Positions 1-64,000 of a stretch of DNA of 64,000 nucleotides are shown here, one piece after another. The notes beneath the pieces are model-generated. The model saw only the letters and a program-made list of their open reading frames with translations, was not told the DNA's origin and did no database searches. Source of the DNA: Gammaproteobacteria bacterium (lineage in GTDB: Bacteria; Pseudomonadota; Gammaproteobacteria; JAUZRS01); NCBI GenBank assembly GCA_030949385.1, contig JAUZSP010000005.1, forward strand, positions 1 to 64,000. The letters run 5' to 3'. The first letter of the stretch is position 1, and the number at the start of each line of letters is the position of its first letter. The translations under genes were made by a program, and so were the position numbers.

Positions 1-1
1 T

Positions 2-688
2 CTCGAAAAACTAATTCAACCTATATGTAGCGAGCACGATATAATTCTCGATTTTTTTGCCGGTTCTGCTACAACAGCCCATGCAGTTATGCAACTCAAC
101 GCAGGCGATGGTAGAAATCGGAAATGTATTTCTGTGCAGCTTCCCGAAGAAACTGATAAGAAGTCCGAAGCGGACAAAGCTGGTTATAAAAATATCGCTG
201 AAATATCAAAAGAGCGTATCCGTCGTGCTGGTAAAAAAATCAAAGAAGACAATGCAGATAAAGACGGCATAGAAAATCTTGATATAGGCTTCCGTGTTTT
301 CAAAATTGATAGTTCCAACATGGTGGATGTCACGCTATCCCCTGATGAAGCACATCCAGACATGTTTGAGGAACAGGTTGGGAATATTAAAAAAGACAGG
401 TCATCCGAAGACTTATTGTTCCAAGTATTGCTGGATTGGGGCGTGGATTTATCTCTCCCCATTCTTCAAGAAGATATTGAAGGGAAGAAAGTCTTCTTTG
501 TTGATGGCAATGCTTTGGCGGCGTGTTTTGATGAAAATATCAATGAAAACTTTGTTAAAAAACTCGCTGAGAAACAACCCTTGCGCGTTGTTTTCCGTGA
601 TGATGGTTTTGCCAGCGATGCCGTTAAAATCAATGTTGAACAAATATTCAAACTTAAATCACCAACAACCGATATCAAGGTTATTTAA
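2..688 (+). CDS. mod: Type III restriction-modification DNA methyltransferase (Mod), C-terminal part
   Basis: Modification subunit of a type III restriction-modification system, an N6-adenine DNA methyltransferase that also gives the Res partner its sequence specificity. The reading frame is open from base 2, so the start lies outside the window. Within the first 30 codons it carries [13 protein letters not shown], the SAM-binding FxGxG-type motif I. In beta-class methyltransferases this motif lies C-terminal to the DPPY catalytic motif, which must be upstream of the window. The remaining ~200 residues fit the C-terminal region of Mod proteins. It ends 14 bp before res, which fits a mod-res operon. 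The identification is firm because of the motif and the neighbour. Confidence 0.88.
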
Positions 689-702
689 GAGGGACTCTAA
701 AA

Positions 703-3700
703 ATGAAGAACTTACAATTTAAACAACTTCCCTATCAAACCGAGGCCGTAGAGGCTGTGGTCGATTGCTTTGCTGGGCAACCTAAACTTTCTGCTTTGTC
801 ATACCGTATTGATCCGGGTAAAGAAGTTGATGAGTCTAGTCAAAGACGTGCTGATATTTTACAGGATGGGTTTAAAAATACTGATCTTATGCTCACTGCG
901 GCACAGGTATTTACCAATATTCAAAATGTTCAACAGAAAAAAAACCTGCCTATTTCTGATGCGTTAGTGGAAACAAAATCCTGCAAAATAAATCTCGATA
1001 CAGAGATGGAAACAGGGACAGGTAAAACCTATTGCTATATCAAAACCATGTTTGAGATGAACAAACGATATGGCTGGAATAAGTTTGTTGTAGTTGTGCC
1101 TAGTATTGCCATTCGTGAAGGGGTCTATCAATCCTTTGATGGCATGACGGATCATTTTTTAGAAGAGTACGGTAAACGCGCCAAGGCTTTTATCTATAAT
1201 TCAAAATCGCTTCACGAGATTGAAAATTATTCATCCGATGCAGGTATTAATGTCATGGTTATCAATGTGCAAGCCTTTGCTGCACGAGGCAAAGATGCCC
1301 GCCGTATTTATATGGAGCTTGATGACTTCCAATCACGCCGTCCTATAGACGTGATTAAGAAGAATCGTCCTATATTAATTCTGGATGAGCCGCAAAAGAT
1401 GGAAGGCAAGAAGACAATGGAGTCTCTGGCAGAGTTCGAACCATTGTTCACGTTGCGCTATTCTGCAACACATAAAAATGAACACAATAAAGTACACCGT
1501 TTAGATGCTTTGGATGCTTACAACCAGAAGCTTGTGAAGAAGATATCTGTACGTGGAATATCGATTAAAGGACTGAGCGGCACAAATGCTTATCTCTACC
1601 TGCAATCCATTGAGGTTACTTCAACGAAGCCACCCGTGGCACGTATTGAATTTGAGGTTAAACAAAACAATGGTATCAAGCGTGTAGTCAGAAAAATCGG
1701 TAAAGGCATTAACTTATTCGATGAATCCAATGGGTTAGCAGAGTATAAAGATTTTGTAGTTTCAGATATTGATGCTGTTAAGGATACACTGACATTTACT
1801 AACGGTGTTGAGCTTACGGTTGGGGATGCTATTGGTGATGTAAATGAAGAAGCTTTACGCCGCATTCAGATAAGAGAAACAATCAAAGCCCATTTTGATA
1901 AAGAACAGGTTCTTTATCATCAAGGATTAAAAGTCCTGTCCCTTTTCTTTATTGATGAAGTGGCTAAGTATCGAAATTACGAAACGCCCGAAGATATGCG
2001 TGGTGAGTACGCCAAAATATTTGAAGAAGAATACAATCAATATTTGAACGAAGTTCTGACACTAGAAGATACCGCTTACAATAAATATCTCACAAACATT
2101 GCTACAGAAAAAACACATGAGGGGTATTTTTCAAAAGACAAAAAGAAAAAGTTTGTAAATTCTACAGTCAAACGCGGAGCAGAAGCTTCTGATGATGTGG
2201 ATGCATATGACCTGATATTAAAAGATAAGAAAAGACTACTTTCACTTGAAGAACCAGTACGCTTTATTTTCTCACACTCCGCATTGCGTGAGGGATGGGA
2301 TAATCCAAATGTTTTCAATATTTGCCAGCTTAAAAATCTAAACTACGATAATACGATTACAAGGCGTCAGGAACTTGGTCGTGGACTACGGCTGGCTGTA
2401 AACCAAAACGGTGATCGTATGGATAATCCATTAAACGTTCACCAGATTAACGTGTTAACCGTTATTGCGAACGAAAGCTATAAGGATTTTGTAAAAGCAC
2501 TTCTTAAAGAAACAGCAGATTCACTTTCCGCAAGACCTAAATCTGCCGATGAAGATTATTTCAAAGGAAAATCCATTAAAACAAAAGATGGTAGCGTAAA
2601 AATTGATGATCAAATGGCAAAACAAATTTATCGTTATCTTCTGAAAAGCGATTATACAGATGATGACGACATGATTGTGGAGGCATATCATGAGGCAAAG
2701 CGAGAGGGGACACTCTCGGAACTACCTGAAGACTTGAAACCCTATACAGAAGAAATACATCACCTGATAAGTGGTGTCTTTAGTGCCTCTTTATTGCCAG
2801 ATATTGAGGATGGTCGTAAAGCAAAAGAAAACCCTCTCAATGATAATTTTTATAAAAAAGAGTTCCAGCTGCTTTGGGAAAAAATCAATCGTAAAGCCGT
2901 ATACACAGTGGACTTTGATTCAAACGAACTGATCGAAAAATGCGTAAATACACTTAATGAAAAAGATGGTTTGAAAATATCCCCACTACAATATGTTATT
3001 GAATCAGGTGCGCAAACAGATACGTCCACCTATGACAATATCAAAGACGGAACAGCTTTTAAAGTATCTCAAACGTCTACGGAAACATATAAAGACTCTA
3101 TCAAGTCATCCATAAAATACGATCTTATCGGGCAGATTGCAGAAAACACTCAACTGACCAGGCGGACTATTGGCAGTATATTAAAAGGCATAAATACAGC
3201 AGTGTTTGGATTATATAAAACCAATCCTGAGGATTTTATTTTCAAAGTTTCAGTACTTATTAACGAACAGAAAGCCACAACAATAATTGAACACTTATCC
3301 TACGACCCATTAGATGAAGTTTATGGTACTGAAATATTTACAGCCGATAAGCCAAAGGAAGATTTCAGTAAAGCAATTCCTGTAAATCAGCATATTTATG
3401 ATTATGTATTCACCGATTCGAAAATTGAAACACAGTTTGTTAAAGAGCTAGATAAAAGTGCTGAGGTGGTTGTCTACGCAAAATTACCAAGAGGCTTTTC
3501 GATTCCAACGCCTGTTGGTAGCTATAACCCTGACTGGGCTATTTCCTTCAAAGAAGGCTCTGTAAAACACGTCTATTTTATTGCTGAGACCAAAGGCACA
3601 ATGAACTCTTTACAGCTTAAAAAAATAGAAAATATGAAAATAAAATGTGCTAAGAAATTCTTCAAAAAAATTACATCAGATCAAGTCAAATACGATGTGG

Positions 3701-3738
3701 TAAATAGTTATGAAAATCTTATGAAGATTGTAGTCTAG
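703..3738 (+). CDS. res: Type III restriction endonuclease (Res), helicase-nuclease subunit
   Basis: ATP-dependent restriction subunit that works with Mod to cut unmethylated foreign DNA after translocation. The 1011-residue length is typical of the family. An SF2 helicase core is visible: Walker [10 protein letters not shown] near residue 106, a DEAD-like ILDEPQKM box near residue 226, a SATH motif III, and a motif VI-like region [11 protein letters not shown]. Near the C-terminus, PDWAISF followed by YFIAETKG matches the PD-(D/E)XK nuclease core. A GAGGG ribosome-binding site sits 8 bases before the ATG, directly after mod. The gene is AT-richer than the sucCD region that follows, which suggests horizontal transfer, as is usual for these systems. 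Confidence 0.93.
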
Positions 3739-3759
3739 AAGACCGCTGTGAAACACAGC

Positions 3760-4614
3760 TCACAGCGTCAACACGCGCAAAGCAACATCCACCGTCAAAG
3801 AGAGCTGTGTCAAATCAGCCACCGCCTGTTTGCCTTGCTTCGAAGCGCGATAAAGGTGCGGTGTCATGCTCAAAAGCTGCTGTAAAGGCTCCGCTGGCAA
3901 GGACTCCAACTCAAACTGCACCCGCTGATTTTGCTGCACCTGAAACCCCAATGAAATGGCCTGAGCAACGCTGGCCAGAGGGCTTTGGCGCACCTCTTCA
4001 TAAATGATTCGCCGCAACTCAAGCAGATGATCCTCCCCCGCATCCATTAAGATAATTTTGCCATTGGGTTTTAACACCCGTTTAAACTGAGAGTAATCGG
4101 CAAAACCAAAACAAGAAAGAATCAGGTCCACCGAGTTATCTTGCAACGGCAGATGGCGGTTGCTGCCCACCAGCCACGTTGCCTGCTGGTTTTTTTTCGC
4201 AGCGGCCAACACCGCCCATTTGGAAATATCCAAACCAATCGCAGCCACCTTAGGCTCATGATCATCAAGGGGCAGACTGTGCAACCAACCGCGTAAATAA
4301 TAACCCTCACCACAGCCCGCATCCAAAACCGTGATTAAACCCTGCTCAGCAAGATGGGGTTTAATAAACTCATTCAGCGCCAGCGAAAGCGGCTGATAAA
4401 AGCCCCGCTGCAAAAACGCACCCCGCGCCGCGATCATGCTTTTGCTGTCGCCAGGATCTTTGGATTTTTTAAACTGCACTGGCAAGAGATTAAGCTGACC
4501 TTGGCGCGCAAGGTCAAAACTGTGACCCTGAGGGCAACAATATTGCCTGCCCTGTTTCAACAACGGTGCGGCATCCAAAGGACAAGCGAGGTTATGTGCG
4601 GCTACTGTTTTCAT
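3760..4614 (-). CDS. rlmA: 23S rRNA (guanine-N1)-methyltransferase RlmA, copy A
   Basis: SAM-dependent methyltransferase expected to modify a guanine in helix 35 of 23S rRNA (G745 in E. coli). An N-terminal zinc-ribbon-like segment is followed by the RlmA signature [17 protein letters not shown] and SAM motif [12 protein letters not shown]. In the zinc segment the usual CPxC is CPLD here (residues 11-14), so one expected ligand is missing, while YCCPQGH supplies Cys and His. This is the copy with the complete native C-terminus (ending DVALRVLTL). It diverges from the abrB-vapC pair. Copy B shares most of the sequence, but about 18 base differences cluster in 4003-4197. Confidence 0.85.
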   Translation of the reverse strand: MKTVAAHNLACPLDAAPLLKQGRQYCCPQGHSFDLARQGQLNLLPVQFKKSKDPGDSKSMIAARGAFLQRGFYQPLSLALNEFIKPHLAEQGLITVLDAGCGEGYYLRGWLHSLPLDDHEPKVAAIGLDISKWAVLAAAKKNQQATWLVGSNRHLPLQDNSVDLILSCFGFADYSQFKRVLKPNGKIILMDAGEDHLLELRRIIYEEVRQSPLASVAQAISLGFQVQQNQRVQFELESLPAEPLQQLLSMTPHLYRASKQGKQAVADLTQLSLTVDVALRVLTL

Positions 4615-4703
4615 AGGTTGTTCTTATGCTGAGTCATCGGATGGATCCATAGCGGAGTTGAAACAATTATAAATCATCACAACATCTGGATGATAAAAAG
4701 CCA

Positions 4704-4732
4704 TTGACACACATCCAATCTGAAACTAAAGT
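4704..4732 (+). promoter_or_regulatory. Sigma-70 promoter of abrB-vapC, copy A
   Basis: A consensus -35 TTGACA (4704-4709) and a -10-like TAAAGT (4727-4732) are separated by 17 bp, 34 bp before the abrB start. Inverted TGGATG/CATCCA segments around it could bind the AbrB-type antitoxin for autoregulation; that last point is inference. Confidence 0.6.
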
Positions 4733-4765
4733 CTTACTTTATTCTTACCTCTTAGGCGGATCACA

Positions 4766-5020
4766 ATGAACATCACACGATTATCCAGCAAAGGCCAAGT
4801 GATCATACCAAAGCCATTGCGAATGGCTCATCACTGGGAAACCGGTCAAGAGCTTGTCGCCGTTGATGTCGGTGATGGAATTCTACTCAAACCCAAATCC
4901 CCTTTTGCAGAAACCCACATTAATGAGGTGGCTTCTTGCCTGAAAACCACCGAATCAGCAAAAACATTAGATGCAATGGAAGCAGCCATTGCCAAGGGAA
5001 TTCGGGATACATTCAAATGA
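4766..5020 (+). CDS. AbrB/SpoVT-family antitoxin, copy A
   Basis: Antitoxin of a type II toxin-antitoxin module; it should bind its own promoter and neutralise the PIN toxin encoded next. The 84 residues begin with the swapped-hairpin AbrB fold signature (ITRLSSKGQVIIPKPLR, then a GDGILLKP strand). The C-terminal half would wrap the toxin. The stop overlaps the toxin start as ATGA (5017-5020), the usual translational coupling for such pairs. The protein is identical to copy B at 8548-8802. Confidence 0.88.
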   Translation: MNITRLSSKGQVIIPKPLRMAHHWETGQELVAVDVGDGILLKPKSPFAETHINEVASCLKTTESAKTLDAMEAAIAKGIRDTFK

Positions 5021-5379
5021 TTGCAGTCGATACCAATCTCATCGTTCGATTCTTGACCCAAGATGATGAACAACAGTACAAAAAAGCATACTCACTTTTC
5101 AGCTCTGAAGAGATCTTTATCCCAGACACCGTGATTCTCGAAACCGAGTGGGTGCTGCGCTACGCCTACACGTTCTCTCCTGAAGAGATCTGCACCGCCT
5201 TTATTGCTCTGTTTGGCTTGAAGAACATTCAGCTTTCCAATCCCTTCTTTATTGCCCAAGCCATTGAATGGCACAAACAGGGCGTGGATTTCTCCGATGC
5301 GTTGCATCTGGCTCAATGCCAACAACACGAAAAACTGTACACGTTTGATAAAAATTTATCGCCAAGGCAAAAAATGTAA
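5017..5379 (+). pseudogene. vapC: VapC-type PIN-domain toxin, copy A, frameshifted C-terminus
   Basis: PIN-domain ribonuclease toxin. Conserved acidic positions are visible: the Asp in IAVDTN at the start, Glu in ILETEW, and Asp in DFSDALHLA. The run of five A at 5350-5354 is six A in copy B (9132-9137). The missing base changes the last residues to NLSPRQKM and removes the final conserved part of the fold, which in copy B reads KKFIAKAKN. The first ~110 residues match copy B. Activity is doubtful, and a homopolymer sequencing error cannot be excluded. Confidence 0.8.
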
Positions 5380-5518
5380 CTCAGTGTGACGTTGCCTTGC
5401 CTTAAAAATTAGGCCGCAATCTCAACGTTATTCCAAAGTCCAAACCCTTGCCATTCCCTCACCGTTAGCATCTAATAACAGTACGGTTGCAATTCACAAA
5501 AAAAACCAAGGTAAGCGC

Positions 5519-6682
5519 ATGAATCTACACGAATATCAGGCCAAACAGCTCTTCCAAGAGTACGGCATCGCCGTGCCAGAAAACCACACCGTCACCGATG
5601 CGGCTCAGGTTGCAGCGGTGCTGCAAAAACTCGGCGGCCAACGCTGGGTGGTCAAAGCCCAAGTTCATGCCGGTGGCCGTGGCAAAGCCGGTGGGGTTAA
5701 GTTATTGGATTCTGCGGCTGAAGTGCAGCACTTTGTCACTCAACTGCTCGGCAGCCAACTGGTCACGTTTCAGACCGATGCCCACGGCCAACCCGTCAAT
5801 CGAGTGCTGATCGAAGCACCCTGCACCATCGAGCGGGAACTCTATCTCGGAGCAGTGATTGATCGTTCACGGCAACGCTTGGTGATGATGGCCTCCACCG
5901 AAGGCGGCATGGAGATCGAAAAGGTCGCCGCCGACACCCCTGAGAAAATTTTACAGGTGGTGATTGATCCCATGCTCGGCCTGCTGCCCTACCAGTGCCG
6001 TGAGCTGGCCTTTGCTCTGGGTCTGAAAGGCGCGGCCTTTAAACAGTTCGGCACACTGGCCAGCGGTTTGGCCAAACTGTTTGTGGAAAAAGACCTCAGT
6101 CTGCTGGAAGTCAACCCCTTGGTGGTCAGCAGCGACAACCAATTGATCTGTCTCGATGGCAAAATCAACCTCGACGACAACGCCCTCTATCGGCACCCCG
6201 ATCTGCTGGCGATGCGCGACGAAAGCCAAGAAGACCGCCGCGAGATCGAAGCGCAAAAGTGGGATCTCAACTACATCGCCCTCGACGGCGAAATCGGCTG
6301 TCTGGTCAACGGTGCCGGTTTGGCCATGGCCACGATGGATCTGATCCAACTCTACGGCGGCACTCCGGCCAACTTCCTCGATGTGGGCGGCGGAGCCACA
6401 GCAGAACGGGTCGCCGAAGCCTTCAAAATTATTTTATCGGATCACAACGTCAAGGGCATTTTGGTGAATATTTTTGGCGGTATCGTGCGCTGTGACCTGA
6501 TTGCCGAGGGCATTATTCAAGCGGTCAAAGAGGTCGGCATTACGGTGCCGGTGGTGGTGCGACTGGAGGGCAACAGCGCCGAACAGGGCAGCGCCCTTTT
6601 GGAACAGAGTGGCCTCAACATCATCGCCCCCCACAGCCTCACCGATGCCGCTGAAAAAATCGTCAGCGCCATCCAAGCCTAA
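5519..6682 (+). CDS. sucC: Succinyl-CoA synthetase beta subunit, copy A
   Basis: Beta subunit of succinate-CoA ligase in the TCA cycle, converting succinyl-CoA to succinate with nucleotide triphosphate formation. The 387 residues match the normal size. It begins [12 protein letters not shown], the typical ATP-grasp N-terminus, and contains [15 protein letters not shown] and the C-terminal ligase motifs GGGATAERV and [10 protein letters not shown]. An AAGG ribosome-binding site precedes the ATG, and sucD follows 15 bp later. The protein appears identical to copy B. Confidence 0.96.
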
Positions 6683-6697
6683 TTTAAGAGAGAAAGC

Positions 6698-7789
6698 ATG
6701 AGCGTTCTAATCAACACCCACAGTAAAGTGATTTGCCAAGGTTTCACCGGCAAACAAGGCACCTTCCACTCCGAACAGGCCATCGCCTACGGCACGCAGA
6801 TGGTGGGCGGGGTCACTCCCGGCAAGGGCGGCCAAAGGCACCTTGATCTGCCGGTTTTTAATACGGTGCGTGAAGCGGTGGATCAGACCCAAGCCGATGC
6901 CAGCGTCATCTACGTGCCTGCGCCCTTTTGCAAAGATTCCATTATCGAAGCCGCCAATGCGGGGATCAAACTGATCGTCTGCATCACCGAAGGCATCCCC
7001 ACCCTCGACATGCTACAGGCAAAAAAATACGTCGATGAGATGGGTGCGCGCCTCATCGGCCCCAACTGCCCGGGCATCATCACCCCTGGTGAGTGCAAAA
7101 TCGGCATTATGCCCGGCGCCATTCATCACGCAGGCAAGGTGGGCGTGGTGTCGCGTTCCGGCACCCTCACCTACGAGGCGGTCTACCAAACCACCGCCAA
7201 AGGCTACGGCCAAAGCACCTGCATCGGCATCGGCGGTGATCCCATTCCCGGCACCAACTTTATCGACTGTCTGGAACTGTTTGAAAACGACCCACAGACG
7301 GAAGCAATTTTAATGGTGGGTGAAATCGGCGGCACAGCAGAAGAGGAAGCGGCGGAATACATCCAAAGCAACGTCAGCAAACCGGTCACCGCCTACATTG
7401 CCGGGGTCACCGCACCGGCAGGCAAACGCATGGGACACGCCGGAGCCATTATTGCCGGTGGCAAAGGCACCGCTGAAGATAAATTCAGAGCCTTGGAAGC
7501 CGCAGGCGTGCATACGGTACGTTCACCTGCGATGTTGGGAGACGGGGTGGCTGAGGTTACGGGCCAACATCCACCGTCAAAGAGAGCTGTGTCAAATCAG
7601 CCACCGCCTGTTTGCCTTGCTTCGAAGCGCGATAAAGGTGCGGTGTCATGCTCAAAAGCTGCTGTAAAGGCTCCGCTGGCAAGGACTCCAACTCAAACTG
7701 CACCCGCTGATTTTGCTGCACCTGAAACCCCAATGAAATGGCCTGAGCAACGCTGGCCAGAGGGCTTTGGCGCACCTCTTCATAAATAA
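6698..7789 (+). CDS. sucD: Succinyl-CoA synthetase alpha subunit, copy A, with chimeric C-terminal tail
   Basis: Alpha subunit that carries the phospho-histidine (GHAGAI, His near residue 247). The first ~289 residues match the intact copy B apart from conservative changes (Y/F near 221, V/I near 288). The duplication junction at 7564/7565 then replaces the native stop, and the frame runs on through antisense sequence of the rlmA copy B 3' end. This adds about 74 unrelated residues, rich in Lys, Pro and Ala, before a stop at 7787-7789. The catalytic core is complete, so the chimera could be active if the tail is tolerated. Confidence 0.9.
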
Positions 7790-8396
7790 TCCGCCGCAGT
7801 TCAAGCAGATGATCCTCACCCGCATCCATTAGGATAATTTTACCTTTGGGTTTTAACACCCGTTTAAACTGAGCGTAATCAGCAAAACCAAAACAAGAGA
7901 GAATCAGATCCACCGAGTTATCTTGCAACGGCAGATGGCGGTTGCTGCCCACCAACCAGGTGGCCTGTTGGCTTTTTTTCGCAGCGGCCAACACCGCCCA
8001 TTTGGAAATATCCAAACCAATCGCAGCCACCTTAGGCTCATGATCATCAAGGGGCAGACTGTGCAACCAACCGCGTAAATAATAACCCTCACCACAGCCC
8101 GCATCCAAAACCGTGATTAAACCCTGCTCAGCAAGATGGGGTTTAATAAACTCATTCAGCGCCAGCGAAAGCGGCTGATAAAAGCCCCGCTGCAAAAACG
8201 CACCCCGCGCCGCGATCATGCTTTTGCTGTCGCCAGGATCTTTGGATTTTTTAAACTGCACTGGCAAGAGATTAAGCTGACCTTGGCGCGCAAGGTCAAA
8301 ACTGTGACTCTGAGGGCAACAATATTGCCTGCCCTGTTTCAACAACGGTGCGGCATCCAAAGGACAAGCGAGGTTATGTGCGGCTACTGTTTTCAT
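7557..8396 (-). CDS. rlmA: 23S rRNA (guanine-N1)-methyltransferase RlmA, copy B, altered C-terminus
   Basis: Paralogue of the gene at 3760-4614. The tandem-duplication junction replaces the last residues (copy A ends DVALRVLTL, this one ends DVGP), costing about five residues. Other differences from copy A are scattered substitutions such as G30S beside the zinc-ribbon His, and N/S and N/K changes in the SAM domain. The SAM motif [12 protein letters not shown] is intact, so function is plausible. It diverges from abrB copy B as in unit A. Confidence 0.82.
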
Positions 8397-8485
8397 AGGT
8401 TGTTCTTATGCTGAGTCATCGGATGGATCCATAGCGGAGTTGAAACAATTATAAATCATCACAACATCTGGATGATAAAAAGCCA

Positions 8486-8514
8486 TTGACACACATCCAA
8501 TCTGAAACTAAAGT
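8486..8514 (+). promoter_or_regulatory. Sigma-70 promoter of abrB-vapC, copy B
   Basis: Same TTGACA/17 bp/TAAAGT arrangement as in copy A, at the position predicted by the 3782-bp offset. Confidence 0.6.
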
Positions 8515-8547
8515 CTTACTTTATTCTTACCTCTTAGGCGGATCACA

Positions 8548-8802
8548 ATGAACATCACACGATTATCCAGCAAAGGCCAAGTGATCATACCAAAGCCATT
8601 GCGAATGGCTCATCACTGGGAAACCGGTCAAGAGCTTGTCGCCGTTGATGTCGGTGATGGAATTCTACTCAAACCCAAATCCCCTTTTGCAGAAACCCAC
8701 ATTAATGAGGTGGCTTCTTGCCTGAAAACCACCGAATCAGCAAAAACATTAGATGCAATGGAAGCAGCCATTGCCAAGGGAATTCGGGATACATTCAAAT
8801 GA
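8548..8802 (+). CDS. AbrB/SpoVT-family antitoxin, copy B
   Basis: Identical in protein sequence to the copy at 4766-5020, with the same AbrB swapped-hairpin N-terminus and the same ATGA overlap with the toxin start (8799). It is paired here with an intact VapC. With two identical antitoxin genes and perhaps one working toxin, the antitoxin may be in excess; that is inference. Confidence 0.88.
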   Translation: MNITRLSSKGQVIIPKPLRMAHHWETGQELVAVDVGDGILLKPKSPFAETHINEVASCLKTTESAKTLDAMEAAIAKGIRDTFK

Positions 8803-9188
8803 TTGCAGTCGATACCAATCTCATCGTTCGATTCTTGACCCAAGATGATGAACAACAGTACAAAAAAGCATACTCACTTTTCAGCTCTGAAGAGATCTTT
8901 ATCCCAGACACCGTGATTCTCGAAACCGAGTGGGTGCTGCGCTACGCCTACACGTTCTCTCCTGAAGAGATCTGCACCGCCTTTATTGCTCTGTTTGGCT
9001 TGAAGAACATTCAGCTTTCCAATCCCTTCTTTATTGCCCAAGCCATTGAATGGCACAAACAGGGCGTGGATTTCTCCGATGCGTTGCATCTGGCTCAATG
9101 CCAACAACACGAAAAACTGTACACGTTTGATAAAAAATTTATCGCCAAGGCAAAAAATGTAACTCAGTGTGACGTTGCCTTGCCTTAA
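8799..9188 (+). CDS. vapC: VapC-type PIN-domain ribonuclease toxin, copy B (intact)
   Basis: Complete 129-residue PIN-domain toxin, expected to cleave RNA and to be held inactive by the AbrB-type antitoxin. PIN acidic residues are seen in IAVDTN (start), ILETEW and DFSDALHLA, with the terminal strand region TFDKKFIAKAKN. The start is taken at the ATGA overlap with the antitoxin stop. The six-A run at 9132-9137 keeps the frame open, unlike copy A. The pair sits between rlmA and sucC in both duplication units. Confidence 0.88.
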   Translation: MIAVDTNLIVRFLTQDDEQQYKKAYSLFSSEEIFIPDTVILETEWVLRYAYTFSPEEICTAFIALFGLKNIQLSNPFFIAQAIEWHKQGVDFSDALHLAQCQQHEKLYTFDKKFIAKAKNVTQCDVALP

Positions 9189-9302
9189 AGCAATAGGCCG
9201 CAATCTCAACGTTATTCCAAAGTCCAAACCCTTGCCATTCCCTCACCGTTAGCATCTAATAACCACACGGTTGCAATTCACAGAAAAAACCAAGGTAAAC
9301 GC

Positions 9303-10466
9303 ATGAATCTACACGAATATCAGGCCAAACAGCTCTTCCAAGAGTACGGCATCGCCGTGCCAGAAAACCACACCGTCACCGATGCGGCTCAGGTTGCAGC
9401 GGTGCTGCAAAAACTCGGCGGCCAACGCTGGGTGGTCAAAGCCCAAGTTCATGCCGGTGGCCGTGGCAAAGCCGGTGGGGTTAAGTTATTGGATTCTGCG
9501 GCTGAAGTGCAGCACTTTGTCACTCAACTGCTCGGCAGCCAACTGGTCACGTTTCAGACCGATGCCCACGGCCAACCCGTCAATCGAGTGCTGATCGAAG
9601 CACCCTGCACCATCGAGCGGGAACTCTATCTCGGAGCAGTGATTGATCGTTCACGGCAACGCTTGGTGATGATGGCCTCCACCGAAGGCGGCATGGAGAT
9701 CGAAAAGGTCGCCGCCGACACCCCTGAGAAAATTTTACAGGTGGTGATTGATCCCATGCTCGGCCTGCTGCCCTACCAGTGCCGTGAGCTGGCCTTTGCT
9801 CTGGGTCTGAAAGGCGCGGCCTTTAAACAGTTCGGCACACTGGCCAGCGGTTTGGCCAAACTGTTTGTGGAAAAAGACCTCAGTCTGCTGGAAGTCAACC
9901 CCTTGGTGGTCAGCAGCGACAACCAATTGATCTGTCTCGATGGCAAAATCAACCTCGACGACAACGCCCTCTATCGGCACCCCGATCTGCTGGCGATGCG
10001 CGACGAAAGCCAAGAAGACCGCCGCGAGATCGAAGCGCAAAAGTGGGATCTCAACTACATCGCCCTCGACGGCGAAATCGGCTGTCTGGTCAACGGTGCC
10101 GGTTTGGCCATGGCCACGATGGATCTGATCCAACTCTACGGCGGCACTCCGGCCAACTTCCTCGATGTGGGCGGCGGAGCCACAGCAGAACGGGTCGCCG
10201 AAGCCTTCAAAATTATTTTATCGGATCACAACGTCAAGGGCATTTTGGTGAATATTTTTGGCGGTATCGTGCGCTGTGACCTGATTGCCGAGGGCATTAT
10301 TCAAGCGGTCAAAGAGGTCGGCATTACGGTGCCGGTGGTGGTGCGACTGGAGGGCAACAGCGCCGAACAGGGCAGCGCCCTTTTGGAGCAGAGTGGCCTC
10401 AACATCATCGCCCCCCACAGCCTCACCGATGCCGCTGAAAAAATCGTCAGCGCCATCCAAGCCTAA
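9303..10466 (+). CDS. sucC: Succinyl-CoA synthetase beta subunit, copy B
   Basis: Second copy of sucC, 387 residues, apparently identical in protein sequence to copy A (a silent A/G change near 10388 is visible). ATP-grasp and ligase motifs are as in copy A. It precedes the intact sucD copy B by 15 bp, so this unit can make a normal SucCD enzyme. Confidence 0.96.
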
Positions 10467-10481
10467 TTTAAGAGAGAGAGC

Positions 10482-11357
10482 ATGAGCGTTCTAATCAACA
10501 CCCACAGTAAAGTGATTTGCCAAGGTTTCACCGGCAAACAAGGCACCTTCCACTCCGAACAGGCCATCGCCTACGGCACGCAGATGGTGGGCGGGGTCAC
10601 TCCCGGCAAGGGCGGCCAAAGGCACCTTGATCTGCCGGTTTTTAATACGGTGCGTGAAGCGGTGGATCAGACCCAAGCCGATGCCAGCGTCATCTACGTG
10701 CCTGCGCCCTTTTGCAAAGATTCCATTATCGAAGCCGCCAATGCGGGGATCAAACTGATCGTCTGCATCACCGAAGGCATTCCCACCCTCGACATGCTAC
10801 AGGCAAAAAAATACGTCGATGAGATGGGTGCGCGCCTCATCGGCCCCAACTGCCCGGGCATCATCACCCCTGGTGAGTGCAAAATCGGCATTATGCCCGG
10901 CGCCATTCATCACGCAGGCAAGGTGGGCGTGGTGTCGCGTTCCGGCACCCTCACCTACGAGGCGGTCTACCAAACCACCGCCAAAGGCTACGGCCAAAGC
11001 ACCTGCATCGGCATCGGCGGTGATCCCATTCCCGGCACCAACTTTATCGACTGTCTGGAGCTGTTTGAAAACGACCCACAGACGGAAGCGATTTTAATGG
11101 TGGGTGAAATCGGCGGCACAGCAGAAGAGGAAGCGGCGGAATTCATCCAGAGCAACGTCAGCAAACCGGTCACCGCCTACATTGCTGGGGTCACCGCACC
11201 GGCAGGCAAGCGCATGGGACACGCCGGAGCCATTATTGCCGGTGGCAAAGGCACCGCCGAAGATAAATTCAGAGCCTTGGAAGCGGCAGGCGTGCATACG
11301 GTGCGTTCACCTGCGATGTTGGGAGACGGGGTGGCTGAGATTACGGGCTGGGGTTAA
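10482..11357 (+). CDS. sucD: Succinyl-CoA synthetase alpha subunit, copy B (native length)
   Basis: The 291-residue alpha subunit with normal C-terminus ending GVAEITGWG. The CoA-binding N-terminal Rossmann region contains [22 protein letters not shown] lies near residue 121, and the phosphorylated His is in RMGHAGAI (His 247). About ten base differences from copy A cluster in its 3' third. It lies at the right border of the duplication; the native stop shows this to be the ancestral 3' end of sucD. Confidence 0.96.
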
Positions 11358-11391
11358 ACGGGTGTTTCACGGTGAACCGGGGCGGAACACA

Positions 11392-11490
11392 AACTCCGGT
11401 CTCACCACTGATTTGGGCGATGGACTGGGCGTTCGGTGGCATCATTTTCTGTACAATCTGCTCTTTGAAGTCTTCGGTGTATCTGGGCAT
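11392..11490 (-). pseudogene. IS3-family transposase OrfA, N-terminal fragment
   Basis: On the minus strand from the ATG at 11490 the frame reads MPRYTEDFKEQIV and then PPNAQSIAQISGETGV. This is the typical N-terminal helix-turn-helix start of IS3-family OrfA transposases. After about 33 codons the match stops, close to the sucD end. The stretch up to about 11540 (TGTCAGGGTAGTTGTCCGG on the minus strand) may be the element's terminal sequence. It is a remnant, not a working gene. Its missing C-terminal counterpart type is seen at 15619-15840. Confidence 0.65.
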
Positions 11491-11588
11491 TGCGGGGTCA
11501 CTTTCCGCCCCCTGAGAGTTAAGTTTACTGATTCAACTCACCGGACAACTACCCTGACACAGAGGATAGGAAGCTAATGCTCACAAGA

Positions 11589-13286
11589 TCATACACACTC
11601 AAATTCCTTCTGAATATTTTCACCACTTAAGCGCCACGCATGAAAGTCTTCACGCTGCTGCTTTCGTTCTTCAAGATCCACACCCAGACTATCCACTTCA
11701 TTTTCAAGCTCAACGTACTTAGGGAAAAACTGCTCATTAAAACTGCCACTATTAATGAGACCTAAAATCTCTTCTCGCTGCTGATTAAAATCACTTACCA
11801 TGTCCGTGACTGTTTTTCGAAAGGCTTCCTCTCGCTCATGTTGTTTGTAACTATCCCAGGCTTCCAGTGCGATTCCCACTACAACAAGCGCACCATTAAC
11901 GCCTTTAGCAAGATTAACAGCGCCCCAAGGTTTAAAACTTAACATTTTACCTAGATCAACACCCACAAATTTAGCAACAGTTTTAACGCCATCTCGAGCG
12001 GCTAAGATAGAGGCATTATTAATCATATTGCTTTTAACAATATATTTCATTCCTTGCTTACCAAGACCTAACAAAGCATCATTAAAATGGTTTACTTCCT
12101 GCTCAAACCCTATTTTCATACTCTGAACTTGAAGGTTTGCAGATTTTAAATGCCGATCAAATTCATTTTGTAATTTAGACGTCATGACAGCGCCTTTATC
12201 ACCGATTTCACGTTGAAAAAACTGATTAAATGTTTGTAGATCTGTTCCTTCAACTTGCATAATTAAATCTGTAAAGTAGCGAGTCACAAACTCACGCAAG
12301 GCGGTGCGTGCACTTGAAATTGAACCTTGCGTACTTTCAAGTTTATTTTTTGTAACATTAACAACATCTGCAAGCTTGGTGACTTCTTTACCTATTTTTT
12401 CATCCCTTTCAATTGAAGCTGGCAATTCTTTATTTAATACATCACGAATTATGCTGTTTTTTGCTTCTACTGCGATTTCCGCGATACCGCCATTGCTGTT
12501 AATTTTCTTATGAGTTGCTTTCTGCAGTAATGCAATATGCGATAGCTTTTTAAAATGCTCTATATTTTCTAGCCAATAATCGGATCCCATATCAAAAGGA
12601 TTTGCAGCAACTGCAACAATCGATAGTTCCGCGACCTCTTCACTCGTCAAACCCACCATCTCTTGTAAGCGCTGAGTAATATTACCACTCTTTACTTTAT
12701 AGTTTTCATTATATTCCCACTCATCTTCTACATCCGCCACCTCATCAAATCGGCTTAAAACAAAAACAGTACGCGGCAATATATTAAGGTCTCGCATCAA
12801 CCAATTTAAATCATCTTTATGGCTTTCTTTTACTGGATTGGTTGAATTCATTACGTATAAAACCAAATGGGCTTCACTAACATACTTTTTAGTGATGTCT
12901 TTATATTTTTCTAGTTCGGCAGTGTCGGCACTGACCTTTTCTTTAAAACCAAATAGCCCCGGAGTATCAATGAGCTGAAGATCGTCTGAGACATTATAAA
13001 TAGCCACCTCGCTGGACGATTCCTGCTGACTGATGCTCATTGATTGATCCAGACGCTCCATCCAGGCTGCCGCAATGGAAGTCTTTCCTTCCGAAAACCC
13101 GCCAATTAATGCCACCTTTAATTTACCATCTTGAGCATCACCAATGGCTGATTTAAGTTTATTAATTAATGAAACATCAATTTTAACACCCACCGCCTCT
13201 CCTTGTTGCAAGAAGTCTTGTAAGGCACTTAAAAGTTTAACAGTTTTGTTTTGTTGCTGTTTGAATGTATCGAGCGTATGTTCCAT
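11589..13286 (-). CDS. leoA: LeoA-like bacterial dynamin GTPase (Eleos-type defence)
   Basis: Large GTPase of the bacterial dynamin superfamily, 565 residues, close to the length of LeoA. G1 P-loop GGFSEGKTS is at residues 62-70, G3 DTPGLFG follows, and the G4 position reads SRFDE. A long helical stalk follows, with a weak hydrophobic patch (GALVVVGIALEAW) that may act as the membrane paddle. LeoA in enterotoxigenic E. coli is a dynamin linked to vesicle release, and LeoA plus LeoBC pairs are known as the Eleos antiphage system. Its ATG lies one base after the leoC stop, so translation is probably coupled. The AT-rich composition and IS borders suggest acquisition by transfer. Confidence 0.75.
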   Translation of the reverse strand: MEHTLDTFKQQQNKTVKLLSALQDFLQQGEAVGVKIDVSLINKLKSAIGDAQDGKLKVALIGGFSEGKTSIAAAWMERLDQSMSISQQESSSEVAIYNVSDDLQLIDTPGLFGFKEKVSADTAELEKYKDITKKYVSEAHLVLYVMNSTNPVKESHKDDLNWLMRDLNILPRTVFVLSRFDEVADVEDEWEYNENYKVKSGNITQRLQEMVGLTSEEVAELSIVAVAANPFDMGSDYWLENIEHFKKLSHIALLQKATHKKINSNGGIAEIAVEAKNSIIRDVLNKELPASIERDEKIGKEVTKLADVVNVTKNKLESTQGSISSARTALREFVTRYFTDLIMQVEGTDLQTFNQFFQREIGDKGAVMTSKLQNEFDRHLKSANLQVQSMKIGFEQEVNHFNDALLGLGKQGMKYIVKSNMINNASILAARDGVKTVAKFVGVDLGKMLSFKPWGAVNLAKGVNGALVVVGIALEAWDSYKQHEREEAFRKTVTDMVSDFNQQREEILGLINSGSFNEQFFPKYVELENEVDSLGVDLEERKQQREDFHAWRLSGENIQKEFECV

Positions 13287-13287
13287 A

Positions 13288-14862
13288 TTAAACTACCTTT
13301 TCAATTTCGTTTGATATTTTATGCAAGTTACCAATGGATTCACCCAGTACATCATTAATGGCTTTTGTATTGTCAACTGGTGTCTTAAGTACTTCTTTTA
13401 ACACTTCTAATTGGCTTTCTATATTTGGAACGGCATCCTCGATATTTCTATCGACTGTACACTCAATCTCTTCAGCGACAACGCATATATTATCATCCGT
13501 TGACTTTCGTTGCTGCGACATTTTGTAATTGCTGCTAAAAAAGCTTCTAACTGACTTATAAAATGAAAAAACCAAACCAACAACGCCTATAGCTATTGCA
13601 GCCCAACCTACTGGTGTAAATACCAAACCAACCACACCAATAACTGTGCCAACAAGAGCCATTACATTTACGCCATTATCGATATTAACATCTAGACTGA
13701 ACCCTTTTGAGAAGCCTGACGGATCAAAGGATGAGTACAGCTTCAATATTTCATCAGCATGTTGTTGAAAACGTTTAACAATGTTTTGTATATTCTCACC
13801 GAATGATTCGATTTTTGATTTTATAGCTATAGGAAATTTCTCATCAAACTCTTGCTGCGCATGCGAAATGGCGATTTCTAATTCATATTTAAAATCATCG
13901 TTATCGATATCTTTAGATATTTTTTTATACATAGTATTACGAACATTTGACCTAAATCCATCAACATAGCTCCCAGAAAGCGCTCTCAAATCGCTTTTAA
14001 GCGTATTTAATTCCTCATCTAATTGATAATTAGCTGCATCGGCTTCTTGCAGCAATTTTTCATATAATGGAATAAATCTATCTTGCCGCAAATGTTCTAT
14101 TGAGCTGGATGCTACTTTTAATACCTCGTTCGCTTTATTGACGTTTGCACGTTTAATTTTTATTTTAAAGTTTCTAACAAACTTTTCAGACAGCATACGT
14201 TTGAAATCAGTCATACCACTGTATGACAATAAATATTGTTCATCATGCTTAGCCATAAATTTTTCTTTGCGTTTGCTGTTTTCTCGACCAGGCACCAAAC
14301 AATCTGCTACCGCTAAGAAACCAACCAAGCCACACACTGAAAAACTACCTTGATAGTTTTCACCCAACTGCTCGCGCATTTTTTCATCTAAGGAACGCAG
14401 GCTTTCTTTTTCGCCACTGCTGATTAGCTGTGGTTTCTGTAACTGAAGTTGATTAGTAATTCGTTTATTAAAAATAGCCCAAACTTCTGTTTGATCTCCC
14501 AGATGTTCTTTGATTTTTTCTAACGTACCTTTAGTGTTCTCATCACCTGTTTGTGGTGCCGCAGCTTTACCCGTAACATAAAATACTGCATGCGCTTTCT
14601 GTACAGCTTGCCAAATACTTTCGCCTACTTTTTCTTCCTTACCCTCAATACCTGGCACATCCAGTAATGCAAATTTTTTTCCTTTCTGCTCCACTAAATA
14701 ACTCTGGCTATTGAGCGTGTAATCTGATCGACCATCACCAATAATGCCACCATCCGCCAATGGTTCTAACTGATTCAGCTGTGCAAGCATTTCATCGTGT
14801 TTAGTGCACTGCACATTGTACTTGTCTTTATATTCACACAGCTCATGTTCAATACTTACCAA
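13288..14862 (-). CDS. leoC: LeoC-like part of a split dynamin GTPase (LeoBC)
   Basis: Second dynamin subunit, C-terminal portion of 524 residues. It begins downstream of the P-loop and contains the G3-like DVPGIEG and a G4-like IFNKR. A strongly hydrophobic hairpin VMALVGTVIGVVGLVF...WAAIAIGVVGLVFSFY is the probable membrane-inserting paddle. The only start in this frame near the leoB stop is TTG at 14862, without a well-placed ribosome-binding site. The frame is open back to a stop about 10 codons upstream of that TTG and continues the leoB protein across a six-A run (14895-14900). It is therefore most likely the remainder of one LeoBC protein. Confidence 0.7.
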   Translation of the reverse strand: MVSIEHELCEYKDKYNVQCTKHDEMLAQLNQLEPLADGGIIGDGRSDYTLNSQSYLVEQKGKKFALLDVPGIEGKEEKVGESIWQAVQKAHAVFYVTGKAAAPQTGDENTKGTLEKIKEHLGDQTEVWAIFNKRITNQLQLQKPQLISSGEKESLRSLDEKMREQLGENYQGSFSVCGLVGFLAVADCLVPGRENSKRKEKFMAKHDEQYLLSYSGMTDFKRMLSEKFVRNFKIKIKRANVNKANEVLKVASSSIEHLRQDRFIPLYEKLLQEADAANYQLDEELNTLKSDLRALSGSYVDGFRSNVRNTMYKKISKDIDNDDFKYELEIAISHAQQEFDEKFPIAIKSKIESFGENIQNIVKRFQQHADEILKLYSSFDPSGFSKGFSLDVNIDNGVNVMALVGTVIGVVGLVFTPVGWAAIAIGVVGLVFSFYKSVRSFFSSNYKMSQQRKSTDDNICVVAEEIECTVDRNIEDAVPNIESQLEVLKEVLKTPVDNTKAINDVLGESIGNLHKISNEIEKVV

Positions 14863-14891
14863 AGCTTCAGAAAAGCCAAGCTCTTTACTAA

Positions 14892-15350
14892 TTATTTTTT
14901 CTCATGCGCAATCACTTCCATATTTTCTAGCTGCAGTATATTTTTTCGAACCTCATCAAACGATGATTGGTCTATATTTAGCTTCTGTTGTAATGCACGA
15001 AACTTTTCTTTCGTTTTTCTTTTTCCAGGCTCATCAAACATGATGCGCAAAGTTTCAATAATTGTAGACTTACCCGCATTGGTCTCACCATAGAAAGCCA
15101 TGGTAAAAGTATTCCAATCTGCATTTTTTTCTAGCATTTCTAAATTTCTTACAACATCATTGCGTATCTCTAACAACAACTCATGCGCATTCTTTTTTGA
15201 AGAATTTAACTCTTCAACCGCACCTGAGGAGTTCTTACTTACATCACCCCTAACTTTTTCGAGTAAATTATCTATAGCTTGGATTATTTGGCAATAAATT
15301 GCGGAGGTTGCTTGTACAGTATTCATTGATTTTTTTATTTTAGTGTTCAT
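14892..15350 (-). CDS. leoB: LeoB-like N-terminal part of a split dynamin GTPase (LeoBC)
   Basis: Carries the GTP-binding P-loop GETNAGKST (residues 88-96 from the ATG at 15350) that the downstream leoC part lacks. The ATG has GGGGCGGG upstream; the frame is also open further upstream with a GTG at 15416, so the start is uncertain. It ends in ENMEVIAHEKK and a TAA directly after six A. A -1 shift there, or one more A, joins it to leoC in a continuous coiled-coil-like sequence. LeoB and LeoC are also separate genes in enterotoxigenic E. coli, where they are thought to form one dynamin together. Confidence 0.68.
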   Translation of the reverse strand: MNTKIKKSMNTVQATSAIYCQIIQAIDNLLEKVRGDVSKNSSGAVEELNSSKKNAHELLLEIRNDVVRNLEMLEKNADWNTFTMAFYGETNAGKSTIIETLRIMFDEPGKRKTKEKFRALQQKLNIDQSSFDEVRKNILQLENMEVIAHEKK

Positions 15351-15618
15351 ACCCGCCCCAGTGCAGTGTCCTAAAGATACCGATAATTTATCTAATGCTG
15401 CTCTATCACGACCCACTTTTTCCAGAATATGCTCAGCACTTTTAGTCCGGACAAAAGATTTTGGTTTATTAAAATCTTCCCAAACTGTTTGATCATAATA
15501 AAATTATGTCGAGCAGGAGGCTACGTGGGAAAGAAGAAGAACTCTATAACTAAATTCACAACAATACCGGAACACTCTATTTTATAAGAAATTTATAGGA
15601 TTTTAAAAAACTGAGGCC

Positions 15619-15840
15619 TCAGTTTTTGTCAACAAATTTGTCCGGTTTTCCTAACGCCTCTTTAGGCAATTTCTGCTCCTCAGCTCGCATCTCTTTCGGT
15701 GGGTTGAGCCACACCTCAGAGATCGGACTCCAATCTCTGATGTTGCCTGACCACCGTGTCGGATTTCGCTCTTTAGCAGCCTCATAAATCGCTTTTCGCT
15801 GCTCTAAAATATCGCTGTCCTTGACGTTATGACATTGACT
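15619..15840 (-). pseudogene. IS3-family transposase OrfB, C-terminal fragment
   Basis: Minus-strand frame with HNVKDSDILEQRKAIY, NPTRWSGNIRDWSPI and EVWLNPP. This is the characteristic C-terminal tail of IS3-family integrase-type transposases, here ending PDKFVDKN. The catalytic DDE region is missing; upstream of residue ~19 the frame enters unrelated sequence of an IS4-like remnant. It lies on the far side of leoABC from the OrfA fragment at 11392-11490 and in the same orientation. Confidence 0.72.
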
Positions 15841-15854
15841 TGGGGCGGTGTTTG

Positions 15855-16150
15855 TCAACAAGTCTGTGACATTGCGAGTAATCTTAAAGAGCAAGGCATC
15901 CGCTACCTTACCGCAGACGCTTACTACAGCAAGGTAAAGTTTGTGAATGCAGTCTGTTCAGTGTTGCTGCGATGGGAGCAAGGAATAAAAAGCGCTTCAA
16001 TGCCTCGTTCATCGCGCTGAATTTATTGAAGCTGGAAGACCGTAAGGACAAGAACAACCCTGAGCCTTCGGTGATTTCGATTGCCTCGTGGCGACGCAAG
16101 AAATTCAATCAATATTTGATGAAAATACTTTTTGACAAGTTAGGTTTGGA
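15855..16150 (+). mobile_element. Older, internally deleted copy of the IS4-like element, left part
   Basis: Matches the transposase region of the full element (QGIRYLTADAYYSKVKFV, then LLRWEQ, then NASF-ALNLLKLEDRKD). Two internal segments are deleted and the left end is lost against the IS3 fragment. It ends at 16150 with GTTTGGA, where the younger element inserted. Its right part resumes at 17468. Confidence 0.82.
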
Positions 16151-17467
16151 CAATACTTCGGACAGTTTTAGAGAGAAAAAGATAGGAACCACAGGCGGAT
16201 TCTGAGAAAATAGAGTTCTCAAAAAACGACAATCAAAGAAGGCCGCCCGTGGAATCCATAGTAGAATCGGTTTTACTCTCCATGTCCAGTGTTAAAAAAC
16301 CACAACGTCTTTTTCTCTCAGCTCTGTTTTCCGCATTGATGGTTTTTCAAGGGAAAGCCACTTTTCGTAATTTGAGTCGTTACAGTTCGTTGCATGAAAA
16401 ACGTCTGTCGCGTTGGTTTCGACGTTCATTTGATTTTGCACAATTCAACAGACGCCTACTTCAAAAAGAGCTGCCACAAAAGCACGATCAAATTGCCGCC
16501 ATTGATGCCAGCTTTATGAAAAAAGTGGTCAGAAAACAGCAGGGTTGGGTTGGTTTTACAACGGCGCTTTGGGGCAAGCCATGGTGGGATTGGAGTTGTC
16601 GTTGGTTTGCCGAATTGATCTTCAAAGTCGAACTGCTTACGCGCTGGAGGCTCGCCAAACGTTGGACTCGGAACAGAAAGAGGGTGAGAGCCGAGTGGAC
16701 TGCTACGCGAAACAGGTTTGTGACCTTGCCTGTGATCTTCAAGCGCAAGGCATTCGCTACCTTACCGCAGACGCCTACTACAGCAAGGTGAAGTTTGTCG
16801 ATGCGGTCTGTTCAGATGACTTACACCTGATTGGAAAGCTGCGTTCAGATGCCAACCTAAGCTGGTATTTTGAGGGCGAATACGGTGGCAAAGGACGTCC
16901 TAAAACGTACGATGGTAAAGTCAATTTCCAAACGGAGCTGTCCCGTTTTGATGCGTGTGGCGTAATGGATAAGGGGGTATCGATTTACAGCGCCGTGGTT
17001 CACTCGTGTTGCTTCAAACGGAAAATCCGTGTGGTGCTGCTGCGATGGGAGCAGAAGACAAAAGTCCGTTCGGCTCTGCTGTTTTCTACGGATTCGGAGT
17101 TGGCTCCAGAAAAGATTGTCGAATATTACACCGCTCGTTTTCAGATTGAATTTTTGTTTCGTGAAGCCAAGCAACATACGGGTTTAATGGATTGCCAAGC
17201 GCGTTGCCCAGAGGCCATTCAAACTCATATTAATGCCTCATTCACTGCACTGAATTTATTGAAGCTGGAAGACCGTAAGGACAAAAACAACCCTGAGCCT
17301 TCGGTGATTTCGATTGCCTCGTGGCGACGCAAGAAATTCAATCAATATTTGATGAAAATACTTTTTGACAAGTTAGGTTTGGAGAGATCTTGTCAAAAAG
17401 TCGAGGCGGTTTACCATGAGCTGAGTGAGTATGAGGCTATTCAGGTTTAAAACTGTCCGAAGTATTG
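16151..17467 (+). mobile_element. IS4-like insertion sequence, 1317 bp, with 19-bp terminal inverted repeats
   Basis: The left end CAATACTTCGGACAGTTTT (16151-16169) is repeated exactly as an inverted copy at 17449-17467. The flanking heptamer GTTTGGA occurs at 16144-16150 and again at 17468-17474, a 7-bp target-site duplication. The element interrupts an older copy of itself. It contains a single transposase gene that is currently out of frame (see 16249-17450). Confidence 0.88.
16249..17450 (+). pseudogene. IS4-like DDE transposase with internal frameshift
   Basis: The start codon is GTG at 16249 (MESIVESVLL). The first frame carries IAAIDASFMKK, the first catalytic Asp, and is left at the six-A run 16519-16524. 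The next frame continues with GWFYNGALGQAMVGLE, then LTADAYYSK with the second Asp, and FQIEFLFREAKQHTG with the Glu in a YREK-like motif. One extra A, or a -1 ribosomal shift at G AAA AAA, would give one protein of about 400 residues. The DDE set is complete, so the gene is either recently inactivated, misread, or expressed by frameshifting. Confidence 0.85.
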
Positions 17468-17556
17468 GTTTGGAGAGATCTTGTCAAAAGTCGAAACGGT
17501 TTACCATGAGCTGAGTGAGTATGGGGCTATTCAGGTTTAAAACTGTCCGAAGTATT
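17468..17556 (+). mobile_element. Older IS4-like element, right end
   Basis: It repeats the last ~90 bp of the full element, including the transposase C-terminus and the right inverted repeat (17539-17556, AAAACTGTCCGAAGTATT). It is the right part of the older copy split by the insertion at 16151-17467. It ends 16 bp from the stop of the VapB-type gene. Confidence 0.85.
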
Positions 17557-17571
17557 CAACCAACACAGCCA

Positions 17572-17766
17572 TCAAGAACGATCTCTAATTTCATTAAGAT
17601 CAATATCCAAATCAATTTTTCCACGATACTGCTTAAGGTCTGCGATCTTTGACTTTCGAACAAAATCTTCTAATGCTTTGATAATCAAAGCTGTTTTAGT
17701 ACTCGTAGGAGCAAACTTCATTGCTTCATTCAGTAGATTTTCGGGTAAATCCAGTGTGGTTCTCAT
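17572..17766 (-). CDS. VapB-type antitoxin (type II TA), apparently orphan
   Basis: A 64-residue protein starting MRTTLDLPENLLNEAMK, a ribbon-helix-helix DNA-binding start typical of small VapB antitoxins (DUF2191-like), ending DIDLNEIRDRS. The ATG at 17766 is chosen because GGAG lies six bases upstream; an earlier in-frame ATG abuts the GGAG. The cognate PIN toxin would lie directly downstream at lower coordinates, but the IS right end begins 16 bp after the stop. The toxin was probably lost when IS elements entered. Confidence 0.75.
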   Translation of the reverse strand: MRTTLDLPENLLNEAMKFAPTSTKTALIIKALEDFVRKSKIADLKQYRGKIDLDIDLNEIRDRS

Positions 17767-17781
17767 TATCATCTCCAAAGG

Positions 17782-17813
17782 GTATGCATAAAACCTTATA
17801 ACTTTATGCATAC
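17782..17813 (-). promoter_or_regulatory. Palindromic operator/promoter of the VapB-type gene
   Basis: GTATGCATAAA (17782-17792) and TTTATGCATAC (17803-17813) form a perfect 11-bp inverted repeat with a 10-bp spacer. The spacer contains TATAAG on the minus strand, a possible -10. The position, 16 bp before the start, fits antitoxin autorepression. Confidence 0.65.
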
Positions 17814-17856
17814 AAAAACAAGTCACTCCTGAAGCTGCTTGAAAACACCCCACCCT

Positions 17857-18321
17857 TTAATCAGCAAGATTTTTCCGCATCACCAAAGCATCTTCCTTAC
17901 CCTCAGCACTGGGGTAATAATTTTTCCGCACCGCCAATTCCAAAAAACCTTCGCTCTCGTACAATTTCACCGCCGCCAAATTGCTTGGCCGCACCTCCAA
18001 AAAACTGCACTCCGCGCCCAGTTTCTGCGCCATTTCCAGCAAACGAAGCAACAACTGCCTGCCGATGCCATTCCGCTGGCCATCCGCATCAACGCAGATG
18101 TTTAAAATATGCGACTCACCCGCCGCCACCGACATCACCCCATAGCCCATCACCTTATCTTGCCGTTGATAAACCAAACAGCAGTAACCTACATTGAGAC
18201 AATCTCTGAAAATACCGCCGCTCCACGGGTAGTCGTAGGTTTTGTTCTCGATCTCCAACACCCGTTGCAGATCTGTAATCTGCATAAAACGCAGCGCATC
18301 CGCACCCATCAGATCACTCAC
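17857..18321 (-). CDS. rimI: Ribosomal protein S18 alanine N-acetyltransferase
   Basis: GNAT-fold acetyltransferase that acetylates the N-terminal alanine of S18. The 154-residue protein has IENKTYDYPWSGGIF near the N-terminus, the family's substrate-site signature. The acetyl-CoA pyrophosphate loop is QRNGIGRQLL, and EVRPSNLAAVKLYESEGF follows. It overlaps the upstream uracil-DNA glycosylase gene by 8 bp, the usual pairing in gammaproteobacteria, and ends the leuA-glycosylase-rimI run. Confidence 0.9.
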   Translation of the reverse strand: MSDLMGADALRFMQITDLQRVLEIENKTYDYPWSGGIFRDCLNVGYCCLVYQRQDKVMGYGVMSVAAGESHILNICVDADGQRNGIGRQLLLRLLEMAQKLGAECSFLEVRPSNLAAVKLYESEGFLELAVRKNYYPSAEGKEDALVMRKNLAD

Positions 18322-19045
18322 CTTGCAGCCGCGACCGCAGCAGTTTTAGATCTTGCCAAGCGAGACGTTTAGCCGAAGGTTTACGCAACAGATAGGCAGG
18401 GTGGTAACTGACCAACAGAGGCGTGGCAGCAAACTCAAACCACTCACCGCGCAGCTGGGTGAGTGGTGTGTTCACTTGCAAGCAAGCGTGAGCCGCAATG
18501 CGCCCCAACAATAAAATAGCTTTGGGCTGCACTAACTCAATCTGCTGCAAGAGAAAACCCTGACAAGCAGACAGCTCTTCAGGGGTTGGATCACGGTGTT
18601 CTTCAAGATGACATTTAACAATATGGGTCAAATAAACCGCCTGCCGAGAGAGGCCGATGGCCTTTAACATCCCCTCCAACAACTGACCGGAAGCCGAAAC
18701 AAAGGGCGTGGCCAAACGATCCTCATCGGCATTGGGCATCTCGCCCACAATCAACAGATCCGCCTGCTCACTGCCCGCCCCTAAAATGGGCTGCATCCGA
18801 CCCTGACGTGCCGCACAGGTCGTGCAGTTGCTGACCCGCTGCTGTAAGTCAGGCCAATTTAAGACCGTAGGTGGTTCAACCACGGCTTCAGCGAGAGGCG
18901 ATTCCACATCAGACTCACGCTCAGATTCGACCACAACCGCATCCGCTACGGGAAGATTTTGCAGCAAATGCGGTTGACGGACTTCCCACACAGGGATGCC
19001 CATCGCCTGCAGATAGAGACGCTGTTCTTCGGCGCTCTGAGTCAC
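18314..19045 (-). CDS. Uracil-DNA glycosylase, family 4 (iron-sulfur type)
   Basis: DNA repair enzyme that removes uracil from DNA. The 243-residue protein has an acidic, low-complexity N-terminal ~85 residues, then the catalytic domain. CTTC and a later Cys pair (KCHLEE...SAC) supply four iron-sulfur cluster ligands. Motif I reads [10 protein letters not shown] (usually GEAPGxxED), LLLGRIAA is central, and the C-terminal motif is SYHPAYLLR. The Gly-to-Asn difference in motif I is worth noting. It is translationally coupled to leuA (4-bp ATGA overlap) and overlaps rimI. Confidence 0.88.
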
Positions 19046-20589
19046 ACCTCACCCAGTTGCGGGTGTCCCTTATCGCTCCCTTGATCGAGTTTATTCAGCG
19101 CGTTGACGTAGGCTTTCACCGAGGCCACCACAATGTCGGTGTCCGCTCCCTGACCGTTAATAATACGGCCTTCGTAAGTCAGACGTGTGGTCACCTCTCC
19201 CTGAGAATCCGTACCACTGGTGACATTATTGACCGAGTAGAGGGTCAATTCGGTGCCGCTGTTCACAATGGACTCAATCGCTTTAAAGGCCGCATCCACT
19301 GGTCCACCACCCGTGGCACTGGCGGAATGCTCCACCCCAGCCACCGACAAGGTCACGCTGGCGGTGGGGGTTTCACCGGTCTCGGAACAGGCTTTAACCG
19401 AAATCAACTGTACCGTTTCATTCTCAGCCACCAAATTGGCATCGGTCACCAAGGCTTGCAGATCGTCATCGTAGATCTCATGTTTTTTATCGGCCAGATC
19501 TTTAAAACGAGCAAAAGCCGCGTTCAACTCTTCCTCAGAGTCAAAGACAATATCCAGCTCTTCCAAGCGGGTGCGGAAGGCGTTACGCCCCGAATGTTTG
19601 CCCAGCACAATGCGGTTGTTGCTCCAGCCCACATCTTGAGCGCGCATGATTTCGTAGGTTTCGCGACTCTTCAAAATACCGTCTTGATGAATGCCCGACT
19701 CATGAGCAAAGGCATTCGCACCCACAATGGCTTTATTCGGCTGCACCGGAAAACCGGTGATGTTAGAGACCAAACGTGAACAGGGTACAATTTGCGTTGT
19801 GTCCAAAGTGGTGTTGCAGCTAAATACATCCTGGCGCGTTTGCAGTGCCATCACCACCTCTTCCAGAGCCGCGTTGCCCGCCCGTTCGCCTAAGCCATTG
19901 ATGGTACATTCAACCTGCCGTGCGCCGTGCAACACCGCCGACAGAGAGTTCGCCACCGCCAAACCCAAATCATTATGGCAATGCACGGAAAAAATCGCTT
20001 TGTCGGCGTTGGGAACACGCTCCATCAAATTATGGATCAATTGACCAAATTGATGCGGCACGTTGTAACCCACCGTATCGGGAATATTGATGGTGGTCGC
20101 ACCGGCATCAATCACCCGCTCAATTACACGACAGAGAAAATCCAACTCAGAACGCCCCGCATCTTCAGGCGAAAACTCGACGTTATCGGTGTAACGACGC
20201 GCCCGTTTAACCGCCTTAACCGCCTGTTCCACCACCGCATCGGGCTGCATGCGCAATTTATGTTGCATGTGAATCGGTGAGGTGGCGATAAAGGTATGAA
20301 TCCGTGCCGAAGCGGCCGGAGCCAAGGCTTCACCGGCACCGTCAATATCACGGTCGATGGCACGCGCCAAAGCACAGATGGTGCTCTCTTTAATGGTTTT
20401 AGCGATGACGTTCACCGCCTCAAAATCACCCTTACTCGCCACCGGAAAACCGGCTTCGATCACATCCACCTGCATCTTTTCCAACGCTTTGGCAATGCGC
20501 AGCTTTTCATCTTTGGTCATCGAAGCGCCCGGGCTCTGTTCGCCGTCACGCAAGGTGGTATCAAAAATAATTAATTTTTCTTTGCTCAT
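19042..20589 (-). CDS. leuA: 2-isopropylmalate synthase
   Basis: First committed step of leucine synthesis: condensation of 2-ketoisovalerate with acetyl-CoA. The 515 residues are normal for the family. The HMGL-like TIM-barrel N-terminus is [18 protein letters not shown], the metal-binding site [12 protein letters not shown] follows, and so does [13 protein letters not shown]-like [17 protein letters not shown]. The C-terminal region (about 390-515) is the LeuA dimer/allosteric domain that binds leucine for feedback inhibition. A promoter and possible leader peptide lie upstream (20680-20832). The ilvIHC genes lie upstream on the same strand. Confidence 0.97.
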
Positions 20590-20679
20590 GAGACTCTTTC
20601 CATCAGACCGTTCGCAGAACGATCATAAAATATCAGGGGTAATGGGTAAGGTGACGTATTGACCCTCGTCAGGGTAACT

Positions 20680-20763
20680 TTAGACTGCCCAAGGCAGCAA
20701 AAAGCGTAGCTCAAGCAGAGCTGAAGGGAGAAGCTGAAAGGGGTGTTTCGTGCAGATGTTCAT
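20680..20763 (-). promoter_or_regulatory. Possible leucine-rich leader peptide of leuA (27 codons)
   Basis: On the minus strand an ATG at 20763 opens a 27-residue frame with seven leucines, ending QLLPSALLELRFLLPWAV and a TAA at 20680. Three Leu-Leu pairs cluster in the last two thirds, as in attenuation leaders. The start lies about 35 nt after the predicted transcription start. Small hairpins follow (CTGCC/GGCAG inside the frame; ACCCT/AGGGT and an overlapping TGACG/CGTCA beyond it). Against the call: no clear ribosome-binding site and no T-run terminator before leuA. Confidence 0.4.
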
Positions 20764-20786
20764 AGAAAAAAGACACTGTAAAAATC

Positions 20787-20832
20787 CGAATAAGTAAAGG
20801 CCACTATAGCCTTACCTTATTCGTTTTGCCAA
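20787..20832 (-). promoter_or_regulatory. leuA promoter overlapped by a large dyad
   Basis: Minus-strand -35 TTGGCA (20827-20832) and -10 TATAGT (20803-20808) are spaced by 18 bp, immediately after the pssA stop. The -10 lies in the loop of a near-perfect inverted repeat (20787-20801 against 20809-20823, arms CGAATAAG-TAAAGGC and its complement). The dyad could be a repressor operator or an RNA hairpin ending pssA transcripts; the sequence does not decide between them. Confidence 0.5.
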
Positions 20833-20835
20833 GCC

Positions 20836-21600
20836 CTATTTGTCGCTTGATTCCGTGACGTCACGCCCGCGTTTTCGATACCAACGATAACCACTCCAAA
20901 GAGGGCCGGAAAGCGCGTAGGCCAGCATCACCAAAAAAATCACTTTGGGCGGATCAATGGAGGTCAAAACAAAGATCAAAACCACCGCCAACAAGGTCAT
21001 AAACGGGATCTTCTGTTTGGCATTAAAATCTTTGAAACTGTAATAGGGAAAACGGCTCACCATTAACAGACCGCTAAACAGCGTCACCACCAGCGCCAAA
21101 GTTGACAACTCTTCGCCACTGTAACCCATGTCGTTTCCGACCCAAACCATACAGACCATAATCGCTGCCGCTGCTGGACTGGCCAAACCTTGGAAAAAGC
21201 GTTTGTCCGCCGTCCCCACCTGAGTATTAAAACGCGCCAAACGCAGCGCACCGCAGGCGGTGTAGAGAAAAGCCACCAACCAACCGATATTGGCCCAACT
21301 CCAACCTGGAATGTGTACCAAAGCCCACTCATAAACCACCAAAGCCGGAGCCAGACCAAAAGACACCATATCGGAGAGGCTGTCGTACTCCGCCCCAAAA
21401 TCGCTCTGTGTATTGGTCATGCGTGCCACACGGCCATCCAGACCATCCAATATCATGGCAATTAAAATGGCCAGCGCAGCATTATTAAATTGGCCACTCA
21501 TGGCGGCAATAATGGCGTAAAAACCGGCAAACAGAGCCGCAGTGGTAAAGAGATTGGGCAACAGATAGATGCCGCGATGGGGTTTTATTGGATCGCTCAT
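20836..21600 (-). CDS. pssA: CDP-diacylglycerol-serine O-phosphatidyltransferase
   Basis: Integral membrane enzyme making phosphatidylserine, precursor of phosphatidylethanolamine. It has the CDP-alcohol phosphotransferase signature DGLDGRVARMTN...GAEYDSLSD, with the conserved Asp and Gly residues in order, followed by several transmembrane helices. The start at 21600 (MSDPIKPHRGIYLLPN) is chosen because GAGG lies about eight bases upstream; an earlier TTG gives 14 more residues. In many proteobacteria pssA lies between the ilv and leuA genes, as here. Confidence 0.93.
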   Translation of the reverse strand: MSDPIKPHRGIYLLPNLFTTAALFAGFYAIIAAMSGQFNNAALAILIAMILDGLDGRVARMTNTQSDFGAEYDSLSDMVSFGLAPALVVYEWALVHIPGWSWANIGWLVAFLYTACGALRLARFNTQVGTADKRFFQGLASPAAAAIMVCMVWVGNDMGYSGEELSTLALVVTLFSGLLMVSRFPYYSFKDFNAKQKIPFMTLLAVVLIFVLTSIDPPKVIFLVMLAYALSGPLWSGYRWYRKRGRDVTESSDK

Positions 21601-21684
21601 GAGTTCAGCCTCTGTCAAAACAGCAGGTGGAGTCAACGGCAAATCAGCTTCACCACAGAAGGCAAAGCTGAATGTAGATCGGGA

Positions 21685-23244
<1,560 letters not shown>

Positions 23245-23245
<1 letters not shown>

Positions 23246-24963
23246 TATGACAACTCCCGTGGGGGTGGCATGTGCATTTCGTGATGGCCTTTGCCGTTGG
23301 CGATCATGGGGTAGACGTTTTCGGTCTGATCGGTAATAAAGTCCAAGAAGACGGTACGGTCTTTCAGCGCAATCGCTTCACGAATCGCCCCTTCCACATC
23401 AGCAGGGTCTTCAATGCGAAAACCCACATGGCCGTAACTTTCGACCAATTTGACAAAGTCTGGCAACGCATCCATGTAAGAGTGCGAATAACGACGATCA
23501 TAAAAGAACTCCTGCCACTGGCGCACCATGCCCATGTAGCGGTTGTTCAAACAGAGAATATTGATCGGCAAATCGTACTGCTTGCAGGTAGAAAGCTCCT
23601 GAATGCACATCTGAATGCTCGCCTCACCGGTCACACAGGCCACCGTCGCATCGGGATGTGCCAACTGCACGCCCATAGCAGAAGGCAGACCAAACCCCAT
23701 CGTGCCCAAACCACCGGAGTTGATCCAGCGACGAGGCTTAGTGAAGGGGTAATATTGCGCCGCCCACATCTGATGCTGCCCCACATCGGAGGTCACAAAA
23801 GCATCACCCTCGGTGACTTTGTGCAAAGATTGAATCACCGATTGCGGCTTGATCACGCTGCTGCTGGTCGCATAGGCCATGCAATCTTTGTCTTGCCAAA
23901 GGGCAATCTGCTGCCACCACGCCGCCAACGCCTTAGCATCGGGTTTAATGTCGGTCTCTTCCAACAAAGTCAGCATGTCGTTCATGACCTCTTTCACATC
24001 ACCCACAATCGGCACATCCACAGGCACCGTTTTGGAGATCGAAGAGGGATCGACGTCAATATGAATGATCTTAGCGTGTGGACAGAAATGCTCCAGATCA
24101 CCGGTAACACGATCATCAAAACGCGCCCCAATGGCCAACAGCACATCGCACTCGTGCATGGCCAAATTGGCTTCATAGGTACCGTGCATCCCCAGCATGC
24201 CGACAAACTGCTTATCGGTGCCAGGATACGCACCCAAACCCATCAAGGTATTGGTGATCGGATAACCCAAGGTTTGAGTCAACTGAGTCAATTCATCGGC
24301 CGCATCACCCAACACCACGCCACCACCGCTGTACAGCATCGGTCTTTTCGCCGCCAGCAGCAGATCCACCGCCCGGCGAATCTGCCCAGGGTGACCTTTA
24401 CTGGTGGGGTTGTAGGAACGCATACTCACCGTTTTAGGGTAATCAAACGGCACTTTGACATCTGGGGCGGTAATGTCTTTGGGAACATCAATAACCACCG
24501 GCCCTGGACGACCCGTTGTGGCAACGTAAAAGGCTTTCTTAATGGTCTCCGCCAAGTCTTTAACGTCCTTGACCAAAAAGTTGTGTTTTACACAAGGGCG
24601 AGTGATGCCAATGGAATCCACTTCTTGGAACGCATCACTGCCAATGACCTTTTTGGGCACTTGGCCGGTGATCACCACCATCGGAATGGAATCCAGATGC
24701 GCGGTAGCAATGCCCGTGACCGCATTGGTTGCACCAGGACCAGAGGTAACCAAAACCACCCCAGGTTTGCCTGTTGAACGTGCGTAACCGTCCGCTGCGT
24801 GGGTTGCCCCCTGCTCGTGACGCACCAGAATGTGCTTTATCCCTTCGCTACGATACAGCGCATCGTAAATGTGCAACACCGCACCACCTGGATAACCAAA
24901 AATGAACTCGACCCCTTCCTCTTTCAGGGCCTGGACGAGGATATCGCCACCTGATAATTCCAC
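23245..24963 (-). CDS. ilvI: Acetolactate synthase catalytic (large) subunit
   Basis: Thiamine-diphosphate enzyme that makes acetolactate or acetohydroxybutyrate from pyruvate. The 572 residues have all three domains. The activating Glu lies in RHEQGATHAADGYAR, the FAD-binding middle domain is present, and the ThDP motif reads VTGEASIQM...NNRYMGMVRQW. The usual GDG is GEA here, so Glu would take the metal-ligand role; this form is seen in other homologues. It heads the ilvI-ilvH-ilvC(-pssA) run. A strong terminator lies 50 bp upstream, so its promoter or read-through control must be close to it. Confidence 0.95.
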
Positions 24964-25011
24964 CCGCTACTCCCAAAACACTGTTTTCTTTGGGGGTTTA
25001 TTCCCCACCGC

Positions 25012-25046
25012 AAAAAACTCAACCCCCCGCAAGCGGAGGGTTGAGT
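25012..25046 (-). terminator. Rho-independent terminator upstream of ilvI
   Basis: On the minus strand ACTCAACCCTCCGC and GCGGGGGGTTGAGT form a long hairpin followed by six T (complement of 25012-25017). It most likely ends the exported-protein gene at 25089. Because it lies only 50 bp before ilvI and a weak -10 (TAGAAT) sits just upstream, attenuation of ilvIHC is an alternative. Confidence 0.82.
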
Positions 25047-25088
25047 CGGATAAGAGCGCTATTCTAATACGATAAAATCAGGATTTCA

Positions 25089-26015
25089 CTAATAATCGCT
25101 CTCAGCCGCCTTGACACCTGCAACGGCTTGCAACGCGCGCTCAATCGCAGGCGGACTCTCCATAATTTTCATGAAGCTGTTATCCCCCATCATGTTCAGA
25201 TCAGGAAAGCTGATCGCAATACGAAAACGGGCGTGCAGAGCTTCTGCTTGTTTGCCGTTCACCAAAATTTCATAAGGCAGATGCGCAGCACTGCTGAGCT
25301 TTTCAAAGTCAACCACACTCATAATAAAAGCATCATCACTGTATTTATCTCCCTTTGCGCCCTTCTGCATTGCCACCCCAAACAGCACTTGATCACGACC
25401 AGGAATCTCAACTCGATACAGCATCGAAACACCCGCAGTCTTGGCTTTTAGCCCCTTATCAATCTGCGCCACAGCGGCCTCAAACGAAACAAACTCAGCC
25501 AGCTCATAAGGCTCGTCAAAATATTCCATACCAAAGGTGTAGTGATAGCCGCGCAGATCATCGGCAGTCAAACCCTTAGCACCAAAAGGCTCCCCCGCCC
25601 CCAGAGCATCAGCCAAAGCTTTTGAGACCCCCGCCAAATCGCTCTCCAATTGATAGGCGTTCGCCCAATAAACAGGATTGGTATACGCCACTTCAATCTT
25701 ATCAGCACGCTTGACCAATGAGACCCGCTGCACCGCTGCATACGCACCTCGTTTCGTGGCAGCAGCCGCTTTTTTCAGTTCATCACTGCTGACCAAAACC
25801 AACTGCACACCATCATAAGATGCGTACGTTCCCACCACTTCAAAACCGGCACCCTGCAACGCTTTCTCAGTCGCAGCAGTAGCCTCTTGCAGAGAACCAC
25901 CGGCGGCATTGGCCAAAATAAACGGTTTTAATTTTTCTGCCGCCAACACGGACTGTGCACCAACCAACATGAACAGGGCAAAAATAACCCGATAAAACGG
26001 CTGTATTCTCTTCAT
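25089..26015 (-). CDS. Exported protein of unknown function
   Basis: I do not recognise a named family with confidence. From the ATG at 26015 the protein has a clear signal peptide (FYRVIFALFMLVGAQSVLA, cut before AEK). About 285 mature residues follow in an alternating alpha/beta pattern. The N-terminal half (EATAATEKALQGAGFEVVG, then YTNPVYWANAY) resembles DUF302-like folds. It is probably periplasmic. It is followed by the strong terminator at 25012 and preceded by the FadL-type porin gene, 84 bp away on the same strand, so the two may be co-expressed. Confidence 0.6.
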   Translation of the reverse strand: MKRIQPFYRVIFALFMLVGAQSVLAAEKLKPFILANAAGGSLQEATAATEKALQGAGFEVVGTYASYDGVQLVLVSSDELKKAAAATKRGAYAAVQRVSLVKRADKIEVAYTNPVYWANAYQLESDLAGVSKALADALGAGEPFGAKGLTADDLRGYHYTFGMEYFDEPYELAEFVSFEAAVAQIDKGLKAKTAGVSMLYRVEIPGRDQVLFGVAMQKGAKGDKYSDDAFIMSVVDFEKLSSAAHLPYEILVNGKQAEALHARFRIAISFPDLNMMGDNSFMKIMESPPAIERALQAVAGVKAAESDY

Positions 26016-26099
26016 TTTAATTTTCTCTAAATTTGATTTTACCCATTTGAAAAGGGCTGACACAAAGGTCAGCCTCTACAAATAGACACTTGAACCCTT

Positions 26100-27584
26100 C
26101 TACAAACTGTGGCTGTACATAATCTGAAAATTGGCCTGCGCATGTTTGGAGGTCACACCACTGTCGCCCACTGCGGTCACATCCGGTGCAATGGCCATAG
26201 AAGCGCTCAAATCACTTGCCGGAGTCAAAGCCAGAGTAAAACCGGCGGTGTAATGATTCTCAACAATGGCTGGAAAAAGCGGATTCAAAGTTGAATTGGG
26301 CACAGGATTACTGGCAATATTCATCCCCGCACGAATGGTCAAGGCCGGCCCCATTTTAAACGCACCGCCCAATTGAATCACGGTCTGATCTTCCCATTTT
26401 TGGAACAGCTCTAGATCCATAACCTGACCGGCAAAACCCGCCGCCAATGGATTCGCTTGGTTTGCATCAGAGGTAAACTGCATACGGAAACTGTCCATCA
26501 CACCAGACCAATAAATCTGTTTGATGTCTGCGGCCAACATCACCGCAGGACTTACTTTCAGGGCTGCACCCACACCCAAGGTAGCAGGCCACTGAAAATC
26601 AACAACACTGATTTTACCACTGACAGGCACGTTCACTGTTGAGTAGGTGCCAGCCAAAGTACCTATTCCCGTTTGCGGGTTAAAATTCCCATTCACAATA
26701 GCATCATTGAAATTAGCATCCATAGTCAAAGATGCGTTACTGGTTTCTAAATCACCCATATTGGTTTTAGTATGGAAGGTCGCGCCAAAGGTTAGGCCAC
26801 TGCTGGCTTTAAAGGTCAGTCCCAGCTTGGCACCGAAACCGGTACCCATTGCTTCACCGCTAAAATCACTGTCATTGGAAAAATCAAAACGCACTTTTTG
26901 CACTGGGTTAGCAGGGTTTAAAACACTTGCACCAATGGAACCCACAAAGGAATTAACCAAACTACCTGAGGCAGTACCCGCATTATTGGCCTTACCTGGC
27001 ATAAAGTCATCAAACTGCCGTCCATTCATGGCCATTTTCAGATCCATGCCCGCCCAGACAAAATCCAAGGAGCCACCCACGCTGAGCTGATGATTGACCT
27101 GAAAAGAGAGTGGGGCCATCAAACGACCCACACCCACTTCAGAACGCACCCCATCATCTAAAAGAGTAGTGTTTGCTGTAGCTAAGAAAGAATCTTTTGC
27201 ATACTCAGTCCCCATTCCCCCTTGGCTGTACAGAGCCACACCGTAACTAAGCTGACCTTGCTTGGTGACCCAACCTGCCCCTGGCATTAGATAGGAGGTA
27301 CCTGTTGAATCGGCCTGTGGTGCGCCAGCCGAAACCGTTGGGTTTAAAAAACCAAGCGTAACGTCCAGACGACTTTCACCATCACTCATCAAAGACAAAG
27401 TAGCAGGGTTATTCATTGAAGCAGCTGAACCGTTATCGTAGGCCATCGAAGCCCCACCCATTCCGGTCGCCTCAGGGCCATATCCTTCCAAGTTCATGCC
27501 ATTGGTAGCTAACGCAGCCGTAGGGGCAACTAAAATGGCCAAAACAGCTGAAGAAAGTAACGAACGTCTGTATATCAAACTCAT
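26100..27584 (-). CDS. FadL/TodX-type outer-membrane transport protein
   Basis: Beta-barrel of the OMPP1/FadL family, which takes up long-chain fatty acids or other hydrophobic compounds. It starts MSLIYRRSLLSSAVLAILV with a signal peptide cut after ALA. The mature N-terminus NGMNLEGYGPEATGMGG has the family's NPA-type neighbourhood (MNNPATLS) and hatch region, and the protein ends in an aromatic-poor SHSL. The start at 27584 has AGGG nine bases upstream. The frame is open a further 75 codons upstream, including an ATG at 27773 with a strong GGAGG site, which is odd. Confidence 0.85.
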   Translation of the reverse strand: MSLIYRRSLLSSAVLAILVAPTAALATNGMNLEGYGPEATGMGGASMAYDNGSAASMNNPATLSLMSDGESRLDVTLGFLNPTVSAGAPQADSTGTSYLMPGAGWVTKQGQLSYGVALYSQGGMGTEYAKDSFLATANTTLLDDGVRSEVGVGRLMAPLSFQVNHQLSVGGSLDFVWAGMDLKMAMNGRQFDDFMPGKANNAGTASGSLVNSFVGSIGASVLNPANPVQKVRFDFSNDSDFSGEAMGTGFGAKLGLTFKASSGLTFGATFHTKTNMGDLETSNASLTMDANFNDAIVNGNFNPQTGIGTLAGTYSTVNVPVSGKISVVDFQWPATLGVGAALKVSPAVMLAADIKQIYWSGVMDSFRMQFTSDANQANPLAAGFAGQVMDLELFQKWEDQTVIQLGGAFKMGPALTIRAGMNIASNPVPNSTLNPLFPAIVENHYTAGFTLALTPASDLSASMAIAPDVTAVGDSGVTSKHAQANFQIMYSHSL

Positions 27585-27822
27585 AATATCTACCCTGCGG
27601 TCTTTATAAAAATTGATTAGAACCCTTCCTTGTCTGTGTCTAATTGTTGCATTAAAACAACAAAAATGGCACTCCCATGCGGATAAGTTGACAAAAAAAA
27701 GCGACAGTGTCAAAACAATTGTCGTTTTTAACTGCAAATACACAATCAAGTCTTTGATACTGGGGTTTTCCATACCCTTCCTCCACATAAACAGAACAAT
27801 TCCATACACAATGATTAGCCAT
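27585..27822. other. Intergenic region upstream of the FadL-type gene
   Basis: It contains the in-frame open extension of the porin gene described above and a TTGACA hexamer on the minus strand without a convincing -10. No RNA gene or separate coding sequence was seen. Confidence 0.4.
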
Positions 27823-27860
27823 AAAAAAACGCCAAGCTGCAGATGCAGGTTGGCGTTTTA
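27823..27860 (-). terminator. Terminator of the rhodanese-tusA-dsrE2 cluster
   Basis: AACGCCAA and TTGGCGTT bracket a paired GCTGCA/TGCAGG-type stem, with a run of seven T on the minus strand after the hairpin. It lies 28 bp after the dsrE2-like stop. Confidence 0.85.
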
Positions 27861-27887
27861 AAGTGCAGAAAAATCCGCAGGGAAATT

Positions 27888-28370
27888 TTAGATATACAAA
27901 CAGATGTCCGACTCACCGGCAAATTCAAAGAAGGTCGCTGCGCCACCGAACTCCAAGCCATCAACAAAATCAGCAGGGTTCATGTCAAACAGATCAACGG
28001 TCATCTGGCAAGCCACCATTCTCACTTCGGCTTCCTGACAGAGATCACGCAGCTCACCGACACTGGCGATGCCTTTGGCTTTCATTTTCTGCTTCATCAG
28101 GCCGGTCATAATGCTCTGCATACCAGGAATTGCGGTACCAATTACAGGGAACCATTTATCCATGCCCAAAGGCATTGGCATACCAGGATTACCCAAAGGG
28201 CTGACCTGCAATTTCAAATCTTTTTTCACCAACTGCAAACCGTAGAAGGTAAAGAAAATTTCAGTTTCATAACCCAAAGCCGCCGCGGTGGAAGCCAAGA
28301 TGAAGGGAGGGTAAGCCCAATCGAGGGTGCCTTTTGTTGCAATAATCGCAAGCTTTTTTGCATCAGCCAT
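27888..28370 (-). CDS. dsrE2: DsrE2-like sulfur-relay protein
   Basis: DsrE/DsrF/DrsH-like protein of 160 residues. It starts KKLAIIATKGTLDWAYPPF, has a mid-protein hydrophobic Met-rich part, and carries two conserved cysteines (Cys111 and Cys121 in DLCQEAEVRMVACQM), likely persulfide carriers. In sulfur oxidisers dsrE2 sits with rhd and tusA, and these proteins pass sulfane sulfur towards the cytoplasmic oxidation machinery. That order (rhd, tusA, dsrE2) is present here on one strand. A terminator follows directly. Confidence 0.82.
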   Translation of the reverse strand: MADAKKLAIIATKGTLDWAYPPFILASTAAALGYETEIFFTFYGLQLVKKDLKLQVSPLGNPGMPMPLGMDKWFPVIGTAIPGMQSIMTGLMKQKMKAKGIASVGELRDLCQEAEVRMVACQMTVDLFDMNPADFVDGLEFGGAATFFEFAGESDICLYI

Positions 28371-28445
28371 AGTCGTTCCACCTTCTAAAAAAATAATTCA
28401 ATACGGAAAAACAGCCGGTTAAATAACCGACTGCCTACAAAATGA

Positions 28446-28676
28446 TTAAGACTTCTTAATCATAAAGATAAATTTGCCAGCCTCTTCACCAGAAGAGAGC
28501 AACTCATTACCTGTTTGTTTTGAAAATGCTTCAAAATCCTTAACCGAACCAGGATCGGTAGCAACAATGCGCAGCACTTGACCTGTAGACAGAGTACCCA
28601 ACGCTTTCTTAGCACGCAAAATTGGCAGGGGACAGTTCAGTCCAGAGGCATCCAATTCTTGATCAAAATCAGCCAT
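28446..28676 (-). CDS. tusA: TusA-family sulfur carrier
   Basis: Small sulfur-transfer protein with the CPxP motif (SGLNCPLPILRAKKAL, Cys15), which carries a persulfide. The start MADFDQ at 28676 is preceded by GGGA at suitable spacing; an ATG five codons earlier is possible. It lies between rhodanese and dsrE2-like genes, 75 bp before the latter. With them it should shuttle sulfur during sulfide or thiosulfate oxidation, although tRNA thiolation is the role of the E. coli homologue. Confidence 0.92.
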   Translation of the reverse strand: MADFDQELDASGLNCPLPILRAKKALGTLSTGQVLRIVATDPGSVKDFEAFSKQTGNELLSSGEEAGKFIFMIKKS

Positions 28677-28803
28677 AATATTCATTCCCATTTATTTGTT
28701 ATTAGCAAGCCGTGCTTGCATTTCATACCCAAAAAAAGCCCGACATTTATATGCGAATCGCTACCGAAACGCAAGTAGACCCCGTTTCGCCTAGGGATAA
28801 CCC

Positions 28804-29151
28804 CTAGGAAGCAACGGGCAGACCACTTCGCACCCAAGCGATAATGCCGCCACGTAAATTATGTACATTATGATTACCATGATTCATCGTAAACGCACAC
28901 GCTTGGGCAGAACGAGCACCGGTACGACAGTAAAACACTGTGGCAACCTCTTCATCTTTAAACTGATCAATCTGCAACGGCAGTAGATGCAGTGGCAGCT
29001 GTTCCGCATCAGGAAGCATGCCCTGAGCCATTTCAGCTGGGCTGCGCACATCTACTAAGCGCACCTGCTTGCCGCTTTGCAGCCACTCATTCAGTCCATT
29101 TGCATCAATTTCACTGATATTCAACCAAACCTCCATCTGCGCCATTGGCAA
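28804..29151 (-). CDS. rhd: Single-domain rhodanese (thiosulfate sulfurtransferase family)
   Basis: Rhodanese domain of about 115 residues with LVDVRSPAEMAQG and the active-site loop FYCRTGARSA (Cys near residue 75). It should accept sulfane sulfur and load it onto TusA. The start is uncertain between 29151 and an ATG five codons later. It heads the rhd-tusA-dsrE2 set. A CCTAGGG/CCCTAGG hairpin overlaps the gene end (about 28789-28808). Confidence 0.88.
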   Translation of the reverse strand: MPMAQMEVWLNISEIDANGLNEWLQSGKQVRLVDVRSPAEMAQGMLPDAEQLPLHLLPLQIDQFKDEEVATVFYCRTGARSAQACAFTMNHGNHNVHNLRGGIIAWVRSGLPVAS

Positions 29152-29293
29152 TCAAAAAGTTAATCAGCATATTATTATATTCTATGCCGTTAAGGTCAAC
29201 CCTTTTTATTACACCCCACCAATGGGGAACTTCGGGTAAACTGATAACGTCGGATAGCCACTTATAATCAGCTACGGAAAAACACCCCCTACC

Positions 29294-30745
29294 GTGATCA
29301 AACTGCACACCCTATTATTAAGCCTGCTCTGCTCTATCAGCCCGCCTCTTAACGCCGACAATCTACAACTGCCCCAGATGGGCGATCCCGTTGATCAAAC
29401 CCTCTCACCACGGCAAGAACAGCTGCTTGGTGACGCTTTTATGAGTCAAATTCGCGCCAATAACGCCTTGATTGATGACCCCGAACTCAATTACTACTTA
29501 CAAAACCTCGGCAACCGGCTTCTCAGCGCCAGTGCAAACGAAAACCGACCCTTCACCTTCTTTATAGTCAAAGCCTCTGCCATCAACGCCTTTGCCGCAC
29601 CTGGGGGGTACATCGGTATTCACAGCGGATTAATGACCGAAACCCACAACGAAGCCCAATTGGCCGCCGTGCTGGCACATGAGATTGTCCATGTTCAGCA
29701 ACGCCACATCGCACGCGCCCAAGCCGAGGCTTACAAATCCAGCCTCACCACCGCCGCCGCCTTTCTAGCCGCCCTCGTGCTTGGCAGCCAAGGCAAGACA
29801 CAAGAGAGTCAAGCGGTGCTTTATGGCGGCTTGGCTGCCAGCCAACAACTGGCGATTAACTTCACCCGAGCCAATGAATACGAGGCAGATCGACTCGGCA
29901 TTCACATATTGGTAAAAAGTAATTTTAACCCTAAAGCAATGGCGCAATTTTTTACAATCTTGCGACAAAAAAATGACCTCAGCAGCGACGAATTGCCCGA
30001 GTATCTGCGTACTCATCCGCTCAATAACGCCCGCATTGCCGAGGCCAAAAATCGCGCCGCAAACTACAGCAAATCACAACAGAAAACCGACAGTCTCAAG
30101 TTTCAACTGATGCGCATGCGATTACGGATCAAAACCAGCGAGGAACTGCCAACCTTAGTGGCCACCACTCGTCAAATGGCACTCTCCACAGCCGCCTCTC
30201 TAAATCAAGATGTCTGGAACTACGGCAGCGCCCTCGCCTTAGCACAACTGGACAAAGCAGAAGAGGGCTTGCTCTACCTGCAACCGCTACTGAAAAAAAC
30301 ACCAGAAAACATTCACTACCTGCTCGCCAGCGCGCAACTCGCCTCTGCCAGCAAGCAGATAAAACAGGCAGAGCAGCTCTTCTCGCAGCTGTTTGCCTTT
30401 TACCCTAATCACCATCCTGCGGTGATCGCTTACGCCCACCACTTGGAAAATAACGATCAGCCCAAAGCCGTGGTCGAGTTGTTACGCCGTCACCTCAGGG
30501 AGAGCTATCAATACACCTCCCAAGCTTACTCAATGTTGGCTCAAAACGAAAAAAAACTCGGCAACGACGTCGCCAGTAGAGCAGCACTGGCAGAATATTA
30601 CGTCTACCAAGGCGAGCTAAAACAAGCCATAAAACAACTAAAGTGGGCCATTAAAGAATTGCCAAAAAACAGCCCTGATACACTTAGGATCAAGGTCAAA
30701 ATCGAAACATTAGAGACAAAAAAAGCGGAGTTGGAACAAGAATAA
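29294..30745 (+). CDS. BepA/YfgC-like periplasmic M48 metalloprotease with TPR domain
   Basis: Zinc metalloprotease that in E. coli (BepA) assists or degrades outer-membrane proteins such as LptD. It starts with GTG at 29294 and a signal peptide ending near LNA-DNL. The zinc motif is AHEIVHVQQRH (HEIVH, residues 129-133), with a downstream glutamate ligand in ANEYEADRLG. TPR-like helices fill residues ~300-480. It is divergent from the rhd gene. Confidence 0.9.
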   Translation: MIKLHTLLLSLLCSISPPLNADNLQLPQMGDPVDQTLSPRQEQLLGDAFMSQIRANNALIDDPELNYYLQNLGNRLLSASANENRPFTFFIVKASAINAFAAPGGYIGIHSGLMTETHNEAQLAAVLAHEIVHVQQRHIARAQAEAYKSSLTTAAAFLAALVLGSQGKTQESQAVLYGGLAASQQLAINFTRANEYEADRLGIHILVKSNFNPKAMAQFFTILRQKNDLSSDELPEYLRTHPLNNARIAEAKNRAANYSKSQQKTDSLKFQLMRMRLRIKTSEELPTLVATTRQMALSTAASLNQDVWNYGSALALAQLDKAEEGLLYLQPLLKKTPENIHYLLASAQLASASKQIKQAEQLFSQLFAFYPNHHPAVIAYAHHLENNDQPKAVVELLRRHLRESYQYTSQAYSMLAQNEKKLGNDVASRAALAEYYVYQGELKQAIKQLKWAIKELPKNSPDTLRIKVKIETLETKKAELEQE

Positions 30746-30795
30746 GAAATAAAGAAATAAAGAAATAAAAAGCAGAGGGGAATGACATTTATCAC

Positions 30796-30823
30796 TTGCA
30801 CTTAACAATGCATTAAGTATGCT
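30796..30823 (+). promoter_or_regulatory. Sigma-70 promoter of soxYZ
   Basis: -35 TTGCAC (30796-30801) and -10 TATGCT (30818-30823) with a 16-bp spacer, in the 183-bp gap before soxY. AT-rich inverted segments (TTAACAATGCATTAA) overlap it and could bind a regulator. Confidence 0.55.
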
Positions 30824-30928
30824 AGGGCGTCGTTAAGCATCAACTCAAAAAGTCGGCTTGATGTACCGTAAAGTTTATTAACAACCTCTAAAAACGCATT
30901 TCAACCCTTTTGGAGAGACAGAGACACC

Positions 30929-31399
30929 ATGAACATAAAACGCAGAATCATGCTTAAAAAGACCCTTGCGGGCAGCGCCATCGCTGTTGCAGCCAGTGCC
31001 GGTTTATTGGCTCCACGTGCCGTATTGGCCTCCTTCCCAGTCGATGCTTTCAAAGCTAAGAGCGTTGAAGACGCCATGAAAGCCGCCTTTGGCAGCGACG
31101 ACAGCAGCGAGTCCAGCGACATCACGCTTAAAGCGCCCGATATTGCAGAAAACGGTGCCGTGGTGCCCATCACCATCACCACCTCGCTGGAAAACATTGA
31201 GTCCATCAGCATCATCGCCGCCAAAAACAGCACCCCCCTGATCGCTTCACACCAAATGGGTGCCGGTACGAAAGGCTATGTTTCAACTCGAATCAAAATG
31301 GGCAAATCCTCAGATGTTATCGCAGTCGTAAAAGCAGGCGGTAAACTCTACACCAGCAAAAAAGAAGTCAAAGTCACCATCGGTGGTTGCGGCGGTTAA
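30929..31399 (+). CDS. soxY: Thiosulfate-carrier protein SoxY
   Basis: Periplasmic sulfur carrier of the Sox thiosulfate-oxidation pathway. The Tat-like leader carries KRRIMLKK followed by a hydrophobic stretch. The protein ends in the diagnostic carrier motif GGCGG, whose Cys binds the sulfur substrate. It is followed 27 bp later by soxZ. No soxA, soxX, soxB or soxCD is present in the window; stand-alone soxYZ is common in genomes with scattered sox genes. Confidence 0.95.
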   Translation: MNIKRRIMLKKTLAGSAIAVAASAGLLAPRAVLASFPVDAFKAKSVEDAMKAAFGSDDSSESSDITLKAPDIAENGAVVPITITTSLENIESISIIAAKNSTPLIASHQMGAGTKGYVSTRIKMGKSSDVIAVVKAGGKLYTSKKEVKVTIGGCGG

Positions 31400-31426
31400 T
31401 TGATCTAACATCTCAGGAGAAAACAG

Positions 31427-31735
31427 ATGGCTTCTATTAAAATTCGCGCAAAAAACAAAGGCGGTGTCACCACAGTCAAGGCTCTCATGAGTCACCCTAT
31501 GGAAACTGGCCTGCGCAAAAACAAAAAAACCGGTGAGATGATCCCCGCTCACCACATCACCGAAGTCGTTGCGGTCATCGAAGGCAAAACCGTCTTCACC
31601 GCCAACTGGAGTGGTGCTGTTTCCAAAAACCCTTACCTCTCTTTCAAAGTAGACGGCGCTAAGGGCGACAAAGTGAAACTGAGCTGGATAGACAACAAAG
31701 GTGGAAGCGATTCCATCGAAAAAACCGTGAAGTAA
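31427..31735 (+). CDS. soxZ: Sulfur oxidation protein SoxZ
   Basis: Partner of SoxY, 102 residues, an immunoglobulin-like fold lacking a signal peptide; it is exported with SoxY as a complex. It begins SIKIRAKNKGGVTTVKALMSHPMETG and contains the family's HHITEV segment. An AGGAG ribosome-binding site precedes the ATG, and a strong terminator follows, closing the soxYZ unit. Confidence 0.96.
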   Translation: MASIKIRAKNKGGVTTVKALMSHPMETGLRKNKKTGEMIPAHHITEVVAVIEGKTVFTANWSGAVSKNPYLSFKVDGAKGDKVKLSWIDNKGGSDSIEKTVK

Positions 31736-31760
31736 ATACACCACTTCCGTGTTTAAAAAA

Positions 31761-31787
31761 TAGCCAGCCTACGCTGGCTATTTTTTT
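31761..31787 (+). terminator. soxYZ terminator
   Basis: TAGCCAGC-CTAC-GCTGGCTA hairpin followed by seven T. Confidence 0.95.
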
Positions 31788-31847
31788 GTCCGTCAACCGC
31801 CGCAAAAAATCGTACACTCAACAGACGTTAATCTTGAAAGATCACTA

Positions 31848-33860
31848 ATGTCAAAAAAATTCCAACTTGCCGACACCTTTGCCCCTGCGGGAGATCAACC
31901 ACAGGCCATTCGTAAACTGACCGAAGGGCTGGACGACGGTCTGCTCTGTCAAACTCTGCTCGGCGTGACCGGTTCGGGTAAAACCTTCACCATCGCCAAT
32001 TTAATTCGAGATCGCCAGCGCCCCACCTTGATTCTCGCTCCTAATAAAACCTTGGCCGCACAACTCTACGGTGAAATGAAAGCCTTTTTCCCTCACAACG
32101 CCGTTGAATATTTTGTCTCCTATTACGATTATTACCAACCGGAAGCCTATCTGGCGGCCTCCGACACCTTTATTGAAAAAGACGCTTCCATCAACGAACA
32201 CATCGAACAGATGCGCCTCAGCGCCACCAAAGCCCTAATGGAACGACGCGACACCATTATTATTGCCAGCGTCTCTGCCATTTACGGTTTGGGTGATCCT
32301 GAATCCTATCTAAAAATGCTGCTGCATCTGGTCAGAGGTGACCGCATTGATCAACGTGCCGTTTTGCGCCGCTTGGCTGAATTGCAGTACACCCGCAACG
32401 ACATGGCCTTCAGTCGTGGCACCTATCGCGTGCGCGGTGAAGTGATCGACATCCATCCCGCCGACTCAGAAAAAGAGGCCGTGCGCATCGAGCTGTTTGA
32501 TGACGAAGTGGAGCAGATTAGCCTGTTTGATCCGCTTACCGGCGAGATTTTACAACGTCTGCCCCGCATCACGGTCTACCCCAAAAGCCACTACGTAACC
32601 CCACGCGCGGTGTTGCTGGAAGCCATTAAACACATTCGCGTTGAGCTAAAAGAGCATTTAGAGCTGTTACGAGAGCAAGATAAATTGGTCGAAGCGCAGC
32701 GACTGCAACAGCGCACCGAATACGATCTGGAAATGATCCAAGAGCTGGGTTACTGCTCGGGGATCGAAAATTACTCCCGTTATCTCTCCGGTCGAACTCC
32801 TGGTGAACCACCGCCCTGTTTTTTTGATTATCTGCCTGAAGATGCCCTGTTGGTAATCGACGAGAGTCACGTCACCATTCCGCAACTGGGCGCGATGTAC
32901 AAAGGCGACCGCTCACGCAAAGAAAACTTGGTCAATTACGGTTTTCGTCTGCCCTCAGCGCTAGACAATCGGCCGCTAAAATTCGAAGAATTTCAGCGCC
33001 AAATGCCACAAGCGATTTTTGTCTCCGCCACCCCAGGCAATTACGAAGCCGAACACAGCGACCAAGTGGTGCAACAAGTGGTGCGTCCCACAGGGTTGTT
33101 AGATCCGGTGGTCGAGGTACGTCCCGTCGAGACTCAAGTGGATGATGTTCTGTCAGAGATCAACAAACGCGCCGCGATCAACGAACGGGTCTTGATCACC
33201 ACCCTAACCAAACGCATGTCGGAAGACCTGACGGATTATCTCAGCGAACACGGTGTGCGCGTACGTTACCTGCACTCGGACATCGAAACCGTCGAACGGG
33301 TGGAGATCATCCGCGACCTGCGGCTAGGCAAATTTGATGTCTTGGTCGGGATTAACTTGCTACGGGAAGGCCTGGATATGCCCGAGGTCTCACTGGTGGC
33401 GATTTTGGATGCGGACAAAGAAGGTTTTCTGCGTTCCGAACGCTCTCTGATTCAGACCATTGGCCGTGCCGCTCGCAACCTCAATGGCCGCGCCATTCTC
33501 TACGGCGACCGTATCACCAACTCAATGCAGAAAGCCATTTCCGAGACTGAACGACGACGCATCACCCAACAAGAGTTCAATACAAAACACAACATCACCC
33601 CACGAGGAATCAAAAAAGCCATCATTGATGTAATGGAAGGCGCACGCCCAGGCGGGCCTGATACACCGGAGCACTTCGCTAAAATAGCCGAGGATGTGGC
33701 CAAATACGCTAAGCTAACGCCCAAACAGTTGGCGGCACAGCTGAAAAAGCTGGAAAAACAGATGTTCAAACACGCTCAGGAGTTGGAATTTGAAGAGGCA
33801 GCCAAGGTGCGTGATGAGTTGGAATTGTTGCGCGAAAAAGCCTTGGTCTCCGTAGGTTGA
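31848..33860 (+). CDS. uvrB: Excinuclease ABC subunit B
   Basis: DNA-damage helicase-like subunit of nucleotide-excision repair. The 670 residues are the usual length. Walker A is [10 protein letters not shown], the beta-hairpin region is [10 protein letters not shown], the helicase motif is VIDESHVT, and IGRAARN lies near the C-terminus. The UvrB-UvrC interaction (UVR) domain follows at about 625-660. The stop overlaps the start of the first pqiA gene as TGATG, so the pqi operon may be co-transcribed with uvrB. Confidence 0.98.
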
Positions 33861-34474
33861 TGGCTCTCGAACATTTAGTCGCCTGCCACGAATGCGATCT
33901 GTTGCACCATCGGCGCACCTTGGCCAACGGCAGCACCGCACGTTGCCGCCGTTGTCGCGCCGTGCTTTATCGGCAAGTGGATGGCGTAAAAAATCTAGAG
34001 CAGCTTTTGGCCTTGACGGTGGCAGCATTGATACTTTATGTTGCCGCCAATGTGTTGCCTTTTTTGGCGCTTGACCTCAACGGTCAGCAGCAACACATTT
34101 CTCTGGTGTCAGGCGTACTGGCGCTCTTTTCTGGCGGCATGTGGATTTTGGCCTGTTTTGCTTTTGTGTTGATTTTGCTGGTGCCGCTGCTGCGTCTGCT
34201 CTCTCTTTTATCTCTGCTCTGGATGGTACGCCGTGGCCACCGCTTGAAAGGCCACCTGAAACTGTTTCATCTGCTGGAATGGCTGCGCCCATGGAGCATG
34301 ATGGAAATCTATCTGCTCGGGGCGCTGGTGACGATGGTGAAACTCGCCTCTGTCGCCACCTTGCTGCTGGGGGCGGCTTTTTGGGCCTTTGCTGCTCTGA
34401 TTGTCATCAGCAGTTGGATCTCGTCTCGTTACGATGGGGAGCACTTATGCCAAGCATTGAATCGAATTCGTTAA
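33860..34474 (+). CDS. pqiA: PqiA-like membrane protein, first single-domain unit
   Basis: Inner-membrane protein of the Pqi (paraquat-inducible) MCE transport system. A zinc-ribbon-like start (ACHECDLLHHRR...ARCRRCRAVL) is followed by four predicted transmembrane segments and the PqiA signature RPWSMMEIYLLGALVTMVKL. E. coli PqiA has two such halves in one protein; here they are two genes. The ATG at 33860 overlaps the uvrB stop by one base. The gene overlaps the next pqiA unit by 28 bp. Confidence 0.88.
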   Translation: MALEHLVACHECDLLHHRRTLANGSTARCRRCRAVLYRQVDGVKNLEQLLALTVAALILYVAANVLPFLALDLNGQQQHISLVSGVLALFSGGMWILACFAFVLILLVPLLRLLSLLSLLWMVRRGHRLKGHLKLFHLLEWLRPWSMMEIYLLGALVTMVKLASVATLLLGAAFWAFAALIVISSWISSRYDGEHLCQALNRIR

Positions 34475-35079
34475 CCGCTCGACAAGCGGGTCTGTTGCGC
34501 TGCCACTCCTGTGGTCAATTGCATCCAGTGGAGACCCAAAACCGCTGTAGCCGCTGTGAAGCACAACTGCATCAGCGCAAACCCAACAGTGTGCAACGTT
34601 CTTGGGCCTGGTTACTCGCAGCCATAATTCTTTATATTCCGGCTAATTTAATGCCGATGATGCAGAGCGAACTTCTGGGGCAAGTGCAACAGAGCACCAT
34701 TATGAGCGGCGTTTTGGAGCTGGTGGCACACGGCTCGTTACTGGTTGCGACGGTGGTGTTTGTCGCCAGTATTTTGGTACCGGTGCTGAAATTTATGGCG
34801 CTGCTCTATCTGCTGCTCTCCATTCAGCGCCGTTCGCCTCGGCGCTTGCGCGAGAAGATGCGCCTCTATCGTTTGGTGGAGCTGGTGGGGCGCTGGTCAA
34901 TGGTGGATGTGTTTGTGGTGGCGCTGTTGGCCGCCTTGGTACAGATGGGCGCAGTGGCGCAGATTGCCCCTGGCCCCGCCGCTTCTGCCTTTGCCGCCAC
35001 GGTGGTGATGAGCATGTTATCGGCGTTGGCCTTAGACCCACGCCTTATTTGGGATCGAGTGGAAAAATATGAACCCTGA
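34447..35079 (+). CDS. pqiA: PqiA-like membrane protein, second single-domain unit
   Basis: Second PqiA half with its own zinc-ribbon-like pairs (LRCHSCGQ...RCSRCEAQL), transmembrane segments and signature RWSMVDVFVVALLAALVQMG. The start MPSIESNS at 34447 is chosen because it lies in the overlap with the preceding gene and avoids a longer spurious frame. It overlaps pqiB by 11 bp. The pair should form the inner-membrane partner of PqiB. Confidence 0.88.
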   Translation: MPSIESNSLTARQAGLLRCHSCGQLHPVETQNRCSRCEAQLHQRKPNSVQRSWAWLLAAIILYIPANLMPMMQSELLGQVQQSTIMSGVLELVAHGSLLVATVVFVASILVPVLKFMALLYLLLSIQRRSPRRLREKMRLYRLVELVGRWSMVDVFVVALLAALVQMGAVAQIAPGPAASAFAATVVMSMLSALALDPRLIWDRVEKYEP

Positions 35080-36364
35080 AGACATTGCAGAACCGATGAT
35101 TGATTCAACCGCACACCATCAACGCCTCTCTCTGGTCTGGCTGGTTCCGATTGTGGCCGCGCTGCTGGGATTGTGGTTGGCGTATCAACACTTCACCCAG
35201 CTCGGCCCCAGAATCACCCTCACCTTTGAGAGTGCGCAAGGTTTGAAAGCGGGCAAAACCGAGATCAAATACCGTGATGTTTCCGTTGGTAAGGTAGAAA
35301 AGGTCTTTCTCGATAAAGGTCTGGAGCGAGTACGGGTGATCGCTCGAATGGTGGTCGGTTTTGATGAATACCTCACCGAAAACAGCCGCTTTTGGGTCAA
35401 ACGCCCCAGAGTGGGCGCAGGCGGCATCTCAGGTTTAAGTACCCTTGTTTCGGGTGCCTATATTCAGGTTGATCCGGTACGTGAAGGCGACTATCGAGAA
35501 TTTTTTCATGGCCTTGAAGAGCCGCCACTGCGACGCAACAACGCCGCCGGTCTGCGGCTGGCCGTCAGCGCTGAGCAGGCGGGATCGGTGCAGGTCGGCT
35601 CGCCGGTTTATTACCGTCAAGTTCAGGTGGGGCAAGTTGAAGCGCGCCGCTTTAGCGATGATTACCAACAAGTGGAGTTTGATCTTTTTATTGAAGCACC
35701 ACACCACCGCTTAATTACCTCTAATAGCCGTTTTTGGAACGTCAGTGGCCTAGAGGTGACACTCGACAGCAGCGGTGTCAGCGTACAGATGGAGTCCCTT
35801 GAGTCGCTGGTTTATGGCGGCATCGCTTTCGCAGAGTTAGGCCAACAGGTAACGGATAAAAAAATCATTAACGGTGAGCGTTTCAGCCTTTTTTCCAATC
35901 GTGCTGCCGCCTCCGCAGCGGAACCAAGCGATAAAAAAGAAGAACCCAGCATGATCGACGGGCTGCAACAGCAGTTGGATAAATTGTTAAAAAAGTTTAA
36001 TGATCTGCCTCTGGAACCGCTACTGAAAACCAGCACCGAGACCTTACGCACCTTGGGGGTCACGCTGAAAGAGATGCAGTTACCAAAATTAAGCAGCAGC
36101 GCAAATCACACCTTTAAAAATATGAATGTTTTGCTGCAAAGCTCGGAGGTACGGCGTCTACCTACCGATCTAAGAGCAATGATTAGACAACTCAATAAAA
36201 CCTTGTTGAGCACAGAACACAGCATGAAAGAACTCTCTCCAGACTCCAATCTTTATCTGGAAATGAGCAATACGTTGGTGGAGCTGCAAGAAGCGTCACG
36301 CGCGGTACAGGATTTTGTTGATGGTTTAGAGCAAAAACCCAACTCGCTTATTTTTGGTCGTTAA
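35069..36364 (+). CDS. pqiB: PqiB-like MCE-domain lipid-transport protein
   Basis: Periplasm-spanning MCE protein anchored by an N-terminal transmembrane helix (LVWLVPIVAALLGLWLAY). At least two MCE domains are visible (GPRITLTFESAQGLKAG with YRDVSVGKV, and later GSPVYYRQVQVGQVEA). A C-terminal helical part, DGLQQQLDKLLKKFN onward, would form the needle-like channel. At 431 residues it is shorter than E. coli PqiB. It sits between pqiA and a pqiC-like lipoprotein gene. Confidence 0.88.
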   Translation: MNPEDIAEPMIDSTAHHQRLSLVWLVPIVAALLGLWLAYQHFTQLGPRITLTFESAQGLKAGKTEIKYRDVSVGKVEKVFLDKGLERVRVIARMVVGFDEYLTENSRFWVKRPRVGAGGISGLSTLVSGAYIQVDPVREGDYREFFHGLEEPPLRRNNAAGLRLAVSAEQAGSVQVGSPVYYRQVQVGQVEARRFSDDYQQVEFDLFIEAPHHRLITSNSRFWNVSGLEVTLDSSGVSVQMESLESLVYGGIAFAELGQQVTDKKIINGERFSLFSNRAAASAAEPSDKKEEPSMIDGLQQQLDKLLKKFNDLPLEPLLKTSTETLRTLGVTLKEMQLPKLSSSANHTFKNMNVLLQSSEVRRLPTDLRAMIRQLNKTLLSTEHSMKELSPDSNLYLEMSNTLVELQEASRAVQDFVDGLEQKPNSLIFGR

Positions 36365-36373
36365 GGATTTTTT

Positions 36374-36973
36374 ATGTCTTTTTTTAGAAAAAAAATCCGC
36401 GTGATTTTTTTATTAAGTTCTGTTTTTTTCAACGGCTGCGCCATTGATCTTCATCAACACTATTTACTTTCGGCAATCACACCGACAAACACTCTTAAAA
36501 ATAGAGCGACCCCATTATTACTGATATTAAAACCGTTGGAATTACCAAATTACGTTAAACAAGCGCAAATTTTAACCCGTGAACAAGGCAGCAGCGTGTC
36601 GCTATCCAAAAGCAACCTCTGGGCAGAGCCGATGATCAATGGCGTTGAGCGGGTTCTAATACAAGACTTAGCACAACGCATTGAAGGTGAGGTGTTGCCT
36701 TATGCACAACGTCTGCAAGCAAAAAAGATCGACTATTTTATCTTAGTCAGCATCAGCGATTTTATCGGCACACTCGGGCAAGAAGCGCTGCTGTCGGTGC
36801 AGTGGCAAATTTTGGATGGCAAACGCCAAAAGACATTGCGTTTTAAACGCCAAACCTATCGAGAAACCTTGTCTGATTACACCTATGAAACCTTGGTGAT
36901 GGCACAGAGCCGTCTGTTGGCGAGTTTGAGCGACGATCTGGCGCAGGCGGTTGTTCGGCTTGCGGATGAATAG
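36374..36973 (+). CDS. pqiC: PqiC-like outer-membrane lipoprotein
   Basis: The 199-residue lipoprotein has the lipobox FFNGC near residue 21 and belongs to the ABC-type transport auxiliary lipoprotein (PqiC/YmbA) type. A beta-rich central part around PNYVKQAQILTRE and WAEPMINGVERVL is typical. It should dock PqiB to the outer membrane. It lies 9 bp after pqiB and is the last clear member of the operon. Confidence 0.85.
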   Translation: MSFFRKKIRVIFLLSSVFFNGCAIDLHQHYLLSAITPTNTLKNRATPLLLILKPLELPNYVKQAQILTREQGSSVSLSKSNLWAEPMINGVERVLIQDLAQRIEGEVLPYAQRLQAKKIDYFILVSISDFIGTLGQEALLSVQWQILDGKRQKTLRFKRQTYRETLSDYTYETLVMAQSRLLASLSDDLAQAVVRLADE

Positions 36974-37040
36974 AGCAAAGATAAAAATATCGTAACACCC
37001 AGCACAAAAGAAATGTATTGACTCATGCTATATTAATCCG

Positions 37041-37256
37041 ATGATGATTATCCTATGGATGCTGACGCTGATTGTACTGGGAATTTGGTTTGGAATCGGC
37101 TGCCTACTGGCCGGTATTTCAGGCGTGATTTCAGGCGCAGCGATTGGAGTTGTTCTGTGGTGGTTAACGCCATCACTGAAAAGCTTTGATGATTACAAAA
37201 TCGACAACTCGTTAAATGCATTTCAACAGCCGTTATCAACGCGGTACAAAAAATAG
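37041..37256 (+). CDS. Small membrane protein of unknown function
   Basis: A 71-residue protein with two hydrophobic stretches separated by glycine-rich turns (MLTLIVLGIWFGIGCLLAGI and GVISGAAIGVVLWWLT), then a short polar tail. I recognise no family. It lies 67 bp after pqiC on the same strand and ends before a strong bidirectional terminator. The hydrophobic pattern supports a real gene, but its size leaves some doubt. Confidence 0.5.
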   Translation: MMIILWMLTLIVLGIWFGIGCLLAGISGVISGAAIGVVLWWLTPSLKSFDDYKIDNSLNAFQQPLSTRYKK

Positions 37257-37310
37257 TGCTGTCTCAAAAACACTCGTATTTAAAACTGCTACCAAAAATC
37301 ACACCCAAAA

Positions 37311-37335
37311 AAGCCGGAGAAACTCCGGCTTTTTT
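37311..37335. terminator. Bidirectional terminator between the pqi region and the multiheme gene
   Basis: AAGCCGGAG-AAA-CTCCGGCTT with A-rich left and T-rich right flanks, so it can end transcripts from both sides. Confidence 0.92.
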
Positions 37336-37361
37336 ACTTCATTTAAACAAACAAGCTCAGA

Positions 37362-40300
37362 TCAATCAAAGCCATTATCTGTCACCCGATGCTCCCCAAA
37401 ACGCTGCTTGAGAATCGTGCCGTTGGCGTTGTACTCATGACACGCACCACTGCAATCTCGTAACTCACTCACCGAGTACTTGGTGTTTGGCGTTTTTTGA
37501 TGCTCGCTGGCATCGTAATCATTCGCATGACAGGCCGCACAATCAGGTTGATACGCTGGAAAACGCCACGGAATCTGCTCGCTGTTACTGATGTGACAAT
37601 CTCGACACGCCAACCCGCCACGATGATCCCCAGGATAACTGGAAGTGGTGTGGCGGAAGGTCAAGCGAGATGACCAGCGTGTGGTGGTATGGCAACTGTC
37701 GCACTGCGCCGTGGTGACAAAATGACGACTGCCCTGCCCCGTGGCTGTCACGCCGTTGTGACAGGTTGAACAACGCCCCGCTGCGTTTTCATGGTTAAAG
37801 CCGCTGGTCTGCCAACTGCCTGGGCTGTGGCAGGTGTCGCACTGGGCGTTGGTGGGCAGATGATTGTTCGGTTTGCCGGTGGCATTTGTGCCGTTGTGAC
37901 AGGTTGAACACGTACCGCTGACGTTGCTGTGATCAAAACGACCACTGCCCCAACCGCCACTGGGCGAATGACAGGTTTCACAACCGGCATTGGTAATAAT
38001 ATGATCTGCCGGTTTACCCTCAGCCACGGTACCGTTATGGCAATTAGCACAACTGCCCGTCACCTCATTATGATCCACTCGCGTCACCGGACTCCAGTTG
38101 CCTGGGGTATGGCACGCCTCACAACGATTGCTGCTGCTGATGTGTGAACGGCTTTTACCCGAAGTGGAAACGCCGTTATGACAACTGGAACAATTGTTGG
38201 TCACAGTGCTGTGATCGAAAGTACCCGTATCCCAACCGCCCGGTTTATGACAGGTTTCACAATCGTTACCGGCGGTAATGTGATTGGCCGACTTGCCCAT
38301 CGCAATCACCCCATTATGGCAACTGAAACAGTTGCCCAACACGTCGTTATGATTGACCCGCGTCACGGGTGTCCAACGACCAGGGGTGTGGCATGACTCA
38401 CAATTGTTACTGGTACTGGCATGAGCCTGATGTTTGCCTTGCGCATTAACCCCGTTGTGACAACTGAAACAATTGCCTGTGATGTTGGAGTGATCGACGC
38501 TGCCCGACGACCAACTGTCGGTCGTGTGGCAATCGCCGCAGTTGTTGCTACTGGCAATGTGGTTGGCTTTTTTGCCTTTCGCAATCACACCGTTATGGCA
38601 CGTGGAGCAAGAACCGTTAATTTGGCTGTGATCCACTTTCGATACATTATCCCAACTGCCTGGCACATGGCAGGCTTCACAGACGTTGCTGCTGGCAATA
38701 TGGCGGCTGTTTTTGCCCTCTGCCTGCGTACCGTTGTGGCAACTGCTGCAATTGCTGCTGACCGTGCTGTGATCAAACTGCCCCGCCGACCAATCGACGG
38801 TGTTATGGCAGGTCTGGCAGTCATTACCTGAGGTGATGTGGTTGGCTTTTTTGCCCATCGCAATGGTGCCGTTGTGGCAGGTAAAACAGCTGCCCATCAC
38901 CGCAGCGTGATCCACTCGACTCACCTGCCCCCAACCGCTGGGGGTATGACAGCTCTCGCAACTGTTGCGACTGCTGATGTGATCCACCGATTTTCCGGTG
39001 GCGGTCACTCCGTTGTGGCAACTGGCGCAGTTGTCCACCACACCGCTGTGATTGAAGTTGGCCGTCGCCCAACTGCTGGGCGTATGGCAACTGTCACAGG
39101 CCTGATTGGTGACCAAATGGCTCCGTGTCTTGCCGCGCGCCGTGGTGCCGTTATGGCAACTGGCACAACTGCCCTGCACCTCGTTGTGATCGACGGTTTT
39201 GGCCGGTGACCAGATGCCTGCGGTATGGCAACTCTCACAGCGGTTGCTGCTGCTGATGTGACTGCGAGATTTTCCAGTGGCCTTATTGCCGTCGTGACAA
39301 CTGACACAACTGCCGCTGACGTTGGCGTGATTGAAGCTGGTGGAAGACCAATTCACCGGCGTATGACAGCTTTCACAATCGTTGCCGGTGGTGATGTGCG
39401 AGGCCGATTTACCCGTCGCCGTGCTGCCGTTATGGCAACTGGCACAGCTGCCAATTACCTCGTTGTGATCCACGCCACTGACCGGCGCCCATTGCGCTCC
39501 CGCTCGATGGCAACTCTCACAACGGCTGCTTGTATTAATGTGTTTTGTCGATTTACCACTGGCGTTGCTGCCGTTGTGACAACTGGTGCAGTTGCTGGTG
39601 ACGTTGTTGTGATTAAAGCTGCCCGAAGACCAACCGCTGGTGCTGTGGCAACTCTCACAATCGTTGCCACTGGTGATGTGTTGGGCGCTTTTTCCCGTTG
39701 CCTGAACGCCGTTATGACAGCTGGCACACGAGCCTCTTAAACCACGGTGATCAAAGGTGGTGCTCCAACTGCCGGTGTTGTGGCAACTCTCACAATCACT
39801 GCCACTGACAATATGTCGCGCCGATTTGCCATTGGCAATGCTGCCGTTATGACAACTGACACAAGAACCGGCAATCTGGGCGTGATCCATGGTGCGAATC
39901 GGCACCCAACCCACAGGCGTGTGGCACGATTCACAGCTGTTGCTGCTGCGCACATGACTGCTCGATTTACCGCTGGCGCGAGCACCGTTGTGGCAACTGG
40001 CACAGCTACCACTGATGCCAACGTGGTTAAAATTCGACAGCTTCCAGCTACTGGTACTATGACAAGTTTCACAATTATCACTGCTGACAATGTGATTGGA
40101 GCGCTTTCCTACGGCGGTGAAAGAGTTGTGGCACTGCACACAATCACCCACAACATCCGCATGGGTAAAGTTGGCCGCCCAACCGCTGGTGCTGTGGCAG
40201 CTCTCACAATTATTGCTGCTGGGAATGTGTAAGGAGCGTTTTCCGGTGGCCACAGTGCCGTTATGGCAGCTGGCACAGCTGCCTTTAACGTTGTCGTGAT

Positions 40301-40835
40301 CAACCTTGCCGCGCACCCGCCAAGAGAGGGAGTTATGGCAGGATTCACAGTTTTCACTGCTGTTGATGTGTTGTTTTGACTTACCCGTCGCCTTCACATT
40401 GTTATGGCAACTGGAACAGGCCTCAGTAACGTTTTTATGGTTAAAGCGCACATCGGACATACGGGTGGTGGTGTGGCACTCTTCACAACTCGCATCCGTA
40501 TCAATGTGGCGTGAATGTTTGCCCACGGCCAAAATACCGTTGTGACAACCCGCACATTGGGTTGGCGTACCTTTAAAGACCCCGCGCACATGACAGGTTT
40601 CGCAATCCACTGTCAGATGGGTTCCGCTAAGAGGAAAACTGGTGTTCCAGTGATCAAATTTCTCTTTGACTGCACCCTGCACCACCGCAGGAGAGAGCCA
40701 TAAAAACAGCAGCAATAAGCTGCTAAACAGACCCGCACTTGCACGCACTCGATGATCTTGTTTCCACATAAAACCACGCTCCCAGCGACGGATCATCCTT
40801 ATCCTGAGTTGTTCCCAATTCAATTTATTTTCCAC
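37362..40835 (-). CDS. Giant multiheme c-type cytochrome (about 46 heme motifs)
   Basis: An exported 1157-residue protein with a membrane-targeting segment near residues 33-55 (SAGLFSSLLLLFLWLSPAVV). By hand count it has 45 CxxCH motifs plus one CSGACH (CX3CH) close to the end, about one heme per 25 residues. Most of it is a ~48-residue tandem repeat: CxxCHNGxxATGKSxxHI, then CExCHxxxxWxxxxFDHxxVxGS. Each repeat has two heme sites and two further histidines, as expected for bis-histidine ligation. The pattern resembles doubled-CXXCH cytochromes. It likely acts as a long periplasmic or extracellular electron wire. Its partner is not adjacent; the heme-lipoprotein operon begins 3.4 kb away. Confidence 0.93.
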   Translation of the reverse strand: MENKLNWEQLRIRMIRRWERGFMWKQDHRVRASAGLFSSLLLLFLWLSPAVVQGAVKEKFDHWNTSFPLSGTHLTVDCETCHVRGVFKGTPTQCAGCHNGILAVGKHSRHIDTDASCEECHTTTRMSDVRFNHKNVTEACSSCHNNVKATGKSKQHINSSENCESCHNSLSWRVRGKVDHDNVKGSCASCHNGTVATGKRSLHIPSSNNCESCHSTSGWAANFTHADVVGDCVQCHNSFTAVGKRSNHIVSSDNCETCHSTSSWKLSNFNHVGISGSCASCHNGARASGKSSSHVRSSNSCESCHTPVGWVPIRTMDHAQIAGSCVSCHNGSIANGKSARHIVSGSDCESCHNTGSWSTTFDHRGLRGSCASCHNGVQATGKSAQHITSGNDCESCHSTSGWSSGSFNHNNVTSNCTSCHNGSNASGKSTKHINTSSRCESCHRAGAQWAPVSGVDHNEVIGSCASCHNGSTATGKSASHITTGNDCESCHTPVNWSSTSFNHANVSGSCVSCHDGNKATGKSRSHISSSNRCESCHTAGIWSPAKTVDHNEVQGSCASCHNGTTARGKTRSHLVTNQACDSCHTPSSWATANFNHSGVVDNCASCHNGVTATGKSVDHISSRNSCESCHTPSGWGQVSRVDHAAVMGSCFTCHNGTIAMGKKANHITSGNDCQTCHNTVDWSAGQFDHSTVSSNCSSCHNGTQAEGKNSRHIASSNVCEACHVPGSWDNVSKVDHSQINGSCSTCHNGVIAKGKKANHIASSNNCGDCHTTDSWSSGSVDHSNITGNCFSCHNGVNAQGKHQAHASTSNNCESCHTPGRWTPVTRVNHNDVLGNCFSCHNGVIAMGKSANHITAGNDCETCHKPGGWDTGTFDHSTVTNNCSSCHNGVSTSGKSRSHISSSNRCEACHTPGNWSPVTRVDHNEVTGSCANCHNGTVAEGKPADHIITNAGCETCHSPSGGWGSGRFDHSNVSGTCSTCHNGTNATGKPNNHLPTNAQCDTCHSPGSWQTSGFNHENAAGRCSTCHNGVTATGQGSRHFVTTAQCDSCHTTTRWSSRLTFRHTTSSYPGDHRGGLACRDCHISNSEQIPWRFPAYQPDCAACHANDYDASEHQKTPNTKYSVSELRDCSGACHEYNANGTILKQRFGEHRVTDNGFD
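37760..40350 (-). repeat. Tandem coding repeat of the multiheme cytochrome
   Basis: About twenty imperfect units of roughly 145-150 bp, each encoding two CxxCH motifs. Units differ mainly at the four residues after the second heme motif (for example TPVGW, STSGW, TPGSW). Such arrays evolve by unequal recombination and may also be misassembled; boundaries are approximate. Confidence 0.85.
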
Positions 40836-41080
40836 TTTACATCCCTATCCATTTTAATTAAGTGATCGATTGTGCATTTTAATGGCACAACAATGGATCA
40901 ACCGAAACAAACTGCCACTATTTTACAACTGCAATCAAAACACAACCCTTTTTAGACCGTTTTAGACAACCACAAGACCGATGGACGGCTTAATATGAAG
41001 GGGTAGTTCTATAGCAGCTAAAAATGAGTTTTTCAAACGCTGTCAGTGAACTGGCTCACAAAAACAGAATAAACCCGTTT
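40836..41080. other. Intergenic region upstream of the multiheme gene
   Basis: An AT-rich 245-bp gap between two minus-strand genes that must hold the multiheme promoter. No clear consensus promoter, hairpin or RNA was seen. Confidence 0.4.
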
Positions 41081-41569
41081 TTATCCAGTCTGAAGATAAA
41101 CAACGATGCGCTGCCGTAAAATAGGCCGTTGCTGCAAAAATTGTTGATTCAACTTCAGCAAAACAGTGCGCTGTTTTTCGGTTAACTGCGCCAATAAACG
41201 CACTCGTTTTTCACGCTCCTCTGCTGGTGAACCGTTATAAACAATCGTCACTGATTCTAGCAGTAATTCTTTGATTTTCAGCGCTCCAATCGTTTGCAGA
41301 TCCTGAAAAATCTGCTCGATCAGATCTGGATCAGAGATCAATAGGTAGTGCTGGAACCCTCCCTTTAGCACCATTTTTTCAAACCACCAAACACTCTGCA
41401 CAACTGCCTCTTGCGCTTGCATCTGCTCTAATGTTAACTCTGAATCTGTGCTTTCAGGTTGCAAAAAATCCAGTGACGATACGGGTTCACCTGCCATCGA
41501 AGGCATCACTCCGACCAACAGTATCACCCAGACCAGAAGTCGCAGTGTCAGTGTCGTTATAATGGCCAC
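41081..41569 (-). CDS. Exported DUF4375 (DMP19)-like protein
   Basis: The 162-residue protein has a signal peptide (LLVWVILLVGVMPSMA, cut before GEP). It contains WWFEKMVLKGGFQHYLL and DLQTIGALKIKELL, which resemble the DMP19/DUF4375 pattern of a gly-gly-phe turn followed by an IGA helix. The function is unknown. It overlaps the next upstream membrane-protein gene by 13 bp, so the two are probably translated together. Confidence 0.55.
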   Translation of the reverse strand: MAIITTLTLRLLVWVILLVGVMPSMAGEPVSSLDFLQPESTDSELTLEQMQAQEAVVQSVWWFEKMVLKGGFQHYLLISDPDLIEQIFQDLQTIGALKIKELLLESVTIVYNGSPAEEREKRVRLLAQLTEKQRTVLLKLNQQFLQQRPILRQRIVVYLQTG

Positions 41570-41844
41570 AATTGAAGCCCTAAGACAATCGACACAACAC
41601 CCACCACGGCAGACAAACCGAGCACAATCGCCAATAAAAGATCCATACCACTGGATTTCATCCGCTTGATGCCGATAAAAACCGAAATCGCGCTGATAAT
41701 AAAAGCAAACTCGTTCATCAACAACAACATCAGCAAAGGCAGCCGTGACTCACCGGTAACATCCAATTCACGACCGCCCATCACCATCAACAACAACGAC
41801 ACCCCCAACAACAACCCGATATACGGAAAATTCGACTGTTTCAT
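41557..41844 (-). CDS. Small membrane protein of unknown function
   Basis: A 95-residue protein from the ATG at 41844 (MKQSNFPYIGLLLGV), chosen for the GGGTGGTG upstream. It has three hydrophobic segments and a short charged turn (GIKRMKSSG). No family was recognised. It overlaps the start of the DUF4375-like gene downstream. Confidence 0.6.
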   Translation of the reverse strand: MKQSNFPYIGLLLGVSLLLMVMGGRELDVTGESRLPLLMLLLMNEFAFIISAISVFIGIKRMKSSGMDLLLAIVLGLSAVVGVVSIVLGLQLWPL

Positions 41845-42021
41845 CACACCACCCAAGTCATTAAGCACAATCAAAAACCCAGCAACACACCTTGCCAGAC
41901 AATAAAAATACACATTTTTCTCATAAAACAGAGTTTAAAAACAAGCCGATCTGATCTGGCTCACAGACAACAGAATTATAAACCCGTATCGTACTAAGAC
42001 TTATCTACGGAGAGATTCAGA

Positions 42022-43857
42022 ATGAAGCGCCGACACTCACGATTACTGCTGATTTTACTGCCCCTGCTGCTGCTTATTAACACCAGTCAGGCCGAACAGA
42101 AAGTCACGAATAGAATCGTCGGCGGCACCCCCTCCGTAGCAGGAGCCTACCCTTGGATGGTGAGCTTACAGGATAATTTTGGCCACTTCTGCGGCGGTTC
42201 ACTGATCGCAGATCGTTGGGTACTCACCGCTGCACACTGCACATTCGATAACAATAACACCCCCCTTCCAGCAAGCCAATTGCACGTCGCCATTGGCATT
42301 AACACGCTCGACTCTGTCACCCCAAACCAACTTATCACCGTAAAAACCATCCACATACACCCCGATTACACCCACAATAGCGGCAGCGACAGTGACATCG
42401 CTTTATTAGAACTGTCACAAACAAGCAATCAAACACCAACGCTCACCGCCACACCGTCTTTAATGAACCAAATCGCCGTTGCCAGCCCCTTAAGAGTCAT
42501 GGGCTGGGGAGTACTGCAAGAAAATGGGCGAGCCTCAAATACATTGCAAGAAGTCGATCTGCCCTTGGTCAGCCAAAACAGTTGCAATCAATCTTACGGC
42601 GGTGGCATCACCGACAACATGCTCTGCGCCGGTTTTGCTGCGGGTGGCAAAGACAGTTGCCAAGGTGACAGCGGCGGCCCGCTGTTGTATCAAAACAACG
42701 GTGTCTGGCATCAAGTAGGGGTGGTCAGTTTTGGCAATGGCTGTGCTCAAGCTGGATTCCCTGGTGTTTACACCCGCGTCGCCAATTACGAATCTTGGAT
42801 AAAAGAGTTTGTCCAAGGCGTGCAACTGGAAGGCAGCACCGCCTTTGGCGTTATTCCACAACAAAGTTCCCCCGCCAGCAGCAGCCTTACCCTCAGAAAC
42901 AACAGCAACGACAGCCAACAGATACAGAGCATCGGCCTCGATAATACCAGCGTGTTCAGCATCAGTCAGGATCTCTGTAGCGGTATCACCCTAGCCTCCG
43001 CTCAGAGCTGCACCCTCGCCTTAAATATGGACACCACAGCAGCAGGGAGACACACCGCCCAGCTCAGCATCAGCCTAAGCAACCTACTGCCTCCCATCAG
43101 CCGCCAGCTAAGCGGCACCATTGCTACCCCGATCAACTTCAATCCAGCCATTGATAATCTGGGATTAAATTGGTACCAAGCAGACGATACTCCATGGAAA
43201 AACGACAGCAGCGGCTTAAATGGCAACGCAGCTCTACGCAGCGGTACCATCAGCGATCAGCAAAGCAGCACCGTTGTCACCCAAATCAGCGGCCAAACTT
43301 CTTTCTCTTTTAACTGGAAAGTTTCATCAGAAAGAAGCTACGACCAACTGAGCTTGTATATTGATAATATTTTGATGGAAAGCATCAGCGGCACTCAGAG
43401 CTGGGCCAGTAAAAGTTATCCTCTTGATCTAAGTGAGCATATTATTGTATGGCGCTATACAAAAGATGCATCCATCTCGACCGGCGAAGATGCTGGCTGG
43501 ATCAATCAGGTGAGCAACCAAGTTATCAGCCAATCCCCGCCCGTACTTAGTTTAATCGGTGCCAACCCGATGAACTTAAACCTCGGTGATCGTTATTTTG
43601 AACACGGTGCCAGCGCCATTGACAATGAAGACGGCGATCTCAGTAACAAAATTATAATCAGTGGCAGTGTCAACACCCAACAAACTGGAACCTACCTACT
43701 CACCTACCGTGTTAACGATTCTGCCGGCAATCAAGTCAGCCTACAACGTCGTGTGATTGTCACCAATAACAGTACAGCCATTGATGGCAGCGGTCTGCTC
43801 ACTTGGCCCATATTGCTGTTCGGCTTTATTGGCCTATTTCTTTTAAAACGGCATTAA
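42022..43857 (+). CDS. Trypsin-like serine protease with GlyGly-CTERM-like C-terminal anchor
   Basis: Secreted chymotrypsin-fold protease of 611 residues with a signal peptide and then the zymogen cleavage site RIVGG (31-35). The catalytic triad is His72 in LTAAHC, Asp125 in DIALLE and Ser217 in GDSGGP. Asp211 before the Ser (KDSCQGDSGG) predicts trypsin-like specificity. The following ~330 residues are beta-rich, with an Ig-like DGDLSNKI...GTYLLTYRVNDSAGN module. The end GSGLLTWPILLFGFIGLFLL plus KRH is a GlyGly-CTERM-type tail, processed by rhombosortase in other bacteria. Confidence 0.88.
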   Translation: MKRRHSRLLLILLPLLLLINTSQAEQKVTNRIVGGTPSVAGAYPWMVSLQDNFGHFCGGSLIADRWVLTAAHCTFDNNNTPLPASQLHVAIGINTLDSVTPNQLITVKTIHIHPDYTHNSGSDSDIALLELSQTSNQTPTLTATPSLMNQIAVASPLRVMGWGVLQENGRASNTLQEVDLPLVSQNSCNQSYGGGITDNMLCAGFAAGGKDSCQGDSGGPLLYQNNGVWHQVGVVSFGNGCAQAGFPGVYTRVANYESWIKEFVQGVQLEGSTAFGVIPQQSSPASSSLTLRNNSNDSQQIQSIGLDNTSVFSISQDLCSGITLASAQSCTLALNMDTTAAGRHTAQLSISLSNLLPPISRQLSGTIATPINFNPAIDNLGLNWYQADDTPWKNDSSGLNGNAALRSGTISDQQSSTVVTQISGQTSFSFNWKVSSERSYDQLSLYIDNILMESISGTQSWASKSYPLDLSEHIIVWRYTKDASISTGEDAGWINQVSNQVISQSPPVLSLIGANPMNLNLGDRYFEHGASAIDNEDGDLSNKIIISGSVNTQQTGTYLLTYRVNDSAGNQVSLQRRVIVTNNSTAIDGSGLLTWPILLFGFIGLFLLKRH

Positions 43858-43866
43858 GAAACAACC

Positions 43867-44223
43867 TCAGGGGAGAGTCACCAAAGCGTACTCCCCTGAT
43901 GCATTCACACCCATCCCCATCTCGCAGCTGCCCATCTGTTTAAGCACAACCAATTGCTGCAAAAATTGCAACCGAATGGCGCAATTTTTCTTGGTATTTT
44001 TATACTGCCCCTGTTCACCATCAAGGGTAAAGTTAGCCTCCAAATCCCCAGTGCGCCCCCTTTCTGAAACCGTCAACAATGAAAATGACCAGATACCCTC
44101 AGAAAATCGAATCTCCAAGTCACTGCTTTCATTACCATATATTCCCGTTTTATCACAATGATCCGCATACGCGATGGCAATAAACCCCATCGAAAACAAC
44201 ACCAAAGCCCATTTTTTAATCAC
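43867..44223 (-). CDS. Exported protein of unknown function
   Basis: The 118-residue protein has a signal peptide (LVLFSMGFIAIAYA) and four cysteines in the mature part (DHCDKTG, KKNCAIR, GSCEMG). This suggests periplasmic disulfides. No family was recognised. It is convergent with the protease gene and follows the TPR operon on the same strand (2 bp after the last gene). Confidence 0.55.
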   Translation of the reverse strand: MIKKWALVLFSMGFIAIAYADHCDKTGIYGNESSDLEIRFSEGIWSFSLLTVSERGRTGDLEANFTLDGEQGQYKNTKKNCAIRLQFLQQLVVLKQMGSCEMGMGVNASGEYALVTLP

Positions 44224-44225
44224 AC

Positions 44226-44480
44226 TTACCTCCCACCCAAACCATAAAAATTCAGCTCTCGTTGAAACAGTTCACGCTCCAAGGGCAACAGTTCTTGATC
44301 TAAAACGCGGCCAAAATTCACCTCAGAGAGTTCACTCGGTTTGGCTGCTTTCCACGGTAAAAGATAGGTTACGGTGGGCAGTTCTTTATTGCCAATAATG
44401 GTGCTTTGCAGCTCGATGCGCTGTTCTGCCCAACTCAGCGGCGCAAACAAACACAATAGAATTAAGCCGATTTTCTGCAT
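44226..44480 (-). CDS. Small exported protein at the end of the TPR/heme-lipoprotein operon
   Basis: An 84-residue protein from the ATG at 44480 with AGGAAATA upstream. The signal peptide is IGLILLCLFAPLSWA, then a short mature part EQRIELQSTIIGNKELPTV with PLERELFQRELNFYG. No family was recognised. Its ATG overlaps the stop of the preceding TPR gene, so it belongs to the same transcript. Confidence 0.6.
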   Translation of the reverse strand: MQKIGLILLCLFAPLSWAEQRIELQSTIIGNKELPTVTYLLPWKAAKPSELSEVNFGRVLDQELLPLERELFQRELNFYGLGGR

Positions 44481-45037
44481 TATTTCCTCCGCTCCAAATC
44501 CAGAATCCAACCTGCTACCTGTTTGTCTTTAGCGCCACTTTGCTGTTGAAATTGTTTATACGCTTGCAAAGCGCAAACGGGACGATTCAGATAAAGATCG
44601 CATAAAACACCCAAATTCAATCGCGCCAAAGCGTATTTTGGTGCTATCTCAAGGGCTTTTTCATAGGCCAATTTTGCGGCCTCAAAATCCCCCCTGCGGC
44701 GCAGTAACAGCCCCTGTTGATTCAACCCCGCCACATGCTTGCCGTCCAGCGCCAATAACGTCTCCACGGCCACCATCGCCGCTGAGTCTTTACCTAAATG
44801 AGTCTGGACAATGGCCAAATTTAGATACGCCCCTGGCAATGTTTTATCCACTGAAACAACGCGTTTAAACAGACGCTCTGCGGCGCGATACTCTTTGGCT
44901 CGCATCCTCGCCAAACCCTGCTGAAACGGTATTTCCACCGCACTGGGAACCGACTTTTTTTGCTCTGAAGAGAAGTTAGGCATAGCAGCACACGCCGTAA
45001 TAAAAAGTGGCAGCAACAGATTAATAAGCACTTTCAT
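44480..45037 (-). CDS. TPR lipoprotein
   Basis: The 185-residue lipoprotein has lipobox FITAC (Cys16). Three to four TPR units follow (for example PGAYLNLAIVQTHLGKDS and AKLAYEKALEIAPKYALARL). TPR lipoproteins usually serve as scaffolds at the outer membrane. It overlaps the large TPR lipoprotein gene by 17 bp and is followed by the small exported protein. Confidence 0.75.
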   Translation of the reverse strand: MKVLINLLLPLFITACAAMPNFSSEQKKSVPSAVEIPFQQGLARMRAKEYRAAERLFKRVVSVDKTLPGAYLNLAIVQTHLGKDSAAMVAVETLLALDGKHVAGLNQQGLLLRRRGDFEAAKLAYEKALEIAPKYALARLNLGVLCDLYLNRPVCALQAYKQFQQQSGAKDKQVAGWILDLERRK

Positions 45038-47831
45038 ACGCCGCCTCCATACGCTCTTGTTTGTTGTAACGCACTGGCAACAACAACGCTAATTTTTTTA
45101 TGCTCTGCTGCACCCAATGATCATAAATGCCCTTGGCAATTCGCCCCTGATTCAATTCGTGCAATTCAATCGCCTGCTCTTCAAAGGGAATCGCTCGCTC
45201 TTCCAATAAAATACCGTACTGCTCCAATGCCTCAGTATCCAAACCTCGTGGCCGTTGGGAGTTCATTAATGCTTGGCTAAAGTCAGTGTAGAGATCACCC
45301 AGTTGATAAGTCGCTTGCGTCGTCACCTGCGCCACGCCCAAGCTGGCAATGGAATCCAGTGCCTTAACCGCCTTTTGCATGGCTGATTTTTTCTTTTTCA
45401 AGTTTGTTTGCAACGGCTCACGCAACCGCACACGGCGATAATCTGCCAACAAAGGCTGTGCTAATTTAATCTGCGCCTGCGCCAACAAAAACAACATTCG
45501 CTCACTGCGCGCACGGCGAGGTGCGCTGCGATAACTCTCTTCAATCTGCCGCAACCAATAGCGCCTTTTTTTACTGTTACGCACGTTTTTATACAGGCTC
45601 GAAAGACGAAATTGCGCTTCCATTTTCAACTCAATGGGCGCAGGAAAACGATAGACATAAAATTTATTGATCTCGATCGCTGCTGCTGTTTTACCGCTGC
45701 GTAAATACAATTTAGCCGCTTGCATCGCCGCTTCTCTGGCCACAACCTCACTGCTGCTTTTTGAACGCGCCAAGGTTTCATACGTAGCGGCGGCTTTATC
45801 AAATTGTGACGATTTCAGATAGACAAAAGCCAGTTTTTGGCTCACCTCATCGGCCAATGTATGTCGAGGATAATTTCTCTGAAACGCCTGCAAACGCGCC
45901 GCCGCCTTGCGCCACTGCTGCAATGCCAACAACTCCGTAGCCGCATCGTAAACCGAAATCGCCTGTAATGTTTTATTCGGCGCGTGCAGTGCCGCACGAC
46001 TAAACAACTCATAAGCCGTTTGATGCTGTTTTTCCGCTCGATACTCCAGCGCCAAATTATGCTCAGCCACGGTTAATCTTTTTTGCACCTCCAGACGCTG
46101 CCGCCGCTGTTTTCTGTTTTTAGCGTGTAAGTGTTGCAGCGCCTGTTCATACGCCAAAGCGGCATCAGAAAAATAACCTTGTTTAAAATTCACATCGGCC
46201 AACAGCGTCCAGATCACTTGCCGCTGCTGTTGATTCAGATTTTTCTGCCATAAAAGCCACTGCGCCAGTTGCCATGCCTGACCCCACTCCCCACGCTGAA
46301 AACGCTGCTCGGCGGCCTGCAACAGCACCGCCACTCCCTGCGGATGCTGTGGATAACAGTACACCAAACGCTCTGAGTTTATTAATACCTGAGTTTGCCA
46401 AAACGCTCGCTGCGATTTTTTTGCGCGCCGCTGCAGACGCTGATAGGTGGTGATGGTTTTATAGGCCGCCTCCAACGCCTCGGGATGCAGACCATATTCA
46501 TAGGCACTCTGCTCATACGCCCGTGCTGCTTCACGATCACGACCCAAGACCACCAACACCTCCGCTTTACCAAACGAGGCGGTGGCACTGCTGGAAGAGT
46601 GCGGGAAAAAATTTAACGTGGTTTGATACCAACCCAACGCGTGCCGATAATCTCGTTTCTGTCTTGTTTTACGCCGCTGTTTTTGTCCCCGCGCATGATA
46701 ATAACGCGCCAGATCATTCAAGTGTTCTTGCAACGCCTGTTGAATTTCAGGCCACGCCTCAAGCTGATGTTGTTGCCAAAAAGGCGCATCCAAACCGTAA
46801 CGACGAATGTAATCGGTTTTGGCTTGAATCACCTGTCGATTGAAACCCGAACGCTGATAAATTTCGATCAGACGACTGTGAAACAACGGCGCTTGAACAC
46901 TCAAAGGGCGACGATCAATAAAGGCTTGATAACTGGCCGCCGCATCGGAAAAACGCTCTTTTTTACGATAAAACAGCGCCAAACGAGTGTAAAACAGCGC
47001 CTCATAACGCGCCCCTTTTGGCATCTTTTTTAAAACAGCGTCAGCAAACTGAGTTAACACCAACACCCCACCTTGAGCAGAAAACCCCAAACTCATGACG
47101 CGCAGCAGATCATCAATCTGCTCTTGATCGGCACGGGAGAGCTGTTTAATCTGTTTCTGAGGAAATTCAGCAGCGCCCAATTGCTGTTGCAACAAAGTCA
47201 TAAAATGATTACGACTGGCACTGTATTTTTGCTGTTTAAATTGACTCCAACCCAACATAAACAGAGCTTGACGATAAAAAACACCGCCGTCTCCTTGAGC
47301 CAAAACCGCTTGATAGGCTTTTTCTGCCAATGCATATTGACCCGCACTGAACCACAGTTGAGCCAAACGAAACTGACTTTCAACAAACAACTCAGACTGT
47401 GGATAATCAGCCAGCAAACGCTGCAAAGTAATGATAACTTGATCCGGCTGAGCTAAATAATCATAAGCCCGAGCCAGTTGATACAACACCTGATCAGTGC
47501 GGATAAAGTTAGAATGCTGGTTTAAAATACGTTGATAAAGCTGCGCCGCCTCACGCAACGCACGTTTGTCACCATCAGCATCGCTACCCTCATCCAGCCG
47601 CAGATCAGCCAAGCGCCGCAAAATTTCCGGGCGAGCGCTGGGGTTTTTTGATTCCGCTAACAGCTGGCGATAACTCGCAACGGCCAACTGCCGTGGCGCA
47701 GCAGACACGCTTACTGTTTTTTCTGGCTTGGGCAACGCCTGAGTGCTTGGCAAACTGGCCAAGGTTGCCGGACGCTGAGATGCACAGGAGAGCAAAAAAA
47801 ACAGCGTCAGGCCAAGCAAAAAAGACCTCAT
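45021..47831 (-). CDS. Large TPR-repeat lipoprotein
   Basis: The 936-residue lipoprotein has lipobox FLLSC (Cys16) and then TPR-like helices over almost its whole length. Examples are LYQRILNQHSNFIRTDQVLYQLA, truncated here, and FRLAQLWFSAGQYALAEKAY. The arrangement recalls large TPR proteins of envelope machines such as the AglT/GltE group of gliding-motility systems, but that link is only by architecture. It overlaps the genes on both sides (4 bp upstream, 17 bp downstream). Confidence 0.75.
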   Translation of the reverse strand: MRSFLLGLTLFFLLSCASQRPATLASLPSTQALPKPEKTVSVSAAPRQLAVASYRQLLAESKNPSARPEILRRLADLRLDEGSDADGDKRALREAAQLYQRILNQHSNFIRTDQVLYQLARAYDYLAQPDQVIITLQRLLADYPQSELFVESQFRLAQLWFSAGQYALAEKAYQAVLAQGDGGVFYRQALFMLGWSQFKQQKYSASRNHFMTLLQQQLGAAEFPQKQIKQLSRADQEQIDDLLRVMSLGFSAQGGVLVLTQFADAVLKKMPKGARYEALFYTRLALFYRKKERFSDAAASYQAFIDRRPLSVQAPLFHSRLIEIYQRSGFNRQVIQAKTDYIRRYGLDAPFWQQHQLEAWPEIQQALQEHLNDLARYYHARGQKQRRKTRQKRDYRHALGWYQTTLNFFPHSSSSATASFGKAEVLVVLGRDREAARAYEQSAYEYGLHPEALEAAYKTITTYQRLQRRAKKSQRAFWQTQVLINSERLVYCYPQHPQGVAVLLQAAEQRFQRGEWGQAWQLAQWLLWQKNLNQQQRQVIWTLLADVNFKQGYFSDAALAYEQALQHLHAKNRKQRRQRLEVQKRLTVAEHNLALEYRAEKQHQTAYELFSRAALHAPNKTLQAISVYDAATELLALQQWRKAAARLQAFQRNYPRHTLADEVSQKLAFVYLKSSQFDKAAATYETLARSKSSSEVVAREAAMQAAKLYLRSGKTAAAIEINKFYVYRFPAPIELKMEAQFRLSSLYKNVRNSKKRRYWLRQIEESYRSAPRRARSERMLFLLAQAQIKLAQPLLADYRRVRLREPLQTNLKKKKSAMQKAVKALDSIASLGVAQVTTQATYQLGDLYTDFSQALMNSQRPRGLDTEALEQYGILLEERAIPFEEQAIELHELNQGRIAKGIYDHWVQQSIKKLALLLPVRYNKQERMEAAYESAY

Positions 47832-48085
47832 GGCAAACTCTCACCCTTAACCCGCTCAAGACTCTCCGCTCGCGCCAATTTGGACTGCTGGATCAAACGC
47901 TGCAATCGCACCGCCTGTTTTTGCAGTTGCCGAGCCACCAACTGTTTTAAATGACTGCGCCACTTTGGTAAAAGACGCTGCAAACGATTTGAGATGCCAG
48001 ACAAACGCCGTTGTAACCGTCGCAAAGACCGATCATCAGCAGGTTTTACCGTGAACTTTTTAATGCGATGATTTTTTGCCGCCAC
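47828..48085 (-). CDS. Small basic coiled-coil protein, hypothetical
   Basis: An 85-residue, very Arg/Lys/Gln-rich protein (RRLQRRLSGISNRLQRLLPKW) predicted as a long amphipathic helix or coiled coil. No signal peptide is seen. Its start overlaps the preceding TPR gene by 40 bp, which is more than its neighbours, so the true start may be later. The stop overlaps the next gene by 4 bp, which supports it as a real operon member. Confidence 0.5.
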   Translation of the reverse strand: MAAKNHRIKKFTVKPADDRSLRRLQRRLSGISNRLQRLLPKWRSHLKQLVARQLQKQAVRLQRLIQQSKLARAESLERVKGESLP

Positions 48086-49224
48086 TGTTGAAGGTTATCT
48101 TCCAACTGACTTAATTCACGATAATCCCACAACGACTCTTGCAGGTCGTGACTGGCCAGCAATTGCGGCAATCCGTAATGACCTTGAGTCTCAGCCAATA
48201 CGCTTAAATCCAACAACCATTCATCGTCACGCAATAACAGACGTGTCTGCTCTAACTGCTCAGAACTCTGGTGCAGATGAGCCACAGCCTGCTGATAATA
48301 CTCTGCCGCTCGCGCCGGTTTTTGCCACTGCATCAACAACTCTGGAATCGCCAACCAGACCTCTTGCACCGCCAGATCATCAGCGGAACGCTCAGACAAC
48401 TGCAACCACGGGCTAAGCGCCGCCGCATAACGATTTTGATGCAACCGGCTCCAACCCAACGCCAACAATGCACGGCTGCTGTGCAGACCCTTCAAGGAGA
48501 CCTTAAGCAGTGCCGTCTCCGCCGCTGCGGGGCGTTTTTCTCGCAACGCAAACAAGCCCAACGTTAAATTGGTTCGATCTTGCAGTGCCACCTGTTCGCT
48601 GTTCTGCACCGACAAATCAGCCAAACTCTGCAACTGCTGCAACGCCTGTTGTTTATCCAGAGAAACAGCGATCATGGCGCGATTATAAACCGCGTACCTT
48701 GCGTACAACTCTGGCCAATGGGCATTCAAGGTCTGCAAGGCTTTTTCACGCTGGCCAGTTTGGCTCTGAATCTGCGCCAATAAAAGACGGCCTTTGGCTT
48801 GCCATTCGCTGCTTATTTTTTCTGAATCAGAGAAAAATTTTATCTGTTGTAAAGCCGCCTCTGCCGCCACGCGATAACCGCGTCGATAACTCATTTCAGC
48901 CAACAGATACCAAGCACGATTACGCACTGCGCGTGGCTCTCCTTGTAACAGACGCTGAAAAATAGGCTGGGCTTTTTTATGCAAACCGTAAGCGAGATAC
49001 AACCCCGCCAATAACAGCTCCGCTTCGGTTTCATGATGAGAGAGTTGGCGCTGACGTTTAGCTGCCAGCAGTTTTACAATGGCGCTAAAATAATCCTGCT
49101 GATAGAAGTGGTAAAGCACTTCGCCGTAATGTGGGTCAAGCAGAGGCTTTAAATCTGTTTCCATCTCCGCCCGTGCAGAGAGAGAAAATAGAAAAGAAAG
49201 GAAAAAAATCGCAACCCTCACCAT
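48046..49224 (-). CDS. Periplasmic TPR protein
   Basis: The 392-residue protein has a signal peptide (VAIFFLSFLFSLSARA, cut before EME). TPR-type helical pairs follow (YGEVLYHFYQQDYFSAIVKL and others). It is likely a periplasmic scaffold. It overlaps the neighbouring genes by 7 bp upstream and 40 bp downstream within the same operon. Confidence 0.72.
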   Translation of the reverse strand: MVRVAIFFLSFLFSLSARAEMETDLKPLLDPHYGEVLYHFYQQDYFSAIVKLLAAKRQRQLSHHETEAELLLAGLYLAYGLHKKAQPIFQRLLQGEPRAVRNRAWYLLAEMSYRRGYRVAAEAALQQIKFFSDSEKISSEWQAKGRLLLAQIQSQTGQREKALQTLNAHWPELYARYAVYNRAMIAVSLDKQQALQQLQSLADLSVQNSEQVALQDRTNLTLGLFALREKRPAAAETALLKVSLKGLHSSRALLALGWSRLHQNRYAAALSPWLQLSERSADDLAVQEVWLAIPELLMQWQKPARAAEYYQQAVAHLHQSSEQLEQTRLLLRDDEWLLDLSVLAETQGHYGLPQLLASHDLQESLWDYRELSQLEDNLQQWRQKIIALKSSR

Positions 49225-49733
49225 TGGCTGATGACAAATTCCGGTTGCTGTTTTAGCTCTTTATCGCGGATTAAGACCTTAACAAACTGTGATTTTTCTA
49301 ATTTATGCAGTTTAAATGCTGCCGCCCGTTGATAGACTCGGTTATTAGGCCCAAGACCATAAAATATCACCCTTAATTCATACTCACCCGCCGCCAAATT
49401 AGCCGTGTAAAGCCGATGTACACCGCCCTTTTTAAGCGCCTCACGCTCCGACAAGCTGTAATCTGACGTTGTTACTGCCACTCCGTCTATTTTCAGCTGC
49501 AAGGAGTGCAGTTGAAAAAAAAAGCCAATATCCAGCGCCACAAACACCGTCACCCTCTGCTGCTGAGGGTAACGCAGCGCCTCGTCCAACTGCAGCAGCT
49601 CTTGGTTAAGCTGCAACACCTGCCATTTTAACGCCCGTGTTCGACTCTCCAGCTCTTTAAAACTCGGTTCTGCCAGTAAAGGAGCGGTGAGTAAAAAACT
49701 CAGTAGCAAAGCAAAACCTATTTGCCTCTTCAT
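49218..49733 (-). CDS. Exported protein with coiled coil and beta-sandwich-like domain
   Basis: The 171-residue protein has a signal peptide (IGFALLLSFLLTAPLLA), a short coiled coil (LESRTRALKWQVLQLNQEL) and then a beta-rich domain. HSLQLKIDGVAVTTSDY and ANLAAGEYELRVIFYGLG resemble PEGA or carbohydrate-binding-like folds. The function is unknown. It lies between the DUF3570-like barrel and a TPR gene. Confidence 0.6.
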   Translation of the reverse strand: MKRQIGFALLLSFLLTAPLLAEPSFKELESRTRALKWQVLQLNQELLQLDEALRYPQQQRVTVFVALDIGFFFQLHSLQLKIDGVAVTTSDYSLSEREALKKGGVHRLYTANLAAGEYELRVIFYGLGPNNRVYQRAAAFKLHKLEKSQFVKVLIRDKELKQQPEFVISQW

Positions 49734-49752
49734 ACCTCGTTAACTCAACCGC

Positions 49753-50817
49753 TCAATACCAAACGGAGAGATAAAGCTGCAAACTGTTAGCACCAAAACG
49801 GTAGGCATTGCCATCAAGATCGCTGTAATCGTCATAATCAAACTCCATCAACTCATAAGCCAGATTAAATGAGCCTTTATCCAACCCCCATTGACGCGGT
49901 GATGCCAAATCAAAACTGACTTTAGCCCCGAGGGTGTTGCTCTGATAACGGCTCAGCACTTTATCGCTGGCCATAAAATTAAAATTCTGCTCAAAACTGT
50001 CCTGATAAAAATTGGCTTGATCTTGAGCGTAATAACGATAGTAGAGATCCAATAACCAGTCACGCCGAAATTTTCTGCTAAAACCCAGCTCGACACTCTG
50101 TGCCGCCACCTGCCACGTATCCGCACGATAACGGTAATCAATCCGCCCGCTGCGACCTTCAGACCACGCTTTTTTAGCCCCAAAGGCAAAGATATTACTG
50201 CTGCGCGTCTCAGGATACAGCTCTACACCGCTGTTAATGCCTTGCAAACGACGATAAGGGTTGTTCAAATAACCGCTGTCATTGAGCGACTCGTAATCAA
50301 AACTCAAACGCAGATCATTGGTTAGCAACTGCGCCACCCCAACCTTATAATTAAAGTGCTCCGCTGACGCTTCAAAAGCCGAATCACTTAAATCCAAGAC
50401 CTGATCCACCCCACGAGAAAAAGCCAAACTGACGGTGCGATCACCCGCCAAAGCATGTGAAACCCGCAGAGAGAAACGATTACTCTGGTAATCAGACTCT
50501 TCACTACGGCTGTAGGTCAAACTCATCAATGAGTTGGCAAACTGATAGTCAACCGCAAAATCCGTTGCATCGCGCTGCTCTTGGCTCGGGCTGGCCGTCG
50601 CAAGCAGATCCTCGGGTAGACCACGAATCGACTCGCGTTGATAGGCAAAAGAGAGCGCATAACGCTCCGCAAAATGCTTACGCAGCAGCAGACTGGGCGC
50701 ATTCACCTCCACCCCATCACCTTGATAATAACGGTAGCTTAGATCCGAACGCTCTTCTGGTAACTCAGCCAATACCGCACAGCTTGCCAACAACAACACG
50801 CCTGTCCAGCGGCTCAT
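49753..50817 (-). CDS. Outer-membrane beta-barrel protein (DUF3570-like)
   Basis: About 354 residues from the ATG at 50817. The signal peptide is WTGVLLLASCAVLA, then ELPEERSDLSYRYYQGDGV and LLLRKHFAERYALSF, a pattern known from DUF3570 barrels. Many alternating aromatic strands follow, and the C-terminus LQLYLSVWY ends in an aromatic residue, as outer-membrane barrels require. The LASC in the signal could be read as a lipobox, but the barrel pattern argues against that. An upstream TTG would add 19 residues. Confidence 0.68.
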   Translation of the reverse strand: MSRWTGVLLLASCAVLAELPEERSDLSYRYYQGDGVEVNAPSLLLRKHFAERYALSFAYQRESIRGLPEDLLATASPSQEQRDATDFAVDYQFANSLMSLTYSRSEESDYQSNRFSLRVSHALAGDRTVSLAFSRGVDQVLDLSDSAFEASAEHFNYKVGVAQLLTNDLRLSFDYESLNDSGYLNNPYRRLQGINSGVELYPETRSSNIFAFGAKKAWSEGRSGRIDYRYRADTWQVAAQSVELGFSRKFRRDWLLDLYYRYYAQDQANFYQDSFEQNFNFMASDKVLSRYQSNTLGAKVSFDLASPRQWGLDKGSFNLAYELMEFDYDDYSDLDGNAYRFGANSLQLYLSVWY

Positions 50818-50878
50818 CCTTGAAACCCTATTGTCTGTTTTGCAGCCTCTCATGACACGTCTCACATTAATCAATTAA

Positions 50879-51550
50879 TTAAAAATAGAAGCTGGCTCCA
50901 ACGCTCACTTCCAAATTATGGGTTAAGGTTTTAACCCCAAGTAAATCACTCTCAAACAGTTGGTCTCTGACATCCACACGCAGATTGAGGCGCTCCAGCG
51001 GCACGACTCGATAACCAAAACCCAAGCCGTAGCTGAAATGATCCTGCTCAATAAAGCGCACATTGCCCACCCCAGCGAGCAGGTAAAACGCGCTGTTCCA
51101 AGCACGGTTTTTACCTAAAAAAGCCTCACCAGGAAATAAATTATAGCCCAGTGCCAACTGATAAAAATCCAACGGCTCCTCTTCTTGCGGGAAAATCACC
51201 AAACCCAGTTGACGATACGCACTGTCTTGCAGTTGAGAAACACCATAACTTGCATCAAGAAAAAAATCTTCGCTGACATAAAACGCCAAACGCACCCCAT
51301 ACAGAGGCTGTGTAGAAAAATGTTCTATGCTGATCGCCCCACCAAACACCCCCAATTCAAAATCCAACGCATCAATATTGGCCTCGACAACTTTAGGCCG
51401 CAATAACTGCGGTTCAATAACCACCTCGCGCTCCTGCAACGGCTCGGCCATTAGGGATGTGGACAGCAGAAAAAATCCAGCTCCGGCAACGCCCAATATT
51501 ATTCTGTTAAAAAAAGGCTGAAACACCCAATAACCACTCCGTATGTTCAT
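50879..51550 (-). CDS. Outer-membrane beta-barrel domain protein
   Basis: About 223 residues with a signal peptide (IILGVAGAGFFLLSTSLMA, cut before EPL). Paired beta-strands follow, ending VSVGASFYF with a terminal Phe. The pattern ELGVFGGAISIEHFST, then YGVRLAFYVSEDFFLDASYG, resembles small eight-stranded barrels of the type found in envelope-machine clusters (OMP_myx-like). The start is uncertain between 51550 and 51565. The 5' end overlaps the SH3-barrel gene by about 44 bp. Confidence 0.66.
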   Translation of the reverse strand: MNIRSGYWVFQPFFNRIILGVAGAGFFLLSTSLMAEPLQEREVVIEPQLLRPKVVEANIDALDFELGVFGGAISIEHFSTQPLYGVRLAFYVSEDFFLDASYGVSQLQDSAYRQLGLVIFPQEEEPLDFYQLALGYNLFPGEAFLGKNRAWNSAFYLLAGVGNVRFIEQDHFSYGLGFGYRVVPLERLNLRVDVRDQLFESDLLGVKTLTHNLEVSVGASFYF

Positions 51551-52238
51551 CTGCTTGATTGTCATCCACCAGCAGCAGGTAATCTTTGAGATCCAAACGC
51601 AACAGGAAACGACGAGTAATATAGCGTCTCAGCCCGATACCGGCAGTGATGGCAGTCGCATCCACGTTACGCGCATCCACCAAGGTCGCACGGGGACGAT
51701 TTTCAAACCGCCCCAGCCCCAAACTAAAATAGGGTGCCCACGTCAGTGACGGCATCGGACGCGAAACCAAAGCCAGTTGATACATATTCGAGCTAGAAAA
51801 AATCCCGCTCACATTCGACACCCCCACCTCCAGCAGCAAATTGGGGTTAAAACGATAACCGCCGCGCAGCATCGACACCGCATCCCCAGAAAATAGACCT
51901 CCGGCAAAACCCAGCTCCCACCGTCTGGCCAAATAATCCGCTTTGGCCACAGGGCGCAATTGCAAACTGGAACGATCTCGAAAGCGCAACTGCTCCAGTT
52001 GCGCCTGACTGATCCAACCCTCTTTGCCCTGAGCACGCACCTTAAACCAACTGGTTTTACGCCGCAGCAAACGCAGGCTCTGACCCTGCTCTACGGCATA
52101 AAAACGCGGATAAGCCTCTCCTGGCCCCGTACGCAGCTCCAAAAACGGCTGCACCACCCAGAGTGTCAGCGATTCAGCCTGCGCACCCGTGGCCAGCAAA
52201 AACAGCAATAACAACCTAAAAAGACGGCTAAAAACCAC
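51507..52238 (-). CDS. SH3-domain protein with C-terminal beta-barrel
   Basis: The 243-residue protein has a signal peptide (LFRLLLLFLLATGAQA). A bacterial SH3 domain follows at about 25-85 (LELRTGPGEAYPRFYAVEQG, then KVRAQGKEGWISQAQL). The second half is a small barrel like that of the next gene (WELGFAGGLFSGDAV..., ending LLGVSAFF). The SH3 part may bind peptidoglycan or a partner. It overlaps the heme-lipoprotein gene by 11 bp. Confidence 0.7.
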   Translation of the reverse strand: MVFSRLFRLLLLFLLATGAQAESLTLWVVQPFLELRTGPGEAYPRFYAVEQGQSLRLLRRKTSWFKVRAQGKEGWISQAQLEQLRFRDRSSLQLRPVAKADYLARRWELGFAGGLFSGDAVSMLRGGYRFNPNLLLEVGVSNVSGIFSSSNMYQLALVSRPMPSLTWAPYFSLGLGRFENRPRATLVDARNVDATAITAGIGLRRYITRRFLLRLDLKDYLLLVDDNQADEHTEWLLGVSAFF

Positions 52239-52737
52239 AGCGACTCAGCTCCACCGGCTGGCATTGACCGCAACGGGGGCTGTCCTGCTGCTCAACTCGA
52301 GTGGTGATCCAACTCAAAACCGCTTGATAACAGAGGTCGTTTTTGTTCGGGAAAATATCCCCACCCGTATGCGTACCACTGATGGCTGAAATGCCCTGCA
52401 ACGGCTCCAGCAACAGCTTGCTGTTCACCGGCTGATCCAAATTAGCAAACGCTTGAGCTGCCACAAAATTACTCTCCATCTGCGTTGAAACCGCTGCTGG
52501 GCTGACAAACACTTTAAAACCACCGCCTGAACCACTGGCAGGATTATGACAGCCGCTGGCAGAACAGCTCAGGCCGTTGTTATTAATATCCGTATGCAAA
52601 ATCGGATCAACACAGAGCTGATAATCGCTGCGACAGAGCGCCCGCCCCTGCTCTTGCAGTGGTTCAACAGTCACCTCTTGGCAACCAACCAACATCAACA
52701 AAACGGAGAGTAACAAAGATTTCTTATGGACAACCAT
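52228..52737 (-). CDS. Lipoprotein with a CX4CH heme-binding motif
   Basis: The 169-residue lipoprotein has lipobox MLVGC (Cys19) and contains CSASGCHNP, a CX4CH heme motif, plus other cysteine pairs (ALCRSDYQLC, RCGQCQP). It resembles small cytochrome-like lipoproteins next to HzsA-related genes. The heme motif is unusual, and binding needs proof. It overlaps the downstream SH3 gene by 11 bp and the upstream three-heme lipoprotein gene by 14 bp. Confidence 0.68.
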   Translation of the reverse strand: MVVHKKSLLLSVLLMLVGCQEVTVEPLQEQGRALCRSDYQLCVDPILHTDINNNGLSCSASGCHNPASGSGGGFKVFVSPAAVSTQMESNFVAAQAFANLDQPVNSKLLLEPLQGISAISGTHTGGDIFPNKNDLCYQAVLSWITTRVEQQDSPRCGQCQPVELSRCGF

Positions 52738-55525
52738 TGGCTGCTCCTGCCGCCCCGATCCACGCCGAAATCGTCAAATAATCCAGCTCCGTCGGTGACA
52801 ACACCGCCGCCCCGTTCACCGACAAATGGGGGGGACGATCCGTTTCAATGTTCAGCGCTCGTTTTAACAAGGCACTCTCCGCTGGCTGACAAACATCACT
52901 GATCATAGCCAGAGTCACATTAAAATCTCCCAAAAGATTGCCTGTGAGGACAAAATTACGCCCAACAAACGTACTGTTGGCCGCACCCAAGTCCGGCACA
53001 CCTCCCACACTGCTGCCAAAGGGCTGATGGCAATTGGCACAGCGGTTGATCAAAATCGGCTGCACCTCTTGCTCAAATAGACGTTCATCCAACCCCACCA
53101 CCGCTTGCACCAGCTCGGCCAAATCACGCCGACCGTTGCCATTGGCATCGGCTCCATAAGGATCATTACGGTACTGCGCACCGAGATCAATCCATTCTGC
53201 CAACAGGCGTTTTTCACTGCCATTGAGCATATTGCGATGATCAACGCTCATCACCGGCAACGCGGCGGTGGCCAACAGCTCCTGCTCGTTGAGTTTCTCC
53301 ATCAAGGCGCTGGAGCGCGAGGTTCCCCGTGAATTACCCACACTGACCAGCGGCGTTTGACGCAACAAAACCACCTCACCGTCATCAATTTGCACCACGG
53401 GCAAACCGGCACTGTCCAGCTGCGGTTTACCGATCAACAACGATTCATAAGAGGTGGAACGTCCCAGCGCACTGAGGCCATCGCTGAGATCCAGATCCGC
53501 CACTAAATCCGTGCCGTTATGGCAACGCACACAGGTTTCCACACCCGCCACACCTCGGCTCACACTCCAAAGAGACTGAATGTGTTCGGCGTAATTAATC
53601 ATGCCGTTTTGCGGTGCAGCCGTCGTTAAACCACGGTAATCAAGCAGCAGTTCGGTATCAATAACCCGCAGCGCCGGATCGGTCCAGAGATCAATAAAAT
53701 GCGGATCGCTGCCCAGATTCAACGCCGTCGGATCAAGACGAGTACGGGTCTCGGCCATCGACTCACCGTTTTCCGCCAACAGCAGCGTATTGGGGTGATT
53801 GCCGCTAATGGGAGCGGTGTTAAGCGCACTGCCGCGCCGTGGCGAATGACAACCGTTGCAGGTGCGCGTTTCGCCCGGACGGGCTTGAATCCAATTGGTG
53901 TGCATCTGCAACGCTCGGCCTTCGGCATCCACCACCGACAGTGCCAGCGGGGTGTCGGCAGGCACTTTCAGCTTGAAGGAACCGTCCGGTTCGATGGCGG
54001 CGTACCCCAAAATCTGCTGCATCTCAAAACGCGATGCCCCGATAAACTCCCGCGAGATCCCCGGCGGCGTGGGCAGCGCACGACTGACGCGCAGAAACCG
54101 CGCCGGTCGTTGTGCGGCGCGGGTTTGCAGCGGGTCTTTCAGTTTTGCCAGATCGGCTTTGCCGTTCAGCATCGGCAACGATTCGCTGGCCAGCAGAACA
54201 CTCTCTCCCATCAAATCCGATTGATCGGTGTCGTAGACACTTTTGACATTGAGAATGGCCTCACCTGCTGCCGCCAGCGCGGCGTTCAGCGGTTTGTCCG
54301 GCACCACAAAAGGCCGCTCACGAGGCATGATCGCAATGGGATCGGTTAATACCCAGCCCTCAGCGGCCAAGGCGATGGGGCGCTGGGTTTTTGTGTGCAG
54401 ATCAAACATATAAATGCCATAACGGGGCAGCCCTTCAACCACCTCGCTCACCCCACTGAACGGGTTGGCCTGCTGCACCGGTTGATAAGGGCTCCAACTG
54501 AGCAGCACGCGGTTGCTGCCATCCCAGAGCGGATAAGGGGTGGTGTAACGGCCTTTGTCTGAAATCTCTCGTCCTAGCGGCAGTTCAAACAAAGTCGCCT
54601 GCTGCTGTCCCGTACCCGTGACACCCTCAAACGCCGCTTGATCAATGTCGGTAAAGTTATCTTTGTCGATGATCAGCAAGGCTCCTCCTTCGTGCGTCCC
54701 CAATAAGGGCATCACCGAAGTGATGATCCGACCGTCTTGCATCTCACGGGGGTGCAGATAGCTGTTACCTGGACTAAACGCCCCATAAAGCACAAACAGG
54801 TTGGTGCCATCAGGATTACTGAAAAAGAGCGGGAAGTGATTTTTATCCCCCACATGATCCCAACGGGCAAAGAGCAGTTCGCCACTTTTGAGCACAGTCG
54901 GGTTGCGGTCGTGACTCTGATTAAAGGAGATCTGCTGCACGTTGCTGCCATCGGCGTTTATGGTGTGCAAGACAATGCTCGCCTCACGTTCGTATTCATC
55001 TCGGCTGGCAAACGGCTCCATGCCCTCGGCCTGCATCAGTTGACGGCTCTTTTGCTGCCGATCCGATGAAAAAACAATCCGACCGTCTGGCAGGTAGGCC
55101 GGGTCAACATCGTTACCTGCATTGGCCAGCGCATCGTCGCTGATCAGTCGCGTAAGGCGCTTATCGACAATGCTGTATTGCCACATGTTCCAACTGCTGT
55201 CCTGCGGCCCTTTCATGGAGAAGATCACTTTACTGGCATCGTAAGAGACCTCTGGATCAGAGACATCGCCCTGACCTTGAGTGTGGCCACGGGTGAGGTT
55301 AATCGGCTCCACACTGGGCGAGGCCAAATCCTTCCAAAATAAGTCACCACCCGCCGCCCAACGAATGCCGTCCACAGGGCTGCCCATGGTGCTGGCGTGA
55401 CGTTGCACATAAACAATGGGGAAATTACCCTCCACCACCACCGCGTTTTCCGGCTGCGAACAGCCGCTCAACAGCAGTGACAGCAACAACAACCAAACAA
55501 CGTAACCTGCTCTAAAGGTGATCAT
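52724..55525 (-). CDS. HzsA-like three-heme lipoprotein with beta-propeller
   Basis: The 933-residue lipoprotein has lipobox LLLSGC (Cys22). A WD40/TolB-like propeller covers about 35-400 (DPEVSYDASKVIFSM, YLPDGRIVFSSDRQ). A middle domain resembles the hydrazine-synthase alpha region, and CxxCH heme motifs lie at 556-560, 665-669 and 829-833. An EF-hand-like loop DANGNGRRDLAE lies near residue 793. It is not evidence for anammox: HzsA-like proteins occur widely with unknown roles. AAGGA stands seven bases before the ATG. It is the first gene of the tight operon. Confidence 0.75.
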   Translation of the reverse strand: MITFRAGYVVWLLLLSLLLSGCSQPENAVVVEGNFPIVYVQRHASTMGSPVDGIRWAAGGDLFWKDLASPSVEPINLTRGHTQGQGDVSDPEVSYDASKVIFSMKGPQDSSWNMWQYSIVDKRLTRLISDDALANAGNDVDPAYLPDGRIVFSSDRQQKSRQLMQAEGMEPFASRDEYEREASIVLHTINADGSNVQQISFNQSHDRNPTVLKSGELLFARWDHVGDKNHFPLFFSNPDGTNLFVLYGAFSPGNSYLHPREMQDGRIITSVMPLLGTHEGGALLIIDKDNFTDIDQAAFEGVTGTGQQQATLFELPLGREISDKGRYTTPYPLWDGSNRVLLSWSPYQPVQQANPFSGVSEVVEGLPRYGIYMFDLHTKTQRPIALAAEGWVLTDPIAIMPRERPFVVPDKPLNAALAAAGEAILNVKSVYDTDQSDLMGESVLLASESLPMLNGKADLAKLKDPLQTRAAQRPARFLRVSRALPTPPGISREFIGASRFEMQQILGYAAIEPDGSFKLKVPADTPLALSVVDAEGRALQMHTNWIQARPGETRTCNGCHSPRRGSALNTAPISGNHPNTLLLAENGESMAETRTRLDPTALNLGSDPHFIDLWTDPALRVIDTELLLDYRGLTTAAPQNGMINYAEHIQSLWSVSRGVAGVETCVRCHNGTDLVADLDLSDGLSALGRSTSYESLLIGKPQLDSAGLPVVQIDDGEVVLLRQTPLVSVGNSRGTSRSSALMEKLNEQELLATAALPVMSVDHRNMLNGSEKRLLAEWIDLGAQYRNDPYGADANGNGRRDLAELVQAVVGLDERLFEQEVQPILINRCANCHQPFGSSVGGVPDLGAANSTFVGRNFVLTGNLLGDFNVTLAMISDVCQPAESALLKRALNIETDRPPHLSVNGAAVLSPTELDYLTISAWIGAAGAANGCP

Positions 55526-55757
55526 CCTATCGTCCTTATTCCATTTCTTAATCTTAGCTTAAACACAATCAGAGCAAACTCCGGTGATCTCCCACACAGT
55601 TCCGCAAAAACCATTATCCGACAATATCCTTAATAAACGCCTAAAACCGCCCCTAACAACAATGGAACAGGGTTCACAACCTTTTACCACTGTTGGTATG
55701 CTTTGCAACAATAACCGATCAAAGGCCGCAAAATGGGTCACAAGGAGTGAATAAAAA
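55526..55757. promoter_or_regulatory. Divergent intergenic region (heme-lipoprotein operon / galE)
   Basis: A 232-bp gap between divergent genes that should contain the promoter of the eleven-gene operon and that of galE. No clear consensus boxes were found. The galE side has AAGGAG nine bases before the ATG. Confidence 0.4.
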
Positions 55758-56747
55758 ATGAGTCAGAAAGCAATTTTAGTCAGCGGCGGAGCCGGTTACA
55801 TTGGCAGCCATGTGGTACGTCAACTGGGCGAAGCGGGCGAACGCATCGTCGTTTTAGATAACCTCTCCACCGGCTTTGCCGAGGCGGTACTCTACGGCGA
55901 ACTGATCGTGGGCGATACCGGTGACCAAGCCTTGGTACGCAAAATTCTCAAAGAGTACGATGTGGAATCGGTGATTCACTTTGCCGCCCACACCGTGGTA
56001 CCGGAATCGGTCAGTAACCCGCTGAAATATTACGGCAACAATACCTGCTGCACTCGCAATTTGCTCGAATGCTGCGATGAAGCGGGGATCAAACATTTTA
56101 TCTTCTCTTCCACCGCCGCCGTTTACGGGATGCCCGAGACCATGCCCGCCACCGAAGAAACCCCCAAAGCGCCCATCAATCCTTATGGCATGTCCAAATT
56201 GATGACCGAATACATGCTGCGCGACCTCTCAGCGGTCAGCGACTTGAGCAGCGTGGCGCTGCGTTATTTTAACGTCGCCGGTTGCGATCCTGAAGGACGC
56301 ATCGGTCAAAGCACCCCCAACGCCACCCTGTTGATCAAGGTCGCCTGCGAAGTGGCGGTGGGCAAACGCGACAGCATTTCCATCTTTGGCACCGATTACC
56401 CGACCCCCGATGGCACCGGCATCCGCGATTACATCCATGTGGAAGATCTGGCCGACGCGCATCTAAAAGCCTTGGAATACCTGCGTGGCGGTGGCGAGAG
56501 CACGGCGCTGAACTGCGGTTACGGTCACGGTTACAGCGTCCGTGAAGTGCTGGAGATGGTGGGCAAAGTCAACGGCACGCCCCTCAACATCATCGAAGAG
56601 CCACGCCGTGCCGGTGATCCACCAGAGTTGATTGCTGGAGCCGATCTGATCCGCACCCAGCTGGGCTGGCAGCCGCAGCACGACGATCTGGAGGCGATTG
56701 TCAGCACCGCGCTGGCCTGGGAGAAAAAATTAGCTGCAAAATCCTAG
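55758..56747 (+). CDS. galE: UDP-glucose 4-epimerase
   Basis: Interconverts UDP-glucose and UDP-galactose for surface polysaccharide synthesis. It is a 329-residue extended short-chain dehydrogenase with the NAD motif GGAGYIGSHVVRQL, the catalytic Ser-Tyr-Lys set in FSSTAAVYG and YGMSK, and RYFNVAGCDPEGRIG. IHVEDLADAHL lies near the C-terminus. It stands alone between the operon and a coiled-coil membrane protein. Confidence 0.94.
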   Translation: MSQKAILVSGGAGYIGSHVVRQLGEAGERIVVLDNLSTGFAEAVLYGELIVGDTGDQALVRKILKEYDVESVIHFAAHTVVPESVSNPLKYYGNNTCCTRNLLECCDEAGIKHFIFSSTAAVYGMPETMPATEETPKAPINPYGMSKLMTEYMLRDLSAVSDLSSVALRYFNVAGCDPEGRIGQSTPNATLLIKVACEVAVGKRDSISIFGTDYPTPDGTGIRDYIHVEDLADAHLKALEYLRGGGESTALNCGYGHGYSVREVLEMVGKVNGTPLNIIEEPRRAGDPPELIAGADLIRTQLGWQPQHDDLEAIVSTALAWEKKLAAKS

Positions 56748-56774
56748 GTAAGCGGTTAGGGTAAAATCACATGG

Positions 56775-56794
56775 ATTCCCGCCTGCGCGGGAAT
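56775..56794. repeat. Short palindromic repeat (REP-like)
   Basis: ATTCCCGC-CTGC-GCGGGAAT forms a perfect 8-bp stem with a 4-base loop, directly after galE. This palindrome is a common dispersed intergenic repeat in proteobacteria; it may also act as an RNA stabiliser or a weak terminator. Confidence 0.7.
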
Positions 56795-56821
56795 GACGCT
56801 AAACCACAGTAGGCAAGCCGT

Positions 56822-57787
56822 ATGAACGCTGATTATCTCCCTCTTTTGATTGCCGGTGTCTGCGCCCTACTTTTGTCCGCTTTGGTGTTGGCACTGATTC
56901 TGAACGCCAAATTCCGCAGCGATATTTTAGGTGGCGAAGGCGAAGCTAAAGTGCTCGGTTTTATCTCCGTCAAAGGGGTCGCCATCGTGCTGCTCTGCGG
57001 GCTGTTTCTCGGCGGCCTCATCTATCCCCTCAGTGTTGAGAGTAAAGCGCCTCGCAACCTCAACAACAGCGAACATCAGCAGAAAATTGATGACCTATTG
57101 GCGCAACTGCCCAATGAGTTCACCGCTCAAAAAACACCACAACAAAGCATCAATAAAATCCGTCAACGACTGCAAGAACATCAGCAGTTTCAAAATTTTT
57201 TCAATGATCTGCCCATCCCGCTTAACTTTGTGCGTTTTGATCAAGCAAACCTAAACCTGCAACAATTAAGCAAAACCCAGCAAAAAATTCGACAAGTGGC
57301 GACCCAAAACCGAGAGTTCAGCCAACAGCAAGAACTGCTCGATACCCAGCTCCAACGCGCTGAACAGCTCAGACAAAATTTACAAACCGAGAACCAACGC
57401 TTAAAACAGGCAACCAGCAGCACCGCCAAACAGATAAAAGAGCTGCAAACGCAACTTAATCAGCAACAAAACACCCCAAAAAGTTTTCTCTTTCAGGTGG
57501 ACATCATTCGTCAAGATATGGTCAAATTTCACCCCGCCATCGACTTTGCTTGGAAGCCAGAGCAGAAACAGGAAGCCGCCAAACACGTTCTGGAAGTTCT
57601 CGGTAATTTGGGTTATCGTCCCAAACAAGCCAGCGACGATGCGGCCAAAACAGCACGCCTGATGTTGATTCAATATCAGAAAGCAAAAGGAATTTTACCT
57701 GAAGAGGTACAGAAACAGGGGTTATTAGGGCGCGGTACGTTTTTGCAGTTTATTAATGATTATGTGTTGTTGGAAGAACGAGGGTAA
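56822..57787 (+). CDS. Membrane-anchored coiled-coil protein
   Basis: A 321-residue protein with two transmembrane helices (about 7-29 and 50-70). A long Gln-rich coiled coil (about 100-225: NLQQLSKTQQKIRQVATQ...) and a C-terminal helical domain of ~90 residues follow. The C-terminal part (HVLEVLGNLGYRPKQASDDA) looks like a peptidoglycan-binding-type helical fold. I cannot assign a family. It lies downstream of galE, separated by the palindromic repeat. Confidence 0.6.
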   Translation: MNADYLPLLIAGVCALLLSALVLALILNAKFRSDILGGEGEAKVLGFISVKGVAIVLLCGLFLGGLIYPLSVESKAPRNLNNSEHQQKIDDLLAQLPNEFTAQKTPQQSINKIRQRLQEHQQFQNFFNDLPIPLNFVRFDQANLNLQQLSKTQQKIRQVATQNREFSQQQELLDTQLQRAEQLRQNLQTENQRLKQATSSTAKQIKELQTQLNQQQNTPKSFLFQVDIIRQDMVKFHPAIDFAWKPEQKQEAAKHVLEVLGNLGYRPKQASDDAAKTARLMLIQYQKAKGILPEEVQKQGLLGRGTFLQFINDYVLLEERG

Positions 57788-57930
57788 GGTCAATAATAAT
57801 TCATATTCCAGAAAAACACGACACCCCTCTAAACGACAGATCACATTTTATTTTGCATCCCTCATTGCCATTTTAATACTGTCTGTATTAAAGGCTTCAT
57901 AACCAACCCCTCTCTTCTTAGGAGTCTTCC

Positions 57931-58323
57931 ATGACCACCGTCCTTTACGCTTCACTCGCCACCTTTTTAATCATCTGGCTCTCATTCAACGTCATCAAAC
58001 TGCGCCGCAAACACCAAATCAGCATCGGTTATGGCGGTAAAAAAGACCTCAAACTGGCCACCACCGCCCACTCAAATGCCATTGAGTACCTGCCCATTTC
58101 GCTGCTGTTGTTGTTCGCACTGGAACTGAATCAGGCCAACCTGATCTTGCTGCACATTTTGGGAATATTGGTGTTTGCCAGCCGAGTGCTGCACGCCAAC
58201 AGTATTTTGACAGAGAATTTAAAACGCAGAGTATTCGCCATGCAGACCACCTTTATCTGCATGACTGTTTTGGCACTGGCTAATTTAGCCTACTTACCTT
58301 TTGAGAAATTAAGCGTGGGGTAA
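57931..58323 (+). CDS. MAPEG-family membrane protein
   Basis: The 130-residue protein has four hydrophobic segments. The family core is AHSNAIEYLPISLLLL with the conserved Asn-Glu, followed by LILLHILGILVFASRVLHA. Members include glutathione-S-transferase-like enzymes and proteins of unknown function. It is convergent with creA, whose stop lies 2 bp away. Confidence 0.85.
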   Translation: MTTVLYASLATFLIIWLSFNVIKLRRKHQISIGYGGKKDLKLATTAHSNAIEYLPISLLLLFALELNQANLILLHILGILVFASRVLHANSILTENLKRRVFAMQTTFICMTVLALANLAYLPFEKLSVG

Positions 58324-58325
58324 AC

Positions 58326-58778
58326 TCATTGCCGCCAAGGCATGATTGGCACAGTAGATATGGAATTCTGCGGGCTGCCGTCAATCAATTTATCGCTGTA
58401 GGCCAAATAAACAAACACATTGCGTTTTTTATCTAAAAAGCGCACCACATGCAATTTTTTAAACACCAGTGAGGTGCGTTTTGAAAAGACCTCCTCGCCT
58501 TTTTTAAGCTTTTCGGTAACTTCAATCGGCCCCACCTGACGACATGCGATAGAGGCATTCGACGGATCTTCTTCCAGACCAAAAACCGCTTTCATACCGC
58601 CCTTTTTTGCGCGGCTTAAATGGCAGGAAATGCCACTCACTTTTGGGTCATCAAAGGCTTCGATGACAATTTTATGATTCGCACCCAGCAGTTTAAAGAC
58701 CGTATCCACACTGCCAATTTCCTCGGCAAACAGCGGACTCACACTCAACATCGACAGCACCACAAACCACAATTTCAC
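58326..58778 (-). CDS. creA: CreA-family periplasmic protein
   Basis: The 150-residue protein has a signal peptide ([16 protein letters not shown]) and the CreA core [20 protein letters not shown]. Two cysteines ([13 protein letters not shown] and IACRQVGP) are likely disulfide-bonded. The function is unknown in E. coli as well. The start codon is GTG at 58778, overlapping the methyltransferase stop (GTGA), which is chosen because of that coupling. Confidence 0.9.
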
Positions 58779-60763
58779 TCTATTCCTACTCCCACTAAGG
58801 CTTCTTGGTAATGCTCAACGGTCTGCAACCACTGTGCTTGCCCATAGCCTTTTAGTAATTGAAAGATATTATCCTGCAAACGATAACAACGCTCACCGCT
58901 GGCCGCCTGACGGTACTCTAATAGCTCAGCAGAAAGCAACCTTTGTAATCCCAACCAATGTTCACTTTTCTGCTGCCACGGCACATAAGCTCGACCGTAC
59001 ACATCACGACAAAACGCCATCACCTGAGGCACCGTTAACCAAGAGAGCTGAGCCTCATTCCAAGGACGCTCTGGCTCCAGACTTGCCAAAGAGAGCAAAC
59101 TCAGTGCCGCAACCTCCTGCGACCACGAATTAATCCCCAGATGATGCAAACAGTCTCGTGCCTCGTCCAAGCGTCGCCGTGCCTGAGTCGGATCACCGCT
59201 CACCAAGGCTCCCTGAGTGAGCAGATCTTCCTCCAACCACGCATCAATCTGCTGCTGTTGTGGAAACGCATCACCCAATTTTTGCCCCAAAACCTGCAAC
59301 CGCGCTCGACTGGGGAAGGGCAACAAACGCAGATCCGTCGCATTAACTTGTGTGTGACCGTTGAACTGACGGAAATACATGTCCACCAAAGTGGAGTTAA
59401 GGTAGAGCATCAAGCCCTTGGCCAGCTTCAAATTCATCTCTTGGCGCTTGGCGTAAATAATATTAATGTGGTTTTCAAACCCCACCTGCTGATGATCAAA
59501 CTGCTCTGGATCATACACCACCGCCATCACCCGCCGCCGCTCCTCCTTGGTGGAAAAACGCCGCACCAAAGTGTAATGCTCATTGGGGCGCAGCACCTTA
59601 TCACTAAAAGCATCTTGAGCAATGGACTGTGCTTTGCGGCTCTCCGCCAACGGCCACACCACCGCCCCTTGAGAAAAATGAGCCGGATAAATCATCGGCA
59701 CACAGCCATCCGCGTAAGGATCACTCTGCAACTGCTCCTTGAGACGAAACTCCACCACCGGCCCAGTAGAGACATCCAAACCCAGCTCCTGCAACGAATG
59801 CTCAATGCGCGCCATGCGCTCCATCACATGAGAATCCAGCTCACTGCTGGCCACATGGATAAAACTCTGTTCACTGTCAGCGCGCACCACCTGCGCATGA
59901 GGCAACAGACGCAGACTCAAATCATCCAGCTCCGGCCCACTGCTGGAAGAGAGCAGCACCGGCCTGCGACTGAGATCCTTAACCGCATGCAAAATAATGT
60001 TCTCTTGCAGCACATCGTCCTCAGCAAAAGCCTGATCTCGGCTCTCAAACAGATGCAGTTGACGCAGGCTCATCTGCTCCAGCAACAACTTACGAAACGA
60101 TAAAAAATAAGGGCCATTACAAAAGCTGCGCGGCACCAGCGCCACCAATTCACCGCCCGGAGCCAAGAGGCGAATAGCCAGCGAGAGAAACGCACTGTAG
60201 AGATTGTTGCTCTCCAGACCGAGACGGTTGAGCAGTTGGCGATAATCAGAACGGCTGCTGATTTTTTTATAAGGCGGATTCAAAATCGCGTGGGTAAAGC
60301 CCTCATGCTGCAAACCCTCGCTGAAAAAATCCCCAGCCAAGCGTTCACCGGCATCAAAAACAAAATCCCGCTCCAATACCTCCGCCTGAAAAGGCAGATC
60401 CAGTGTTGCGCAATTGCTCGCCGCATCGTCCATCAAGGCTTGCAACGTCTCACACAACACCCCATCGAGTTCATAAGCCGTCACTCGTAGAGAATCGCTG
60501 CTCTGCTCACCACGATAGAGGCTCTCCACAAAGGCCGCTGACAGACAACCCACCCCCGCTCCCGCATCCAACAGGCGAACCTCACCATCCAGTGGCACGC
60601 TGAACAGAGAGGCCATGTAACGTGCCAAGGGGATCGGAGTCATAAACTGACCCAGCTCGGCGCGTCGTTTGGCCGTCAAACGTTGCAAGGCCATCTGGTG
60701 ATAGGCCTCAGCGCGCGCCATTAAATCGGGACAAGCCGCAATTTTTTCGTCGTTATTGTTCAT
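58775..60763 (-). CDS. Eco57I/PstI-type adenine DNA methyltransferase with extra C-terminal domain
   Basis: A class I SAM-dependent N6-adenine DNA methyltransferase of 662 residues. Motif X is [13 protein letters not shown] (39-51), motif I is [12 protein letters not shown] (64-75), and the catalytic motif IV is NPPY (162-165). The last ~140 residues (from [13 protein letters not shown] through [18 protein letters not shown]) resemble the N-terminal helix-turn-helix domain of BsuBI/PstI restriction endonucleases. The catalytic nuclease domain is absent here and in the neighbourhood. It is probably a solitary methyltransferase from a broken restriction system. It overlaps creA by 4 bp. Confidence 0.82.
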
Positions 60764-60817
60764 AAATCAGAAGGTTAAGCTTGATCAAGGGATCTTCAGT
60801 ATACTCGATTTAGCGTT

Positions 60818-61180
60818 TTAATCCTCTAGCAACGCCAAAGCCTGAGACAGAGGCATCACCACACCAACATGCTCCCCTTGAGCGTACTCAATGTCTAAGG
60901 CTCGCACCTGCTCCAACAGAGTGGCATCCTTGACGTATTCGGCCACACACACCATCTGCATCGACTTGGCCATCGTCACAATCGAACGCACCATCGCCAC
61001 CGCCACCTCATCATCTTGCATCGCCAACACCAGCTCACCGTCCAGCTTCAGGATGTCCACCGGCAAATTACGCAAATAAGAAAACGAACACGCACCAGAG
61101 CCGTAATCATCCAGCGCAAAACGGCAGCCCTGTTGACGCATCGCCTCAATAAACCGAATCGCTTGAGAAAAATCGCTCAT
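60818..61180 (-). CDS. EAL domain, C-terminal part, out of frame with the sensor gene
   Basis: Remaining part of the EAL (cyclic-di-GMP phosphodiesterase) domain. Residues from SDFSQAIRFIEAM include the metal site FALDDYGSG, DILKLDGELV, and the end region VAEYVKD and EYAQGEHVG. Upstream in this frame is CFEITESAAM, which should follow the sequence LLKRYGG of the gene at 61177. The break is at the C-run 61223-61227 (G5 on the coding strand); one more G restores a single protein. Confidence 0.8.
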   Translation of the reverse strand: MSDFSQAIRFIEAMRQQGCRFALDDYGSGACSFSYLRNLPVDILKLDGELVLAMQDDEVAVAMVRSIVTMAKSMQMVCVAEYVKDATLLEQVRALDIEYAQGEHVGVVMPLSQALALLED

Positions 61181-63054
61181 CGCCGCACTTTCTGTGATCT
61201 CAAAACAGAGGCGTTGAGCACACCCCCGTACCGCTTCAGCAAATCCCCAAACAAGGTTACATTGACCGGATTGGCAAGGGTCTGAGCGGATAAATTAACC
61301 CCCAAACAGAACGGTATTTTGCCCTCTTGCATGGCCTGTAACGCGTTCTCTGTAACCCAAAAATCCAATTCCGACATGCGCCCAAAACGCTCTGCTGCGG
61401 GAATAAATTCATCGGGCAAAATCAACGAACCGTCCTCAGCGTGCATTCGAATCAACGCTTCATAACGTGGCGGCCCACCCCCTTCTTGCAAAGAGAGCAG
61501 CGGCTGACAATACAGCTCCAAATTTCCGGTTGTCAGTGCCGTAGCCAGATCTTGGCTGCGACGCATCAAGGTACTTCTGCCGCGATGTTTATCTTCAGCA
61601 GGGTCAAAAAAGTAAACTTGATTGCGTCCCTGTTGCTTGGCGATATAACAAGCTCTGTCTGCCTGTGAAAGCAAAGAGGTTTTGTCATTTGAATAGGCGT
61701 TAATCAGCACCAATCCCGCGCTGACACTGATATCAAAGATGTGACCTTGATAAGCAAAAGGCAGCTCCCGAATGCCTTGACACAGCTGTGCGGCTTGCTT
61801 CACTGCCAACGAAGCCGAACAATTCTGAAAAATAAGAGCAAACTCATCCCCACCCAAACGCGCCAAGGTATCCCCATCATGCTGCTCCTGCGACAAATGC
61901 TGCGCTAAAAATTTGAGCAGTTGGTCGCCTGCCGAGTGACCGGCTGTCTCATTGACCACCTTAAAACGATCCACCCCCACAACACAAAGTACACATTCAC
62001 TTTTTTTAGCGTAAACCTCGCGCAAAGTCTGCTCTAAACGCCACTCCAACTCCCGACGATTCAACAGCTGAGTCAACGGGTCGTGAGCGGTCATAAAACT
62101 CAACTCAGCGGTGCGCGCTCTCACTCGCTGCTCAAGACGGCGGTGACTGTCAGCCAAACTCTGCTCCACCCCCAAACGCCGCCGCTCCTCCCGAGCCACC
62201 AACCACAATAGACCCAACACCGGCACGATCAGCAACAGCAAAGAACTCAGCACCAACCAAGCCCCACGCCAAATATTCTGCGCAATAAAATCATCATCCA
62301 CCCGATCCAACAACTGCCAACGAGTGCCTGCCACCGCCAGTGGCATAGATGAGAAGGTGGAAAAATTCGAGTTCACTGTATCGGTAAGGCCCTCAGCATT
62401 CAGCTCTAATGTGCCATTATCACGCCGCTGCAACAGCAACTGATGGTGCAACGGCTGACTGCGCCTGAGAATATCCGTTAATGCACTCAAATTCAGACTG
62501 ACAAAAAAATAACGTGTTATGGAATCCGCCAGTGGTGGCAAACGAGTCACCACATCCACATGATCGCCCTGCTGATTGTGATGCACAAAAATTTCATTGG
62601 GCATCTGATAACGGGCGTAATAACGAATGTCTCGCTGGCACGAAGCACCGACCACACCTTCTGGATCAGACAAACTCAACTGCCCCTGTCTATCGGCCAA
62701 CGTAAAGTTTTTCACCCCTGGCATAATGCGCTGCAAATCAGGCCAAAAAGGCGCTTTTTTCGCCTGATTGCCCGACACTTTAGCCCAGCGGTGCAGATCG
62801 TCTTGCCACGCCTCGGCAAACAGAGCTGCCAACTGCCGTTCCCGCTGCAAATAGAGATCAATCTGTTCACTGCTGTTCTGCAACGCTCGGTGAGACATCT
62901 CCTGCTGATGCGCTAGAAAGATTTGGTGCTGTTGGTAGACCAGTGCGCTCAACAACAAACCACTCAACAGCAGCAACACCGCCATCAACAAACTCACAGA
63001 ACGCGTAATGGGGAGTTTTTTCTGCTCAATAGAAGAATTATATTTATATGCCAT
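61177..63054 (-). CDS. Membrane sensor with GGDEF and first half of EAL domain (frameshifted)
   Basis: A cyclic-di-GMP signalling protein. From the ATG at 63054 there is a transmembrane helix near the start, a ~220-residue periplasmic sensor region, and a second helix (WLVLSSLLLLIVPVLGLLWL). A GGDEF domain with LARLGGDEFALIF follows, then the start of an EAL domain (YEALIRM). It stops early at VLRSQKVRR because of the frame break near 61225. The intact GGDEF motif suggests diguanylate cyclase ability. An upstream TTG at 63126 would add 24 residues. Confidence 0.87.
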   Translation of the reverse strand: MAYKYNSSIEQKKLPITRSVSLLMAVLLLLSGLLLSALVYQQHQIFLAHQQEMSHRALQNSSEQIDLYLQRERQLAALFAEAWQDDLHRWAKVSGNQAKKAPFWPDLQRIMPGVKNFTLADRQGQLSLSDPEGVVGASCQRDIRYYARYQMPNEIFVHHNQQGDHVDVVTRLPPLADSITRYFFVSLNLSALTDILRRSQPLHHQLLLQRRDNGTLELNAEGLTDTVNSNFSTFSSMPLAVAGTRWQLLDRVDDDFIAQNIWRGAWLVLSSLLLLIVPVLGLLWLVAREERRRLGVEQSLADSHRRLEQRVRARTAELSFMTAHDPLTQLLNRRELEWRLEQTLREVYAKKSECVLCVVGVDRFKVVNETAGHSAGDQLLKFLAQHLSQEQHDGDTLARLGGDEFALIFQNCSASLAVKQAAQLCQGIRELPFAYQGHIFDISVSAGLVLINAYSNDKTSLLSQADRACYIAKQQGRNQVYFFDPAEDKHRGRSTLMRRSQDLATALTTGNLELYCQPLLSLQEGGGPPRYEALIRMHAEDGSLILPDEFIPAAERFGRMSELDFWVTENALQAMQEGKIPFCLGVNLSAQTLANPVNVTLFGDLLKRYGGVLNASVLRSQKVRR

Positions 63055-63230
63055 TGCTAACGTAATGTACCAAAACAGGAAAAATAGACTTAAAGGCGAT
63101 TTGCAGCAGACTACGCCCCTTACCAAAACAGATCAACCATCGCTCTGGTGCAAAAACAGAACCGTATTTTAAATACCTTGCCCCAATCTTGCTAATTCAA
63201 CAACACTGTCTAGAGCGAGAAACAGACCTT

Positions 63231-63617
63231 ATGTCCGATCCATTACAAAAAATGCACTGCCTGATCATCGACGACTTTGCTTTTATGCGCACCTCGCTCA
63301 AAGAGATGTTGCGCAAATCCTTCCAACATCCCATTGATATGGTTGCCAACGGCGCACAAGCTCTGGAGGCAATGGAAGAACGCAATTACGATGTCATTCT
63401 CTGTGATTACCACCTAGGTGACGATCTTGATGGTCAACAGCTACTGGAAGAAGCACGAGAACGCCAGCTGCTCAAAGCACAAAGCCTGTTTATCATTATC
63501 ACCGCCGAAACCAGCCTGCCCTTGGTGATGTCTGCCCTTGAGCAGCGACCGGATGATTATATGGCCAAACCGGTCACCAAAGAGGTCTTGCTGCACCGGC
63601 TGAAAAACTGGCACTAA
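63231..63617 (+). CDS. Response regulator receiver domain (frameshifted before TPR tail)
   Basis: A CheY-like receiver of about 128 residues. The acidic pair lies in LIIDDFAFMR, the phosphorylation site is Asp59 in ILCDYHLG, and the Thr/Lys switch is in ITAETS and YMAKPV. It starts at 63231 (MSDPLQKM). At the five-A run 63603-63607 the frame ends in LKNWH; one more A joins it to the TPR frame that follows. It diverges from the GGDEF-EAL gene, a common partner. Confidence 0.87.
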   Translation: MSDPLQKMHCLIIDDFAFMRTSLKEMLRKSFQHPIDMVANGAQALEAMEERNYDVILCDYHLGDDLDGQQLLEEARERQLLKAQSLFIIITAETSLPLVMSALEQRPDDYMAKPVTKEVLLHRLKNWH

Positions 63618-64000
63618 AAAAAGCCAAAACCGCTGACATTCAGCAACAGATCCAAACCAAAAATTATCCACATGCCTTAGAACTCTGCACTCAACAGATC
63701 GAACAAGAACCGTTTAAAAACGAAGAACTGCATAAACTGGAAGCGGAAATCCATCTTAAACTGGGAGATCTGGAAAAAGCCAGTGAACTCTATCAACTCG
63801 CGCTGGCAGAACGCCCCCTCAGCTGGGCGCGTTTTGGTTTGGCTAAAATTCATTACCAACAACAAAAATACCAACAAGCCTACGATCTCTTTACTGGCTT
63901 AATTAAAGAAAACCGTTTTTATGTAGAAGCAATCGAATGGCTCGCCAACTGTCAAATAGCCTTAGATCAAACCCTTGAAGCCCAGCAAACACTGGAAAAA
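63608..64000 (+). CDS. TPR tail of the response regulator, cut by the window end
   Basis: The frame continues with LALKKAKTADIQQQIQ. TPR-like helices (HALELCTQQIEQEPF, LEKASELYQLALAERP, YQQAYDLFTGLIKENR) run to the last base. Receiver-TPR fusions are known response regulators, so this is probably the same gene as 63231-63617 split by a homopolymer indel. No start codon of its own is evident. Confidence 0.75.
   Translation, partial: MALKKAKTADIQQQIQTKNYPHALELCTQQIEQEPFKNEELHKLEAEIHLKLGDLEKASELYQLALAERPLSWARFGLAKIHYQQQKYQQAYDLFTGLIKENRFYVEAIEWLANCQIALDQTLEAQQTLEK

Follow-up and report, generated by a model that had tools for sequence, protein, structure and literature searches.

A stand-alone PCC3-type multiheme cytochrome with 46 heme motifs from a gammaproteobacterium

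A very long array of heme-binding motifs encoded away from any recognisable partner raises two questions: whether the array is real, and what such a protein would be connected to. The gene considered here lies within a 64,000-nucleotide stretch of a gammaproteobacterial contig, which we call the window (Table 1). Read from a GTG start, its open reading frame (ORF) holds 45 CXXCH motifs and a single CX3CH at residues 1128-1133, so that a scripted motif count agrees both with the hand count of a preliminary description and with its estimate of about 25 residues per heme. Residue-shuffled controls had a mean of 0.6 CXXCH and a maximum of 3, against the 45 observed. The two-heme repeat of about 48 residues described earlier is likewise present, as 20 diheme units of 45-48 residues. 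The heme-motif array is real and was correctly counted, and a chance reading frame is ruled out by homology and by dN/dS.

Table 1. Features of the window gene and of the PCC3 operon on contig C7 of the same genome (locus L007)
Feature	Location	Strand	Basis
Stand-alone PCC3-type multiheme cytochrome, 1157 aa	37362..40835	(-)	ORF, motif count, homology, dN/dS
N-terminal region, residues 1-54 from GTG, hydrophobic stretch typical of a Sec signal peptide	40674..40835	(-)	sequence inspection
N-terminal cap, residues 55-98, hemes 1-2	40542..40673	(-)	cap identity to PCC3 subunits, invariant positions
Array, residues 99-1049, 20 diheme units and heme 43	37689..40541	(-)	unit comparison
C-terminal cap, residues 1050-1157	37365..37688	(-)	63% identity to 18-heme subunit
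Heme 46 site, CX3CH (CSGACH), residues 1128-1133	37437..37454	(-)	script count
Intrinsic-terminator-like site, 3' of gene	37306..37336	(-)	14-pair stem then T-run
PCC3 inner-membrane protein, 291 aa	L007:8587-9462		two HX13H and SGXXG (SGLFG) read in sequence
21-heme cytochrome	L007:9500-11083		PCC3 operon, contig C7
18-heme cytochrome (extracellular-type subunit)	L007:11140-12555		PCC3 operon, contig C7
Porin-like protein	L007:12555-14630		PCC3 operon, contig C7

The protein consists of a uniform array held between two distinct caps. Inspection of the N-terminal region found no lipobox cysteine, and an ATG at residue 23 is as plausible a start as the GTG; it would match the start of the 18-heme paralogue introduced below, whose N-terminus reads MWNSQNRP. 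Residues 55-1157 have a calculated apoprotein mass of 116.5 kDa. The N-terminal cap follows the pattern FDH..T.FPL.G.H...C..CH..G.F.GTP..C..CH, and the units of the array follow the consensus NGxxAxGKxxxHIxSxNxCExCH-W..DH..V..CxSCH. The C-terminal cap, common to many relatives, is marked by RH....YPGDH..L.C..CH, PAY.PDCA.CHA.DY, the CX3CH site and an EHRVTDNGFD end; Thiodiazotropha relatives carry a CX4CH at the position of the heme 46 site. Similarity is slightly higher between units two apart (0.52-0.54) than between adjacent ones (0.48-0.50), and the DNA has a period of 282 bp according to Tandem Repeats Finder, which together indicate a weak four-heme super-period of about 94 residues over the two-heme repeat. 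Since the longest exact DNA repeat within the gene is 22 bp, the gene sits inside a 103-kb contig, and the copy in a sister species aligns without gaps over 896 residues, up to its contig end, the number of units is unlikely to reflect collapse or expansion of the array during assembly. Recent expansion of the array was also considered and rejected, as similarity among units within the protein (0.52) is not above that between proteins (0.46-0.53). Unlike the window protein, several relatives have units that are more alike within a protein than between proteins.

The arrangement around the gene is conserved in one other species of the genus, with DNA 93% identical over 13 kb. In comparison with this sister species the gene has a dN/dS of 0.043, the 18-heme operon subunit has 0.040, and four neighbours of the window gene have higher values (0.11-0.39). 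The window gene is under strong purifying selection, and none of the 26 differences between the two proteins alters a cysteine or histidine of the sequence.

The candidate heme ligands of the array can be counted. Once H28, H107, H802 and H1149 are set aside as poorly conserved or in the signal region, 46 histidines outside the motifs remain for 46 hemes, the equality that had been claimed beforehand. In 41 motifs the form is H-X6-CXXCH, with a histidine seven residues ahead of the first cysteine. We aligned 307 residues from the mature start of the window protein with 15 homologues (34-97% identical). Every cysteine and histidine of the first 12 motifs is invariant across the 16 sequences, as are exactly 12 spacer histidines in the same 12-heme segment; among the other gapless columns, 13/228 are invariant. 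Because 12 motifs are matched by exactly 12 invariant spacer histidines, bis-histidine ligation has strong indirect support, the match being one of number and not a pairing of individual histidines to individual hemes. The all-bis-histidine wire of the preliminary description thus holds up in sequence (12/12), while AlphaFold gave no model good enough for positioning hemes or judging the distances between them, either at full length with 16 homologues (pLDDT 37, pTM 0.19) or for the N-terminal 307 residues (pLDDT 51). A Foldseek search of the PDB with this low-confidence N-terminal model returned no matches.

The relatives of the gene place its product in an already published family, PCC3, and it is the stand-alone copy that deserves follow-up. 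He et al. 2017 (PMC5566968) described PCC3, a porin-cytochrome complex, with medians of 34 extracellular and 21 periplasmic hemes and a maximum of 85; extracellular subunits of Gallionellaceae have 10-35 hemes (PMC10734462), and PCC3 subunits of the Leptothrix group have 10-57 (PMC13386937). A heme content that had been called among the higher ones known is high, and sits within the family's published range of 10-85 (PMC5566968, PMC10734462, PMC13386937). The function of PCC3 is unverified according to PMC12442390, and the extracellular location given for its cytochromes in the literature is based on localisation predictors.

The genome also contains a complete PCC3 operon, on a different contig, C7. 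We recognised the complex by an inner-membrane protein (five helices, two HX13H motifs and SGXXG), a 21-heme multiheme cytochrome (MHC), an extracellular MHC and a porin, all of which this operon encodes, with the inner-membrane protein judged by its HX13H and SGXXG motifs. The window protein is 52-56% identical to the 18-heme subunit of this operon, and the likeness is greatest at the ends: the N-terminal cap is 76% identical and the C-terminal cap 63%, against 54-57% for the interior. The N-terminal cap is also 48% identical to a unit of the 21-heme subunit. In a tree of caps the window protein pairs with the PCC3 subunit of its own genus (support 0.895). Loci related to the window gene are mostly PCC3 operons, and where relatives have full operons the homologue mostly has the 21-heme gene on one side and the gene for the porin on the other; the closest relatives are subunits called extracellular, not the 21-heme ones called periplasmic. 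These comparisons make the window protein and the 18-heme extracellular-type subunit paralogues that share their caps, the window protein having the longer array. No porin, inner-membrane protein or 21-heme gene lies beside it, and it is therefore a homologue outside the cluster and not a component of one. Upstream of the operon on C7 lie two similar NHL beta-propeller proteins (L007:2-3164). In two distant genomes (L007:5003-8465 and L067:3568-7752), genes for a ferredoxin/FAD oxidoreductase-like protein and for a repeat protein lie next to PCC3, and their products are possible PCC3 accessory proteins.

Comparison with known systems leads to the same family. Like PCC3 extracellular cytochromes, the window protein combines a homologous repeat and caps with many closely spaced hemes and low-complexity S/T/A/G/N-rich repeats; its 20 units lie within the 22-39 residues per heme of PCC3 repeats, and its homologues are encoded beside a 21-heme cytochrome, a porin and an inner-membrane protein. 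It differs in that its gene is solitary, has a terminator-like site to itself and lies on a contig other than that of the operon, and in having 46 heme sites where the operon copy of the same genome has 18. Pfam identifies cytochrome c7/c3-like repeats. The NCBIfam profile for MtrA/MtoA/DmsE (TIGR03508), likewise a packed multiheme wire, matches at 169.7 bits, which is below its cut-off of 192.2, and the 46 sites compare with ten hemes in MtrA. In a profile search of solved structures the best match is MtrC (2.5e-12, over about 140 residues); the other leading matches are a chain of 6r2q in the MtrA region, itself a weak sequence match, and UndA. For the OmcA/MtrC profile (TIGR03507) the score is 60 bits where 209 is the cut-off, and those proteins have mixed domains where the window protein has a uniform array. 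The genome has no match to the MtrB/PioB porin, so an MtrAB-type system was rejected, and of the two porin-cytochrome routes that the search covered, PCC3 and MtrB/PioB, only PCC3 is present. RuBisCO and DsrA are both present, from which the host is likely a sulfur-oxidising autotroph.

On balance, we favor the interpretation that the product is a secreted, rod-like wire of about 46 hemes, a paralogue of the PCC3 extracellular subunit that docks on the PCC3 base. About 46 c-type hemes would be attached, each held by the histidine of its CXXCH or CX3CH motif and by one spacer histidine, and stacked in line. Having moved out of the operon with an array longer than that of the operon copy, the protein would be located outside the outer membrane, where its caps may dock on the same porin and 21-heme base, replacing the 18-heme subunit or extending beyond it. 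The longer reach could then allow electron exchange between a sulfur-oxidising autotroph and an extracellular donor or acceptor. Docking is something we only infer, as none of the genes for that base adjoins the window gene.

An alternative, to which we give perhaps one chance in several, is that the protein remains periplasmic, a long wire or a reservoir between partners in the inner and outer membranes, with no docking on the PCC3 porin. A Sec-like signal, the lack of an outer-membrane anchor and the lack of an adjacent porin would all fit. Other cytochrome wires extend 7-10 Å per heme, however, and at that spacing 46 hemes would be longer than the usual width of the periplasm unless the chain were bent. 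The closest relatives, moreover, are the subunits called extracellular, and the caps are kept, including the EHRVTDNGFD end. On the other side, 46 hemes could store many electrons, in keeping with the electron-storage (capacitor) role that PMC10734462 suggests for cytochromes of PCC3.

It is rather improbable that the protein is instead released and polymerises end to end, independently of PCC3, into an extracellular filament like those of Geobacter. OmcS, OmcE and OmcZ are small subunits that polymerise, and the window protein, for which a comparable heme-wire function is predicted, differs in packing many hemes into one chain. A secreted product, a stand-alone gene and a regular array would suit a filament, distinct end caps could join monomers, and other genomes repeatedly have arrays apart from PCC3 operons. 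Yet OmcS, OmcE and OmcZ gave no sequence match and are absent among the matches of the protein to solved structures, where MtrC, the 6r2q chain and UndA are best, and subunits encoded in operons have the same caps.

A different partner had been proposed in the preliminary description, which read a shared role into the nearness of a heme-lipoprotein operon. The products of that operon (44480-55525) are TPR proteins and barrels, one of them DUF3570, together with a CX4CH lipoprotein and a triheme HZS-alpha-like lipoprotein. Among the loci examined, the triheme lipoprotein is never found beside this cytochrome family outside the genus; four genomes have the HZS-like lipoprotein and no member of the cytochrome family (G015, G044, G045 and G046), and six with the family are missing the lipoprotein. 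Co-occurrence among 55 relatives is weak, with p of 0.03, 0.10 or 0.26 depending on how a fragment match and sister species are counted. The operon is probably unrelated to the cytochrome, which by homology belongs with the PCC3 genes of contig C7. That the two work together is very improbable: the neighborhood is kept in the sister species and the operon has outer-membrane and heme features, but other genes on both strands intervene, and against it stand the separation outside the genus, the genomes that have one without the other and the weak co-occurrence. As an observation on the operon itself, its triheme lipoprotein combines HZS-alpha-like and PD40 domains and adjoins the CX4CH lipoprotein and outer-membrane barrels (52228-55525); eight further genomes of the class encode homologues of this triheme lipoprotein.

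PCC3 cytochromes rank among the most heme-dense proteins known. With a compact PCC3 operon and a separate long wire in one genome, both strongly selected, wire length and partner choice can be compared cleanly, and since homologues follow the rule of one histidine per heme, the model of a bis-histidine wire is open to direct test.

Arrays with no PCC3 partner gene nearby are found in other genomes too: in a 52-heme and a 35-heme gene of G037, in a 36-heme lipoprotein of G034, and in G101 and G300, several of whose array-bearing contigs have no match to the inner-membrane protein, although short contigs limit the count there. We raise, tentatively and as less likely than the docked wire itself, the broader notion that bacteria with PCC3 may keep stand-alone long cytochromes as wires that replace or supplement one another on a single porin and periplasmic base, or else as released free wires. 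In the former case the array that is expressed, with 18 or 46 hemes here and up to about 130 in relatives, would set the reach of electron exchange. The arrays within operons of relatives are themselves long, with 67-84 hemes in several cases. At one locus, a single 4071-aa ORF (L083:4022-16237, G212:C17) has 133 CXXCH, 1 CX3CH and 10 CX4CH; the PCC3 inner-membrane protein (1175-2185) is at the same locus, and a porin (15421-19080) follows the ORF. A 3274-aa ORF elsewhere (L084:4984-14808, G101:C131) has 129 CXXCH and ends in a Pro/Gly/Met-rich tail that replaces the usual C-terminal cap. These relatives with about 130 motifs surpass the 85-site maximum of He et al. 2017 (PMC5566968). Tandem PCC3-type arrays of 37, 73, 34 and at least 24 sites occur at L066:4783-13424 (G037:C126), where the 37- and 73-site proteins have Pro/Gly/His-rich tails in the place expected for an EHRVSDxFD end.

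Several other features of the window are worth recording. Near the cytochrome, a gene conserved in the sister species (42022-43857) encodes a trypsin-like protease whose C-terminus carries a hydrophobic anchor similar to a GlyGly-CTERM tail. Two 387-aa ORFs (5519-6682 and 9303-10466) lie 3.8 kb apart, each carrying a 132-aa antisense ORF at equal offset, which looks like a duplication. At 17376-17556, a 90-bp unit is present in two tandem copies that match at 95%.

Follow-up and report, generated by a model that had tools for sequence, protein, structure and literature searches.

Genes of the block

The window, a 64,000-nucleotide stretch of a gammaproteobacterial contig, carries on its minus strand a run of consecutive genes that extends from position 55525 down to 44226 and whose members overlap or are spaced by at most about 60 bp, as described in a first-pass annotation of the sequence. 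The number of genes given there, eleven, still holds, but their identity has changed because 47828–48085, taken for a small basic helical protein, is the C-terminus of a TPR protein, and because 43867–44223 is a further gene. All features below are on the minus strand.

The block begins with an HzsA-like lipoprotein of 933 residues (52724–55525), assigned by matches to PF18582 (72 bits, E=5e-20) and PD40. It has a lipobox cysteine (Cys22), a propeller-like N-terminal half, an HZS-alpha middle domain, and the three expected CxxCH motifs at residues 556, 665 and 829. In 17 of 17 HZS sequences Cys22 is invariant and the first two CxxCH motifs are aligned; the third is confined to one seven-member subgroup. 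PDB entry 5c2v, the hydrazine synthase alpha subunit, matches residues 497–567, and the likeness covers the middle haem domain and, weakly, also the C-terminal haem part. The window protein differs in being a lipoprotein and in its gene context. In hydrazine synthase, the tyrosine four residues past the CxxCH motif serves as a haem ligand. This position is Tyr in 5c2v (CSGCHYGSY) but not in the window protein (CNGCHSPRR) or its relatives, and the HzsA equivalog score is 60 bits against a cutoff of 800; we reject a hydrazine synthase identity on both grounds. The adjoining gene (52228–52737) encodes a small CX4CH lipoprotein with C-terminal cysteine pairs, which gave no match in family profile searches. 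Its motif, already recognized in the first-pass annotation, is kept in seven of seven sequences compared, all of which adjoin three-CxxCH HZS genes.

Three barrels follow, one more than first annotated, because the SH3 protein (51507–52238) also carries one. Its SH3 domain (SH3_3/SH3_4) occupies residues 25–82 of the AF2 model (pLDDT 85), and eight strands at residues 107–242 form a barrel that matches those of OprF and OmpA. The neighboring OMP_myx_plus outer-membrane barrel (50879–51565) matches TIGR04565 in full (135 bits, cutoff 60), and the same profile matches the SH3 protein in part. The two genes have a GltB-like and a GltA-like layout, respectively, and form a pair of paralogous OmpA-like barrels beside a TPR protein; in Myxococcus xanthus, GltA and GltB are paralogous OmpA-like barrels that bind the TPR protein GltC (PMC4488436). 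gltA and gltB were described as restricted to Myxococcales and Bdellovibrionales (Luciano et al. 2011, PMC3169522), and the TIGR04565 matches suggest that barrels of this type may range more widely. The third barrel, of the DUF3570 family (49753–50874, likely start 50817), was correctly recognized at first pass (PF12094, 94 bits, cutoff 25). Structure prediction, proposed there as a check for a barrel fold, gave barrels for both the SH3 protein and the DUF3570 protein, the latter with 16 strands (pLDDT 84, pTM 0.81).

An exported coiled-coil/beta protein (49218–49733), which has no match in family profile searches, opens the conserved core block, and its gene sits next to the TPR genes at almost every core locus. 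The three TPR proteins are borne out by profile matches, which are non-specific: (i) the first, in GltC-like position, is intact at 468 residues in a congener (loci L002 and L114) and mostly 610–695 residues long in other relatives, and is interrupted in the window by a one-base frameshift near 48058 relative to the congener, leaving an N-terminal part of 392 residues (48046–49224) and the C-terminal part at 47828–48085, which aligns to the end of the 468-residue protein; (ii) a large TPR lipoprotein of 936 residues (45021–47831) is in GltD-like position and has orthologues in nearly all core loci, and a scan of genome contigs with this protein returned one near relative as its sole match; and (iii) a TPR lipoprotein of 185 residues (44480–45037) is in GltE-like position, with a weak and non-specific match to the GltE model NF033758 (27 bits). 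The type IX secretion PorW/SprE equivalog NF052312 scored 27 bits against a cutoff of 250. The small exported product of 44226–44510 is conserved in core loci, where its gene directly precedes AglR and the other motor genes of relatives. The second small exported protein (43867–44223), whose gene starts 2 bp downstream, is a genus-level addition: it is 85% identical in the congener (L002/L114, L002 apparently being the same contig as G056:C110) and has no NCBIfam match.

Searching the window against Rfam produced no match, promoter and terminator candidates in the window did not rise above shuffled sequence, and a plasmid search with the barrel as query found no copies.

Gene order in relatives and the motor quartet

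Locus comparison shows that the block is conserved among relatives and not peculiar to the window. Among 274 genomes of the class Gammaproteobacteria, the OMP_myx barrel occurs in 41 and the HzsA-like gene in 38, with 35 genomes in common (hypergeometric p 1.7e-34, uncorrected for phylogeny). Rare co-occurrence, which the first-pass annotation named as grounds for refuting its proposal, is clearly not the case. Of the 44 loci with an HZS domain, 34 have an OMP_myx barrel no farther than 4.5 kb away. The order in many diverse families is HZS-(CX4)-SH3barrel-OMP-Trx-DUF4266-DUF3570-(ApbE)-COIL-TPRc-TPRd-TPRe-SMALL-AglR-AglQ-AglS-GltG, so that in many relatives a single run of about 17 kb extends through the three TPR genes into genes for TolQ/ExbB, two ExbD and GltG proteins. 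This is the core complex that Luciano et al. (2011, PMC3169522) recognized as ancestral to Agl-Glt gliding in Myxococcus. This adjacency is not universal; in several genomes the modules are on separate contigs, and there the core block retains its own order (L112, L117, L118 and L120). LamG-domain cytochrome genes are found near many relatives' clusters, and in the window genus only, a gene for a cytochrome with 45 CxxCH motifs lies 3 kb downstream of the block, outside the unit.

The first-pass annotation stated that no TolQR-like motor is present in this stretch. This is true inside the block, but the window genome encodes an AglR-AglQ-AglS-GltG quartet on another contig (G000:C7:162725–165357), with AglR (TolQ/ExbB), two ExbD-like proteins and a GltG-type tail in one operon. 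The congener also has the quartet (L113). We therefore reject the idea of a new, motor-less class, because the motor is present elsewhere in the genome and contiguous with the block in many relatives. That the split is an assembly artefact is likewise rejected, as the congener, G056, has the same two neighborhoods (L113–L115). A GltG-type tail is present in 39 of the 41 genomes with an OMP_myx barrel, and the barrel is missing from 21 of 60 tail genomes; the dependence is asymmetric.

The window-genome GltG has 315 residues and falls short of the full-length equivalog (NF033760, 26 against 650 bits). No FHA domain was seen; a Pfam scan of one relative's GltG returned TonB_C only, a family with which the tail overlaps. 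This overlap, and the iron transporters of some DUF3570 clusters (PMC8238504), could fit an energized import system for a metal or reduced ligand: redox reactions at the surface would release the substrate, and the GltG/TonB-like tail would power its passage inward through the barrels. We consider this quite improbable, as the surveyed clusters contain no recognized inner-membrane importer or TonB-dependent receptor. That the genes form a true gliding machine is very unlikely: the motor and barrel families are homologous, by profile match, to those of gliding, but GltI, GltJ and an FHA-containing GltG were not found, and gliding is undocumented for most bacteria with the core complex (Luciano et al. 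2011, PMC3169522).

The DUF3570 barrel and its flavinylation motif

DUF3570 is a substrate of ApbE (Meheust 2021, PMC8238504), and in many relatives thioredoxin, DUF4266 and ApbE genes are linked to the block. The window unit has no room for a thioredoxin gene, which the block lacks in the window genus; a genome search found no DUF4266 in the window genome or the congener (G000 and G056), and ApbE is present in the window genome only away from the block. Flavinylation motif 1 models on an outer-face loop of the 16-strand barrel. The window sequence reads RGLP in place of S-G/S-A-S, and the congener SGLP; among relatives the strict [ST]GA[ST] motif is found in 6 of 19 and is degenerate in 13 of 19. 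The motif is kept in 19 of 19 genomes with DUF4266 against none of three without (Fisher 6e-4, representing about two independent losses). As judged by these sequences, DUF3570 is probably flavinylated by ApbE in most relatives and probably unflavinylated in the window genus.

Foldseek matches of the DUF3570 model include the export channels PelB, BcsC (TPR-linked) and AlgE. Together with the polymer transport performed by Agl-Nfs (Wartel 2013, PMC3858216) and the LamG-domain cytochrome genes mentioned above, these matches speak for secretion or transport of a polysaccharide or other polymer, with DUF3570 as export channel, an Agl-like motor moving the polymer as Nfs does spore-coat glycan, and haem and flavin proteins oxidizing it. 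FadL, OmpG and the MtrB porin (6r2q_B) score alike, however, all with modest TM-scores; no synthase or glycosyltransferase was recognized among the identified genes, and thioredoxin and DUF4266 are left unexplained, which makes this reading improbable. We give similarly little weight to an MtrCAB-like electron conduit to external acceptors in which the TPR and motor neighbors serve assembly only. The MtrB match, the multihaem surface lipoprotein and the 45-CxxCH cytochrome of the window genus would suit a conduit, but the conserved unit contains no second, periplasmic multihaem gene, and the near-constant pairing of outer-membrane module and motor (39/41) would have no explanation.

A proposed redox module on a Glt/Nfs-type machine

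We favor, with some confidence, the interpretation that the block supplies the outer-membrane and periplasmic components of a proton-driven trans-envelope machine of Glt/Nfs type, onto which a redox module is docked. In relatives the order COIL-TPR-TPR-TPR-small is followed by AglR-AglQ-AglS-GltG, and the same quartet is encoded in the window genome. That the outer-membrane redox module and the motor/TPR core belong to one machine we consider rather probable. In the window, the Glt/Agl core complex of gammaproteobacteria would be present in a derived form, split and combined with this module. The first-pass interpretation is partly supported: the envelope unit of haem lipoproteins and barrels with gliding-type likeness is conserved, and a motor quartet lies elsewhere in the genome.

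In such a machine, the inner-membrane motor would drive GltG, and GltG would in turn transmit a push or pull, by way of the TPR scaffold, to the two GltA/GltB-like barrels that form a platform in the outer membrane. The DUF3570 barrel and the HzsA-like multihaem lipoprotein would be docked on this platform, and in most relatives ApbE would flavinylate DUF3570 and thioredoxin and DUF4266 would feed it. Such a machine would probably serve redox chemistry at the cell surface with the help of the motor. Electrons may cross the outer membrane from a thiol via flavin to haem, a path that we regard as tentative; alternatively, surface haem proteins may be positioned, gated or moved by the motor. Equally speculative is the generalization to a widespread gammaproteobacterial class of outer-membrane redox machines powered by a proton motor. 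In these, a TolQR-type motor would work via a TPR scaffold on two partners, a flavinylated 16-strand barrel and an HzsA-like haem lipoprotein, and proton flow would be coupled to the transfer of electrons or to redox-enzyme movement at the cell surface. We know of no comparable coupling of motor and redox chemistry at the outer membrane, and a literature search found no publication joining HzsA, DUF3570 or flavinylation with AglR or GltG.

The standalone gammaproteobacterial core complex, ancestor of the Myxococcus Agl-Glt gliding and spore-coat machines, has been without an assigned function since 2011 (Luciano et al. 2011, PMC3169522). Being closely associated with a haem/flavin outer-membrane module, it now has a candidate function that can be tested and a defined set of genes, two conserved small ones among them. 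For DUF3570, modelling predicts an outer-membrane barrel of 16 strands whose putative flavin site is on an outer-face loop. If the interpretation is true, two outstanding questions, what the core complex does and what DUF3570 flavinylation is for, become joined.

Compared with known systems, the block shares DUF3570 with the DUF3570-DUF4266-thioredoxin-ApbE clusters, and its relatives add DUF4266, a thioredoxin-like protein and ApbE; in contrast, the main text on those clusters mentions no barrel, TolQ-type motor or TPR proteins (Meheust 2021, PMC8238504), and in the window motif 1 is lost and there is no gene for DUF4266, thioredoxin or a clustered ApbE. With the MtrCAB conduit it has in common a barrel and a multihaem lipoprotein, but it has a motor and TPR scaffold and no MtrA-like periplasmic multihaem plug. 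From Agl-Glt/Nfs (PMC3169522, PMC3858216, PMC4488436) it differs by the HzsA-like haem lipoproteins and the DUF3570 barrel, by thioredoxin, DUF4266 and ApbE in relatives, by a short GltG without detected FHA domain and by relocation of the motor quartet in the window genus; as judged by profiles and gene position, the block and the quartet together share with Agl-Glt/Nfs the TolQ/ExbB protein with two ExbD proteins, the GltG-type tail and the two paralogous OmpA-like barrels beside a TPR protein, and the three TPR proteins may be counterparts of those of Agl-Glt/Nfs.

Composition of the unit

Between 55525 and 43867 every gene is on the minus strand and either overlaps its neighbour or stands no more than about 60 bp from it, in agreement with the co-directional, close-packed unit of the first-pass annotation, except that its end, placed at 44226, shifts to include a small exported gene (43867–44223, minus strand). 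In family scans, one product matched HZS-alpha together with PD40, and others matched SH3, the OMP_myx_plus barrel (TIGR04565), DUF3570 and TPR; no family match was returned for the CX4CH lipoprotein, the coil protein or the small proteins. The SH3-barrel protein does contain an SH3 domain, together with a predicted 8-stranded barrel (AF2, pLDDT 85; OprF as top PDB match) that TIGR04565 matches partially. An 85-aa basic protein, initially read as a separate gene, is instead the C-terminal end of the TPR protein encoded just before it: in the congener a single 468-aa frame spans both, and a one-base difference near 48058 shifts the frame in the window. Convergent to the unit, a secreted trypsin-like protease (42022–43857, plus strand), kept in the congener, has at its C-terminus a hydrophobic stretch and a basic tail that resemble a sorting signal. 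Elsewhere, a 2.75-kb tandem duplication of 99% identity (about 4819–7564 and 8601–11348) spans a PIN-domain-like gene, sucC and the greater part of sucD; in the first copy, sucD ends in a divergent, longer C-terminus.

The HzsA-like proteins retain the lipobox Cys and two CxxCH motifs in 17/17 aligned sequences; a third CxxCH occurs in one seven-member subgroup, the window included, with the CX4CH lipoprotein gene alongside. At one locus (L121), a CX4-type gene is present though no HzsA-like gene was detected. Identity with hydrazine synthase was ruled out, as judged by a score of 60 bits against the equivalog cut-off of 800 and by the lack of conservation of the Tyr at CxxCH+4. A divergent trio adjoins the HzsA-like gene in many relatives (a DUF1585-like protein, a LamG-domain protein bearing two CxxCH and an unknown protein of ~540 aa; loci include L091:4274–9972 and L094:9105–14428), and is missing from the window unit. 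Three kb downstream of the unit lies the gene for a giant 1157-aa multihaem cytochrome (37362–40835, minus strand) with 45 CxxCH and DmsE-type decahaem repeats, kept in the congener.

Co-occurrence and the motor

The grouping of barrel, DUF3570 and HzsA-like genes is borne out in a sample of the class. Among its 274 genomes, the OMP_myx barrel (counted when over cut-off) is found in 41 and HZS_alpha in 38, and 35 genomes have the two together (hypergeometric p 1.7e-34, without correction for phylogeny). The barrel lies within 4.5 kb at 34/44 HZS-domain loci, and DUF3570 within 4.5 kb at 40/42 barrel loci. Sampling at phylum level (299 genomes) turned up the barrel at E ≤ 1e-20 in just seven genomes, every one from the same class.

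The Agl-Glt gliding system of Myxococcus and the paralogous Nfs derive from a seven-gene core complex; the core complex, comprising gltC, gltD, gltE, gltG, aglR, aglQ and aglS with one further gene, is common in gammaproteobacteria, where its function is unknown (PMC3169522; PMC3858216). The first-pass annotation noted no TolQR-like motor, which is true of the unit itself and does not hold genome-wide: one operon on contig 7 combines a TolQ/ExbB gene with two genes for ExbD proteins and one for a GltG tail. In re-annotated loci from relatives, this quartet is directly 3' of the TPR genes (coil protein–TPRc–TPRd–TPRe–small exported protein–AglR–AglQ–AglS–GltG, TPRc to TPRe being in GltC/D/E-like positions). 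The outer-membrane module (HzsA-like–(CX4CH)–SH3 barrel–OMP_myx–thioredoxin–DUF4266–DUF3570–(ApbE)) precedes the core genes in one run at, for example, L096, L097, L098, L099, L100, L106 and L107, and is placed elsewhere in the genome in other relatives. Since the congener (G056) has the same split as the window (L113–L115), the split is a genus trait, and an assembly fault was ruled out as its cause. A GltG-type tail is present in 39/41 barrel genomes, so that the module almost never occurs without the motor; the barrel is absent from 21/60 tail genomes. In part of the CX4CH-lipoprotein subgroup, GltG is followed by a PDZ (GspC-like) protein (L096:17454–18104, L106:17084–17716).

Flavinylation of DUF3570

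ApbE flavinylates DUF3570 covalently, and DUF3570 co-occurs with DUF4266 and thioredoxin-like proteins (PMC8238504). DUF4266 was found in 23/26 genomes searched, mostly just upstream of the cluster's DUF3570, and relatives have a thioredoxin/ResA-type gene upstream of DUF4266 and, in many clusters, ApbE inside or beside. The window genus is without DUF4266, thioredoxin and clustered ApbE, and its first flavinylation motif reads RGLP in the window and SGLP in the congener. Across 22 aligned DUF3570 sequences, [ST][GSA]A[ST] is kept in 19/19 from DUF4266 genomes (strict [ST]GA[ST] in only 6/19) and lost in 3/3 without DUF4266 (Fisher 6e-4, representing about two independent losses). The flavin step seems to have been lost in the window genus. 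In one relative (G263), the DUF3570 gene is in two frames, through assembly or mutation (L094:3017–4148).

The AF2 model of DUF3570 predicts 16 strands (pLDDT 84, pTM 0.81), with long loops at the odd-to-even turns and the first motif in the low-confidence β3–β4 loop. In normal porin topology long-loop turns face outside, and because the β3–β4 loop is an odd-to-even turn, we infer that the motif would lie on the outer face. PDB matches (FadL, OmpG, PelB, BcsC, AlgE, MtrB) are generic for outer-membrane barrels.

Proposed arrangement and relation to known systems

We propose that the products of unit and motor could join in one complex, in which the motor, via GltG and the TPR scaffold, would act upon the barrel platform, and electrons might pass from thiol to flavin to haem. 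In the window genus, barrels and haem lipoproteins would remain after flavin loss, perhaps served by the 45-CxxCH cytochrome.

Separate accounts already exist of the core complex, of DUF3570 flavinylation and of OMP_myx barrels; in the open-licence literature we found none that places these and the HzsA-like lipoprotein in one conserved locus. In M. xanthus, GltA and GltB are paralogous OmpA-like outer-membrane barrels, encoded next to gltC, that both bind the TPR protein GltC (PMC4488436); gltA and gltB were reported only from Myxococcales and Bdellovibrionales (Luciano et al., PMC3169522). Their layout is that of the unit's two barrel genes, one with an N-terminal SH3 domain, which offers a lead that the two barrels may be GltA/GltB relatives. 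We file the unit under the Agl-Glt/Nfs kind, as a variant with an HzsA-like lipoprotein and DUF3570.
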